This document shows positions 1 to 64,000 of a DNA stretch of 64,000 bases, piece by piece. The translations under genes and the position numbers were made by a program. The notes under the pieces are model-generated. The model saw only the letters and a list, made by a program, of their open reading frames with translations, was not told where the DNA came from and did not search any database. Positions within the stretch are counted from its first letter, which is position 1; each line of letters starts with the position of its first letter. Origin of the DNA: Hericium rajendrae (lineage: Eukaryota; Basidiomycota; Agaricomycetes; Russulales; Hericiaceae); the NCBI GenBank assembly GCA_033439255.1, contig CM065889.1, positions 1,550,001-1,614,000 of the forward strand. The letters are read 5' to 3'.

Positions 1-323
1 TGATGATTTTAGAATGTCTGATAAAGATTCTCATATCTAAGAACATGTCAAAGTCTGAGAGGTCTGATTTTGTCTGAGAGATAGAGACCTACATGATTAT
101 GTTTGATATATTGGATTTTTTCTGAAACAGCCTCTAATTTCTGAAAAAATCATCTACTTCTGTAGATATTTGAAAATCTGATAACTCTGATAACATCTGA
201 ATTTTTTCTGAAGTCAAAAAAGTATCTACTCATTGTTTTATTCATATTTGGGTATCAGACATTGAAAAATTTTCAGATCAGTCAGACCATCAGACTAGCC
301 ATTAAATTTGGCTCTTCTTGATG
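1..323. mobile_element. Right end of a CATC-tipped DNA transposon (cut by window edge)
   Basis: The stretch is rich in TCTGA/TCAGA subterminal motifs, like the ends of the complete elements further along, and finishes at 323 with TTCTTGATG. That is the inverse of a CATCAAGAA tip, related to the CATCAG tips of family E1. The left end lies outside the window, so neither element nor target duplication can be confirmed. No coding potential is seen. Confidence 0.5.
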
Positions 324-422
324 CATGAGGTCTAACCTGAATCTGCATGAGTATCAGCCACTGGGTGATCTGAAGCTGTGGGTCAAGTACTCATGACACC
401 ACAGGTCACTCACAGGTCAGTT
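324..422. other. Spacer between transposon ends
   Basis: About 100 bases between the tip ending at 323 and the CATCTGAG tip starting at 423. No gene or repeat recognised. Confidence 0.5.
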
Positions 423-1174
423 CATCTGAGGAATTTGTTTTATATATAGCTGCAGGTTACATTATAGGTGCTATCATTGAGGTATCAGAGCTATGAGAGC
501 TTCTATAGCTGGTAGTACTAGCTATGTTGTGTTACCATAGCTTCCATAGCTAGTAGCACTAGCTATGTTGTGTTCCCATAGCTTCCATAGCTAGTAGTAT
601 GAACTATATAACACTATCATACTTAACAGGGTGAGCTATGACTGCTAGTAACACTATTATTACCATCAAATCAACAAACTATGAAAAATTCTAAGTCAAA
701 CTTAATTATATTTATTAGTACCACTACTACCAGTGACAGTTCATTGTACTACAGCTATGAAGTAGGCACAGCAAAGCACACATGCACTTAAGGTGCAGCA
801 TGCGTGTGTGACACAGTGTCTGTGCACGAGGCACGGTGGGTGGTGGGCCCATACACGAGGTGCGCGAGACTGGCATAAGGCATCAGAGGGTAGCGCAGAA
901 TGTGCAGGTGTGTGTGAGGCTGGCATGTGCAAGGTGTCAGGGTGCCGTGTGCCTGCATGTGATGTAGCAGGCCTGCTGTGAGGTACAATGGCCGTGCACA
1001 GGAGTACGTGTGCTGGCAGGACCTGTGCGCGATAGAGCAGGCCTGCACATGGGATACAAAACATGGGGTCCGTGTGCAAGGCACAATGGACTGTGGGAGC
1101 ATGCGCAGGGCACAGGAGGTTGGCCTGAGATGCAGGGGCATGTCTGAGACATGCAGTGACTGCACAAGGCATTA
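423..1174 (+). mobile_element. Left part of an E2-family element (CATCTGAG tip)
   Basis: Starts with CATCTGAGGAA after a TT dinucleotide, matching the left tips at 5393, 10926 and 40439. Next comes the AGCTATG-rich minisatellite (about 440-700: repeated AGCTATG, CATAGCT and CCATAGCTAG words), then a GC-richer part (740-1174) dense in GTGCATG, TGCATGC and GCACGAGGCAC words. The same order is seen in both delimited E2 copies. The element is interrupted at 1175 by a short E1 and no right end can be assigned. The small ORFs in the GC-rich part change frame freely and are not genes. Confidence 0.6.
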
Positions 1175-2470
1175 CATCAGTAAACCTGGAAATTTCTGAT
1201 TGATATCTGATTGTATCTGATTTGATCTGATTCAGACCATTCAGACAGTCAGATGAGTCAGGTAGGTCTCTATCGTCCAGTGTCTTTCAGATAAAAGTGT
1301 CTGATTTCAGAACAAAGTCTGAGTATCAGATAGCCATCTGAGTGTCAGATCTTATCTGAGAGTCAGACAGCCATCTAAATATCAGATCTTGTCTGAGAGT
1401 CAGACAGCCATCTGAATATCAAACAATTGTCTGGAATGTCAGATCTTATCTAAGTATCAGAGTTTATCTGAGAGGCAGATGTTCTCTGATATTTATCTTA
1501 GTTGTATCTGAGGTCAGACTTATGATTGGATATCAGATCAAAGTCTGACATAAGATAATGTCTAACAGTCAGATGTCTAGATAAACCTTCAGATTTCAGA
1601 CATTGTGCAAAAGCAGGCTTATTTCTCAGACATATTTGAGTTCACACTCAAAATCAGATAGAAGCCATATAAGGTCAGACATCAGAATCAGTCTAATTAT
1701 ATGATATTCATCTCTAGGACTTGGGTCTAGAGATAAGTACACATAGTCAAGAGGAGATGCATGGGAATGGAGTCATCATGTTGGAGTGCAGGAAGGGGTG
1801 CATCGGAGGTCAGATGAGGTGTAACCAAAGAGAAATGATTTAGTACAAAAAAATGAGAAAAGAATACCATACTCACCTGCGAAGGACCTACTGTGCTGTC
1901 ACGAGACTACAGGGCATCGAGAGTCTAAGTACAAAGAAAGAAGGCATCACTCGATAACGAGCAATGCTCTCTTTGTTAGTACATGAGAACAACCAAGATT
2001 AACAAGATTAACTTACAATTGTTTGTTACCCTAGAGACTGCCACGAATCCGTTCGACAGCGACTGGACAGCGCACGATGTTTATCGAGCTTCGTTGCCAC
2101 AGCAACGAGGATCGATGTCGACGCTGACGCCGCGGGCGGGGTTGAGGGAAGCAGAGGGGTGGAGGCTTGCGGACGTGGTGCACACGCACTCGGGGCATGC
2201 GCGGAGGCAGAAAGCGATGGAGCAGATGCATGCGAGCTTTTGAGAGCTCGCTCGAGTCGTGGACAGTGACCGCGGGCTGTTGAAGCCACGCGGGAATGCG
2301 CAGGAGGCGGGGCGAGGCGCATTGAATAACGTGCAGCCGAGCCTCGTTGCCACGGCAACGAGACTCGACGATGTTGCCGGCGAGGTTGTCGAAGGAGTGG
2401 GATGGGGGCGGGTTCATAAGCATGGTTGCGGGGTGTCGTAGGGGGAATATAGGGTGGTGCTGGGGGTGAT

Positions 2471-2563
2471 CTGGGCATCAAAGGGAAGGATCAACGAGCA
2501 TCACTCGAGTGATGCTCGTTTTGTTAGCATAACACGACAAGAATTGAGGACTGTTCTACTTAC
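2471..2563 (-). other. Intron-like module with perfect 28-bp palindrome
   Basis: Read on the minus strand: a GTAAGT donor (2563-2558), a GCTAAC branch site (2528-2523), the perfect 28-bp palindrome AACGAGCATCACTC/GAGTGATGCTCGTT (2520-2493) and a CCCAG acceptor ending at 2471, 93 nt in total. The hairpin lies exactly between branch point and 3' splice site. A second module on the same strand has its branch near 1981 and an imperfect hairpin near 1966-1944. Both recur unchanged in the other two short E1 copies. Confidence 0.6.
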
Positions 2564-2899
2564 CTAAGCCCCTCAACCTGGCTACAACCCTCCTAAACGT
2601 CGAACGATGTGAGGCGGCATGTGTGAAGAGGAAGAAGACGGGTGGGACGAGAGATCTACGAGACTACGAGTCTCAGTAAGGGAGTTGAACGTTGAAACGT
2701 TGAACTGTTGAACGTTGAAGTCGACGCGCGTTGCCGGGGATTGCCGGTCGGGGATTGCCGACCGGGCCGTTGGCTTGCCGGAAGCTCAACGTGCGTTGAA
2801 ACGTTAGAGTCGTACTTGCTGTCTTTCGTCTCTCCTCCCCTCCATTCTTTCTTCATTTTCTGATCCCCTGAAGGCCTGAGGGGCTTAGTCGAGGCCTAG

Positions 2900-3142
2900 G
2901 TAAGTCGCTAGGTCTATTATTGTATATGTTCATTGTACTAACTCGGGGAGTACTGCTCGTTTCGAGCAGTACTCCCTATTTTCGCACTCTCTGACATCAA
3001 TTCGAAGGCCGGAAGGACGCGTTAGAAGGCCGGACGGGCTTACTGGAGGCTAGATGGCTCTAAGGTGAGTCCTAAATTTAGTATTTCATCGTCTTTCGTG
3101 CTAATCTCGGGAGTACTGCTCGATAACGAGCAGTACTCTCCG
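2900..3142 (+). other. Two forward intron-like modules with GAGTACTGCTCG hairpins
   Basis: First module: GTAAGT at 2900, CTAAC at 2938-2942, then a 14-bp perfect stem GGGAGTACTGCTCG/CGAGCAGTACTCCC with a TTT loop at 2946-2976. Second module: GTGAGT at 3065, CTAAT at 3101, then GAGTACTGCTCG-ATAA-CGAGCAGTACTC at 3111-3138. Order and spacing (donor, about 40 nt, branch site, hairpin within 2-10 nt) match the modules at 25.1-26.6 kb. The same modules appear in reverse at 14930-15185 and 21810-22065. Confidence 0.6.
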
Positions 3143-3199
3143 TTTTCTCGTTTGCACCAAACCCCCCACCCCGTCCGTCGCGTGTCTCGCGCCCCTCCT

Positions 3200-3980
3200 C
3201 CCGCGCAGGCTACTGGGTCCGAAATCTGTGCATTTCGGGCCCCACAGGTACGTGGGCCTTTTGTTATCGTATTTCCCTGCCCGCGCAGGCTGGGGTGCCC
3301 GAAACGTTTTCGTTTTGGGCCCTACAGCTGCGCGGGCCTCCGAATTTTGTATCTACCTGCCCGTAGCACCTGTGGTGCCCGAAACGTTTTCGTTTCAGGC
3401 CCTACAGCTGCGCGGGCCTTCAATTATCGTATCTACGTGCCCGCGCAGGTGTGGGGTCCGAAACGTTTTCGTTTCGGGCCCTATAGATGCGTGGGCATTC
3501 TATTTTCGTATCTACCTGCCCACGCAAGCTGTGGGGCCCGAAACGTTCACGTTTCGGGCCCTACAGATGCATGGACATTCGACTATGGTGTCTACCTGCC
3601 CGCGCAAGCTGTGGGGCCCGAAACATCATCGTTTCGGGCCCTACAGATACGTGGGCCTTCTATTTTCGTATCTACCTGCCCGCGCAAGCTGTGGGGCCCG
3701 AAACATCATCGTTTCGGGCCCTACAGATGTGCGGGCCTTCGATTTTCGTAGTTACCTCCCCGCGCAGGCTGTAGGGCCGGAAACGAGAACGTTTCGGGTC
3801 CTACAGATGCGCAGACCTTCGGCTTTCGTAGCTACCTACCCGCGCAGGCTGTAGGGCCCGAAACGATAACGTTTCGGGTCCTACAGATGCGCGGACCTTC
3901 GGTTTTCGTAGTTACCTGCCCGCGCATGCTGTGGGGTTCGAAACGAGAATGTTTCGGGTCCTACAGGCACGTGGGCCTTC
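3200..3980. repeat. 80-bp palindromic satellite, about 9.5 units
   Basis: Units recur exactly every 80 bp; the CCTACAG word starts near 3241, 3321, 3401, 3481, 3561, 3641, 3721, 3801, 3881 and 3961. Each unit holds a near-perfect inverted repeat of the form GGCCCGAAACG-N4-CGTTTCGGGCC plus a GC stem CTGCCCGCGCA...TGCGCGGGC. The long ORFs across it are artefacts: 80 is not a multiple of 3, so the same peptide words cycle through three frames. Inverted copies lie at about 14100-14870 and 20980-21750. Confidence 0.9.
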
Positions 3981-4199
3981 AGTGATCATGTCAAGTTGTC
4001 AATTTATGCATGTTAAATCTAGACTCTGCAAAGCTGTTGTGAGTACTCAGCCTAAGTTCAGATTGAGCTCAAGTCCAATTTAAAATCAAAGTCTGATTTT
4101 CCATTTGATCCCGGTGCCAGTTCTGATTTTATAGCAGCCATTCAGATCCAGATTTAAGCTTGGATTTGATTTCTGTGGTGCTCAGGTTCACTTTCTGAC

Positions 4200-5200
4200 C
4201 TTTAAGTCTGAGACAACTGTAAATATCTGATGAAATTTTAGATGTCTGATGTGTCTGAAGGCTTATCTGACTTTGTCTGATAAATAGCTACTGTCTAACT
4301 CTCATTTAATGTCTGACAAGATCAATAATGTCTGAAACAAGTTCATAAGTCTTATATGTTTAAAAGAACCTAAATGATAAGGACTTATTTGACTTAATTG
4401 AAAAGTAGCAGCTATTTGACTTTAATTCAATCTCTGAAAGACTTAATAATGTCTGATCAAAGTTCAAAGGTCTGGCATATCTAAAAGTATCTGAATAATA
4501 GAGACCTATCTGACTCTATCTGAAAAGTAACAATTGTCTGACATTTATTGAATGTCTAACAAAATAATCTTCATCTGACAGATTTTTAAAATTCTGACAT
4601 GTCTGAAAAAATCTGAATGATAGAGACCTACCTGACTTTGTCTGAAAAGTAGCAATGGTCTGACATTTATTGAATGTCTGATAAGATGATCTTCATCTGA
4701 CAGATGTGTAAGAATCTGATATGTCTGAGAACATCTGAACGATAGAGACCTACCTAACTTCATCTAAAAAGTAGCAATGGTCTGATATTTATTAACTGTC
4801 TGGCAAAATAATCTTCATCTGACAGATACATAACAATCTGACATGTCTGAAAACATCTGGACAATAGGGACCTACCTGACTCTATCTGAAAAGTAGCAAT
4901 GGTCTGACATTTATTTAATGCCTGACAAAATAACCTTCATCTGACAGATGTGTAAGAATCTGATATGTCTGAGAACATCTGGATGATAGAGACCTACCTG
5001 ACTCTATCTGAAAAGTAGCAATAATCTGACTTTAATTGAATGTCTGACAAAATTACCTTTATCTGATAGACTTTTAAGAATCTGATAGGTCTGTTTATAT
5101 CTGATATTCTTCTGATCTTACAAAATGATCTACACATTATTTTATTCATATGTGAGTCAGACAAATGGACCTGTTCAGAACTCTCAGACAAAAGTCAGAC
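4200..5200. repeat. 122-bp subterminal tandem repeats of E1
   Basis: The phrase GATAGAGACCTACCTGAC recurs at 4619, 4741, about 4863 and 4985, a 122-bp period, with more diverged units to the left. Units are built from TCTGACA/TGTCAGA words and CTTCATCTGACAGAT. Reverse copies lie at 12900-13860 and 19780-20740, and diverged units at 27180-28190. Arrays of this kind near transposon ends are usual transposase binding sites; that role is inferred. Small ORFs here (for example near 4994-5191) are repeat translations. Confidence 0.8.
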
Positions 5201-5236
5201 AGTCAGACTAGTCAGAAGATTCCTCATTTCCTGATG

Positions 5237-5392
5237 TGAGGCAGCAGGCTCATGTGCGGGGGTGAGGTCTTGCATGCACATGCAGGGTGGATTGGCCACA
5301 TGAGACATGGGGAGGTGGTGATGGTGCACTGGGGATGCCCACTGCATGCTTGAGGCACAGGGATCGCGAACGGGATGACATTCGAGTCCTGT
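5237..5392. other. GC-richer flank of copy 1
   Basis: Continuation of the TGCATG-rich sequence that flanks copy 1 on its other side (740-1174), ending where the next CATCTGAG tip begins. No gene seen. Confidence 0.4.
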
Positions 5393-6586
5393 CATCTGAG
5401 AAAAGTAAATTATACATAGCTGTAGGTTACATTATCGAAGCTATCATTGAGCTATGAGAGCTATGAAGTTGATTTATCCAGCTATGTAGAGCTATGGGAG
5501 CTTTCATAGCTTCCATAGCTAGTAGTGCAAGCTATATAGTGTTACCATGGCTCCATAGCCAGCAGTCTAAAACACATAGCACTATTGTACTTCATAAGGT
5601 GAGCTATGACTACTATTAGTACTATTAGTACTATATCAAGTCAACTAGGTACAAAAATTTTGAAGTCAAAATTAATGATATTTAATGAGATTACTACAAC
5701 AATCAAGTATACTACAGATGTGAGGCACAGACACATGTGCACGAGGCACAGCAGGCCTACATGACGTGGTGGGCCTGCGTGTGGGAAACTGGGGACATGG
5801 GGCCCATGCACAAACTGTCAGGCTGCGGCAGCCCATGCGCAAGGTGCTGGATCGCAGCGGGGTCATGCACGAAGGGCGAAGATGGTGCGCAAGGTGTGGG
5901 GGCCAGGTGCAAGGTGCACAGGTGCACAGGAGGCATACATGTGGCACAGCGGATGTGGTCGAGGCACGGCCAGCATGCAGGAGGTGATCCGGTGCTGAGT
6001 CCATCCACGAGGCGTTAGGGATGTCGGCAAGGGCATGGCGAGTGTGGCAAGGACATGCCGGACATGTGCACAAGGCACCAGGTCTGTGCGCAAGGCGTTG
6101 GCATGCAGCAGGCTCATGCTCAAGGGCGGGAAGCTGGGACAAGGCACAGAGGCCGTGCGCGAGACATGGCAGACCCATGCGTGACACAGCAGGTCTGTGC
6201 GCCGAGGTGCGAGGCACGCGGGGCCATTGTCAAGGTGTCGTGGCCCATGCACGATGCAGCAAGCCCACGAGTGAGGTGCAATGGCTGCATGTGGGAGAGC
6301 AGTGCAGGGTGCAAGGTGCTGGGCTGCGTGCGAGACTCCCGGCTGTGGCGCACCTATGCAGGGTGACACACGATGTACCGATGTGCATGCCCATCCCACC
6401 TCACTGCACTGGCATTTCGTGTGGGCCTGTGCATGAGACGATGAGGCCGTGTGCATCGTGCCTGGCCTGTGCACCAAGCAGCATTGCTGTGGACGGGATG
6501 GTGGGGCCATGCGAGAGGGGCAGATCCTGTGTGCGAAGCAGCAGGCTGGTGTTCACATTGTCCGGCAGCATGTGTGCACCAGTGCA
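5393..6586 (+). mobile_element. Left part of another E2-family element
   Basis: Starts with CATCTGAGAAAAG after GT, then the AGCTATG minisatellite (about 5415-5630) and a long GTGC/TGCATG-rich tract (5700-6586), the E2 order. A new tip (CATCAGTACTCTTAC) begins at 6587, so the element is interrupted; no right end with a matching GT could be found. The many overlapping ORFs of 60-215 aa on both strands in the GC-rich tract lack any recognisable domain and contradict one another, so I call no gene. Confidence 0.55.
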
Positions 6587-7482
6587 CATCAGTACTCTTA
6601 CAAACTTTCTGCTGGATCTTATTCTGTCTGATCTTGTCTGATCATCTTATATACCTGACAGATTGGTCATTTCTGGCTAAAAACAAAATCAGGCAAGTCA
6701 GGCAGAGTCAGATTTTATCAGATATGCATTTACACTCAGACCTAGTCAGATTTGAAATATCTTCTGCTGCCAGACAGATCAGGCAGGGTATAGTCTCCCA
6801 GACATAGTCAGATTTTGAATGTTGTTCAGATTTCAGATATTCTTCAGATTTTGGATGTTGATCAGATTTTTTTTTCTTGTCAGGTCAGTCAGGCAGGGTG
6901 TAGTCTTCCAGACACAATCAGATTTTAGGTGTCTTTCAGATTTTTTGCTGTCAGACAGATCAGGCAGGGTGTAGTCTCTCAGACACAGTCAGATTTTTGA
7001 TGTTCTCCAGATTTTAAATGTTTATCAGATTTGTTTTCTTGTCAGTTTAGCCAAGCAGATGTAATCTCTTAGACATAGTCAGATATCAACTTACATTTAG
7101 ATTTTAACTCAATATCAAATCAAGCAGAATAATTAAAAATTAACAAGTGTAGATGGATAGACATGAATATAAGACAGTGCACTAATGTGCATTGAATAAA
7201 CTTGCAAGTAAAAATGAATGTGAGTTTGAACAGAGGATAAAAATCCAATATATTGTTATTACTAGTAGATAAAAGCTATGCAGACCAAGTAGAATATCAG
7301 TGTTGTTATATTGTACCACTTTAGTTGTAGACCTGCATCATAGATTACACTGGCAGATGTTTATAAGTCTAATTAAAAATTTGGTCATACCCAACATTAT
7401 CGAGCCTATAACCAAAACAGATAGTAGTTTGCAACACATTGTAAAACTGCCTGAAGAGGCCTACAATAGATAATATGAACAA
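6587..7482 (+). mobile_element. Left end of a CATCAGTACTC-tipped element
   Basis: CATCAGTACTCTTACAAACT at 6587 begins TCTGA-rich sequence with repeated GGCAGGGTGTAGTCT words. The inverse tip, ending GTAAGAGTACTGATG, is at 30,877-30,901 with the inverse subterminal words (ACTATACCCTGC), but flanking dinucleotides (CA and TA) and flanking sequence do not match, so these are probably ends of two different copies. 7100-7482 is AT-rich without a gene. Confidence 0.5.
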
Positions 7483-7620
7483 CATCAGAAACCTTCAAAC
7501 TTTCTATTTGACCAGCAAGACATGTTAGTGTCTGATGCAACTGCTGCAGATCATGCAGAGATACAATCAGACACTGTCAGATGCCTCATAGGTCAAACAG
7601 AAGTTTTGAAGGTTCCTGAT
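7483..7620. mobile_element. Small MITE, about 138 bp
   Basis: Begins CATCAGAAACCTTCAAACTT and ends AAGTTTTGAAGGTTCCTGAT, an inverted repeat matching the 401-bp MITE at 54898-55298. The last G of the expected CTGATG tip is missing because the TACGATTCC arm starts there, so no target duplication can be read. Confidence 0.65.
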
Positions 7621-7770
7621 TACGATTCCTTAGAATCGTTTACTCTATACCGCCTTTTCATAGTGAAAATGACATGCAAACGATGACTATGCCCATTAGG
7701 CAGTTGGCTTATATAATCACACATCTTCAATCTGACGAGTTTGCAGGTTCAATTCCAGCTCTGGCCGAAC
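7621..7770 (+). repeat. tRNA-derived segment at the start of a transposon arm
   Basis: Opens with the inverted repeat ACGATTC-CTTA-GAATCGT, followed by a tRNA-like stretch: a box-A-like TAGGCAGTTGG near 7697, a canonical box B GGTTCAATTCC at 7746-7756, then CTCTGGCC and a T run. The anticodon and acceptor stems do not pair well, so it is a tRNA relic or a SINE head, not a working tRNA. Related copies are at about 9024-9178, 38698-38855 and, inverted, 33440-33584. Confidence 0.45.
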
Positions 7771-7789
7771 TTTTTTTTTTTACACTTTA

Positions 7790-8400
7790 TTTACTGTAAC
7801 TTGGTCAGACCAATTCACTCATTCTTAAATGCATCAAAATCTGATCATTTATCACTTTCTAGTCATATTTTATGCATCTTGATCCATGCAGAACTTGCAG
7901 AATGTAAAGCATTCCTGTATTTTTTTCCTAGGATGCTTGATTCCCAGCTAGCTCAGTCAATTCTTGACCAATTCACTCGTTCTCAAGTGCATTAGAATCT
8001 ACTCATTTATCACTTTTTATCTGTATTTTATGTGTGTTTATCCATACAGAACTTGTAGAATGCAAAGCACTTCTGTATTTCTCCTCCTAGTATGCTTGAT
8101 CCTTAGTTATCTCAGTTCATTCTTCACCGATTCACTTGTTGTCATGTGGATCAAATGCTACTCATTCATAACTTTTGAACCATATTTTGTGCATTTTGAT
8201 CCATGCAGAACTCGTAGAACACAAAGCACTTCTGTAATTTTTCTGCTAGTATGCTTGATCCTTAGCTATCTCAGTCAATTCTTTACCGATTCACTTGTTC
8301 TCAAGTGGATCAGATGCTACTCATTCATCACTTTCTAGTCATATTTTATATGTTATGATCCATGTAGAACTCACACAAAAACTTGGTTTTGTGATCTATG
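7790..8400. repeat. Tandem units of about 165 bp (arm repeats)
   Basis: Diverged units beginning CAGTCAATTCTTGACCAATTC and containing ATGCTTGATCC and TTTTATGCATCTTGATCCATG follow each other. Related arrays lie at 9180-9640, 38870-39310 and, inverted, 33020-33420. They resemble the 158-bp intron/exon units at 10.3 kb but have mostly lost the GTAAGT donor. The ORFs at 7741-8338 are translations of the repeat. Confidence 0.7.
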
Positions 8401-8568
8401 TTGCTCAATCATTTTTAATATACATTGAGCATACTCAATAAGTATATATACTATATAGCAATATACTATGTGATCAAATCATTTAATGACTGTTGAAAGA
8501 TTCAGTCTTAGTATGAGCTTCAATGCAGCAGTGCTTCATTATGGTATGGCTGTACCATGGTGAAGGTG

Positions 8569-8829
8569 CATCAGGAACCCTCAGAACTTTCTGATTGATC
8601 TGATTTGATCTGAGTTCAATCTGATCAATCTGATTCTAATCTGACTGATCTGATTTTTTTTGAATTAAGTATTGGAGGATTGAAATATTAATAACTAGAA
8701 TCCTTTAGTCTCATTATATATAATGCATAGATCAGAATTCCTTTAGAGCCATTTTCAGATCAACCAGATTGACATCAGATAGAATCAGATCAAATCAGAT
8801 CAATCAGAAAGTTCTGAGGGTTCCTGATG
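8569..8829. mobile_element. MITE of 261 bp with TG duplication
   Basis: Inverted tips CATCAGGAACCCTCAGAACT and AGTTCTGAGGGTTCCTGATG enclose TCTGATTTGATC repeats. TG lies directly on both sides (8567-8568 and 8830-8831). It is inserted next to a CCATGGTACGGCCGTACCATGG palindrome of the surrounding arm. Non-coding. Confidence 0.85.
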
Positions 8830-9640
8830 TGGTCACGTGTCGTTCACCATGGTACGGCCGTACCATGGTGGTGATCACATGATGATTACATAATCAAAAC
8901 TCGGTGGTGAAGTTTGAGTTTGCAAGTTCAATTCCAGTTCATGCCAGACTTTTTTGATATTTTTTAATACTGAAAATGATACAATCAATGAGCAATTAGC
9001 ATTAGTACAATGTCTACTCTTATAGTTATGATTCCTTAGAATCATTTACTCTATACCGCCTTTTCATAGTGAAAACGACACCAAAACGATGACTATGCCC
9101 ATTAGGCAGTTGGCTTATATAATCACACATCTTCAATCTAACGAGTTTGCAGGTTCAATTCCAGCTCTGGCCAGACTTTTTCTTTTACACTTTGTTTACT
9201 GTAACTTGGTCAGTTCTTGACCAATTCACACATTCTCAAATGCACCAGAATCTACTCATTTATCGCTTTCTAACCATATATTATGCATCTTGATCCATGC
9301 AGATCTTGCAGAATGCAAAGCATTCCTGTATTTTTTCCCCTAGTATGCTTGATCCTCAGCTAGCTCAGTCAGTTCTTGACTGATTCACTCATTCTTAGAT
9401 GTATCAGAATTTACTCATTCATTGCTTTTCAGCCATATTTTATGCATTTTGATCTGTGCAGAACTCGTAGAACATGAAGTACTTCTGTATTTTTCCTCCT
9501 AGTATGCTTGATTCTTAGTTATCTCAATCAATTCTCCACCAATTCACTCGTTCTCAAGTGGATCGAATACTACTCATTTATAGCTTTTGAACCATATTTT
9601 TTGCATTTTGATCCATGCAGAACTCATAGAATGTGAAGCA
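8830..9640. repeat. Outer-arm sequence: palindrome, tRNA-like segments and 165-bp repeats
   Basis: A 26-bp palindrome CACCATGGTACGG/CCGTACCATGGTG (about 8840-8866) leads into a segment with an AGTTCAATTCC box-B-like motif and a T run (about 8925-8955). A second tRNA-derived segment follows (9024-9178, box B at 9152-9162), then tandem 165-bp units. From 9024 on the sequence is nearly identical to 38698 onward, which marks a duplication. No gene. Confidence 0.6.
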
Positions 9641-9672
9641 CTTCATCATGGTACAGCTGTACCATGGTTGTG

Positions 9673-9728
9673 ATCACATGAGCACTTCACCATGGTACGG
9701 CCGTACCATGGTGAAGTGCTCATGTGAT
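9673..9728. repeat. Perfect 56-bp palindrome
   Basis: The half ATCACATGAGCACTTCACC ATGGTACGG is followed at once, without spacer, by its reverse complement; the centre lies between 9700 and 9701. Shorter versions of the same CCATGGTAC-GGCC-GTACCATGG core mark the arm ends near 8850, 32530-32590, 39365 and 58285. Confidence 0.9.
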
Positions 9729-10019
9729 GATTACATAATCAAAACTCGGTGGTGAAGTGTGAGTTCTCTTGAGTTTGCAAGTTCAATTCCAGTTCATGCC
9801 AGACTTTTTTAATATTTTTTAATACTAAGAATAATATAATCAATGAGCAATTAGCATTAGTACAATGTCTACTCTTATAGTATATTATAAGTACAGAAAT
9901 GCCTAGAAATCTATGATTTTGAAGACTGATTATATAATCAAAATTTCAGTTTTGAAGCACCAGCAGTAAAGTCTTGCTTTCTCATGAGCTTTACATCCTG
10001 CATGCTTGTCATGTTGGCT

Positions 10020-10110
10020 GCAAAGCTCGACGGGTATCTCCAAGTCATCCGCTGAGTGGTTAACAGTTTGGAACCAGGAGGTACTTGACCCGGCGGCTCA
10101 CCTTGGTCGT
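10020..10110 (+). repeat. tRNA-Leu/Ser-like segment within the arm
   Basis: GCTGAGTGGTTAACAG resembles a class II tRNA box A and GGTACTTGACCC a degenerate box B about 30 nt downstream. A cloverleaf cannot be drawn convincingly. Copies lie at 39690-39775 and, inverted, at 32150-32235 and 57905-57985. It could be a SINE head or chance similarity. Confidence 0.3.
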
Positions 10111-10302
10111 CTTGTATGTATCTAACTTGCTGAGCTGGCAGACTAATTTACTTATAGGTCTCTAAATCTGATACCAACTAAGGTATATTGAAGCTTATCA
10201 AAATGATATTGATAGCTGCTTCCAGATGAGGCCTTCTGAGCTATGCTAGCCTATCTGCCTAGTTGAAAATCAACCAATTATCATTATTCTAATGATCTTG
10301 AG

Positions 10303-10925
10303 GTAAGTCCATCAATTCTCTGCCAATTCTCTTGTTCTAAAATGTGTTCAACTCTACTGATTAATCGCTTTCCAGCCATGCTACATAGCCCCCAAACCAT
10401 CCAGAACTCGAAAATCAAGACTCGAAATTGAGATTACCCCCTCAAGATCTTGACCTTGAGGTAAGTCCTTCAATTCTTCACCAATTCTCTCGTTCTAAAA
10501 TGCGTTCAACTCTACTGATTAATCTCTTTCCAGCCATGCTACATAGCCCCCAAACCATCCAGAACTCGAAAATCAAAACTCGAAACTGAGATCTCCCCCC
10601 CAAGATCTTGACCTTGAGGTAAGTCTAGCAGTTCTTCACCGATTTAATTGTTCTAAATTGCATTGAAATGTACTGATTAATCGCTTTCCAGATATGCTAC
10701 ATAGACCCCAATCTGCCCAGAACTCAAAAATCAAAACTCGAAACTGAGATCTCCCCCTCAAGATTTTGACCTTGAGATAAGTCTGGCAGTTCTCCACCGA
10801 TTTAATTGTTCTAAAATGCACTGAAATGTACTGATTAATCACTTTCCAGCCATGCTACATAGGCCTCAGTCCATCCAGAACTCAAAACTCAAAAATCAAA
10901 ATTGAGATCTTCCTTTCAAGATCTT
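10303..10925 (+). repeat. 158-bp tandem array of intron/exon-like units
   Basis: Donor words stand at 10303 (GTAAGT), 10461 (GTAAGT), 10619 (GTAAGT) and 10777 (ATAAGT), an exact 158-bp period. Each unit runs GTAAGT, an ACTGATTAATC branch-like site, CTTTCCAG (for example ending at 10533), then about 85 nt ending TTGACCTTGAG before the next donor. So each unit reads as a 73-nt intron plus an 85-nt exon. Related arrays: 39962-40437 (+), 31450-31960, 37040-38060 and 57580-57710 (all minus). No long frame runs through the exon parts. Confidence 0.7.
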
Positions 10926-11214
10926 CATCTGAGAAATTTGAATTTGACATAGCTGCAGGTTACATTATAGGTGCTATTATTGAGCTATCAGAGCTATGAA
11001 GTTTGCTTATCCAGCTATGTAGAGCTATGAGAGCTATCATAGCCTACAAAGCAGACAGTGTGACATTCATAGGGTTATCATAGCCTCCATAGCCTGTAGT
11101 CTGATATACATAGGACTATCATGATTAACAAGGTGTGCTATGGCTACTATGATGCCTATGATTACTACCACAAGTCAGATAAGCACCAGATATTACAAGT
11201 CAGAATTTATCATA

Positions 11215-12230
11215 TTAAATTGCAATAAATCTACTACCATACATATGTAAGCTAGTCGAGCTACTGCATAGGGCACAGGATGCAGAGGGCATGCAAGTCA
11301 CCGTGGAGGGTGCAGGTGCAGGTGCAACAACAGTGTGGGCACACAAAAGACAGCACGTGCACACAAAAGGTGGCGTAGCATGCATGAATGCTGGCACAGA
11401 GGGCACAGGGGTAGGCATGGACCGTGCACAGCATACATGGTCCATGCATGGCAAGCCGGACCATGTGTAGCTGCGTGTGGGTGACCATGCCCACAAATGG
11501 AGTCAGGGCTGCCGTGAATGCGCGCAGGTTGCGTACATGTGCATGGGACATTGCGCATGTACGCAGAGCATCTGGAGGGCACGGGGTGTTGAGCAGGCAT
11601 GCGGGAGCATGTGCACATGCAGGGCATTGTAGGCAAGTGGCATTGAGTGTGAATGCTGGGTGTCGTGCATGCATTGTTGTGGGATGAGGTCTTGCAGTGC
11701 CACTATGCGCTGGTATCCTGTGTGCATGCAGAGGCAGAGCTGGGCATGTGCGGGTGATGTCGGGCACATGTGGGTGTCGAGCATGTGCAAGAGGCCTGGA
11801 GCGGGCGTGCAGGACATTCTGCATGCACAAAGAGGCACTGTATGGCACGTCATGCATGTGTGGTTGTCGTGCATCTGTGCAGGTCATTGCGCACACATGC
11901 AGGGCATGTTAAGTTGAGCAGGTGTAGGGGCATACATGCAACCAGGCGTGGCATGCATGTCTGGGGTGTTGTGAGCAGGTGCGGGGTGTTGTGAGTAGGT
12001 GTGGGGGCTTGAGCGCGTGGACGGGACGTTGCAAGCATGCACGGTGTTGAATGCGAGCACGAGGCCTTGCGGGGATTGAGGCGAGCATGCAGGGTCGTGG
12101 CCAATAGGCATGAACAATGTCCAAGTCCCATTGCCATGGCAATGGGACTATGGCACATGCACATGCATGGATGTGGGGCATGGGCGATGACATGGCCCAT
12201 GGCTCACTTGTCATTATTTGCTCACTCATC
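11215..12230. other. TGCATG-rich block of E2 copy a; contains the empty site of the exonuclease transposon
   Basis: GC-richer sequence packed with TGCATGC, GTGCATG and GGGCAT words. Overlapping ORFs on both strands reflect low stop density. The copy in E2 b continues on both sides of the exonuclease transposon: the phrase around GGACATTC at 11812-11819 is the unoccupied form of the site duplicated as GAACATTC at 41324-41331 and 55410-55417. No gene supported. Confidence 0.7.
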
Positions 12231-12286
12231 GTCATCATTTGCTCACTCGTCGTTGTCATTTGCTCATTTTATTATTATTGTTCTCT

Positions 12287-12560
12287 TTGTTGTTAAAGGT
12301 ACACTGTTATTCTTAATTATCTTATAACTTATACTAATGTCTTCATACTTATTACACTACCATGTAGTCCTACTAGGTAAGCTTGATTGTTTCTTATACT
12401 GATGTCTTCAAATTGTCTTGTAGATTTTCACTTTTTTGTTAATCTGGTAAGTCTTCATATATTATCTTTGTTATCTTCTAATACTCATGTCTTTTCTTAT
12501 TTGTATCTTTTGCTTTTTGTAGTTATTGTAAGTTTGTTACCTTTTGTAGTTCTGTAGTAG
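12287..12560 (+). repeat. T-rich intron-like units of E2
   Basis: Donor-like GGTAAGC/GGTAAGT words, CTAATG/CTGATG branch-like words and TTGTAG acceptor-like words alternate, with very short segments such as TCCTACTAG between acceptor and next donor. The same sequence is present at 56752-57010 in E2 copy b. It resembles the larger array at 29.5-30.55 kb. Confidence 0.5.
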
Positions 12561-12839
12561 TCTCTGTAGCTATAGTAATGTTTTGTAATGAAATTGTTTG
12601 AGTAATATAATTTATCCAATTTTCGATGTTTGTGACTGTAAGACATCAGACTATTGAATCTATAATATATTTATTTTATATGCTATTTTAGCATATTTGA
12701 TAGAAGTAATATAGAGTAGATAAAAATCTTACTAGCTAGATATAATATAATGATAGAGATATATTATATAGTTAATATAGCTTCTATAGTTATCTTATAC
12801 TAGAATAACTATGACAGCTATGATAGCTTATGCCCTATG

Positions 12840-15800
12840 CATCAGGAAATGAGGAATCTTCTGACTAGTCTGACTGTCTGACTTTTGTCTGAGAGTTCTG
12901 AACAGGTCCATTTGTCTGACTCACATATGAATAAAATAATGTGTAGATCATTTTGTAAGATCAGAAGAATATCAGATATAAACAGACCTATCAGATTCTT
13001 AAAAGTCTATCAGATAAAGGTAATTTTGTCAGACATTCAATTAAAGTCAGATTATTGCTACTTTTCAGATAGAGTCAGGTAGGTCTCTATCATCCAGATG
13101 TTCTCAGACATATCAGATTCTTACACATCTGTCAGATGAAGGTTATTTTGTCAGGCATTAAATAAATGTCAGACCATTGCTACTTTTCAGATAGAGTCAG
13201 GTAGGTCCCTATTGTCCAGATGTTTTCAGACATGTCAGATTGTTATGTATCTGTCAGATGAAGATTATTTTGCCAGACAGTTAATAAATATCAGACCATT
13301 GCTACTTTTTAGATGAAGTTAGGTAGGTCTCTATCGTTCAGATGTTCTCAGACATATCAGATTCTTACACATCTGTCAGATGAAGATCATCTTATCAGAC
13401 ATTCAATAAATGTCAGACCATTGCTACTTTTCAGACAAAGTCAGGTAGGTCTCTATCATTCAGATTTTTTCAGACATGTCAGAATTTTAAAAATCTGTCA
13501 GATGAAGATTATTTTGTTAGACATTCAATAAATGTCAGACAATTGTTACTTTTCAGATAGAGTCAGATAGGTCTCTATTATTCAGATACTTTTAGATATG
13601 CCAGACCTTTGAACTTTGATCAGACATTATTAAGTCTTTCAGAGATTGAATTAAAGTCAAATAGCTGCTACTTTTCAATTAAGTCAAATAAGTCCTTATC
13701 ATTTAGGTTCTTTTAAACATATAAGACTTATGAACTTGTTTCAGACATTATTGATCTTGTCAGACATTAAATGAGAGTTAGACAGTAGCTATTTATCAGA
13801 CAAAGTCAGATAAGCCTTCAGACACATCAGACATCTAAAATTTCATCAGATATTTACAGTTGTCTCAGACTTAAAGGTCAGAAAGTGAACCTGAGCACCA
13901 CAGAAATCAAATCCAAGCTTAAATCTGGATCTGAATGGCTGCTATAAAATCAGAACTGGCACCGGGATCAAATGGAAAATCAGACTTTGATTTTAAATTG
14001 GACTTGAGCTCAATCTGAACTTAGGCTGAGTACTCACAACAGCTTTGCAGAGTCTAGATTTAACATGCATAAATTGACAACTTGACATGATCACTGAAGG
14101 CCCACGTGCCTGTAGGACCCGAAACATTCTCGTTTCGAACCCCACAGCATGCGCGGGCAGGTAACTACGAAAACCGAAGGTCCGCGCATCTGTAGGACCC
14201 GAAACGTTATCGTTTCGGGCCCTACAGCCTGCGCGGGTAGGTAGCTACGAAAGCCGAAGGTCTGCGCATCTGTAGGACCCGAAACGTTCTCGTTTCCGGC
14301 CCTACAGCCTGCGCGGGGAGGTAACTACGAAAATCGAAGGCCCGCACATCTGTAGGGCCCGAAACGATGATGTTTCGGGCCCCACAGCTTGCGCGGGCAG
14401 GTAGATACGAAAATAGAAGGCCCACGTATCTGTAGGGCCCGAAACGATGATGTTTCGGGCCCCACAGCTTGCGCGGGCAGGTAGACACCATAGTCGAATG
14501 TCCATGCATCTGTAGGGCCCGAAACGTGAACGTTTCGGGCCCCACAGCTTGCGTGGGCAGGTAGATACGAAAATAGAATGCCCACGCATCTATAGGGCCC
14601 GAAACGAAAACGTTTCGGACCCCACACCTGCGCGGGCACGTAGATACGATAATTGAAGGCCCGCGCAGCTGTAGGGCCTGAAACGAAAACGTTTCGGGCA
14701 CCACAGGTGCTACGGGCAGGTAGATACAAAATTCGGAGGCCCGCGCAGCTGTAGGGCCCAAAACGAAAACGTTTCGGGCACCCCAGCCTGCGCGGGCAGG
14801 GAAATACGATAACAAAAGGCCCACGTACCTGTGGGGCCCGAAATGCACAGATTTCGGACCCAGTAGCCTGCGCGGGGAGGAGGGCGTGAGACACGCGACG
14901 GACGGGGTGGGGGGTTTGGTGCAAACGAGAAAACGGAGAGTACTGCTCGTTATCGAGCAGTACTCCCGAGATTAGCACGAAAGACGATGAAATACTAAAT
15001 TTAGGACTCACCTTAGAGCCATCTAGCCTCCAGTAAGCCCGTCCGGCCTTCTAACGCGTCCTTCCGGCCTTCGAATTGATGTCAGAGAGTGCGAAAATAG
15101 GGAGTACTGCTCGAAAACGAGCAGTACTCCCCGAGTTAGTACAATGAACATATACAATAATAGACCTAGCGACTTACCTAGGCCTCGACTAAGCCCCTCA
15201 GGCCTTCAGGGGATCAGAAAATGAAGAAAGAATGGAGGGGAGGAGAGACGAAAGACAGCAAGTACGACTCTAACGTTTCAACGCACGTTGAGCTTCCGGC
15301 AAGCCAACGGCCCGGTCGGCAATCCCCGACCGGCAATCCCCGGCAACGCGCGTCGACTTCAACGTTCAACAGTTCAACGTTTCAACGTTCAACTCCCTTA
15401 CTGAGACTCGTAGTCTCGTAGATCTCTCGTCCCACCCGTCTTCTTCCTCTTCACACATGCCGCCTCACATCGTTCGACGTTTAGGAGGGTTGTAGCCAGG
15501 TTGAGGGGCTTAGGTAAGTAGAACAGTCCTCAATTCTTGTCGTGTTATGCTAACAAAACGAGCATCACTCGAGTGATGCTCGTTGATCCTTCCCTTTGAT
15601 GCCCAGATCACCCCCAGCACCACCCTATATTCCCCCTACGACACCCCGCAACCATGCTTATGAACCCGCCCCCATCCCACTCCTTCGACAACCTCGCCGG
15701 CAACATCGTCGAGTCTCGTTGCCGTGGCAACGAGGCTCGGCTGCACGTTATTCAATGCGCCTCGCCCCGCCTCCTGCGCATTCCCGCGTGGCTTCAACAG

Positions 15801-16902
15801 CCCGCGGTCACTGTCCACGACTCGAGCGAGCTCTCAAAAGCTCGCATGCATCTGCTCCATCGCTTTCTGCCTCCGCGCATGCCCCGAGTGCGTGTGCACC
15901 ACGTCCGCAAGCCTCCACCCCTCTGCTTCCCTCAACCCCGCCCGCGGCGTCAGCGTCGACATCGATCCTCGTTGCTGTGGCAACGAAGCTCGATAAACAT
16001 CGTGCGCTGTCCAGTCGCTGTCGAACGGATTCGTGGCAGTCTCTAGGGTAACAAACAATTGTAAGTTAATCTTGTTAATCTTGGTTGTTCTCATGTACTA
16101 ACAAAGAGAGCATTGCTCGTTATCGAGTGATGCCTTCTTTCTTTGTACTTAGACTCTCGATGCCCTGTAGTCTCGTGACAGCACAGTAGGTCCTTCGCAG
16201 GTGAGTATGGTATTCTTTTCTCATTTTTTTGTACTAAATCATTTCTCTTTGGTTACACCTCATCTGACCTCCGATGCACCCCTTCCTGCACTCCAACATG
16301 ATGACTCCATTCCCATGCATCTCCTCTTGACTATGTGTACTTATCTCTAGACCCAAGTCCTAGAGATGAATATCATATAATTAGACTGATTCTGATGTCT
16401 GACCTTATATGGCTTCTATCTGATTTTGAGTGTGAACTCAAATATGTCTGAGAAATAAGCCTGCTTTTGCACAATGTCTGAAATCTGAAGGTTTATCTAG
16501 ACATCTGACTGTTAGACATTATCTTATGTCAGACTTTGATCTGATATCCAATCATAAGTCTGACCTCAGATACAACTAAGATAAATATCAGAGAACATCT
16601 GCCTCTCAGATAAACTCTGATACTTAGATAAGATCTGACATTCCAGACAATTGTTTGATATTCAGATGGCTGTCTGACTCTCAGACAAGATCTGATATTT
16701 AGATGGCTGTCTGACTCTCAGATAAGATCTGACACTCAGATGGCTATCTGATACTCAGACTTTGTTCTGAAATCAGACACTTTTATCTGAAAGACACTGG
16801 ACGATAGAGACCTACCTGACTCATCTGACTGTCTGAATGGTCTGAATCAGATCAAATCAGATACAATCAGATATCAATCAGAAATTTCCAGGTTTACTGA
16901 TG
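12840..16902 (-). mobile_element. Short E1 transposon, copy 2 (4,063 bp)
   Basis: Reverse copy of 1175-5236, bounded by CATCAGGAAATGAGG and CCAGGTTTACTGATG, with TG directly on both sides (12838-12839 and 16903-16904). It lies in the AGCTATG minisatellite of E2 copy a. Contains the inverted hairpin introns, the 80-bp satellite (about 14100-14870) and the 122-bp repeats. No transposase. Confidence 0.9.
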
Positions 16903-17995
16903 TGCTATGGTAGCTATCATCAGTAAACCTGGAAATTTCTGATTGATATCTGATTTGATCTGATTTGATCTGATTCAGACAATCAGACTGTCATGTCAAG
17001 ACTTGGTCGTAGACAGCAGAGAACCATCCAAGTCACCAGCGATGATGGAAGTGAGAGAGCAGAGAGCGACTAGCAGCGCAGTGACCTGTATTGGAGGTAC
17101 AGTACGGTACAGACAAAATGGACAATCTAGGGAAATAGGTGAGCGACAGGGAGCCTATAAGTACTGGGACGACAATGAGAAAAGAACAATGGACACCATA
17201 ACGGGTCGAACAATAGAGTGAGAACAATGGTGGCCAAAAGAAGAACAATGGGAGGGAGAACAATAGGATGTCCCAAAGGGGAACAAGGGCATGGGTGAAG
17301 GATAGCCCCAGGTCATATGAGGAAGTGAACATGTGATGGGGCTGCTGGAGCACATGACCAACACGATGCCTTGATGGCAGAGAAGAAGGCGGAGAGAAAT
17401 GGAGTGATCCGTGACATGTCAGACCAATCAGGTAGGTCTCTATCGTCCAGTGTCTTTCAGACAAAAGTGTCTGATTTCAGATAGCCATCTAGATGTCAGA
17501 TAGCTATCTGAGTATCAGACAGCCATCTAGATGTCAGATCTTGGCTGAGAGTCAGATAAAGATCTGAGTGTCAGACAATTGTCTGGATGTCAAATCTTAT
17601 CTAGAGGTCAGATTGTATTTGAAGTCAGACAGTCAGACACAATATAATTTCAGACAAAATCAGTTTACATTCATAAGTCAGACATAAATCAGATGAACCT
17701 CAAAATAGGGTCCAGACCCTCTATTTCAAAACAGATATAAAATCATCTCATTCAGAATACTAAATCTAGAGCTTGACTGATGAGCCAGTACACCACAATC
17801 ATCGAAGATGCCAAACAAACTACATGATTAAAGATAACATAGAAAACAGGGCCTACTATTAACATGGCATAAAGCACATGGCAACCCTGTTGTGTGTTCG
17901 AAGCTGAGCAGGACAGACGAAGGGTCACGAAGATTAGTAGAGAATTAATTACTGATGAGGCTGGAGTACATGCGGCACATTGCGGGCATGTGCGG

Positions 17996-18160
17996 TGGAG
18001 TAGGGACCAAGGGGGTCCCTCCTGCCATATAGCATGTGATCTGCGGGAGTTTCCGAGGTGATTAGTCAGCAGTCGAGTAGTTAGCTGCCAGCATGTAGTA
18101 GCATATCCGGGATCTCACCACTATCCTAGGTCTTGCGACGTGACCTCTGGGCCTACTCCA
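17996..18160 (+). repeat. Left LTR (165 bp)
   Basis: Begins TGGAGTAGG and ends CCTACTCCA, a TG...CA repeat with a 9-bp inverted tip. Identical, as far as I can read, to 24567-24731. Confidence 0.9.
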
Positions 18161-18162
18161 TC

Positions 18163-18178
18163 TTGGTGATGAGAGCGG
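18163..18178 (+). promoter_or_regulatory. Probable primer binding site
   Basis: TTGGTGATGAGAGCGG starts two bases after the left LTR and is close to the TGGTATCAGAGC primer site used by many LTR elements with initiator methionine tRNA. The match is partial, so the tRNA is not certain. Confidence 0.5.
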
Positions 18179-18433
18179 AATCGGCCCACTAGCGTTGCGT
18201 TGCGTAGTACCTGTGGATTTTCCAGTCTTTTCGTGCCGTTTTTTGGATCGTTGGTCGTGCCTCGTGTCTCGTTTGCATCTCTCGTCTCTTTGTGCCTTGC
18301 GTTGCGTTTCGTCTCGTGTTCTTGCATCTCTTAGTGTCCCCCAGCATCTCAGCCAGGTTTTCCGGTGTGTGCATCCACTAACGTGCCCCAGCGCTGCCGT
18401 TTGCGCATCAGAACTCGAGTTCGACTTTTGAAT

Positions 18434-21400
18434 ATGGAATTCCCCAAAAAGGTCCGGAACAGACGCGCAGCTGCAGCTGCTCGCAGAGCAGCATGGTTCG
18501 GTGACACACCACTCTCGCTCGCACCTCCTACGAGCTCCGCGTACTCGCTCGTTGCCCCGGTCACAGTACACGACACCCCGACTGCAATCGATCCGAAGGA
18601 AGCCACGACGGCGCCTACGCAGCAACCGCACGAGGCAAACACGAGCGACGCGGGCTCCGCGCCCAGCGCCTCATCTATCGCGACAAGCACAACCCCCGCG
18701 AGCTCGATCAAACCGCGCAGTGACCCCGCGCCGCCATTCGCGATCACGCGCGTACCAGACCGACCAACCGCGGCAATCGAACGCGAACCGCGTGAGGTCC
18801 GCAGCACGACCGCGCCTCCCGCGCCTCCTACCACCCTTCCCGCGTCCCACACGCACACAGCAACCCCGCACGACGCACCCACACCACATAGCAACCCATC
18901 GCCGCCATTCGCGATCGCGCGCGAGCCCGCCAGACCACCAGCAGCCACCAATCGCGAATCGCGCGAAGTCCCCGCCGTGAACACCCACGCAGGCCCCACC
19001 GCCTCTATCGCGTCCCACACGCCTACCGCGACCCCCCACGACTCGCGTCCGTCGCCCGACCGTCCCATACACTCTAGCGCCGCGGAGAACGAAACGAAGG
19101 AAGGCTCAGGGCCGCGTACGGAGGACGTGCGCACCGCGAGTGCCACACAGGGAGAACACCCATGCCCGGTACGCACCCCTGTCCCGCCTGCATCGCGCAC
19201 ACATGCCGCGACATCACACAACGTGCCCGCGCTGGCACCTAGCAGCATCACGCACGCACCCATGACCGAAGACGAGTCGCGAAACCGCGGTGAAGCCCGC
19301 GGTGATGAAGCACAAGCCCCGCACGCGCATACCAAGAGCCCCGCCCCGCCATCTGTGCAGCCCACGCCCCCATCCGCCCTTCCCAACGTATCCGCACCCG
19401 CGTACAACGACGCGAAAATGCCGGCGCCCGGAGTCGAACCGGGTGAGCCCCGCATGGCCGCCGCGTTATTCCTCAAGAACGTCAACCCCGCGCTGCTTCA
19501 CCCTGCGCGCATTGAGGAGCTCGTGGCATCTGCGCTGCGCGAAGGTCACGCGGCGGGATGGAAGGAAGGGCGGACCGTTGGGTTCCGCCTCGGTCTGGAG
19601 ATGAGAGAGGGTCGCGAAGAGGGTTTGAAGGAGGGTCTCGAGCGCAGTCGAGTCGACTCTCAAGTCGACACCGCGCGTGCCAGTCCTGGCTCATCGATGT
19701 ACAACGACCTGCTCGAACATCAGGAAATGAGGAATCTTCTGACTAGTCTGACTGTCTGACTTTTGTCTGAGAGTTCTGAACAGGTCCATTTGTCTGACTC
19801 ACATATGAATAAAATAATGTGTAGATCATTTTGTAAGATCAGAAGAATATCAGATATAAACAGACCTATCAGATTCTTAAAAGTCTATCAGATAAAGGTA
19901 ATTTTGTCAGACATTCAATTAAAGTCAGATTATTGCTACTTTTCAGATAGAGTCAGGTAGGTCTCTATCATCCAGATGTTCTCAGACATATCAGATTCTT
20001 ACACATCTGTCAGATGAAGGTTATTTTGTCAGGCATTAAATAAATGTCAGACCATTGCTACTTTTCAGATAGAGTCAGGTAGGTCCCTATTGTCCAGATG
20101 TTTTCAGACATGTCAGATTGTTATGTATCTGTCAGATGAAGATTATTTTGCCAGACAGTTAATAAATATCAGACCATTGCTACTTTTTAGATGAAGTTAG
20201 GTAGGTCTCTATCGTTCAGATGTTCTCAGACATATCAGATTCTTACACATCTGTCAGATGAAGATCATCTTATCAGACATTCAATAAATGTCAGACCATT
20301 GCTACTTTTCAGACAAAGTCAGGTAGGTCTCTATCATTCAGATTTTTTCAGACATGTCAGAATTTTAAAAATCTGTCAGATGAAGATTATTTTGTTAGAC
20401 ATTCAATAAATGTCAGACAATTGTTACTTTTCAGATAGAGTCAGATAGGTCTCTATTATTCAGATACTTTTAGATATGCCAGACCTTTGAACTTTGATCA
20501 GACATTATTAAGTCTTTCAGAGATTGAATTAAAGTCAAATAGCTGCTACTTTTCAATTAAGTCAAATAAGTCCTTATCATTTAGGTTCTTTTAAACATAT
20601 AAGACTTATGAACTTGTTTCAGACATTATTGATCTTGTCAGACATTAAATGAGAGTTAGACAGTAGCTATTTATCAGACAAAGTCAGATAAGCCTTCAGA
20701 CACATCAGACATCTAAAATTTCATCAGATATTTACAGTTGTCTCAGACTTAAAGGTCAGAAAGTGAACCTGAGCACCACAGAAATCAAATCCAAGCTTAA
20801 ATCTGGATCTGAATGGCTGCTATAAAATCAGAACTGGCACCGGGATCAAATGGAAAATCAGACTTTGATTTTAAATTGGACTTGAGCTCAATCTGAACTT
20901 AGGCTGAGTACTCACAACAGCTTTGCAGAGTCTAGATTTAACATGCATAAATTGACAACTTGACATGATCACTGAAGGCCCACGTGCCTGTAGGACCCGA
21001 AACATTCTCGTTTCGAACCCCACAGCATGCGCGGGCAGGTAACTACGAAAACCGAAGGTCCGCGCATCTGTAGGACCCGAAACGTTATCGTTTCGGGCCC
21101 TACAGCCTGCGCGGGTAGGTAGCTACGAAAGCCGAAGGTCTGCGCATCTGTAGGACCCGAAACGTTCTCGTTTCCGGCCCTACAGCCTGCGCGGGGAGGT
21201 AACTACGAAAATCGAAGGCCCGCACATCTGTAGGGCCCGAAACGATGATGTTTCGGGCCCCACAGCTTGCGCGGGCAGGTAGATACGAAAATAGAAGGCC
21301 CACGTATCTGTAGGGCCCGAAACGATGATGTTTCGGGCCCCACAGCTTGCGCGGGCAGGTAGACACCATAGTCGAATGTCCATGCATCTGTAGGGCCCGA

Positions 21401-24400
21401 AACGTGAACGTTTCGGGCCCCACAGCTTGCGTGGGCAGGTAGATACGAAAATAGAATGCCCACGCATCTATAGGGCCCGAAACGAAAACGTTTCGGACCC
21501 CACACCTGCGCGGGCACGTAGATACGATAATTGAAGGCCCGCGCAGCTGTAGGGCCTGAAACGAAAACGTTTCGGGCACCACAGGTGCTACGGGCAGGTA
21601 GATACAAAATTCGGAGGCCCGCGCAGCTGTAGGGCCCAAAACGAAAACGTTTCGGGCACCCCAGCCTGCGCGGGCAGGGAAATACGATAACAAAAGGCCC
21701 ACGTACCTGTGGGGCCCGAAATGCACAGATTTCGGACCCAGTAGCCTGCGCGGGGAGGAGGGCGCGAGACACGCGACGGACGGGGTGGGGGGTTTGGTGC
21801 AAACGAGAAAACGGAGAGTACTGCTCGTTATCGAGCAGTACTCCCGAGATTAGCACGAAAGACGATGAAATACTAAATTTAGGACTCACCTTAGAGCCAT
21901 CTAGCCTCCAGTAAGCCCGTCCGGCCTTCTAACGCGTCCTTCCGGCCTTCGAATTGATGTCAGAGAGTGCGAAAATAGGGAGTACTGCTCGAAAACGAGC
22001 AGTACTCCCCGAGTTAGTACAATGAACATATACAATAATAGACCTAGCGACTTACCTAGGCCTCGACTAAGCCCCTCAGGCCTTCAGGGGATCAGAAAAT
22101 GAAGAAAGAATGGAGGGGAGGAGAGACGAAAGACAGCAAGTACGACTCTAACGTTTCAACGCACGTTGAGCTTCCGGCAAGCCAACGGCCCGGTCGGCAA
22201 TCCCCGACCGGCAATCCCCGGCAACGCGCGTCGACTTCAACGTTCAACAGTTCAACGTTTCAACGTTCAACTCCCTTACTGAGACTCGTAGTCTCGTAGA
22301 TCTCTCGTCCCACCCGTCTTCTTCCTCTTCACACATGCCGCCTCACATCGTTCGACGTTTAGGAGGGTTGTAGCCAGGTTGAGGGGCTTAGGTAAGTAGA
22401 ACAGTCCTCAATTCTTGTCGTGTTATGCTAACAAAACGAGCATCACTCGAGTGATGCTCGTTGATCCTTCCCTTTGATGCCCAGATCACCCCCAGCACCA
22501 CCCTATATTCCCCCTACGACACCCCGCAACCATGCTTATGAACCCGCCCCCATCCCACTCCTTCGACAACCTCGCCGGCAACATCGTCGAGTCTCGTTGC
22601 CGTGGCAACGAGGCTCGGCTGCACGTTATTCAATGCGCCTCGCCCCGCCTCCTGCGCATTCCCGCGTGGCTTCAACAGCCCGCGGTCACTGTCCACGACT
22701 CGAGCGAGCTCTCAAAAGCTCGCATGCATCTGCTCCATCGCTTTCTGCCTCCGCGCATGCCCCGAGTGCGTGTGCACCACGTCCGCAAGCCTCCACCCCT
22801 CTGCTTCCCTCAACCCCGCCCGCGGCGTCAGCGTCGACATCGATCCTCGTTGCTGTGGCAACGAAGCTCGATAAACATCGTGCGCTGTCCAGTCGCTGTC
22901 GAACGGATTCGTGGCAGTCTCTAGGGTAACAAACAATTGTAAGTTAATCTTGTTAATCTTGGTTGTTCTCATGTACTAACAAAGAGAGCATTGCTCGTTA
23001 TCGAGTGATGCCTTCTTTCTTTGTACTTAGACTCTCGATGCCCTGTAGTCTCGTGACAGCACAGTAGGTCCTTCGCAGGTGAGTATGGTATTCTTTTCTC
23101 ATTTTTTTGTACTAAATCATTTCTCTTTGGTTACACCTCATCTGACCTCCGATGCACCCCTTCCTGCACTCCAACATGATGACTCCATTCCCATGCATCT
23201 CCTCTTGACTATGTGTACTTATCTCTAGACCCAAGTCCTAGAGATGAATATCATATAATTAGACTGATTCTGATGTCTGACCTTATATGGCTTCTATCTG
23301 ATTTTGAGTGTGAACTCAAATATGTCTGAGAAATAAGCCTGCTTTTGCACAATGTCTGAAATCTGAAGGTTTATCTAGACATCTGACTGTTAGACATTAT
23401 CTTATGTCAGACTTTGATCTGATATCCAATCATAAGTCTGACCTCAGATACAACTAAGATAAATATCAGAGAACATCTGCCTCTCAGATAAACTCTGATA
23501 CTTAGATAAGATCTGACATTCCAGACAATTGTTTGATATTCAGATGGCTGTCTGACTCTCAGACAAGATCTGATATTTAGATGGCTGTCTGACTCTCAGA
23601 TAAGATCTGACACTCAGATGGCTATCTGATACTCAGACTTTGTTCTGAAATCAGACACTTTTATCTGAAAGACACTGGACGATAGAGACCTACCTGACTC
23701 ATCTGACTGTCTGAATGGTCTGAATCAGATCAAATCAGATACAATCAGATATCAATCAGAAATTTCCAGGTTTACTGATGAAGACCCGCAGACTTGCACG
23801 TGGAACATATGGGACCTTCATCCCGACCTTTTACATGCGATTTTGGAGCAGGGAAGGAAGAGATGGAGGAAGGAGAGTAGAGATGAGTGTAGAGAAACTG
23901 GGTTTTCGGAGGGCTTGGAGGCTGGGAAGATTGAGGGCAGGAAGCTTGATTTCCACGAAGGGCAGGTCATCGGACTCGAAGAAGGGCGCAAACAAGGCCG
24001 CACCGAGGTACGCCATCCGCTATGTGCTGCCGTCGCTATCCAGACGGACGAGGTACCCACAACTACCCACATCGACTTCACTGCACAAACTGAAGCAGCA
24101 TTCACGACCCCACACACATCCTTATCATGGGCTGATGATTGTGATTCACTACCTCTACCAGTTATCTCATCGCTGTGCTCGCCTGCACCCCGGGACTTTT
24201 CCGCGTTGCGTTCAGACTATGCAGCACGGCCTTTTGCATCCCTACAACGTCGCGCTCGCCGTTCACACCGATCTCGAACATCTGCTCCCTGTTCTCATAC
24301 CCCTCGACCAGCTCATCCGTCTATTCCCATTGTCACACGGCATCATCCTGCAGGCCTTCGTGTTGGTCAGCCATCTATTCTTTGTGTTTCAAAGCACTCG

Positions 24401-24505
24401 CACACAAGTCCTGTTGTGCAGTCGGTACCACTTGATTGGGATGGAGATCCACGGCTAGTTGAACTTGGTCGTGTCTTGCATGATCTCGGATGGGTTCGTT
24501 CATGA
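18434..24505 (+). pseudogene. Gag-like EG-repeat protein, split by E1 copy 3
   Basis: Start chosen at 18434 (MEFPKKVRNRR), followed by a basic AAAAARRAAWFG motif; an upstream ATG at 18365 is in frame. The frame runs to 19715, is cut by E1 copy 3 (19718-23780, AA duplicated) and resumes at 23783. Removing the element and one AA leaves 669 codons in one frame to the stop at 24505. Order: basic N-terminus, a Pro/Ala/Thr-rich low-complexity middle, an EG-repeat helix (EGHAAGWKEG, EGREEGLKEG, resuming after the insertion as EGLEAGKIEG), then a conserved-looking C-terminus with WADDCDSLPLP, PRDFSALRS, PFASLQRR and DWDGDPRLVELG. I recognise this as a family widespread in basidiomycetes without assigned function. 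Its position as the only gene between LTRs suggests a Gag role (inference). Read-through into E1 would add a foreign tail ending at 19759. Confidence 0.75.
19718..23780 (-). mobile_element. Short E1 transposon, copy 3 (4,063 bp)
   Basis: Bounded by CATCAGGAAATGAGG and CCAGGTTTACTGATG with AA on both sides (19716-19717 and 23781-23782). It lies inside the coding frame of the Gag-like protein. Nearly identical to copy 2, with occasional single-base differences (for example in the sequence next to the 80-bp satellite near 21765). Internal 80-bp satellite at about 20980-21750. Confidence 0.95.
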
Positions 24506-24550
24506 GTTCGCTGTTTTTTTTTTTCGTAGGCGACGAGGGCGTCGCCCATG

Positions 24551-24566
24551 TTTGAGGGGGGGATGA
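24551..24566 (+). promoter_or_regulatory. Polypurine tract of the LTR element
   Basis: TTTGAGGGGGGGATGA lies directly before the right LTR, the usual position for plus-strand priming. Confidence 0.6.
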
Positions 24567-24731
24567 TGGAGTAGGGACCAAGGGGGTCCCTCCTGCCATA
24601 TAGCATGTGATCTGCGGGAGTTTCCGAGGTGATTAGTCAGCAGTCGAGTAGTTAGCTGCCAGCATGTAGTAGCATATCCGGGATCTCACCACTATCCTAG
24701 GTCTTGCGACGTGACCTCTGGGCCTACTCCA
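24567..24731 (+). repeat. Right LTR (165 bp)
   Basis: Same sequence as the left LTR, ending CCTACTCCA and followed by the GCGG duplication. Confidence 0.9.
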
Positions 24732-24735
24732 GCGG

Positions 24736-27170
24736 GTTGTCAAGGGCATGCGCGGGTTGTCGAGGGCATGCGCAGGTTGTTCAGGCTGTGCACAGGGTGT
24801 CATGACGCAGTGTGGCATGCCGTGCCATAACCGAGCAGTGGCACAAGACGACTCACGATGTTGCTGAGTTGCGAGGCATGCAGCAGGGTGGCATGAGATG
24901 AATGTCGTGAGTGCATCATGGTGGTGGTGGTGACACGGAGAGGCATGGGGAGGGATGATTTGTGGCAGCGTATGAGCTGTCTGTGATGATGAGCGTGCAT
25001 GGCGGCATTTTGGTACTCACTTCCAAAGGTCCACTACGTTGGGGCAAGGTAGTGGGGGCATCGAGGGACAAAGATAGAGAGCATCACTCGATATTCGAGC
25101 GATGCTCTCTTTGTGAGTACATGAGAACAACCAAGATGAATAAGTTTTACTTACATTTGATATATTGATACCCTACTACTATAAGAACGAAAGGAATAAA
25201 GAAAATAAAGAGTATCACTCGTTATCGAGCGACACTCTCTTTGTTAGTACACCAGAACAGTAAGAATCAATGAATATAACTTACTTTTATGTCCTGTGCA
25301 CCCTACGAACGTCCCCGCGATGTTTGTTCAGACAAGAGAGAGAGTAAAGAGAGAGGAGATACAGGAGGACAGACGATAAGACAAGTTGAACATTGACTTC
25401 AACACGTTGACATCGACGCGCATCACCGGGGATTGCCGATCGGGCCGGTGTCCTGCCGGAAGCACAACGCATGTTGAAACGTTGAAGTCCTGCTCAATTG
25501 CTGTCTCCTTCTCCCTTCTACGTCCTGTTCCAACGTTTTGAAGACCGGGAGGATGATCTGAAGGGCAGATGGGGCTTGCTAGCTCCAGAGGTGTCTAAAG
25601 TAAGTAAAAATCTCATTATTCAATTGCTAATTGTCTCACATGGAGAGTACTGCTCGTGTATTGAGCAGTACTCTCTGTTTTCTGTGCTCCCTCAGCAATG
25701 ACACCCCGCACCCTGCTCTCCTGCATTCCACGCCCTACACCCCACCTCTCCCGTACCCCATCTCCCCATGTGGTCCACCTCACGCCTTGCTCGTCTCGTG
25801 CAAGATCCTGCACGGCTGGGTGCGACTTGCCTGTGCAGATTCACCAACGCATACGACCCCACATCTGCTCTGTCTCTGATGGTTCGAAGGTTGGAGGGAC
25901 GATCGGAATGGAGGAGGGGCATGGTGAAGGTCTCGGAGGTATCTCAGGTAAGTAAAAATTTTCATCTTCAATTGTTATTCATGCTAACATAGGGAGTACT
26001 GCTCGATAACGAGCAGTATTCCCTGTGCCAACTCTCGAACCCCCCTCCGTCGCCTCTTCCCTGCACCCCGCACCACGTGTTGCCTCTCCCGAGCCCTTGC
26101 ACACCCCTTTTTCCCGCGACCTATGCCCCAAGCCCATCACACTCCCCGCACTCTCTCGCTGGCTATCTGGGGGAGGACTGCTCGATATCGATAACCGAGC
26201 AGTACTTACCATTCAGCCTCCGTCGTCTCTCCCATCGCACTGGCCATGCTTTGCAAGCAATCTCTTCTGTGCCACATCTCCTGTACCTGCGCTGTCTCCA
26301 GCACTCTTTGCTGCATGCCGATATCCCCCTGCATGCCCGCAGCGTTGTCGACACAGCCCCGCAGGTCTCGCAAAGTACATACGCTTCGCACATGCTGCCC
26401 GTGCCGTACATGGCCCCGCAAAGTTGGAGAGAGAAGGTTCGAAGGCCTAGAGCTTTGCTGGGCTCCAAGGTGAGTAAAAAGCTCCTTACTTTCATTTGTA
26501 TTGTGCTAACTCGAGGAGTACTGCTCATTATCAAAAAGTACTCCCCATCTTTCATTTTCTGTCCTGCGTTAACTCTTCCTTCCATCGCCTCTCCCGTGCC
26601 CCGCATATCTCATGCCATCTCCCCCGAACCTCGTTCCGCCTCTGCTCTCCCAGTGTGACTCCTGCAGCCCCCGTCGTCTCCTGCACGGACTCACACAGTA
26701 CCCACACCTCGCGTGTAGTCCGCTCGTGCTGTGCACAATCCCGCTGGCACACATAGCCCTGCGGTGTCGTGCACGGCCCTGTGCATGTTTTTCTGTTGCA
26801 TGCATCGATGTCGTGTATGGTATGTACACCTTGCACGTTGCCCAGCTGTCGCATGTGGGTCCCGTCATGTCGTTCTGCCGTCTGTGCCTCGTGGGTGCTC
26901 ACTGCATCTCATGGGTGCCCTGCGCACCATCTGCACCTTTCATGTGCTGCCCGCATGCCATCCGCGAGCTCTGAGCTCATTATACATCTTGTTATCATCC
27001 AACTCAAGGAGTAAAATATTACACATGAATCGAACTTTAAACCATGAGCTTGTGTAACTTAACAAATGTCTATAAAGTCATTTAGAGTATAGACTCAAGT
27101 CTGATCCTAATCTCAATTCCTAGCCTGAGTCTGAGCTCAAGTTCAAAACACTACTATAATATCTGAAGTT
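24736..27170. other. Inner part of the long E1: hairpin-intron modules, no gene
   Basis: Minus-strand modules with hairpins at about 25078-25110 and 25203-25240 (CTAAC, then GAGTGTCGCTCG...CGAGTGATACTC, with a GTAAGT upstream on that strand near 25280). Plus-strand modules: GTAAGT near 25599 with hairpin 25643-25675 and acceptor CCCTCAG near 25695; GTAAGT near 25950 with branch GCTAAC near 25982 and hairpin 25992-26023; a hairpin without clear donor at 26172-26206; GTGAGT near 26470 with branch GCTAAC and a degraded hairpin at 26513-26545. The segments between them are C-rich and could be exons, but frames do not join into a recognisable protein. 26600-27170 holds no feature. Confidence 0.6.
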
Positions 27171-27179
27171 CCTGATGCT

Positions 27180-28207
27180 TTCTAGATAGTATACATCTGA
27201 TTATATCTGGCTGACATACATTTGACTTTGTCTGACAAGTGATGCCAATTGTATTTGAGATACACTTAATGATTGGAACCTATTTGAGAATGTCTAGATA
27301 GTCTTTACTTGTTAGATAAAATTTATAACATCTGATAACTGCATCAAATCTAATACATCTGGAAGTATCTGGATATAGCGATTCACCTGACTTTGTCTTA
27401 AAATCGGCAAATATCTGATTATAATCCAACATCTGACAAAATTTCTCTTATCTGATCAAAGTTCAAAAATCTGTTATGTCTAGAAGCATCTGAATGATAG
27501 AGATCTATCTGACTCTATCTGAAAAATAGCAATTGTCTGACATTTATTTAATGTCTGATAAGATTCTCTCTATCTGATCAAAGTGTAAAAGTCTAACATG
27601 TCTAAAAGTATCTGGACAATAGAGACTTATCTGACTTTTATTGAATGTCTGACAAGATGATCTTCATCTGACAAATTTTTAAGAATCTGATATGTCTGAG
27701 AACATCTGAACGATAGAGACCTATCTGACTTCATCTGAAAAGTAGCAATAATCTGACATTTATTAAATGTCTGATAAGATGATTTTCATCTGACAGATGT
27801 GTAAGAATCTGATATGTCTGAGAACATCTGGATGATAGAGACCTACCTGACTCTATCTGAAAAGTAGCAATAATCTGACTTTTATTGAATGTCTGACAAG
27901 ATAACCTTCATCTGATAGATGTTCAAGAATCTGATATGTCTGAGAACATCTGGACAATAGAGACCTACCTGACTCTATCTGAAAAGTAGCAATGGTCTGA
28001 CTTTTATTGAATGTCTGACAAAATTACCTTCATCTGACAGATTTTTAAGAATCTGATAGGTCTGCTTATATCTGATATTCTTCTGATTTTACAAAATGAT
28101 CTACACACTATTTTATTCATATGTGAGTCAGACAAATGAACCTATTCAGAACTCTCAGACAAAAGTTAGACAGTCAGACTAGTCAGAAGATTCCTCATTT
28201 CCTGATG
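27180..28207. repeat. Right subterminal repeats of the long E1
   Basis: Diverged units of about 120 bp with GATAGAGACCTATCTGAC and CTTCATCTGACA, same type as 4200-5200, ending at the tip CCTCATTTCCTGATG. Confidence 0.75.
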
Positions 28208-28371
28208 ATGGTAGCTATGATAGCTTATGCCTTATGCTATGACAGCTATGACAAGCTATGATAGCTTTGCATAGTTTACTTGACTGCTATATATAAAAGA
28301 GGACAGCTATGGACCTAGAAAAGCTATGTAGCTAATATAGTGTTATATACCAGTGACATATTTCTCAGATG

Positions 28372-29500
28372 TTGACCTTGAGGTAGCTATAGATTTTATA
28401 GAGATTTATAATCAATCTGACAAGTGAGACTTTACATCATTTATGCACTGTTTCTAAATATAACTAACAATGAAAAAGGAATCATATTGCTGTGCAAAGC
28501 ATCGGCCCTCTTCCACCAAGTAAATCAAAATAAACTAAAAGTTGCTTCAATCCATGTACTAGACATTTGCTGATGTGGCAAGTGGTTGACAAAGTTATTG
28601 TAAACTCAAGGTTGTGAGTCATCTTTAGCTGTAAACTGCCTCTAGATCAGTAGACTAAGATCACAGATCACATCTATACAAAATAGTACTACAGCATGAT
28701 GCATAAGGGCTTGTTGAGAAGCAATTATATAGAGCTTTCAAATATATCTAAGAATATAATGATCAGACAAAAACTGATTGAGATAGATCAAGATCTCTTG
28801 TTTAAGAGGATCAGAAGCAGAAATGGTCCTGCACAAATGAGTTCTGCAAATATCAGACTGTATAAGGCCTTATTTAAAAGCAATAAATCAGACCTTTCCA
28901 ATGCATCTAAGATTGAGAAAAAGCGCCCAAAATTGACTAAGATATCATTTAATCTTTCTTCAAAACAAAAATGCATTGCATGCCATGAGTTTAACACATA
29001 ACATAGCGTATAAGGGCTCGTTGGAAAGCGGATGAAAAGACCTTTCTGATGCATCTAAGAGTGTCGAAGTCGGATACAAATTGAGCGAGGTACCCCTCTA
29101 TCTTCTTCTCAGAAGATCGAAAACAAAAATGGATTGCATCTTATAAAATTTTCACATGACACAGTCTATGAGGGCTTGTTGAAAAGCGATTATTCATCCC
29201 TTTCCAATGCATCCAAGATCGAGAAAAAGTGCCCACAATTGACTAAGATATCAATCAATCTTCTTCCAAAACAAAAATGCATCGCATTCCACGAGTTTTT
29301 CACACAACACAGTGTATAAAGGCTTGTTGGAAAGCGGTTGACAAGACCTTTCGAACGCATCTAAGAGCGTCGAAATCCGATACAAATTGAGCGAGCTACA
29401 AGCATCAGATCATATGTCTTTGTTCAATTGTGGCTATGTGGCTGATTTAAACTCCGATTAAAAGACATATCTGACGAGTTTGCTCTGAAATACCTCTCTC
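28372..29500. repeat. Outer-element sequence with diverged units, no gene
   Basis: 28372-28524 continues the flank of E2 copy a (same as 57427-57575 after copy b) up to CTCTTCCACCAAG, then diverges. From 28690 to 29400 diverged units of about 150 bp share GGCTTGTTGGAAAGCGG, CCTTTCCAATGCATCTAAGA and AAACAAAAATGCAT. The short ORFs (28696-29001, 29134-29319) are repeat translations. Confidence 0.55.
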
Positions 29501-29519
29501 TCTGTAACCACCACCATCT

Positions 29520-30560
29520 CTACTCTTGAAGGTAAGTTTGTTATCTTTGTTACCTTTGACTTCATTTTCGCTTTTTTGTAGTTATGTGACTACTACTCAT
29601 AAGGTAAGTATTGTTAACTTTGTTATCTTTCTGATCTTTTTCGCTTTTTTGTAGTGTTACTACACTTCTAAGATAAGCATTTGTGATCTTTGTTATGTTT
29701 CTTACACTAATGTTGTTATCTTTTTTGTACACTTTCGCTTTTTTGTAGTCATTGCTACAACTGTAAGGTAAGGTTTGTTACCTTTTAAGCTGTTATCTTT
29801 TCGCTTTTTGTAGTGTTTGTTACATTGTTAAGGTAAGGTTTGTTATCTTTATTATCTGATTACAACTGATGTTGTTATCTTTTTTATACACTTTCACTTT
29901 TTTGTAGTCATTGCTACAATTGTAAGGTAAGTTTTGTTATCTTTCTTATGTTTTCGCTTTTTGTAGTGTTTGTTATATGATTAAGATAAGTTTTGTTATC
30001 TTTATTATCTTATTACAACTGATGTTGTTATCTTTTTTTTTCTAGTTCATTTTCGCTTTTTTGTAATCTTTGTTATACTTCTAAGGTATGATTTGTTATC
30101 TTTCTTATCTTGCTTACACTAATGTTGTAATCTTTTCACTATATTTCATTTTTTTATAATCTTTCTTATTATTGTAAGTTCTGTTTTGTTATCTTTTCTT
30201 ACATTTTCGCTTTTTGTAGACTTTGGTATACTTTTAAGGTAAGCTTTGTTATCTTTCTTATATTTCTTACATTTATATTGTTATCTTTTTAGTAGATTTT
30301 CACTTTTTGTAGTCTTGACTACACTTCTAAGATAAGTTTTGTTATCTTTGTTATCTTGTTAAGACTAATAAAGTTATAGTTTTTCAGATTCATTTTTGCT
30401 TTTTTGCAGTCATTATAAGGTAAGGCCCTTGTTATTTTTGTAGTCTGTTTTACTTTTTTGGTAGTTCTAAGATAAGTCTTATAATCTTTATTATGTTTTT
30501 CAGCCTGATGTTGTTATATTTGTAGCCTTTTTTGCTTTTTTTGTAATTGGGATGATTACT
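29520..30560 (+). repeat. Micro-exon array: 11-12 tandem intron-like units
   Basis: Units of roughly 65-100 bp: AAG|GTAAG or AAG|ATAAG donor, TTTGTTATCTTT, often ACTAATGTTG or ACTGATGTTG as branch-like site, TTTTCGCTTTTTTGTAG acceptor, then an 18-19-nt segment such as TCATTGCTACAACTGTAAG leading into the next donor. The donor/acceptor layout persists while the rest drifts. Some units show GTAA instead of GTAG at the acceptor. No open frame runs through it. Confidence 0.7.
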
Positions 30561-30599
30561 TAGGTAGTTGATATGATGTTTGTCTAGCCTATAGATATA

Positions 30600-30901
30600 T
30601 TAATTGATTGAAAAGCATAAATTCAGGGTATAATATCAGATTTAAAATTGCTATCAGGTTTAAAGCTGCTGTCAGCTTTAAATCTGAGGCCAGACATAAA
30701 ATCTGGAGCCAGACATGAAATCTGGAGCCAGACATAAAATCTGGAGCTAGGCATAAAATCTGAGATCAGAAGTAAAATCTAAGGTCAGATATAAATCTGA
30801 TTGTATCTGTGGTACTATACCCTGCATGATTGCCTGATGTGTCTGAATGTTGCTCCCAGGTGCAATCAGACATGGCCAGAAAGTTTGTAAGAGTACTGAT
30901 G
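30600..30901 (-). mobile_element. Right end of a CATCAGTACTC-tipped element
   Basis: Ends GTAAGAGTACTGATG at 30901 after repeated CCAGACATAAAATCTGGAG words and ACTATACCCTGC, the inverse of the subterminal words at 6587-7100. Flanked by TA; the matching left end is not certain. Confidence 0.55.
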
Positions 30902-33010
30902 TATCATCAAGTATATTTCAGACACTTCAGACTTCTAATTTCTGTCAGATATAAGTAAATTTGTTAGATGATGGACAACTTTTCAGATACAATCAGACAG
31001 GTTTTTATCATTAAGTATATTTCAGACACTTCAAACTTCTAATCTCTGTTAGATATAAGTAAATTTGTTAGATGATGGACAACTTCTCAGACAGTTATAA
31101 CTTTTCAGATATAATTAGATGAATCTCTATCATCAAGTGTATTTTAGACACTTTAGACATATTTGCTTTCATTAGATGTCATTGCTTTTGTCAGATAAAC
31201 AATGTTATTTAGATACAATCAGACAGATCTCTATTATTGAGTATTTTTCAGATACTTCAGACTTCTAATATCTATTAGATATAAGTAAACTTGTTAGATG
31301 ATAAAAAACTTCTCAGACAATTACATCTGTTTAGACTTAGTAGAAGAGGGCTGATGCTTCACACGGCAATACAATTTCTTTTTCATTGTTAGTTATATTT
31401 AGAAACAGTGCATAAATGATATCAAGTCTTACTGGTCAGATTGATTATAACTCTCTATAAATTCTCTAGCTACCTCAAGGTCAAGATCTTGAAAGGAAGA
31501 TCTCAAATTTGAGTTTTGATTTTTGAGTTCTGGATGGATTGGGGCCTATATAGCATGTCTGAAAAGTGATTAATCAGTACATTCCAGTGCATTTTAGAAC
31601 AATTAAATCAGTGGAGAACTGCTAGACTTATCTCAAGGTCAAGATCTTGGGAGAGAGATCTCAGTTTCAAGTTTTGATTTTTGAGTTTTGGATGAAATGG
31701 GGTCTATGTAGCATGTCTGGAAGGCAATTAATTAGGACATTCCAGTGCATTTTAGAACAAGTGAATTGGTGAAGAACTGAAAGACTTATCTTAAGGTCAA
31801 GATCTTGAGGGGGAGATCTCAGTTTTGAGTTTTGATTTTTGAGTTGTGTATGGAATGGGGCCTATGTAGCATGTCTGAAAAGCGATTGATTAGTACATTT
31901 CAGTGCATTTTAGAACAAGTAAATCGGTGAAGAACTAAGGGACTTACCTAAAAATCATTCAGATGATGATGATTGGTTAATTGCTCACCAGACAGATAGC
32001 CTATCACAGCTCAGAAGATATGAACTGAAAGCAGCTATCAATGTGGTTTTGATAAGCTCTAATACATACTGGTTTGTGTAAGATTCAGAGACCTATAAAG
32101 AAATTAGTCTGCCAGCTCAGCAAGTGAGATACATACAAGACGACCAAGGTGAGCCGCCAGGTTGAGTACCTCCTAGTTCCAAACTGTCAACCACTCAGTG
32201 AATAACTTGGAGATACCCGTCGAGCCTTGCAGCCAATATGACAAGCATGCAGGATGCAAAGCTCATGAAGAAGCAAGACTTTACTGCTAGTGCTTCAAAA
32301 CTGAAATTTTGATTATATAATCAGTCTTCAAAACCATAGATTTATAGGCATTTCTGTACTGATAATATACTATAAGAGTAGACATTGTACTAATACTAAT
32401 TGCTCATTGATTATATCATTTTTAGTATCAAAAAATATCAAAAAAGTCTAGCATGAACTGGAATTGAACTTGCAAACTCAAGAGAACCACTGAGTTTTGA
32501 TTATGTAATCATCACATGATCAATACCATGGTACGGCCATACCATGGTGAACAACACATGACTACCTTCACCATGGTATGGCCATATCATAGTAAAGCAC
32601 TGCTGCATTGGAGCTCATACTAAGACTGAATTTTTCAACAGTCATTAAATGATTTGATCACATAGTATATTGCTATATAGTATATATACTTATTGAGTAT
32701 GCTCAATGTATACTAAAAATGATTGAGCAACATAGATCACAAAACTGAGTTTTTGTGTGAGTTCTACATGGATCATAACACATAAAATATGACATCAGAA
32801 ACCCTACAAACTTTCTTATAAAATCTGATTGAAACTGATAGCAAGAATCAGACAAGTCAGGTTAATAATATGGGTGTAATCCTACAGGTATAATCAGAAA
32901 AACATCTGAGATCAGATATCATTTCTGATGTCAGATATTAAATCTAGCTACAGATATCAAATCTGACTATAAATTAAAATCTGACTACAGATATCAAGTC
33001 TGATTATAAA
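30902..33010. repeat. Outer-arm repeats in inverted orientation, no gene
   Basis: 30902-31330: units with ATCAAGTATATTTCAGACAC. 31342-31500: inverse of the flank seen at 28372-28524. 31450-31960: 158-bp intron/exon units on the minus strand (donors near 31627, 31785 and 31942). 32150-32235: inverted tRNA-like segment. 32520-32595: two degenerate copies of the CCATGGTACGG palindrome. A diverged CATCAG tip starts near 32792. Confidence 0.6.
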
Positions 33011-34054
33011 TAGTCAGACTAGAAAGCGATGAATGAGTAGCATCTGATTCACTTGAGAACAAGTGAATCGGTGAACAATTGACTGAGATAACTAAGGATC
33101 AAGCATACTAGGAGGAGAAATACAGAAGTGCTTCATATTCTACAAGTTCTGCATAGATAAACACACATAAAATACAGCTAGAAAGTGATGAATGAGTAGA
33201 TTCTGATGCACTTGAGAATGAGTGAATTGGTCAAGAATTGACTGAGCTAGCTGGGAATCAAGCATCCTAGGAAAAAAATACAGGAATGCTTTACATTCTG
33301 CAAGTTCTGCATGGATCAAGATGCATAAAATATGACTAGAAAGCAATAAATGATCAGATTCTGATGCATTTAAGAATGAGTGAATTGGTCAAGAACTGAT
33401 CAAGTTACAGTAAACAAAGTGTAAAAGAAAAAGTTCAGCTAGAGCTAGAATTGAACCTGCAAACTCGTCAGATTGAAGATGTGTAATTATATAAGCCAAC
33501 TGCCTAATGGGCATAGTCATCATTCACATGTCATTTTCACTATGAAAAGACGGTATAGAGTAAACGATTTTAAGGAATCGTAATACAATCAGATAAATTT
33601 TTATTATCAAATATATTCTAGACATTTCAGAGTTTAGTATATTCATGAATTGGTGAGCTTTGCATTAGATAATTAACTTGTCTTAGATGTGTTCAGATAG
33701 ATGCTTGTTGTTAGATAATTGTTTTGAGTCATTTTCTTACACTTTATATCAAAAGTCTAAAAGGATAAGAGTTCTTACATAGAAATAGTGACATCACTTA
33801 TCTAATTGTACTTGTCATACTGTAAAGATAAAAGATTACATCAATTAGTTCAAAATTATTTCATTAGCATGATGATCAGAAAACTTGTTTACATAGTAAG
33901 TATAAAAGGAATCTAAGGAATAAGTATGTCTAAAGTCAGTAGGAAGAAATTCTGCTTCAAAAACAGGCATCAAATGAGCTCCTTGCAAGATACTATCAAC
34001 ATGAATTACAGAACGAATATTGTTGCCATCTTCATCAAGTTCTCGCTCTACAAT
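33011..34054. repeat. Inverted 165-bp repeats, tRNA-like arm end and AT-rich spacer
   Basis: 33020-33420 is the inverse of the arrays at 7790 and 9180. 33440-33584 is the inverse of the tRNA-derived segment at 7621-7770, ending GGAATCGTAA. From 33590 to 34054 the sequence is AT-rich, with a few TCAGA words, and leads into the transposase relic. Confidence 0.6.
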
Positions 34055-36743
34055 TCACATTTTGATATTAGGATCTGGCTCTTCTCCAATAGGAATAAAC
34101 CACTCTACATATGCACAGGAATATGTGACTTTGTGATACTCAAAGGAAAAGAATAAAAGAACTTGTCCAACAAAAAGTCCTTGCATTCCTGGTAACTCTG
34201 TTTCACTTTCAACAAAAATGCAGTCTCGATGTGGAGGTCCATATCGCCATTTTGATGTAGAATGAATGGGATGATGATGCATGCTTGTTAAACCTGACAA
34301 ATCACTAGAAGAATGATATACAGCAAGAGCAGAGTGAAACATCAACTCTATATGGAGCTCGAGAAAGTGCAGATAATTTTAATTCTGCTGATGAATGATC
34401 AAGATGAAGTTGATCATATACAAATCTCTGAATCATTTCAGAAAGCTCAGGATAACCAATGTGACCTTCAAGCTTATGAAGTTCTCGAGAATAATTAAGT
34501 GCTTTTTTTCTAGCTAAAGTTACATTTGCCATATATTCTGGCACATTATGTGCTGATCCTCCATCTATATAATGCTTTGTAGCTTTTTTTTCATCATTTT
34601 TAAGTTCATTCTCATCTTCATCTTCAAGTTCTGAATCTGATTCAAAATCTGAGTCTGATTCAGATTCAGAGGAGTCTGGTTCAAAGTCTGAGTCTATTTC
34701 TGATTCAGAGGAGTTTGATATAGATTTAGAATTATCAATGTTGACAAGATCTAAAGGCAAATCAAGCATGCCACGAGCTATGAAGTCATTTTTAGCTGCA
34801 GCAAGTTCATCAAGCCTTTGATTTGTAAGCAGCATCTGCTCAAGTGTATTAAATCTGCTAGAACGTCGTCATGGCTCTTTTACAGCCTTGATATGTTTGG
34901 CCTCAGTTATAGATGTGCAAAGTCCATTTGGTACACCAAATAGCTGAATAAGTTCAACATAATGTACAAGAGCATGCTACTTTGGAAGAGAAAATGCTTC
35001 ACAAATTTCAATATCTTGAATAATAACTCATTCTTTATGAAATTCTGCAAGTGCAGCTTCCATAGCATTTAGTGCAGTCTCATCAATAGTTGACCTCCAT
35101 GCAAGATAGCAAAACTCCATGAATGCAGCAATAGCTCGAACCATCTGATCTGGAACATGTCCTTGAATTGTAGGCAAATATACCTTCATCAAAGCCTTAG
35201 AGTCATCACCAGTCCACTGTTGAAAACCACGTCTTTCAGAAAATCGACACAATTCTGAAAATGAAAGAGCAGCAGCAAGTCTTTGATCAATATCTGCCAT
35301 AATTCCAGAAGCATGAGTTGGTTCATGTTCTTTGATCAAATAATCTTCAACCCAAGCTATCAAGTAATCTTTGAAAACACCATTGATTACTTGATGCAAA
35401 AGATCAAATACAATAAGCTCATGAATATCTGTCCTTGAAAAGTAAAATGTGAATGGCTAAGGAAATAAAATAAGAATAAGTCAAAACTCTATATTTTAAC
35501 TAATTGTACTCACCATGATATTGAAAACTATGTCATATTTATCTCAAAGATCTTTTGTCTTAGTGCCATAATCCATTAGAAATTCTGTATGTGTATGACT
35601 TCGAGTTCCACCACCTCTATAATCTAGATCATTTGGTCCTAACAAGCATTTTGGACACCAAGTTGAAACAATACAAGATATCAGCACTTGTTCAGGATAA
35701 TCTTCAATATAAGGTCCAATACTATAAATAACATGACAAAGATGTCCATCAGAACATTGAACAATCTCTGGAATAGTCATGCTAGGATGCAAGCACTCAA
35801 GAATTGTACGCAAAGACTGTTGTATTAGATGTCAATGAAATTTATAAAAAGCTACATCATTTTGATATCGTCTATCTGTTTTTCCAAGAGATAAAAATCC
35901 CAAGATGCTTACAACATCTCTATGAGCTCGACGAACATTGTTATGCACATTTCCAATTGAACTATACAGTGGCCAAAATTCATTGTGTCCTGTAGCAACA
36001 GAGACTGTAGTCTTATCACTGTCCAAAATTACAGGCACAAATATAGCACCTTTGTTAGTTAGATCTTCAGCCATAATTGTATTAGCTTGTTTTCATGACC
36101 AATCTCCAGTCATAAAGTCTGTCCACTATCATTCACTATTTTCTTTAAAGTTTCGTCTTAGAGCAAAATCAAATTCTTTAGCAAAGTCAGGATTTTTTAG
36201 CTGGTTATACATAAGTGTATGTGGATTGCAATACCAGACTTCAAATTCCTTTGGCATCCATGATGGTGGGTTTTTAGACAGTGGACCATTATATTTTACT
36301 ACAAAACAAAGCCATTCAGCATCTCTATGCTCAATTGAATCAAGCACTACATGGAGATCATCTTTATTTGCATATAGATATGCATCAGTGGTCTTGGCTC
36401 ACATTCCCATAAGACAATTAAATTTCTTCTTAGAAACTGACATCTCTCGAAAAAGCAAATCTGCAGCCTCAAATTCTACTCAATTTTGAAACAGAGACCA
36501 ATCATTAGAATCAGATATGTTTTGTAGATGTGGAGCTGCACCATCATCAAGATAATTGCCTATACTATCACATGGTCTTCCATTGAGGTCAGGATGCATT
36601 ATATTCTGAATTCCAGGCTCTGCAGCAATATTATGCATATAATCATCTTCAAGTTCACCATAATGTGGATCAGCATAAAATATATCTGGCACTTTTGGTG
36701 AGGATGAATGAGACAATGACTGAGGTGCAGGTTTTAAAGGCAC
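34055..36743 (-). pseudogene. Plavaka-type DNA transposase relic
   Basis: Translated blocks match what I know of fungal Plavaka transposases, in order: NGRPCDSIGNYLDDG and NDWSLFQN; VLDSIEHRDAEWLCF; VILDSDKTTVSVATGH with YSSIGNVHNNVRRAHRD; CSDGHLCHVIYSIGPYIEDY; WCPKCLLGPNDLD; DLLHQVINGVFKDYL; RRGFQQWTGDDSKALMKVYL; SSDLSGL; GMQGLFVGQVLLFFSF. Blocks from 36743 to 34305 share one reading frame (an intron probably lies near 35440-35535). At least eight in-frame stops interrupt it, mostly TGA where the family has Trp or Arg. One frameshift near 34355 precedes the last block. The enzyme would cut and join element ends; this copy cannot be made. It may once have mobilised the CATC-tipped elements around it (inference). 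Confidence 0.85.
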
Positions 36744-38697
36744 ATTAGAAGCATCATCATCTCTGTTTAAATCAGGATGTATAATATGAATATATTGCTA
36801 CAAGCTGCCAAGTGTCACAAAGCCCCTCCGACATGTGGGAGTCAAGGGTTGTGGGCAGACAAATATACAAGGTTTGTATTGCTTTTGGTGAGGTGGTACC
36901 ATTATAGCAAAAAAATCAGTCAGAAGTCTCTGCTTCAATTATGCAATCTCAATACTTGGGGGAAGTGGACTGATACTTTGCACAGCAAGATGATTCTTAT
37001 TTTATTGTGAGTTATTTAATGAAGATGTATACATAAGTAAAGAACTAGAGTGTATTAAATGAGTAGAGATCAACATAGTTAGAAATGAGTAAATTGGTGA
37101 AGAACTGATAGACTTACATGAAGGTCAGTGATGTCAAAAGGAGAAATCTCAATTTTATACTGCATTTTTCAAGTTCAGCACAGAATGAGATGTAAGTAGC
37201 ATGCCTGAAATGTGGTCAATTAGTAGAGTTCAATGCATTTTAGAATAAGTAAATCAGTTAAGGTCAAGATTCTGGGTAGGAGATTTCAATTTTGAGCCTC
37301 GGGTTTCAAGTTCAGTACAGGCTTAGACTAATGAAGTATGGCTAAGAAATATTTAATTAGTAGATTTCAATGCATCTTAGAACAAGTGAATCAGTAGAGA
37401 ATTGAGGGACTTATCTCAAGATCAAGATAATGATGCTAGGAGAAAATCTCAATTTTGAGTCCTGATTTTTGAGTTTTGGACAGACTGAGGCCTATATGAC
37501 ATGTCTGGAAAGTGATTAATCAGTATACTTCAGCACAATTTAGAATGAGTGAATCAGTGGAGAACTGAGGGACTTACCTTAAGGTTAGGCATACTAGAGG
37601 GGTAATTCCAATTTCGAGTCTTGAATTTTGAGTTCTGAATGGCCTGGGGCCTACATAGCATAGCTAGAAAGTGATTAATCAGTACAGTCCAGTTCAATTT
37701 AAAACAAGTGAATTGGTGAAGAAATAAGGGACTCACCTTAAGAACAAGATCCTGAGGGAGAGATCTCAATTTTGAGTTTTGATTTTTGAGTTCTAGACAG
37801 AATTGGACATATGTAGCATGTCTGGAAAGTGATTGATTAGTGTATCTCAGCTCAATTTAGAATGAGTGAATTGGTGAAGAAATGAAGGACTTACCTCAAG
37901 ATCAAGATCTTGAGGGGGAGATCTCAATTTTGAGTCTTGATTTTCAAGTTCTGGACAGAATTGGACATATGTAGAATGTCTGAAAAGCGATTAATCAGTA
38001 CATTCCAATGCATTTTAGAATGAGAGAATTAGTAGAGAAATGAGAGACTTACCTCAAGATCATTTGGATAATGATAATTGGTTAATTTCCAACCAGGCAG
38101 ATAGCCTAGCATAGCTCAAAAGGCATCATCTGAAAGCAGCTGTCAATATGGTTTTGACAAGCTCTAATACATCTTGATTGGTGTCAGATTTAGAGACCTA
38201 TAAATAAACTTGATGGAAGAGGGCTGATGCTTTGCACAGCAATACAATTCCTTTTTCATTGTTAGTTATATTTAGAAACAGTGCATAAATGATGTCAAGT
38301 CTTACTGGTCAGATTGATTATAACTCTCTATAAATTCTCTAGCTACCTCAAGGTCAAGATCTTGAAAGGAAGATAATCTCAATTTTGAGTTTTGATTTTT
38401 GAGTTCTAGATGGACTGGGGCCTATGTAGCATGTCTGAAATGCTGGTAATCAGTACATTCCAGTGTATTTTAGAACAATTAAATTGGTCAAGAACTGTTA
38501 GACTTATCTCAAGGTCAAGATCTTGGGGGGGAGATCTCAGTTTCGAGTTTTGATTTTCGAGTTCTGAATAGTATGGGGTCTATATAACATGTCTGAAAAG
38601 CAATTCATTAGTACATTTCAGCCCAATTTAAAACGAGTGAATCAGTGGATAACTGAGGGACTTACCTCAAGGTCAAGATCTTGGAGGGGAGATCTCA
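36744..38697 (-). repeat. Flank of the transposase relic and 158-160-bp units, no gene
   Basis: 36744-37030 is probably the decayed 5' part of the transposase element. From about 37040 minus-strand intron/exon-like units follow with donors near 37112, 37410, 37569, 37729, 37889 and 38048, mostly 159-160 bp apart. 38214-38430 repeats the flank sequence of E2 (GGGCTGATGCTTTGCAC), and two further units lead to 38697. Confidence 0.65.
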
Positions 38698-40438
38698 GTT
38701 ACGATTCCTTAGAATCGTTTACTCTATACTGCCTTTTCATAGTGAAAACGACACCAAAACGATGACTATGCCCATTAGGCAGTTGGCTTATATAATCACA
38801 CATCTTCAATCTAACGAGTTTGCAGGTTCAATTTCAGCTCTGGCCAGACTTTTTCTTTTACACTTTGTTTACTGTAACTTGGTCAGTTCTTGACCAATTC
38901 ACACATTCTCAAATGCACCAGAATCTACTCATTTATCGCTTTCTAACCATATATTATGCATCTTGATCCATGCAGATCTTGCAGAATGCAAAGCATTCCT
39001 GTATTTTTTCCCCTAGTATGCTTGATCCTCAGCTAGCTCAGTCAGTTCTTGACTGATTCACTCATTCTTAGATGTATCAGAATTTACTCATTCATTGCTT
39101 TCTAGCCATATTTTATGCATTTTGATCTGTGCAGAACTCGTAGAACATGAAGTACTTCTGTATTTTTCCTCCTAGTATGCTTGATTCTTAGTTATCTCAA
39201 TCAATTCTCCACCAATTCACTCGTTCTCAAGTGGATCGAATACTACTCATTTATAGCTTTTGAACCATATTTTTTGCATTTTGATCCATGCAGAACTCAT
39301 AGAATGTGAAGCACTTCATCATGGTACAGCTGTACCATGGTTGTGATCACATGAGCACTTCACCATGGTACGGCCGTACCATGGTGGTGATCATGTGATG
39401 ATTACATAATCAAAACTCGGTGGTGAAGTGTGAGTTCTCTTGAGTTTGCAAGTTCAATTCCAGTTCATGCCAGACTTTTTTAATATTTTTTAATACTAAG
39501 AATAATATAATCAATGAGCAATTAGCATTAGTACAATGTCTACTCTTATAGTATATTATAAGTACAGAAATGCCTAGAAATCTATGATTTTGAAGACTGA
39601 TTATATAATCAAAATTTCAGTTTTGAAGCACCAGCAGTAAAGTCTTGCTTTCTCATGAGCTTTACATCCTGCATGCTTGTCATGTTGGCTGCAAAGCTCG
39701 ACGGGTATCTCCAAGTCATCCGCTGAGTGGTTAACAGTTTGGAACCAGGAGGTACTTGACCCGGCGGCTCACCTTGGTCGTCTTGTATGTATCTAACTTG
39801 CTGAGCTGGCAGACTAATTTACTTATAGGTCTCTAAATCTGATACCAACTAAGGTATATTGAAGCTTATCAAAATGATATTGATAGCTGCTTCCAGATGA
39901 GGCCTTCTGAGCTATGCTAGCCTATCTGCCTAGTTGAAAATCAACCAATTATCATTATTCTAATGATCTTGAGGTAAGTCCATCAATTCTCTGCCAATTC
40001 TCTTGTTCTAAAATGTGTTCAACTCTACTGATTAATCGCTTTCCAGCCATGCTACATAGCCCCCAAACCATCCAGAACTCGAAAATCAAGACTCGAAATT
40101 GAGATTACCCCCTCAAGATCTTGACCTTGAGGTAAGTCCTTCAATTCTTCACCAATTCTCTCGTTCTAAAATGCGTTCAACTCTACTGATTAATCTCTTT
40201 CCAGCCATGCTACATAGCCCCCAAACCATCCAGAACTCGAAAATCAAAACTCGAAACTGAGATCTCCCCCCCAAGATCTTGACCTTAAGGTAAGTCTGGC
40301 AGTTCCCCACCGATTTAATTGTTCTAAAATGTGCTGGAATGTACTGATTAATCACATTTCAGACATGCTACATAGACCCCAATCTGCCCAGAACTCAAAA
40401 ATCAAAACTCGAAACTGAGATCTTCCTTTCAAGATCTT
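38698..40438 (+). repeat. Second copy of the 9024-10925 arm
   Basis: Nearly base-for-base the same as 9024-10925: tRNA-derived segment (box B near 38826), 165-bp units, CCATGGTACGG palindromes at 39320-39386, tRNA-Leu/Ser-like segment (39690-39775) and 158-bp units, ending with CAAGATCTT at the E2 insertion. It has one 158-bp unit fewer, and the palindrome arms differ: 39365 lacks the long 56-bp form. Confidence 0.85.
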
Positions 40439-41650
40439 CATCTGAGAAATTTAAATTTGACATAGCTGCAGGTTACATTATAGGTGCTATCATTGAGCTA
40501 TCAGAGCTATGAAGTTTGCTTATCCAGCTATGTAGAGCTATGAGAGCTATCATAGCCTACATAGCAGACAGTGTGACATTCATAGGGTTATCATAGCCTC
40601 TATAGCTTGTAGTCTGATATACATAGGGCTATCATGATTAACAAGGTGTGCTATGGCTACTATGATGCCTATGATTACTACCACAAGTCAGATAAGCACC
40701 AGATATTACAAGTCAGAATTTATCATAATAAATTGTAATAAATCTACTACCATACATATATAAGCTAGTCGAGCTACTGCATAGGGCACAGGATGCGGAG
40801 GGCATGCAAGTCACTGTGGAGGGTGCAGGCACAGGTGCAAAGACAGCACGGGCACACAAAAGACAGCATGTGCATACAAAAGGTGGTGCGGCATGCACGA
40901 ATGCCAGCACAGAGAGCACAGAGGTAGGCGTGGGCCGCACACAGCATACATGGTCCATGCACGGCAAGCTGGACCATGTGTAGCTGCATGCGGGTGGCCA
41001 TGCCCACAAATGGAGTCAGGGCTGCCGTGCATGCATGCAGGTTGTGTACATGCATGTGGGATGTTGCGCATGTACGCAGAGCATCTGGAGGGTGCGGGGT
41101 GTTGAGCGGGCATGCGGGAGCATGCGCGCATGCAGGGCGTTGTAGGCAAGTGGCATTGAGTGTGAATGCTGGGTGTCGTGCATGCATTGTTGTGGGATGG
41201 GGTCTTGCAGTGCCGCCATGCACTGGCATCTGTGCACATGTAGAGGTGGAGCTGGACACGTGCGGGGGATGTCGGGCACGCGCAGGTGTCGAGCATGTGC
41301 AGGAGGCCTGAAGCGGGCCTGCAGAACATTCGGCAGTCGAGTTATAGGTGGGCATAGTTTTGTAGAAAACGAAATAATTAATTCAAAAAGAACTAAATTA
41401 ATTCGAGGGAGGGAAGAAAGGAGGGAGATCTCGACTCTGCACACTGCAGCTCGAGTTCGCGAGCCTCAAACGCTGCAGCGATACCGCGCTCGTACGTAAA
41501 AAAGATGGTTCGAACACGATAGAGATCTGATCAAAATCATTATGATGGCCGGGATGGCCGCAGATAGTAAGGTACAATTGATATCTCCGGTCCTCTGTCT
41601 ATTACGCTTATCGCGGCCCTCCAAGCTTCAACTATCAGCTTCAAGTTCGC

Positions 41651-44600
41651 TCACGCTGCGCTTGTACTGCGTCGCGCGAGTGCACGGTCCATGTCTGCAT
41701 CACATACCGACACCATCGAGCTCGTGTCACAGGAGCTCGCTCCCGGCTGGGCTCGCACTCGACGAGCCACCCGCCCGTGTATCAGCAGCGAGCCAGCGCG
41801 AAATAAGGCCTGGGTTGGCGGCGCCACGACCCTGCCCATTCCCGTTTGTCGCTCTCCCCTTTCCCTGCAGCACATCCGCTTCAGTAATGTGCCTTCGAGC
41901 AGGATGTCAGCCGGTGCAGCATGCACCTTGTCCTTGAGGGTGGGGCAGCGGCCTCGTTGTGCCGCGGGGCACGTCGCCTCGCGACAGGTAATGCAGGTAC
42001 GTGTTCTGTGTTTCTTGACTGTGACCTGCCCACCATTGCCGGGTGGTGCGTCTTGACCGTCCCGTTTCCTCTTTAGGTTTGCCGCCGTGCCAATGGAGCT
42101 GCCCGACGCGCCCATGTAGGAGAACTGCACCGCGGACTGGTGCGTGCACAGGTTGCCGAGGAGGACGTCCGTATGCCACTGCGAGACTTCGGTCAGTGCG
42201 GCACGGCGGCACGACGGGTCGAGCTGCTGGTCGAGAGTCTCATTTGCACAGACCGGGATCTGCGGCACGGTCAGGGCTTGCAGCACAAGTAGGTTCTGTA
42301 GACAGTTGTAAGCCTCGATGTTCTGCTCAATCAAATTCTCCTGGTTTCGATTGTCCAACCACTTTTTGTAGCAATTCTGCAGGTGCTCAGGTAGCTGTCG
42401 ACAGGTGGGTGGCTGTCAATGTAAAGTCAACACGAAGAGCCGGGAAGCCCACCTTGTAAAAGATTGAGACCCCATCGCAGTGGCTTGACCATTGCTGCGC
42501 AATCGAGATCCAGTTCGGTGTCGACAGCTGAGCAAACGGCCCATCCTGTCGGTGAATGAGCAATCGATAAAGTGCTTTCTCTTCGGGGGTGTGAATGGGC
42601 AGGATGGCGAAGTGCACGCCTTGCTGCCGTGCGAGGTCTGCGTGCTTGATTTTCATCTCCCATGCGTGGTCCTCGAGAAACTCCAGCATTCCGAGGCATT
42701 TTCGGACAGCATCCGATGTCGGTTGGATGCCGAACTGCTCCGAGGAGTCCTCATAATCATCGGTGTTGACCCAGCCAGCCAACGGCTGAGGCTCATCACG
42801 CACGAAGGTGTGCGTCGTCAGGTCGAGCAGGCGAGAGATGCAATTTCTTGTCCAGATGTCGAACGAGCCATTGTAGCGTGTTCCCGTGCGATTGAGGGTA
42901 CCAACCTGTGGTATGACAAGTAAGCGAGGTGCAGCGTGCGACAGCAGTGGAGCAGGTGGATGAAAAAAAAAATTGCTTACCACCAAGTTGTGACGGAGGG
43001 TGTAGTCTCGAAGGAGGCTCCATGCAAATTCGGGGGAGACATTGTAGGAGCCGAAGCGCTTGGCCAGATTCTGATGGATCCCGCCTTCAACGTTATTCGT
43101 GCCGCGGATGCAGCGATACAGCGTGAGCCCATCTTTGTCTTTCCCACGAGGGTAGTACAGGGCGACACCCGGTGGATCCGTGTAGTGGCCCATCTGACCG
43201 TGCCCCAGCGTGTTCTCGGCAGACTTCCACATGGTCTTGGTGAACAGTGGCTGGCCTGTCACTGCATCTTTGAGTGGACCAAATGTCTGGAAGACCACAA
43301 GCATCCGCGGAACGAGCTCCTCTGGTGATAGCACGAAGTGCTTCACACGGCGCCAGACCCAGTCGGGATGGTACAGCACCATTTTTTCCCATGTCGTCTT
43401 CTTCGTGGCGAGAACGGGAGCCAAGGCAGCCTTGTCCTCCTCGTCGGAGATCAAGAGCGCATCACGGAGGGCACGCAGGAATGGTCGGTGCAGTCCATAG
43501 CGAAGCGGAATCTTGAACTGGTCCATGAGATGCCAGATGTCGCCGATGACACGAGAGCGCACGGGCAATGCTGCGCCAGCAGCAGACATGGTGTTCGCAA
43601 GGGCGCATGCAGCCTGCATTGCCTCCACATCTGTCTCTGAGCCCTCCACTTTCTGTTCGATGCTGGCCTCATATGCCATGTCCATACTGGCCTCGGTGAT
43701 GGTGCATGCAGCTTCGTCCGAGGCTGCGGGTAACTCCAGACTGGGTGCATCATCACCAGTCGACAAGCCCTCAATGAAGAGGGGCTCGGGGGCTTGCACA
43801 GAGCCAGGCAATGCTGGCCTGGGCCTTGCTCTGTCCTTCTCGGCGGCAGCGGCAGCAGCTTCCCTCTCCTCGCTGTCCTTGCAGGTCTGTAGGTCCTTCA
43901 CGCAGCAGAGGACACGGCACGGTAGGCTGCTCGCAACGACATCGGAGAGGGCTGTCTCCACCCTCGAGGGCAGCAGCTCCTTGCGTACCAAGTATGCTGG
44001 AAGGAGCACCGACGTGATGTTGACGAGGATGCGGGTCTTGGTCACATTCATGCCATTGAATGTTGAGGACCGGTCGGGAGCGACAATGCCGAATGCGACA
44101 ACTGCGGAGCGGTCGCGGGACAGGAGCTTGATGGCCGTCGCAACTGGGGTTTCAGCAGTGACAGGCTGGCCAGATGCAACATGCGAGTGAGCAGACAGCA
44201 CCTCGTACAGTGCCCAGGTGGCATAGGTGTCGAGGACGGCATAGTCAATGTGAGCTTGAGATAGGACCGGGCTGTCCCAGCTGGTGCTGACGTGAATGGA
44301 TGCCTCCTTCACCATGGACCGTTGGAGGATGCGAGTGCTCAGGTCTGCGAGGCTCGTGTTTGCTCGCATCGCAAGGCCCTGCTTGTGTGCCATCGCACCG
44401 AGCTCTCGGGCACCAACAAACTGCTCCTCCTTGCCGTCGTCTTTGAAGCCACAGTCGTGGAACAGGCGCGTTAGGTCGGCCTTGATGTGGACGCCGTGTT
44501 TGACGACACGGCTCGAGCGAAGGACAACATAGAGGGCATGCGGAAGCTTCAAGACACCATCGTGGAGGTAGTCGGGGAGCTAGCAGATATAAATAAAAAA

Positions 44601-45937
44601 AAGGATCAGGAAACCTTCACCAACAGCAGCCTGTGAACAGAGCTCACGGGGATCAGATAGACAGAGTGGCTGAACACGATCGTGATCAGCACGACTCGGC
44701 CATGGATGCCTGTCTGTCGATCCACCGGCCATTCCATGTCCATCGCAATCGGGAACTCCTCGTTCTTCGGCAATTGGTGCACCGTCTCCATCAGGGCCTC
44801 CAGCCGCGAGTTCACAAGCCACAACGATCCGAGGACAAAGACCTTGAACTCAGCGGGGACGATGAGCAGCTTGAGGGATGAAGAGGGCACCCGCTCGACA
44901 TCATGCAGCAGCGCGGGGATGATCCGCTCGAGCTCGGCCTTGTCGGCCTTGGGGTTATCGGTGAACACGACCTCGGTGTCATCATGTCCGTACAGCTCGA
45001 GCGAGCGTGGGATCTCAGCCAATGTGGGCATGAACTGGTCGTGTGCCTTCGTCATGGTCAATGTCATCGCGCGGCATTCGCCAAATTCATTGACGACCGA
45101 GAGCAGGCTGCCAAAGATGGGCACACCATCGACCTTTCCGAGGTGCTTGATGACCTGAGTCGCAAGCCGCACCAATCAGGAGACAGAAAATGGTGCATGA
45201 GGAGACATGGGCCTCACCTTGAAGCTCAAGTCGAGGCACATTGCTCGACCGGTCAGCATTGACATGCGCTTGTCCATCAAGCGACCATGCTGCCGCATGA
45301 AGTTCACGTAGAACGCACTGCAGTAGGTCGACGATGGCGCGCTTCCGGCGTACTTCATCATGTCATTCCATTCCCCGAAGGTCTCATGCAGGGCAATGAG
45401 GCCGACAGAGACGGCGTCAGCATGTGAGTACACCATCTCGAGATACTGCTGGAGCAGCTGCTCCCAGCGGCGAATGTGGAATGTACGGATCATCTCTGCG
45501 AATGGGACAGGGCCGGTGCCGTGCTGGAAATTGCTGCGCAGAAGCGCCGCGAGGTCGTCCGTCAGCCCGCTGCGGTAGCTGAGGTGAAACGTGAACTGAG
45601 CAGTGAGTGCGGGTGGGATGGCATTCAGGACAGCAGGAGACCAGCTTTGATAGGTCTTCTTGCATTTGTCGTGCTGGCAGCGGTACCATTGGCCGATGAT
45701 GTAGACGTGGTCGGTCACATCGTACACATGTCGCGGACCCTTGGGGGTGGTGTAAGGCGAGAGCGTCGGGATCCCTGCTCGCACCATGTGGTGTCCCGCC
45801 ATCACACACTCTGGGCACGGGATCCGCTGGAACAAATGCGGGAACCAGATGAAGTAACGTGGCCGCCAGAACATCATGGGGTCGAGCTGGCTGCGGGTGA
45901 GCGACACGAAGAATGGGTTTTTGCCCGCTGTGTGGTA
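41651..45937 (-). CDS. C-terminal exon block: DUF6729, DEDD exonuclease, GTNNVEGG domain, Cys cluster
   Basis: Exons 45937-45218, 45154-44648, 44579-42981, 42905-42453 and 42394 to about 41651; introns of 63, 68, 75 and 58 nt with GT-AG borders; every intron is phase 0. The first exon has MMFWRPRYFIWFPHLF, the zinc-type pair CPEC...YRCQHDKCKKTY and the family's YRSGLTDDLAALLRS helix. The exonuclease follows: motif I AMDMEWP (D and E), motif II KHGVHIKADLTRL (D), motif III DYAVLDTYATWALYE (Y and D), so the DEDDy residues look intact. A long charged insertion separates this from HLMDQFKIPLRYGL, GVALYYPRGKDKDGLTLY and RGTNNVEGGIHQNL. The end holds CITCREATCPAAQRGRC. The true stop may lie upstream of 41651 if a further intron exists. 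Confidence 0.75.
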
Positions 45938-45943
45938 GAAGCT

Positions 45944-48900
45944 CCACCAGTCCCAGCTATGAAACTATATTGTGCATCAGCAGATTGCCGGAGATGTATT
46001 ACAAAAACCTCGGAAGTTGCTGGCCAGCAACTCGCACCACACATTATAATTCACTCGTATTGTAATGTCGTCGGGGCCGCTTACCGGGCCGTGCACTACC
46101 TACTGCCGCGCGCAGGGCACGCCTGCCGTCGGCACTATCTACCCGCCTGCCGTCGGCACGGCACCCGCGCCCTTCTCGGCACTGCCCCGCCCCTCCTCGG
46201 CACCGCATCCCGCTCTCGGCTACGCACCCGCCTCGGCTATGCGCCCGTGCACCTCCCGCCCTTGGCTACGCGCCTGCGCCTGCCTCCCGCCGCCGTCCCT
46301 CGCTCCCCGCCGCCGCCGCCGCTCGCTCCCCACCGCCGCTCGCTCCCTGCTGCCGCTCGCTCCCCGCTGCCCCCACCGCTTGCTCCCCGCTGCCCCCGCT
46401 GCTCGCTCCCGCTGCCCCCGCCACCGCTTGCTTCCTGCCGCTGCTGTTGCTCACTCCCTGGCACCGCCGCTCGCTCGTTGCCACGACACACGTCACCAGC
46501 GCCGCAGGCGCTGCTGCGGTCGTCGTCGCTGCACTGCTAGCGTGGTGCTACGCACCGCGCCGTGCCATCGGGCGCGCCGTTGTTAGGGCATTCTGCGTGA
46601 GCACTGGGCATCACGCGTGGGTGCTAGCGTTCCGCGGGGATGCTGGGGCCCGAGCGCGAGTGCATGAGGGTAGGGGGCGGTGTGCCGTTGCTGCACTGCG
46701 CGTGCCGGTGCCGGGGTACTGCACGTCGCGCGTGGGTGTTGCTGACCCGTCGCAAGCGTCGAACGATGCTTGGGGGTGTTGACGGCCGCGGGCACGTGAC
46801 GTGCGATGCGTAGAGGCCACAGCCACATGCGCCGGGTGTTGTCATGGGTATGGGTGCTGGCGCCACGAAAGCGCGGGTGTCGGGCGTGTGTCCACGTTGT
46901 TGTACGCGGGGGCACACGCGTCTGGGACGTCTTGTACGCGCTTCTGCACGTGTCCGGCATGTGTGGAGGTGGGTGGACGGCTATGGTGGGCCGTGGAGGG
47001 CGTGGTCGAGAGGCATGGAGCACGGCGGACGCGCAGCGGACATACCAGAGGGAGAGGGCGAGCGGAGAGTGAGGAGAGGTGTGCGAAGAGTGCGGAGGTG
47101 CGCGTGAACACGAAGAGGGAGGAGGGTGGGCAGGAAAGGGAGGAGGGTGCAGAGGGAGAGGACGAGCTGCCCACCAGCTGTGGCGCGGCTCAGAAATCGC
47201 CGAGCGGCGGTAGAAGCCCGAGAAGCCCGAGCGAGGAGGAGGAGTCGAGTTTTGGGCGGTTTCTGGACCGCATAAGACATAAATTGAATGATAGATATGT
47301 ACCTATAGCAGCATAGAATGCATCATAGAAAGGTTGAGCGATTCTCGGCCACATTAGAGTCAAGAGGGCAAACATACAGTATTATTCGGTAACCCTAATG
47401 CATAGTTCAGGTTATGCAGGCTTCAGTCCTTCGAAATTGGAGAAACGAGTTGCTCAAAACGTTTATAAAAGCTATGTACCATATATTTCTGAAAGTACAA
47501 ATATTTTGATGAAAATTTGAGACTTCGAGACTCGAAAAACTTGAAAAACCTGGCCTGAAACAACCGAAAACCATCAACCCTACTCAGATCCTATAGATCT
47601 GGGCTATCAAAAAATCTGAAAAAGTATGACTATATAGTTATGGTATGCCCCAATATATTTTAGCAGACCGATAGATGGTAGGAGGGAGTCATGCTAAGAA
47701 ATCGCGACTCGAATCGGATGTCCGGCGTGCCCGAGACGTCGATTCGAGCTCGACGCGTTTGGCAGTATTGACAAGCGCCGTTCATTTTAGACGTGCTTAT
47801 CAGTGCTTCGAGCATCGGGCACTTTCAGTGCATTCTATTCATACCAAACTTCGTATATACACTATGTCATTGTATCTACAGCTACTATATTATTTGTAGA
47901 ATTTAATAAAATTTCTACGCCTGGCAAATCATGTTCGAATTTCGGCCAGCCTCGTTCGGTGCCCTGTTCGGCAATTGCCGGTCGGTGCCACAAGGCTCGT
48001 GGCCTCTCCTCTCCTCTTCCTCATCCTCCCATCAAGCGGGGATGCTGTAGGGCTCAATAGCCCATAAACTCGTAAGTTTTTCTATTATTTTCTTGTATCT
48101 GAGCAGTTTACTGACGAAATCTTCTTATTGCAGCCCGCCAACGTGCTGACGTGGCATCGCACGCAGCCCGAATGGCACCTGCCCCCGTCCGCACATCCCC
48201 CTCCCCCCGCGCTCGCAAATGCGTATCTAGCACCACCTGAAGACCTGCGCACCCACGCAATGTGACCACCGCCCACCTGACAACGTCGCACGCGCCCTAG
48301 CAACTGCGCGCTCACACCAGACCCCCCATCTCGACCCCATCCCCATCCCCATCTTCATCCCTGCCACGCCGCATTCACGCCGACGCATTTGCGTTTGCAT
48401 GTGCATCGGCCCACCACCACGCATGCCCTATCGTGTAGCAATGCACGCGGACGCGAACGACGCCCTCAAGGCACCCTCCCCCGCCGGTTCCCGATGTCAG
48501 CTCCGCGCCCGCGCTCCAGCGCGCACATCCCAACGCATGCGCGCGCATCCCAGCCCCGTGCACACACATCCTAGCCCCATGCGCACAGATTCCAGCCCCG
48601 TGCGCGCGGATTCCAGCCCGTGCGCGCGTTTTCAAGCCCGTGCGCGCGTTTTCCAGCTCGTGCGCGCGGATTCCAGCCTCGCCCGCATGGGTCCCAGCCC
48701 GTTCCCCGTGCGCTCTCGCCGTTCCCCGCACGCTCCCGCCGTTCCTCATGCGTTCCTGCCATTCCTCGCGCGCCCCCGCCGTTCCCCGCACGCACCTGTG
48801 CCATCCGCGCGTGCCCACGCCGTGGCCCGCGGTCCGCGGTCTGCACAAGTGCATCCAAGTGCCGTGGCCCGTGCGTCCCCACGCTGTGTGCCATGGCTCG

Positions 48901-49493
48901 CGCGCTGTCCAGCCCCGTGCCCACACCCGCGGCGGATGCGGCCCGTGCAGTGGACGGCGCGGGCGCCCAGCGGCAAATGGGTGCGTAGCGCCGCGTCGAC
49001 CGCACCACGGCGCGCACGCTCTGCAGCGGGCGTGCGGCGAATAGCGCGTGCGTAGCCGTGGGGCGGGAGCGGGAACAACACGCGGAAGCGGCGGCGGGGC
49101 GGGACGGGAGGTGCCGGCAAGCGCGGGAGGAGGCGCCGGTGAGCGCGGGAGGAGGCGCCAGCGAGCGCGAGGGAAGTGCCAGCGAGCGTGGGTACGCGGG
49201 AGCGTCGGCAGGCCCGTAGCTGAGCGCAACGAGCGCGCGGCGGCGGTAATGAGCAGTAGCGACGGCGGCCGAGATCCTTATGATCTCGGCTGGTATGTTT
49301 TTTTATGCAATAATATATGTTTTGTCGTGGCCCCTGGGCTACCCCAGGTGCCGCTGCGCCGCATTATAATGCGGCTTAAGTGGACTGAATTATAATGTGC
49401 ACGGTAAGGCCCCGGGCAGCAACTGCCGGGGTTTTTGTAATACGTTTTAGGCAAGTTGCCTTATATAATGTATTTCAGTGACTGGGACACCTC
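45944..49493 (-). mobile_element. Element A: non-autonomous DNA element, 3,550 bp, 6-bp TSD
   Basis: GAAGCT (minus AGCTTC) is duplicated at 45938-45943 and 49494-49499. The two ends align as inverted repeats of about 110 bp: both have GTCCCAG, TGAAA, TTGCC, GTATTACAAAAACC-CGG and ACATTATAATTCA in the same order. Inside are GC-rich minisatellites (CGCTCGCTCCCCGCTGCC type at 46320-46460; CCGTGCGCGCGGATTCCAGC type at 48560-48700) and an AT-rich middle with a GTAAGT...TTGCAG intron-like unit near 48072-48134. No transposase was recognised; long ORFs on both strands are low-complexity Arg/Pro/Ala translations. Confidence 0.85.
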
Positions 49494-50723
49494 GAAGCTC
49501 CCGGCCTCGTAGCATGCCGGCCAGCCGCGAGGGCTTTTTTCCATCTCTGTGCGCAGCGTCGCACAGATCTCTCGATATTCTTTGGGAAGCCACGCTGGGA
49601 GTCCCGAACGTGACTTCTTCGTCTTTGCAGAAGGTGCGCCCGACGGCGTCCCAGACGGCAGTGCGACAGTTGGCGCATCGGCGGCGACAGCATCAGATGC
49701 ACTGTTGCTAGCGGCGGCAGCGCCGTCCTCATCCTCATCGTCCGGGATGGCGCGGAACTCGCCCTCGTCGTCAACCCCGTACTCGATGTCATCCGCAGCT
49801 TCCTCCCCATCCTCGAAGTCTCTTTCGCGGGTGATGCTGTGGGCACGGCTGCCATCGCCGTCGCCCAGCGCTGGGCTGCGTTGCAGCGAAGCAGCTTCCG
49901 CTGCCATCTCGTCGTCCTGGATATCCCTCGGGAGCATCTCGGGCTCGTTGTCTTCAGCTGAGAGCACAAAGATGTCAGCAGAGAGCAGCGGCAAGGGCGG
50001 CGGCCAGACGCGGCACAAAGGGTACTCACGTGTCGTGTTTGACGTCGTGCTTGTGCACGCCGGTCCTTGTCCGTCTTCGGCCACGTGCGGCTGCTGGCTG
50101 CTCTGGTGTTCTGTGACAGATGTTGCGACTGCGGGCATCACGACGATGGGCGTCGCGGGCGCTAAGGTCGGTTCCGCCGTCTCGATCTTGTCTCGTCGTG
50201 ATCGGTCGTGTCGTGTGTGCCCTCGCGGGGCTCCTCGTCGTGGGGCTGCGCGGACGCACCAGTGCTGGCCACCACAAACGGAGATACCCCCGGGACATCG
50301 CCGCTCTCGACAGGAACAGGGCAGGCTGCAGCAACGGAGCCGATGAGCCGGGGACGCATCGTGCGGGCAAGCGGAATGGATGCTCACCTTCGCGGCTCGC
50401 AGCTCTCAATGTCACCGCTGCCGTCACGTCGTTGCTTCGGGCGCGGGAATCGTTGCATGCGGCGGCGGTACTGCCGCGGTGATGTAGCGATACGCTGCGG
50501 CTGCTGCGGCTGCTCCTGGAGGAGCCGGCGAGCCGCAACGGCCTTTGCACCACAGTTGCTGGAGGAGAGGAGGGCGCGGGGAGTCAGCGCGACGGCAAAC
50601 GCGGCGAACCGCGGCGACTTCCGCGAAAAAGCGCGTCGGGTGGACGGTCGAACTCACCCTCGATCGTCTTGCTGCGGCCCCGGTTTGCGATGGTGCTGCC
50701 ACCGGACGTGCTGCTCGTCGAGT
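49494..50723 (-). CDS. N-terminal exon block upstream of element A
   Basis: Likely exons are 50723-50658 and 50557-50388 (GTGAGT and GTGAGC donors, CTCCAG acceptor, GCTGAC branch site), then a longer exon to 49494 whose start I could not fix. The last exon carries an acidic stretch (DIEYGVDDEGEFRAIPDDED) and ends SRSGLPAWLPKEYREI ... GWPACYEAGSF, the family's conserved lead into the zinc domain. Element A follows directly after the Ser-Phe codons AGCTTC. Read-through into A would end within a few codons. Confidence 0.55.
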
Positions 50724-50734
50724 CTGTGCAATTC

Positions 50735-53700
50735 GAGGTGTCCCAGTCACTGAAATACATTATATAAGGCAACTTGCCTAAAACGTATTACAAAAACCCC
50801 GGCAGTTGCTGCCCGGGGCCTTACCGTGCACATTATAATTCAGTCCACTTAAGCCGCATTATAATGCGGCGCAGCGGCACCTGGGGTAGCCCAGGGGCCA
50901 CGACAAAACATATATTATTGCATAAAAAAACATACCAGCCGAGATCATAAGGATCTCGGCCGCCGTCGCTACTGCTCATTACCGCCGCCGTGCGCTCGTT
51001 GCGCTCGGCTACGGGCCTGCCGACGCTCCCGCGTACCCGCGCTCGCTGGCGCTTCCCTCGCGCTTGCCGGCGCTTCCTCCCTCGCGCTCGCCGGCGCCTC
51101 CTCCCGCGCGCTCGCCGGCGCCTCCTCCCGCGCGCTCGCCGGCGCCTCCTCCCGCGCTCACCGGCGCCTCCTCCCGCGCTCGCCGGCGCCTCCCGTCCCA
51201 CCCCGCCGCCGCTTCCGTGTGTTGTTCCCGCTCCCGCCCCACGGCTACGCACGCGCTATTCGCCGCACGCCCGCTGCAGAGCGTGCGCGCCATGGTGCGG
51301 TCGACGCGGCGCTACGCACCCATTTGCCGCTGGGCGCCCGCGCCGTCCACTGCACGGGCCGCATCCGCCGCGGGTGTGGGCACGGGGCTGGACAGCGCGC
51401 GAGCCATGGCACACAGCGCGGGGATGCACGGGCCACGGCACTTGGACGCACGGGCGCAGACCGCGGACCGCGGGCCACGGCGTGGGCACGCGCGGATGGC
51501 ACAGGTGCGTGCGGGGAACGGCGGGGGCGCGCGAGGAACGGCAGGAACACGTGAGGAACGGCAGGAGCGCGTGGGGAACGGCGAGAGGGCACGGGGAACG
51601 GGCTGAGACCCATGCGGGCGAGGCTGGAATCCACGCGCACGAGCTGGAAAACGCGCGCACGGGCTTGAAAACGCGCGCACGGGCTGGAATCCGCACGCAC
51701 GGGGCTGGAATCCGTGCGCACGGGGCTAGGATGCGTGTGCACGGGGCTGGGATGCGCGCGCATGCATTGGGATGCGCGCGCTGGAGCGCGGGCGTGGAGC
51801 TGACATCGGGAACCGGCGGGGGAGGGTGCCTTGAGGGCGTCGTTCGCGTCCGTGTGCATTGCTACACGATAGGGCGTGCGTGGTGGTGGGCCGATGCACA
51901 CGCAAACGCAAATGCGTCGGCGTGAATGCGGCGTGGCAGGGATGGAGATGGGGATGGGGATGGGGTCGAGATGGGGGGTCTGGTGCGAGCGCGCAGTTGC
52001 TAGGGCGCGTGCGACGTTGTCAGGTGGGCGGTGGTCACATTGCGTGGGTGCGCAGGTCTTCAGGTGGTGCTAGATACGCATTTGCGAGCGCGGGGGGAGG
52101 GGGATGTGCGGACGGGGGCAGGTGCCATTCGGGCTGCGTGCGATGCCACGTCAGCACGTTGGCGGGCTGCAATAAGAAGATTTCGTCAGTAAACTGCTCA
52201 GATACAAGAAAGAATAGAAAAAACTTACGAGTTTATGGGCTATTGAGCCCTACAGCATCCCCGCTTGATGGGAGGATGAGGAAGAGGAGAGGAGAGGCCA
52301 CGAGCCTTGTGGCACCGACCGGCAATTGCCGAACAGGGCACCGAACGAGGCTGGCCGAAATTCGAACATGATTTGCCAGGCGTAGAAATTTTATTAAATT
52401 CTACAAATAATATAGTAGCTGTAGATACAATGACATAGTGTATATACGAAGTTTGGTATGAATAGAATGCACTGAAAGTGCCCGATGCTCGAAGCACTGA
52501 TAAGCACGTCTAAAATGAACGGCGCTTGTCAATACTGCCAAACGCGTCGAGCTCGAATCGACGTCTCGGGCACGCCGGACATCCGATTCGAGTCGCGATT
52601 TCTTAGCATGACTCCCTCCTACCATCTATCGGTCTGCTAAAATATATTGGGGCATACCATAACTATATAGTCATACTTTTTCAGATTTTTTGATAGCCCA
52701 GATCTATAGGATCTGAGTAGGGTTGATGGTTTTCGGTTGTTTCAGGCCAGGTTTTTCAAGTTTTTCGAGTCTCGAGGTCTCAAATTTTCATCAAAATATT
52801 TGTACTTTCAGAAATATATGGTACATAGCTTTTATAAACGTTTTGAGCAACTCGTTTCTCCAATTTCGAAGGACTGAAGCCTGCATAACCTGAACTATGC
52901 ATTAGGGTTACCGAATAATACTGTATGTTTGCCCTCTTGACTCTAATGTGGCCGAGAATCGCTCAACCTTTCTATGATGCATTCTATGCTGCTATAGGTA
53001 CATATCTATCATTCAATTTATGTCTAATGCGGTCCAGAAACCGCCCAAAACTCGACTCCTCCTCCTCGCTCGGGCTTCTCGGGCTTCTACCGCCGCTCGG
53101 CGATTTCTGAGCCGCGCCACAGCTGGTGGGCAGCTCGTCCTCTCCCTCTGCACCCTCCTCCCTTTCCTGCCCACCCTCCTCCCTCTTCGCGTTCACGCGC
53201 ACCTCCGCGCTCTTCGCACACCTCTCCTCACTCTCCGCTCGCCCTCTCCCTCTGGTATGTCCGCTGCGCGTCCGCCGTGCTCCATGCCTCTCGACCACGC
53301 CCTCCACGGCCCACCATAGCCGTCCACCCACCTCCACACACGCCGGACACGCGCAGAAGCACGTACAAGACGTCCCAGACGCGTGTGCCCCCGCGTACAA
53401 CAACGTGGACACGCGCCCGACACCCGCGCTTTCGCGGCGCCAGCACCCATGCCCATGACAACACCCGGCGTGTGTGGCTGCAGCCTCTACGCGTCGCACG
53501 TCACGTGCCCGCAGCCGTCAACACCCCCAAGCGTCGTTCGACGCTCGCGACGGGTCAGCAACACCCGCGCGCGACGTGCAGTACCCCGGCACCGGCATGC
53601 GCAGCGCAGCAACGGCGCACCGCCCCCTACCCTCATGCACTCACGCTCGGGCCCCAGCATCCCCGCAGAATGCTAGCACCCGCGCGTGATGCCCAGCGCT

Positions 53701-54471
53701 CACGCAGAATGCCCTAACAACGGCGCGCCCGATGGCGCGGCGCGGTGCGTAGCACCACGCTAGCAGTGCAGCGACGACGACCGCAGCAGCGCCTGCGGCG
53801 CTGGTGATGTGCATCGTGGCAACGAGCAAGCGGCGGTGCCAGGGAGCGAGCGACAGCAGTGGCGGGAAGCGAGCGGCGGCGGGGGCAGTGGGAGCGAGCA
53901 GCGGGGGCAGCGGGGAGCGAGCGGCGGGGGCAGCGGGGAGCGAGTGGTGGGGGCAGCGGGGAGCGAGCGGTGGGGGCAGCGGGGAGCGAGCGGCGGCAGG
54001 GAGCGAGCGGCGGCGGGGAGCGAGCAGCGGCGGTGGCGGGGAGCGAGTGGCGGCGGCGGTGGGGAGCGAGCGGCAGCGGTGGCGGGGAGCGAGCGACGGT
54101 GGCGGCAGGGAGCGAGCGACAGCGGCAGGAGGCGGGCGCAGGTGCGTAGCCAAGGGCGGGAGGCGCACGGGTGCATAGCCGAGGCGGGCGCGTAGCCGAG
54201 AGCGGGATGCGGTGCCGAGGAGGGGCAGGGCAGTGCCGAGAAGGGCACAGGTGCCGTGCCGATGGCAGGCGGGTAGATAGTGCCGACGGCAGGCGTGCCC
54301 TGCGCGCGGCAGTAGGTAGTGCACGGCCCGGTAAGCGGCCCCGACGACATTACAATACGAGTGAATTATAATGTGTGGTGCGAGTTGCTGGCCAGCAACT
54401 TCCGAGGTTTTTGTAATACATCTCCAGCAATTTGCTGATGCACAATATAGTTTCATAGCTGGGACTGGTGG
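50735..54471 (+). mobile_element. Element B: second copy of A, inverted, 3,737 bp, 6-bp TSD
   Basis: CAATTC is duplicated at 50729-50734 and 54472-54477. The sequence is nearly the inverse of element A but 187 bp longer, mainly through extra units in the minisatellites (CGCTCGCCGGCGCCTCCTCC at 51080-51190; GGGGCAGCGGGGAGCGAGCG at 53880-54120). It lies in the first intron of the exonuclease gene, five bases upstream of the CACAG acceptor. Same tips as A. Non-coding as far as I can see. Confidence 0.85.
53850..54130. repeat. GC-rich minisatellite GGGGAGCGAGCGGCGGC in element B
   Basis: About 15 units of roughly 16-21 bp; the inverse array in element A (46310-46460) is about half as long. All reading frames are open and give Gly/Ser/Ala or Arg repeats, which explains the overlapping ORFs. 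Confidence 0.85.
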
Positions 54472-54573
54472 CAATTCACAAATGCGGGCATATGCGAGGC
54501 GCGTCCGACACGTCGAAAGGGCGATCGCATCAGCGTGCGGCAAAACGGATCGTGCGCGTCGCTGATCACTTAC

Positions 54574-54724
54574 TGGCTGTGCTATCGTCGCGTTGCTCGT
54601 TCGGCGGGTTCTTCCTCGGCCTCCCGATGGGCCTCCCATTCTTGCCGGCGTCGGGCCCGTTCTTGGAGCCCTTCGGACGGCCCACAGGGCGCTTCGGGGG
54701 CTTCGGCGGTGCTGGATCCATCAT
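54574..54724 (-). CDS. First exon: AT-hook pair
   Basis: Begins MMDPAPPKPPKRPVGRPKG (either Met possible) and holds a second hook GRPIGRPRKNPP, both of the GRP core type that binds AT-rich minor grooves. Ends at a strong GTAAGT donor (54573-54568); ignoring it leads to a stop at 54566. The intron it opens contains element B. An in-frame extension upstream to 54982 exists but runs into the MITE at 54898, so it is not used as the start. Confidence 0.65.
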
Positions 54725-54897
54725 CGTTCCCAGGGCACGGGCAAAGTCGGTAGCAGTAGGTGCGGGGCGTGGGGTGCGTGTGCTGTGGGGAGTGCGAGAT
54801 CTTCTGATGTCAAAGGGAGGGCTTGACGCTGGCGGCAGGTGCTTCTCGACGACGAGTCGAACGACTCGGACTTTGCACGTGCGAGGACCGTCGGTTT

Positions 54898-55298
54898 CAT
54901 CAGGAACCTTCAAAACTTTCTGTTTGACCTGCGAGGCATCTGACAGTGTCTGCATGATCTGCAGCAGTTGCATCAGACACATCAGACACTCTCAGACAGC
55001 ATCAGCTACTCTCAGCTAGCTGCAGAATATTTGACCTCAAGATTCAAAAAAGTATCAATGCAGAATGCTTGCAGACTGATCAGAACTGATCAGATTCATA
55101 TAAATTTTAGATATTGAAAACTTTGTTGCATCTAATGATTAGAGTTGGATGACTACTATATCTGCCAATAGTTATTAACTTCAAAATATAAAATCTCTGA
55201 TCAGAAATTGTCCTCTAATTAGAGCCTGCAGCTGAATCAGGTCTTGCAGTTGATCAGACTCTGCAGGATCCATCAGAAAGTTTTGAAGGTTCCTGATG
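54898..55298. mobile_element. MITE of 401 bp with TT duplication
   Basis: Inverted tips CATCAGGAACCTTCAAAACT and AGTTTTGAAGGTTCCTGATG, TT on both sides (54896-54897 and 55299-55300). It lies upstream of the exonuclease gene's start, where the promoter is expected. Related to the 138-bp MITE at 7483 and the 261-bp MITE at 8569. Confidence 0.9.
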
Positions 55299-55417
55299 TT
55301 GTTTGGTCGCAATTGCACATGGTGAGTTCGAAGCCCGCTACAATTCAAAGTCCGCTAGAATTCAAACTCAGCTAGAGCTCGCTCAGTGCCCACCTATGGC
55401 CCGACCGCCGAACATTC

Positions 55418-57426
55418 TGCATGCACGAAGAGGCACTGTATGGCACGTCACGCATGTGTGATTGTTGTGCACCTGTGCAGATCGATGTGCACACACGCAG
55501 GGCATGTTGAGTTGAGCAGGTGCAGGAGCATACATGCAACCGGGCATGGCATGCATGTCCGAGGCGTTGTGAGCAGGTGCAGGGTGTTGTGAGTGGGTGT
55601 GGGGGCTTGAGTGCATGGACAGGACATTGCAAGCATGCACGGTGTTGAACGTGAGCATGAGGCCTTGCAGGGATTGAGGCGAGCATGTGGGGTCGTGGCC
55701 GATAGGCATGAATGATGTTCGAGTCCCATTGCCATGGCAACGGGACTATGGTGCATGCACATGCACGGACGTGGGGCATGGGCGATGACGTGGCCTGTGT
55801 GCACATGTTGTTGACGTCGTGCAGATGACGTCACGTGGTACACACATGCACGCATGCTGTAGCCTTGTGCATGCTGGTGCACGTGGAAGGAGATGGTGGT
55901 CGGAGGCATGCGCAGGGGTCGCAGCCTGTTGGAGTCAGGCATGGGGTGTACGAGCTGTGTGCAGGGCGTGGATGTGGCGTAGACAGGCCAAGGAAGGGGC
56001 GATGAGAGTGCAAAAAAGGCAGCAGGATCGTAGGATGGTAGCGCGAGGATGTGGGATCAACAGAATAAAAGATATCGAGAGTGTCGCTCGAAAAATGATT
56101 GACACTCTCTTGATTAGTACGAAAAAATGATAAGAGGCTTTTTTTTTTTACTCACCTAAGGCCCTCTAAGTATCTGCTAAAAAAACCATCCCAGCCATAT
56201 TGAAAGCCAATAGAGAATGAAAGAAATGGAAGGAAGGAGGCTGAAGGAGGAAACACAAAGGAGGGGAAGGGAGACTGGTAAAAAGGAGTGAAGTCTCGAC
56301 ATGTTAAACTCGGTGCTTCAGCCACCGAATGAGCAAAGCTTTGTTGCTCGAGCCTCAGCAAATCAAATAAACTTGTATAAATTCAATGAAAAAAAGGACA
56401 GTGATAGATTATACATTTAATTAGAATGTATGAGAACACTGTGTATCTACTGAACTGTGAATCTGTGAGCAGCAGCATCAACGTAGTAAAGTCTGGCATC
56501 CAGTCTCTGCCACAACACTCGGCAAGCACCCAGCAACCACAAATTCCGATTCCGTCTGGGATTCCTATATAAGGCTGGCACGATGCGCTTTACCTCTTGC
56601 TCTTTAACCCCCACCATCCCTTGCCACGTCAACACATTTGTTGTCATCATTTGCTCACTTGTTATCATTTGCTCACTCATCATCATCATTTGCTTACTCG
56701 TCGTTGTCGTTTGCTCATTTTATTAATTATTGTTCTCTTCGTTGTTAAAGGTACGCTGTTATTCTTAATTATCTTATAACTTATACTAATGTCTTCATAC
56801 TTATTACACTACCATGTAGTCCTACTAGATAAGCTTGATTGTTTCTTATACTGATGTCTTCAAATTGTCTTGTAGATTTTCACTTTTTTGTTAATCTGGT
56901 AAGTCTTCATATATTATCTTTGTTATCTTCTAATACTCATGTCTTTTCTTATTTGTATCTTTTGCTTTTTGTAGTCATTGTAAGTTTGTTACCTTTTATA
57001 GTTCTGTAGTAGTCTCTGTAGCTATAGTAATGTTTTGTAATGAAATTGTTTGAGTAATATAATTTATCCAATTTTCGATGTTTGTGACTGTAAGACATCA
57101 GACTATTGAATCTATAATATATTTATTTTATATGCTATTTTAGCATATTTGATAGAAGTAATATAGAGTAGATAGAAATCTTACTAGCTAGATATAATAT
57201 AATGATAGAGATATATTATATAGTTAATATAGCTTCTATAGTTATCTTATACTAGAATAACTATGACAGCTATGATAGCTTATGCTCTATGCTATGATAG
57301 CTATGACAAGCTATGATAGCTTTGCATTGTTTACTTGACTGCTATGTATAAAAGAGGACAGCTATGGACCTAGAAAAGCTATGTAGCTAATATAGTGTTA
57401 TATACCAGTAACATATTTCTCAGATG
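55418..57426. other. Right half of E2 copy b: TGCATG block, hairpin module, intron-like units
   Basis: 55418-55990 continues the TGCATG-rich block. At 56060-56150 a minus-strand module has a GTGAGT donor, a CTAAT branch word and a hairpin with GAGTGTCGCTCG / GACACTCTC arms. 56160-56700 has no feature; 56752-57010 repeats the intron-like units of 12287-12560; 57240-57400 is AGCTATG minisatellite. Confidence 0.55.
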
Positions 57427-58295
57427 TTGACCTTGAGGTAGCTATAGATTTTATAGAGATTTATAATCAATCTGACAAGTGAGACTTTACATCATTTATG
57501 TACTGTTTCTAAATATAACTAACAATGAAAAAGGAATCGTATTGCCTTGCGAAGCATCGGCCCTCTTCCACCAAGTTTTGAGTTTTGATTTTCGAGTTCT
57601 GGATGGTATGGGGTCTATGTAGCATGTCTGGAAAGCGAGAAATTAATACATTCCAGCCCAATTTAAAACAAGTGAATCAGTGGAGAACTGAGGGACTTAC
57701 CTCGAGATCGTTCAGATGATAATGATTGGTTGATTGCTCACCAGGCAGATAGCCTATCACAGCTCAGAAGACATGAACTGGAAGCAGCTATCAATGTGGT
57801 TTTGATAAGCTCTAATACATACTGGTTTGTGCAAGATTCAGAGACCTATAAAGAAAATTAGTCTGCTAGCTCAGCAAGTGAGATACATACAAGACGACCA
57901 AGGTGAGCCGCCAGGTTGAGTACCTCCTAGTTCCAAACTGTCAACCACTCAGCGAATGACTTGGAGATATCCGTCGAGCCTTGCAGCCAATATGACAAGC
58001 ATGCAAGATGTAAAGCTCATAAAGAAGCAAGACTTTACTGCTGGTGCTTCAAAATTGAAATTTTGATTATATAATCAGTCTTCAAAATCATAGATTTCTA
58101 GGCATTTCTGTACTTATAATATACTATAAGAGTAGACATTGTACTAATGCTAATTGCTCATTGATTATATTATTTTCAGTATTAAAAAACATCAAAAAAG
58201 TTTGGCATGAACTGGAATTGAACTTGCAAACTCAAGAGAACCACTGAGTTTTGATTATGTAATCATCACGTGATCAATACCATGGTACGGCCATA
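57427..58295. repeat. Inverted right arm of the outer element
   Basis: 57427-57575 is the flank of E2; 57580-57710 a 158-bp unit on minus; 57905-57985 the inverted tRNA-like segment; 58190-58295 the inverted arm end with CCATGGTACGGCCATACCAT. The inverse matches 39365-39800. After 58295 similarity to the repeats stops. Confidence 0.65.
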
Positions 58296-61200
58296 CCATC
58301 ACTGTGGGGAAAATCCCATGTACTCATGGGTCACATGACGAGATCATAGCAGTACAGTGAACAACTGCTCCGGCAAGGACTCAGTATCATGCATACCAAG
58401 TGCTTCAGCTTTGTACACAGCTCTTTGACGGCTGTAGTATGCAAGCGATAACCACAAGATCACAATCAATATACACCATAAATATCTAGCTATATTGTAG
58501 GTAGAACAACGGCCAATAAAAGTACTATGAGGTATACCGTAGCAAGGAGGTGCGCTTCTGCATTGGTCCTACCATTAATCCACAGTCTTCATGGCCCCAA
58601 ATCTTGCTTATATATCTCTTTCCTTCAAAAGCAGCTCATAACGTGCTCTTGTCAAAAAAGATGCATGCAGGATTCATAAAGGGGCAACAGGCTCACCTGG
58701 CTCTTATCAAACAATAGCCCTTGTATGGTGACAGAATTCTGCCGCTGAGATCAGAAGGTAATCATCAAACATTGACCCTTTGAAGCAGCCAAATTGGGAC
58801 CTGAGAGATCAATGACTATGTCCTCAGTACGCACAAAGCCAGTTCATACAGCAGACCACTCACCATGAAGATGTGATGGGAGCAATGCGCCCATTACCGC
58901 GCACTTTAGACTTATGTCACGACATCATGACATCGCGACTCTGCACGTCGCGACATCAATGACTCGAGACGTCGAATTGTGTCTCGACACCGGGACATCT
59001 GCAGTTCTCTGCTAACATCACCGACCTACAAGGCCAGTGAGCCATTGATGCTACGCAGACCACACAGTGCGAGTTCCCAGCATGGGGTGTGCGTGGCGGG
59101 TGCTGACAGGCACCAATGACAACGGGCTGCTTGCGAAATTGTTGGCGCACAAGCTACAAGATTAGGATGGCCGGCGGCAGGAGTGCCGCTCTGCAAAGCG
59201 GTTTCGATTGCATCGGAGAAGAGGGGTAGCTGGAAGACTTGGTAGAAGTGAGAACCAAGCAAGAACGAAGGGAAATGACATACCGCTGGTCTGACCTGGT
59301 GCTCGTCGGGTGGCTGGCCGAGGACTTTGTTCCGCCTTCTGCACTTTGTAAACTCAGTATAAAACGGGTGGACAAACGCACACACATCGTTAGCGTCGCT
59401 ATTGGCATCCCTATCGCATCTGCACACACCTTGTCGTCGCTGGACACATCATCGCACTCATCCGTCAATGGCGCGACAACCGTCATGCCGGTGTGTATGT
59501 GTCTGAACTTTCCGTACATCAGCAAAACTGCAAGGACTGACCATTTTTACAGTACTTCACAGATGCGGGGCTGTCTTGAAGAGGGACGTCGTGTTGTGGC
59601 TTCCTAATCGGGAATGCTCATGCTTGTAGCATCGGACAATAGATTGGAGAGGAGAACACCAATGTCAGCTGCAGCCGCTGTACTGCCTTAGCGCTGGAAT
59701 GCGTAAACCTGACCTTTCAATGGTTCCGCCATCTCGCTTTGAGTCCGCATCGCCGGCAGTATGTCCACTCGACTCATGGACCGACCATGTCCCGTGCTGC
59801 ATGCGCCATGTCTCGCGTTGCATGCGCCATTGTCCTGCGCTGATATATGCTATGTCCCATAGAGATGTGTTTGCCTCTGTTTGGCTGAACATTCGACCGA
59901 CTTGGATTGGATTCTCGTCATGTCTCAACGTAGACTAGTTAAGTCCTGCCATACTGCTTCTGTTTTTCTCATTCGATGTGCTCTCCCAGTCGGCTGTCCC
60001 TATCCCCTCTCTGTGCTTTTAACGAGTGCCAGTAGGGTTCCGCTGCTCGTGATTCGTACTTGAATGCAGGTGTCTAACTCAACGTCTTCACGCTTCAAGA
60101 ATGGTCGACACGGAGGGCGGGAGGCGAGAGGGAACTGAAGTCAGTTACCAGGTGCGCTCGATAACCTCCTGTTCACTTTTTTGCTTGCTAAATTACCCGC
60201 ACATATGCCTACCACACGCCCGCACCCGTGTTCGCATGCTTGCGCCACCCACACGTTTCTGCGCTCAACACTCCCGCCGCATTCACGCACATCTGTCGTG
60301 CACTTAATATTCGCTCTGTCTACTATTACTCACTTGCTTCGAAATATTGACGAGATGTATCTTGCCATGGTGAGATGACAGAGTGAAGCGCGCCAGCCTC
60401 GATGAGCAAGTTACCAGAAATCCCTCAGCGCCATTGACGCAGACAACGGTGAGTGGGGCATCGACCCCACGCTCAACGCTCAGCCGCCATCCCAGCCACC
60501 GAGCCACTATGACCATCACCATCACTGCGCGTCGTTCAGCGTGTAGCCCCCACCCTCCGCCCCATTATCCCATGCAACCGCCTCTGCAGGTCGCCCACCA
60601 CAGGTACGATCTGCACGCACCGCTACATCCCTTGCATCACCAGCCCTCGCGCCTCGTCTCATACCTATACCCGCTATATTCCACTCTACCGCCGCCGTCA
60701 CACGTCAGCGGACTGGGTTCGTACAGCACGGCATCGATTATCCCTGGTGAAAGCGCATCAAGAGACGGGCCTCCTCGGGGCTAATGCGTATGCAGGAGAA
60801 GGTTGTGTGGCCCATCAAGACATGGTTGAAGCAGGCCCTTGTGATCGTAGATCATGAAAAATGATCTGATAAGCGCATTAACGTCTCGTCATTGCTAACT
60901 CTGACATCCAAGTGGCTAACAGACCCAACAGGATTCAATGTGAGTTCCTGTTTGATCCTATTGCGGTCTGCATAGGTCTACTGCAGTCTCTGCAGCTTCT
61001 TCTTCGTTGCCCGGCTTCAACACCACCACCGAGGAGCAGCTTGATCACGCGGCACATGTCACGGTGATACTCATGCCAGATGGGAATGTCCGCTAGAGCT
61101 TCGTAAGGAACCCTGGGCTGATGGCGTGTTGGTGCTGATACTTTGTGTGACAGCTGAGCACCGATCATTATGCTCCTGGTAGCAGGAGGGCGAACACTGC

Positions 61201-62399
61201 CGACTGATCAGCAAGCCCACAATTGCAATCAGCAGCTAGGCCGAGCGGCTAGTGCAGGTGCGGACGAGCGGGATGATATGCTGCATGCCCTCGGCCTCAT
61301 CTTCTGCAGGGTCTCCTGGCCAGCTACTCATGCATCCATGCGCTGCCCCGTTTCCTGCCCGGTTTTGGATGCCGTGCCGCACATCCATGCTGCACCTCGA
61401 GATCAATTGGGAAGGTAGAATCGAAGGCTCAAAGTAGAGACAGGCCTTTGCAAGAGGAAAGCTCGAGGTTTCAGTATGCAGTATGTACTATGTGTTTACC
61501 TCTTGTATGTATCCACTGCATTGGTGCACAATACCATTGGTGACAGTACTATACCATCTCCTACAGTTCAAATTGATGGAGAGGCGCTCATAATAAAATA
61601 AAATAAAAGCCTCTGAACTTGCAAGCACCCTCAGCCGTAGGCCTTCCTTAGTAGAGTGTAGTCTCCGTACGTTATTTGTAGCTGACATTGCACAGAAGGC
61701 CAGCATCTGATGCGTCTCACGCGATTGCATAATGACGTAACAGTGTTGAGACTTGCTCACAAACCGTGGATTATGTGCACTGCGAGAATTGCCTAAGATA
61801 CATTAGCCCAATATATAAGGATAAGTACATCGATAGGCTCCATACACAAAATTTCGTGTAATTTAGGCTTGGTTTGCGCCCACTACAGCTCACAACGTGT
61901 GACTTCATCTGGTTGTCTATGACTCGGACACCCGATGCGGTTTCGGGGGACTTGGGTACTCATGTGGGTCCACCAAATTCTGTCCAGACGTCCGAATCGG
62001 GGCCTCATTACAAGACCAGTCTCCCCAGATCCCGACTTGTTGTTGGACATGAGCTAAGGTGCACCGGATTTCTGTCGAACTCATGTCTGTCACATTATCA
62101 TGTATGTATGCCGTTTCGACTAGATAGTAAGCAGTTTTCTGACGCATGCTCTTTGTCTAGACGCCTCTAGGACTCCGGCTCACTCACTCGCGCCTCAACC
62201 GCCTCATTCGCAGCGCCTGGAAGACTTAACTGCTGCATTGCGTCTGTTGCATGTTTCTAATCGAATCCATCTCGTCGATCTCCGGATATCCACTCTCATC
62301 ACAACACTTCCAAGGCTACTCGCCATAAAGACGAATGCTTGCAGAAGTCAGGTAAGCTTCTCCCTCATCACCCCATTGTCCATAGCCTTTTCTCGAATA
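58296..62399. other. Low-copy sequence without a confident gene
   Basis: 58302 onward begins TGTGGGGAAAATCCCATG, which looks like the start of an LTR, but neither an end nor a target duplication was found. ORFs at 59026-59607 overlap on opposite strands with no known motif. A possible small spliced gene on plus starts at 60101 (MVDTEGGRREGTEVSYQ, then a GTGCGC donor) and may continue with the segment at 60383-60784, which has GTGAGT and GGTACG donor-like words. The evidence is too weak for a call. Base composition is more balanced than in the repeats. Confidence 0.4.
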
Positions 62400-64000
62400 A
62401 TGGAACACATTCTTACTCCTGACAACACTGTACTGACGATACTACCTCCTATATCAGAGTCTGCAGAGGAGAACACCTCTTCGATCGAAGCTTCTGTGAC
62501 GCTAGTCTCGAACGCTGCGACGTTGGAGGTTGCGAACCCTGTCCAGGTATTCTTGTTTTGTTTCTTTCATACTATCACTTATGTTTCTCAGGTGTCTGAA
62601 GGTGGAGACGCTCTCCAGGAAGCTGAAACTCCCTCCACGCCGGTCTCAAACATGGGCACTTTGGAGGTCGCGAACCCTGTCCAGGTAGTCTTGTTTTGTT
62701 TCTTACATACTATTACTCACGCTTCTCAGGTGTCTGAAGATGGAGATGCTCTCCATGAAGGTGACATTCCCACCATGCCGACGTCGGAGGTCGGGAATCC
62801 TGTCCAGGTATAGTTGTTTTGTTTGTTGTGTACTATTACTTACACTTCTCAGATGTCTGAAGGCGGACATGCTCTCCCCGAAGCTGAAACTCCCTTCACG
62901 TCGGTCTCGAACACGGCCATGTCAGAGGTCACAGATCCTGCTCATGCTTCCCAGGTATCTGACAGACGAGACGCTCTCCGTGGAGATGGAGGGCCTGCAG
63001 AGGCGCGTCAGGAGACGGAGGCGCTAGCCAGTTCTGAGACGGCGCTGTCTGTGGCTCAGGCGATAGGATTTCGTTCCAGTTCTGATACTGCAGCGTCCTT
63101 GTCTGGTTCTCAGAATGCGGCGTCTTCATCTACCTCTCAGACTCTTTTCGCTTCGGTGAGTGATCTGGTTCTTATTTACTTCGACATCCAACTGGTTCAT
63201 CCAGGATCAGCGAACCTCCGGAACGCCATTTTCCTCAACTGCATCTGCTTTCAGCTTGTCAACAGAGAGCCAAGGTTCATCGATGGTCAGTCGCTTGCCT
63301 TCTCTGGCAACTTATCGTTATACTCATCCTTGCTGCACGGTGACCATCACAGGCTGTAGACGGGCAGGACCATCCCATGGATGTGGATTCAGAGCCTCTG
63401 CGATTTCTCGTTCCACATTTCGGGTCCTTGTCATTGTCCTCACCCGAGCCTGTTGGAACCACCACTGTAAGTATGCTTATGTTCTTACCCCGAGGCTTGT
63501 AATTGATGCATTTCATGATCAGGTTCTGTCAGCCTCGCAGCATGCGGAGATATTGGGCCTTCTTCGCACCATCACCGATGGTATCAATCGCGACAATGAT
63601 AACATCTCGCGCATCTCAAGCGCTGTGTCTGGCTCTGCAGTTAGGCTCGACATCGTGGAGCAAATTGTCCTGAGTAATCACGCCATGCTCGGTCAACTCC
63701 ATATCGTGAACAACATCCTCCATGCGAGGATCTCTGCTTTGCAGAGTCCCGTGCGAACCATGAACAACCAGGAGCAGGCCAACCAAGTCATCAACGAGGT
63801 GGGACAGATCGGGGATACAGGGTTAGGGGACCGCGGGGTGGTGCCGTCTGCATCGGACCGCGACGTATCACCTGGACAGATCAGCGACTCCCAAGAGTCC
63901 TTCCTGTTGCGGTGCGCTAACTGGTGGGCGCAGTATGACATGATCATCATACTCGTCGCCATCAATATAGCTGTCATCCTGTTTGTATTTGCTGTTGCTC
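62400..64000 (+). CDS. Spliced host gene with tandem exon repeats and C-terminal membrane segment (3' end outside)
   Basis: Start taken at 62400 (MEHILTPDN); the frame is open back to 62238, so an earlier start is possible. Exons: 62400-62546, 62592-62684, 62730-62807, 62853-63155, 63205-63285, 63353-63466, 63523 to the edge. Introns of 45, 45, 45, 49, 67 and 56 nt, all GT-AG and all phase 0. The early exons encode diverged copies of a 31-residue unit (VSEGGDALQEAETP...LEVANPVQ). A Ser/Thr/Gln-rich part follows (QTLFAS, STASAFSLSTESQG), then an acidic linker, then a helical region (AEILGLLRTITDGI; VEQIVLSNHAMLGQLHIVNN) that may form a coiled coil. Near the edge MIIILVAINIAVILFVFAVA is a clear membrane helix. 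Function unknown; the layout would suit a membrane-anchored protein with a disordered N-terminus (inference). Confidence 0.75.

Follow-up and report, generated by a model that had tools for sequence, protein, structure and literature searches.

The window analysed here, a 64,000-nt stretch of the Hericium rajendrae genome, contains a mobile element of 14,078 bp (later insertions included) whose one gene found lies on the minus strand. The features are the following:

11812-11819: unoccupied site GGACATTC in a paralogous repeat; junction alignment gap-free
41324-41331: target-site duplication (TSD), left copy, GAACATTC
41332-55409, minus (strand of the gene): whole mobile element
41332-41355, plus: left terminal inverted repeat (TIR); the first ~80 bp of the element are common to short gene-less copies
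41651-42412, minus: C-terminal gene part, its lower limit set by the ORF end; a cysteine cluster, CITCREATCPAAQRGRC, at 41945-41995
42453-44579, minus: exon with exonuclease motifs II (KADLTRL, 44463-44483) and III (YAVLD, within 44220-44243), the DxxH motif GDIWH (43530-43544) and the putative catalytic Glu in RGTNNVEGG (43080-43106)
44580-44614, minus: 35-base intron, assigned from GT-AG and frame
44615-45154, minus: exon encoding exonuclease motif I (DMEW, within 44726-44746) and, at 44954-44971, VVFTDN with the putative second catalytic Asp
45155-45217, minus: 63-base intron, assigned from GT-AG and frame, immediately following the putative first catalytic Asp
45218-45235, minus: LDLSFK with the putative first catalytic Asp, at the end of the zinc-domain exon
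45218-45944, minus: zinc domain DUF6729 (PF20499), with CPEC at 45806-45817 and CQHDKC at 45662-45679
45945-49493, plus: later insertion B, 3,549 bp, splitting the gene; 7-bp duplication GAAGCTC (45938-45944, 49494-49500)
49494-50020, minus: middle gene part, an acidic region and KKSRSGLPAWLPKEYREI, resembling the copy at C6:715284; upper limit approximate
50735-54470, minus: later insertion A, 3,736 bp; 7-bp duplication GCAATTC (50728-50734, 54471-54477)
54608-54724, minus: N-terminal exon with two AT-hooks, RPVGRPKGSK and RPIGRPRKN; limits approximate
54898-55298, no strand assigned: high-copy MITE-like repeat with 25-bp inverted ends, separate from the element
55386-55409, minus: right TIR; the last ~83 bp of the element are common to short gene-less copies
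55410-55417: TSD, right copy, GAACATTC

The 24-bp inverted ends of the element, GGCAGTCGAGTTATAGGTGGGCAT read inwards from 41332 and GGCGGTCGGGCCATAGGTGGGCAC read inwards from 55409, match at 19 of 24 bases and abut an exact 8-bp duplication. In the alignment with the paralogous repeat that has the empty site, the junction is free of gaps; this repeat is 90.1% identical to the occupied repeat over 1747 aligned bases, and the single one-base gap lies elsewhere. In the 46.8-Mb genome, a 23-bp end pattern (up to 3 mismatches) was found at 24 places against 2 for the reversed pattern, and a looser end pattern at 29 places against 1. Because matches to the end pattern far outnumber those to its reverse, the ends of the window element exceed chance. 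The duplication, the inverted ends and the empty site, all described in an earlier note on this DNA, were thus confirmed.

The window copy is broken by two insertions of ~3.6 kb and by the MITE-like repeat, which occurs at 95–100% identity in at least 39 other places (40 of 200 candidates scored). Insertions A and B are one repeat in opposite orientations, with 97% identity over a 2.8-kb main arm. The inner 8.5 kb was also considered as a single fold-back element, a reading rejected since each insertion has its own exact 7-bp duplication. An additional piece of the exonuclease gene (EGEFRAIPDDEDED..., about 49494-50020) lies between the two insertions. The earlier description of the gene had missed this middle piece as well as the conserved DDE-type residues outside the exonuclease.

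Six loci of the genome carry the gene, as 13 stretches, and PF20499 matches 6 places. The copies are diverged, with about 30–55% identity depending on the stretch of the large C-terminal piece, and five of them are flanked, each by its own version of the common ends. Ends and an exact 8-bp duplication were found at four of the six loci: in the window, at C6:715284-721823 (6,540 bp, TGGAGCAT), at C9:144951-180572 (CGACCAGA) and at C6:226812-272121 (TCCAGATA). The C9 pair barely exceeds its control, a rough one based on shuffling of 2-base blocks (score 15.65; the highest of 100 shuffles scored 14.8). Within about 9 kb of the gene fragment first used at C6:226812-272121 there was no convincing end pair (2 of 100 shuffles equalled the best). 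The left end of that copy was retrieved with a query composed of the right flank and the end motif; it is the sole match in the genome with fewer than 3 mismatches, and is located 37 kb from this fragment and 2.2 kb upstream of an independently found N-terminal gene piece. The C7 copy has ends at 2667641 and 2673901 with differing flanks (GACATCAG and CGGGGCTG), and 56 of 100 shuffles equalled its best pair when an exact duplication was required. For the C2 copy, no end pair over control was found within about 9 kb (25 of 100 shuffles equalled the best). A TAG in the C6:715284 copy, considered as a stop codon, more plausibly closes an intron (TTTTTAG). No relatives were found in viral contigs, bacterial and archaeal genomes or phages. 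With diverged gene copies lying between like ends, and exact duplications at four of the six loci, the proposal of a DNA transposon with the gene inside was borne out.

Gene-less copies of 845–1191 bp have the same ends as the gene-bearing element. Duplications were found at 5 of 7 independent gene-less copies, four of 8 bp (ATCAAATC, AACGAAAG, CTCGGCCA and TCCCCAAA) and one of 9 bp (TCATTTTCT). Only ~80–90 bp per end are common with the window element in the five gene-less copies whose insides were compared, a comparison that left out the insides of C2:845939-846807, C8:2135751-2136941 and C6:2933844-2947658. The ends are of a 24-bp type, GGC...ATAGGTG. Leaving out eleven single ends without a facing partner, we counted 15 facing end pairs, or 13 independent ones after reducing each of the two groups with identical flanks (C10 twice, C17/C18) to a single pair. 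A duplication is lacking at 4 of these 13; it is 8 bp long at 8 of the 9 others and 9 bp at one. It abuts GGC at both ends in 9 of 9 cases, the GGC being partly by construction as the end searches required it.

The predicted protein contains, in order, two Asp, the DEDDy exonuclease, DxxH and the Glu of RGTNNVEGG. At the motif level, all six copies keep this DDE triad, in which DxxH follows the second D and precedes E, and also the DEDDy residues between the second D and DxxH. The first two Asp are separated by exactly 70 residues in 6/6 copies and DxxH and E by 150–155 residues in the six, and the intron following the first Asp is at the identical place in every copy. When joined across one intron, the exonuclease of the window copy matches PF01612 at 3.2e-10; a single exon by itself gives 7e-05, just under the cut-off. 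The DDE core gave no profile-library or PDB match beyond chance level (best Pfam E 0.13). From motifs, spacing and the arrangement published for Dada transposons (PMC3706591), the exonuclease protein is best read as carrying a DDE transposase core. Since DDE-type residues flank the exonuclease, as published for Dada, the exonuclease would best be taken as an insertion into the transposase rather than as the transposase itself.

Published Dada elements are a leading case of DNA transposons targeting fixed sites in small RNA genes, and their best-studied families have no inverted repeats. The same exonuclease-in-transposase arrangement is described for Dada of Laccaria bicolor and Ectocarpus, the only families for which the available text reports an exonuclease (Kojima & Jurka 2013, PMC3706591). 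In that text, Dada-1_LB, Dada-2_LB and Dada-1_ES have, as here, introns, zinc motifs on either side, and DDE and DxxH with a DnaQ-like exonuclease of DEDDy type that follows the second D and precedes DxxH; the 6,540-bp copy at C6:715284 falls inside the size range given for Dada (4,666–10,979 bp). No termini, TSD or target are given there for these three families, whereas the present element has TIRs, 8-bp TSDs and dispersed targets. Dada-U6, -U1 and -tRNA (fish, Daphnia, Perkinsus) share DDE, DxxH and a CCCC zinc finger with our element, and the first two D are 68 residues apart in Dada-U6_DR versus 70 here (PMC3706591). The N-terminal CCCC finger is present as CPEC...CQHDKC in the window and CPAC...CPQC in the C6:715284 copy (the C6:226812 piece was examined without that region), with a spacing unlike that of Dada-U6_DR; the C-terminal cysteine clusters (CITCREATCPAAQRGRC and, at C6:715284, CSKCARTDCNGVHINKAC) differ from its CCHC finger in the position of the H. 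As far as the published text goes, Dada-U6 and -U1 have subterminal repeats instead of TIRs, published TSDs are of 6–7 bp, the families are specific to RNA genes, and all Dada with clearly definable termini sit in small RNA genes (PMC3706591). As opposed to this, the present element has TIRs and 8-bp (one 9-bp) duplications at scattered sites, and no small-RNA-gene target was found: neither the window nor 13 loci yielded a tRNA with ARAGORN, and Rfam gave no match at gathering score for the window and 7 loci, tests which left out the flanks of C2:845939 and C8:2135751 and the left flank of C6:226812. Set against Dada-1_LB and Dada-2_LB by their published description only, we file the element as a probable Dada-like variant and not as a new class.

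This does not sustain the earlier suggestion that the exonuclease stands in for the transposase core in an undescribed class, as the DDE-type residue set is split by the exonuclease in an arrangement published in 2013 (PMC3706591). A standard transposase, whose presence in complete copies the note had named as evidence against its idea, does appear to exist in them by motifs, spacing and the same publication, with no profile recognising the DDE core. That the exonuclease domain is itself the recombinase nuclease, the rest of the protein only binding DNA, is hardly credible. Its DEDDy residues are intact in 6/6 copies and the DDE core has no profile match, but beyond the exonuclease there are invariant residues with the spacing of DDE transposases. 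To our knowledge, DEDDy exonucleases do not make staggered target joints, which also counts against this idea, as does the recent transposition reported for Dada families without exonuclease in the available text of PMC3706591. An exonuclease is encoded elsewhere by a C/DxxH-type DDE transposon, KolobokD, for which a DEDDh type similar to TREX/exuperantia is described (PMC9587614) as opposed to the DEDDy type with motif YAxxD found here; Kolobok is described with 4-bp TTAA duplications instead of varied 8-bp ones.

It is very improbable that another superfamily (hAT, KDZ or MULE) moves these elements, with the DUF6729-exonuclease gene as a passenger. That each of five diverged gene copies is flanked by its own version of the ends is what is expected for a transposase and its substrate. 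No other transposase was found in six minus-strand ORFs of the window or in another seven ORFs from the element and its insertions, no MULE or hAT profile matched the ORFs of the window element, its insertions and the C6:715284 copy in Pfam, and in the cleanest copy, of 6.5 kb, none of the seven plus-strand ORFs with 110 aa or more had a Pfam family above cut-off. In Zisupton/Dileera (KDZ) elements, whose transposase family differs from the present protein, no DUF6729 or exonuclease is known. The length of the duplication does speak for a passenger, being also 8 bp in Zisupton-type elements of basidiomycetes (PMC12730594) and about 8 bp in P and hAT according to the text available (PMC3706591). 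A separate superfamily, sister to Dada and set apart by its TIRs, 8-bp duplications and inserted exonuclease, is less improbable but still unlikely. Three element-level traits published for Dada are absent here, whereas the most specific feature, the DEDDy exonuclease between the second D and DxxH with zinc motifs on both sides, is a trait of Laccaria elements that the accessible text places in Dada (PMC3706591).

The element is probably, judging from its sequence, a Dada-like cut-and-paste DNA transposon whose single protein is a DDE transposase with an inserted DEDDy 3'-5' exonuclease. The D of LDLSFK, the D of VVFTDN, GDIWH and the E of RGTNNVEGG would form the transposase site, with the exonuclease placed between the second D and DxxH, and AT-hooks and zinc domains would bind DNA. 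The DDE site would cut at the GGC ends, and the 3' ends of the element would be joined into target DNA with an 8-base stagger. As the duplication abuts GGC (partly by construction) at both ends in 9/9 insertions, the exonuclease may trim DNA 3' ends in excision or donor repair, and not the joined element ends.

We suggest, quite tentatively, that the exonuclease-bearing lineage could be a distinct group with true TIRs, 8-bp duplications and wide insertion, in which the DEDDy exonuclease would provide an indispensable second active site for processing DNA 3' ends at excision, two RNase H-type folds being nested in one chain; RNA-gene targeting would then be derived, in part of Dada only. DUF6729, without mention in the literature searched, is likely to be the zinc domain of a transposase. 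With the gene-less copies as ready substrates, the role of the exonuclease and the origin of RNA-gene targeting become testable.

The element that the earlier note had recognized as an insertion occupies positions 41332–55409 and is flanked on each side by the 8-bp word GAACATTC. The two ends form an inverted pair and agree at 19 of 24 bases. The repeat at 10451–12197 is the host repeat lacking the element and carries a single copy of the duplicated word, GGACATTC; it aligns to the joined flanks of the element at 90.1% identity over 1747 bases, continuously through the site. Duplication, inverted ends and empty site are the classic pattern of a cut-and-paste insertion, and this part of the earlier reading is correct, to an extent better than could be known when it was made. 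The host repeat, with tandem arrays of 158/159 bp, is found at 9024–12197, 31474–33584, 38697–41331 and 55418–58299. Another repeat, of about 4.07 kb, is present in three copies (1174–5237, 12840–16903 and 19717–23780) with 99.9% mutual identity, one of them inverted. These copies contain 80-bp and 122-bp tandem arrays, and the longest ORF touching the one examined, 12840–16903, is of 249 aa.

The element has itself received later insertions:

45945–49493, plus strand: insertion B, with 7-bp duplication GAAGCTC
50735–54470, minus strand: insertion A, with 7-bp duplication GCAATTC
54898–55298: MITE-like repeat of about 400 bp, with 25-bp inverted ends CATCAGGAACCTTCAAAACTTTCTG

Insertions A and B had the appearance of one long-armed inverted pair, an interpretation rejected in favor of two insertions of one repeat in opposite directions, each with its own duplication. 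The two copies of this ∼3.6-kb repeat lie in the same gene and are 97% alike over the main arm. Its end-like sequence was found at 40 or more places, including these two, at 77–100% identity (40 of 64 candidates scored), and the MITE-like repeat at 39 or more other places at 95–100% identity (40 of 200 candidates scored). Once the insertions, the MITE-like repeat and the extra duplications are removed, the element measures about 6.4 kb, near the 6,540 bp of the cleanest copy, at C6:715284. Its single gene, on the minus strand, encodes AT-hooks near the right end, followed by a piece between the insertions, a DUF6729 zinc domain, an exonuclease, the GTNNVEGG block and, near the left end, a cysteine cluster. 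Coding sequence appears to be interrupted by insertion B, so that this gene copy looks broken.

Six loci of the 46.8-Mb assembly carry the gene, the other copies being about 30–55% identical to the window protein, depending on the stretch, over a large C-terminal piece. Inverted ends with an exact 8-bp duplication are present at four of the six, the window and the following:

C6:715284–721823: gene-bearing copy, duplication TGGAGCAT
C9:144951–180572: gene-bearing copy, gene in pieces, duplication CGACCAGA
C6:226812–272121: gene-bearing copy, duplication TCCAGATA

End pairs were scored with a profile built from the window ends alone, against 100 shuffles. The C6:715284 pair scored 34.3 (shuffle maximum 14.2), whereas the C9 pair, at 15.65 against 14.8, was barely above the control; the C9 copy therefore rests mainly on its exact duplication and on the ordered arrangement of gene fragments between its ends. 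The C6:226812–272121 copy served as a test, only its right end being known at the outset. A genome-wide search with its right flank and the end motif produced a match at C6:226804 whose single mismatch falls in the end motif and leaves the duplication exact; the sole other match had three mismatches. The left end so identified lies 2.2 kb before an N-terminal gene piece, which matches PF20499 and sits upstream of the nearest other match to the gene, at a distance of about 33 kb. The C7 gene locus has both ends and no duplication at them, and end searches found no element ends at the C2 gene locus.

Facing ends 845–1191 bp apart, with no gene between them, were found on C1 (two), C2, C8 (two), C10 (two) and C17/C18. 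Five gene-less copies of the window type share about 80–90 bp with the window element at each end, and no other matching stretch was found inside them; those on C2 and at C8:2135751, read at their ends only, have ends of the C6:715284 type. Identical flanks surround C10:1660367–1661211 and 1673477–1674322, and likewise C17:109845–110880 and C18:8784–9815, which suggests segmental or subtelomeric duplication. Gene-bearing and gene-less pairs together number 15, of which 13 are independent. A duplication flush with both ends occurs in nine of these 13, of 8 bp in eight cases and 9 bp in one (TCATTTTCT), or in 7 of 11 if we leave out two cases picked with the duplication in view, the C9 pair and the end at C6:226812. 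The pairs lacking it are C7, C1:4393413, C17/C18 and C6:2933844–2947658. GGC, itself required by the end searches, starts all 18 ends of the nine duplication-bearing insertions; that the duplication abuts GGC was outside the search criteria for seven of them.

The first and second putative catalytic aspartates (in LDLSFK and VVFTDN, or their equivalents) are separated by 70 residues in all six gene copies, counted across an intron whose position is identical in all six. After the second come the exonuclease motifs (DxE, D, YAxxD), then DxxH and, 150–155 residues further, the glutamate of RGTxxxEGG. Joined across one intron, the exonuclease matches PF01612 (3.2e-10) and, weakly, the WRN exonuclease in the PDB (E 0.006). 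Judged by eye from the sequence, the probable order of strands around the two aspartates resembles that in the first half of an RNase H fold. No match to this region was recognized in profile libraries or the PDB, and we thus infer the DDE core from motifs and literature. The earlier note had proposed an undescribed class of transposon run by the exonuclease. This proposal finds no support, since the exonuclease forms an insert within an apparent DDE transposase of a published type.

That type is the Dada superfamily, defined by Kojima & Jurka 2013 (PMC3706591). In Kojima 2022 (PMC8869645), Dada duplications are still given as 6–7 bp and multicopy RNA genes as the insertion targets of many Dada; a word search of that paper returned neither "exonuclease" nor "Laccaria". 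Here, the duplicated words show no common consensus by eye. ARAGORN found no tRNA in the window or at 13 loci, and Rfam gave no RNA match for the window or for 7 loci; neither scan covered the surroundings of C2:845939 and C8:2135751 or the left flank of C6:226812. This element departs from three published element-level features of Dada, and we therefore treat it as a Dada-like variant and not as an ordinary member of the superfamily. Fungal Dada have been surveyed before, since the fungal Dada profile of Muszewska 2017 was applied in a study of the Marasmius oreades genome (PMC8290104), with no multiple well-supported matches. Within the open-licence literature on DUF6729, Dada and exonuclease-bearing fungal transposons, as far as its texts were accessible and Repbase aside, we found no account of the ends or duplications of fungal Dada. 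The KolobokD exonuclease is described as of DEDDh type (PMC9587614), unlike the DEDDy exonuclease of the window element.

Separately, PF20152 has 17 matches in the Hericium genome and none in 14 control genomes under the same search. We take this family to be typical of basidiomycetes, and its matches agree with a basidiomycete host.

As for the role of the exonuclease, the exact junctions weakly suggest that it does not nibble the joined element ends. We favor the proposal that it would instead trim donor-side 3′ ends during excision, to which we give about an even chance, provided that the rest of this reading is right.
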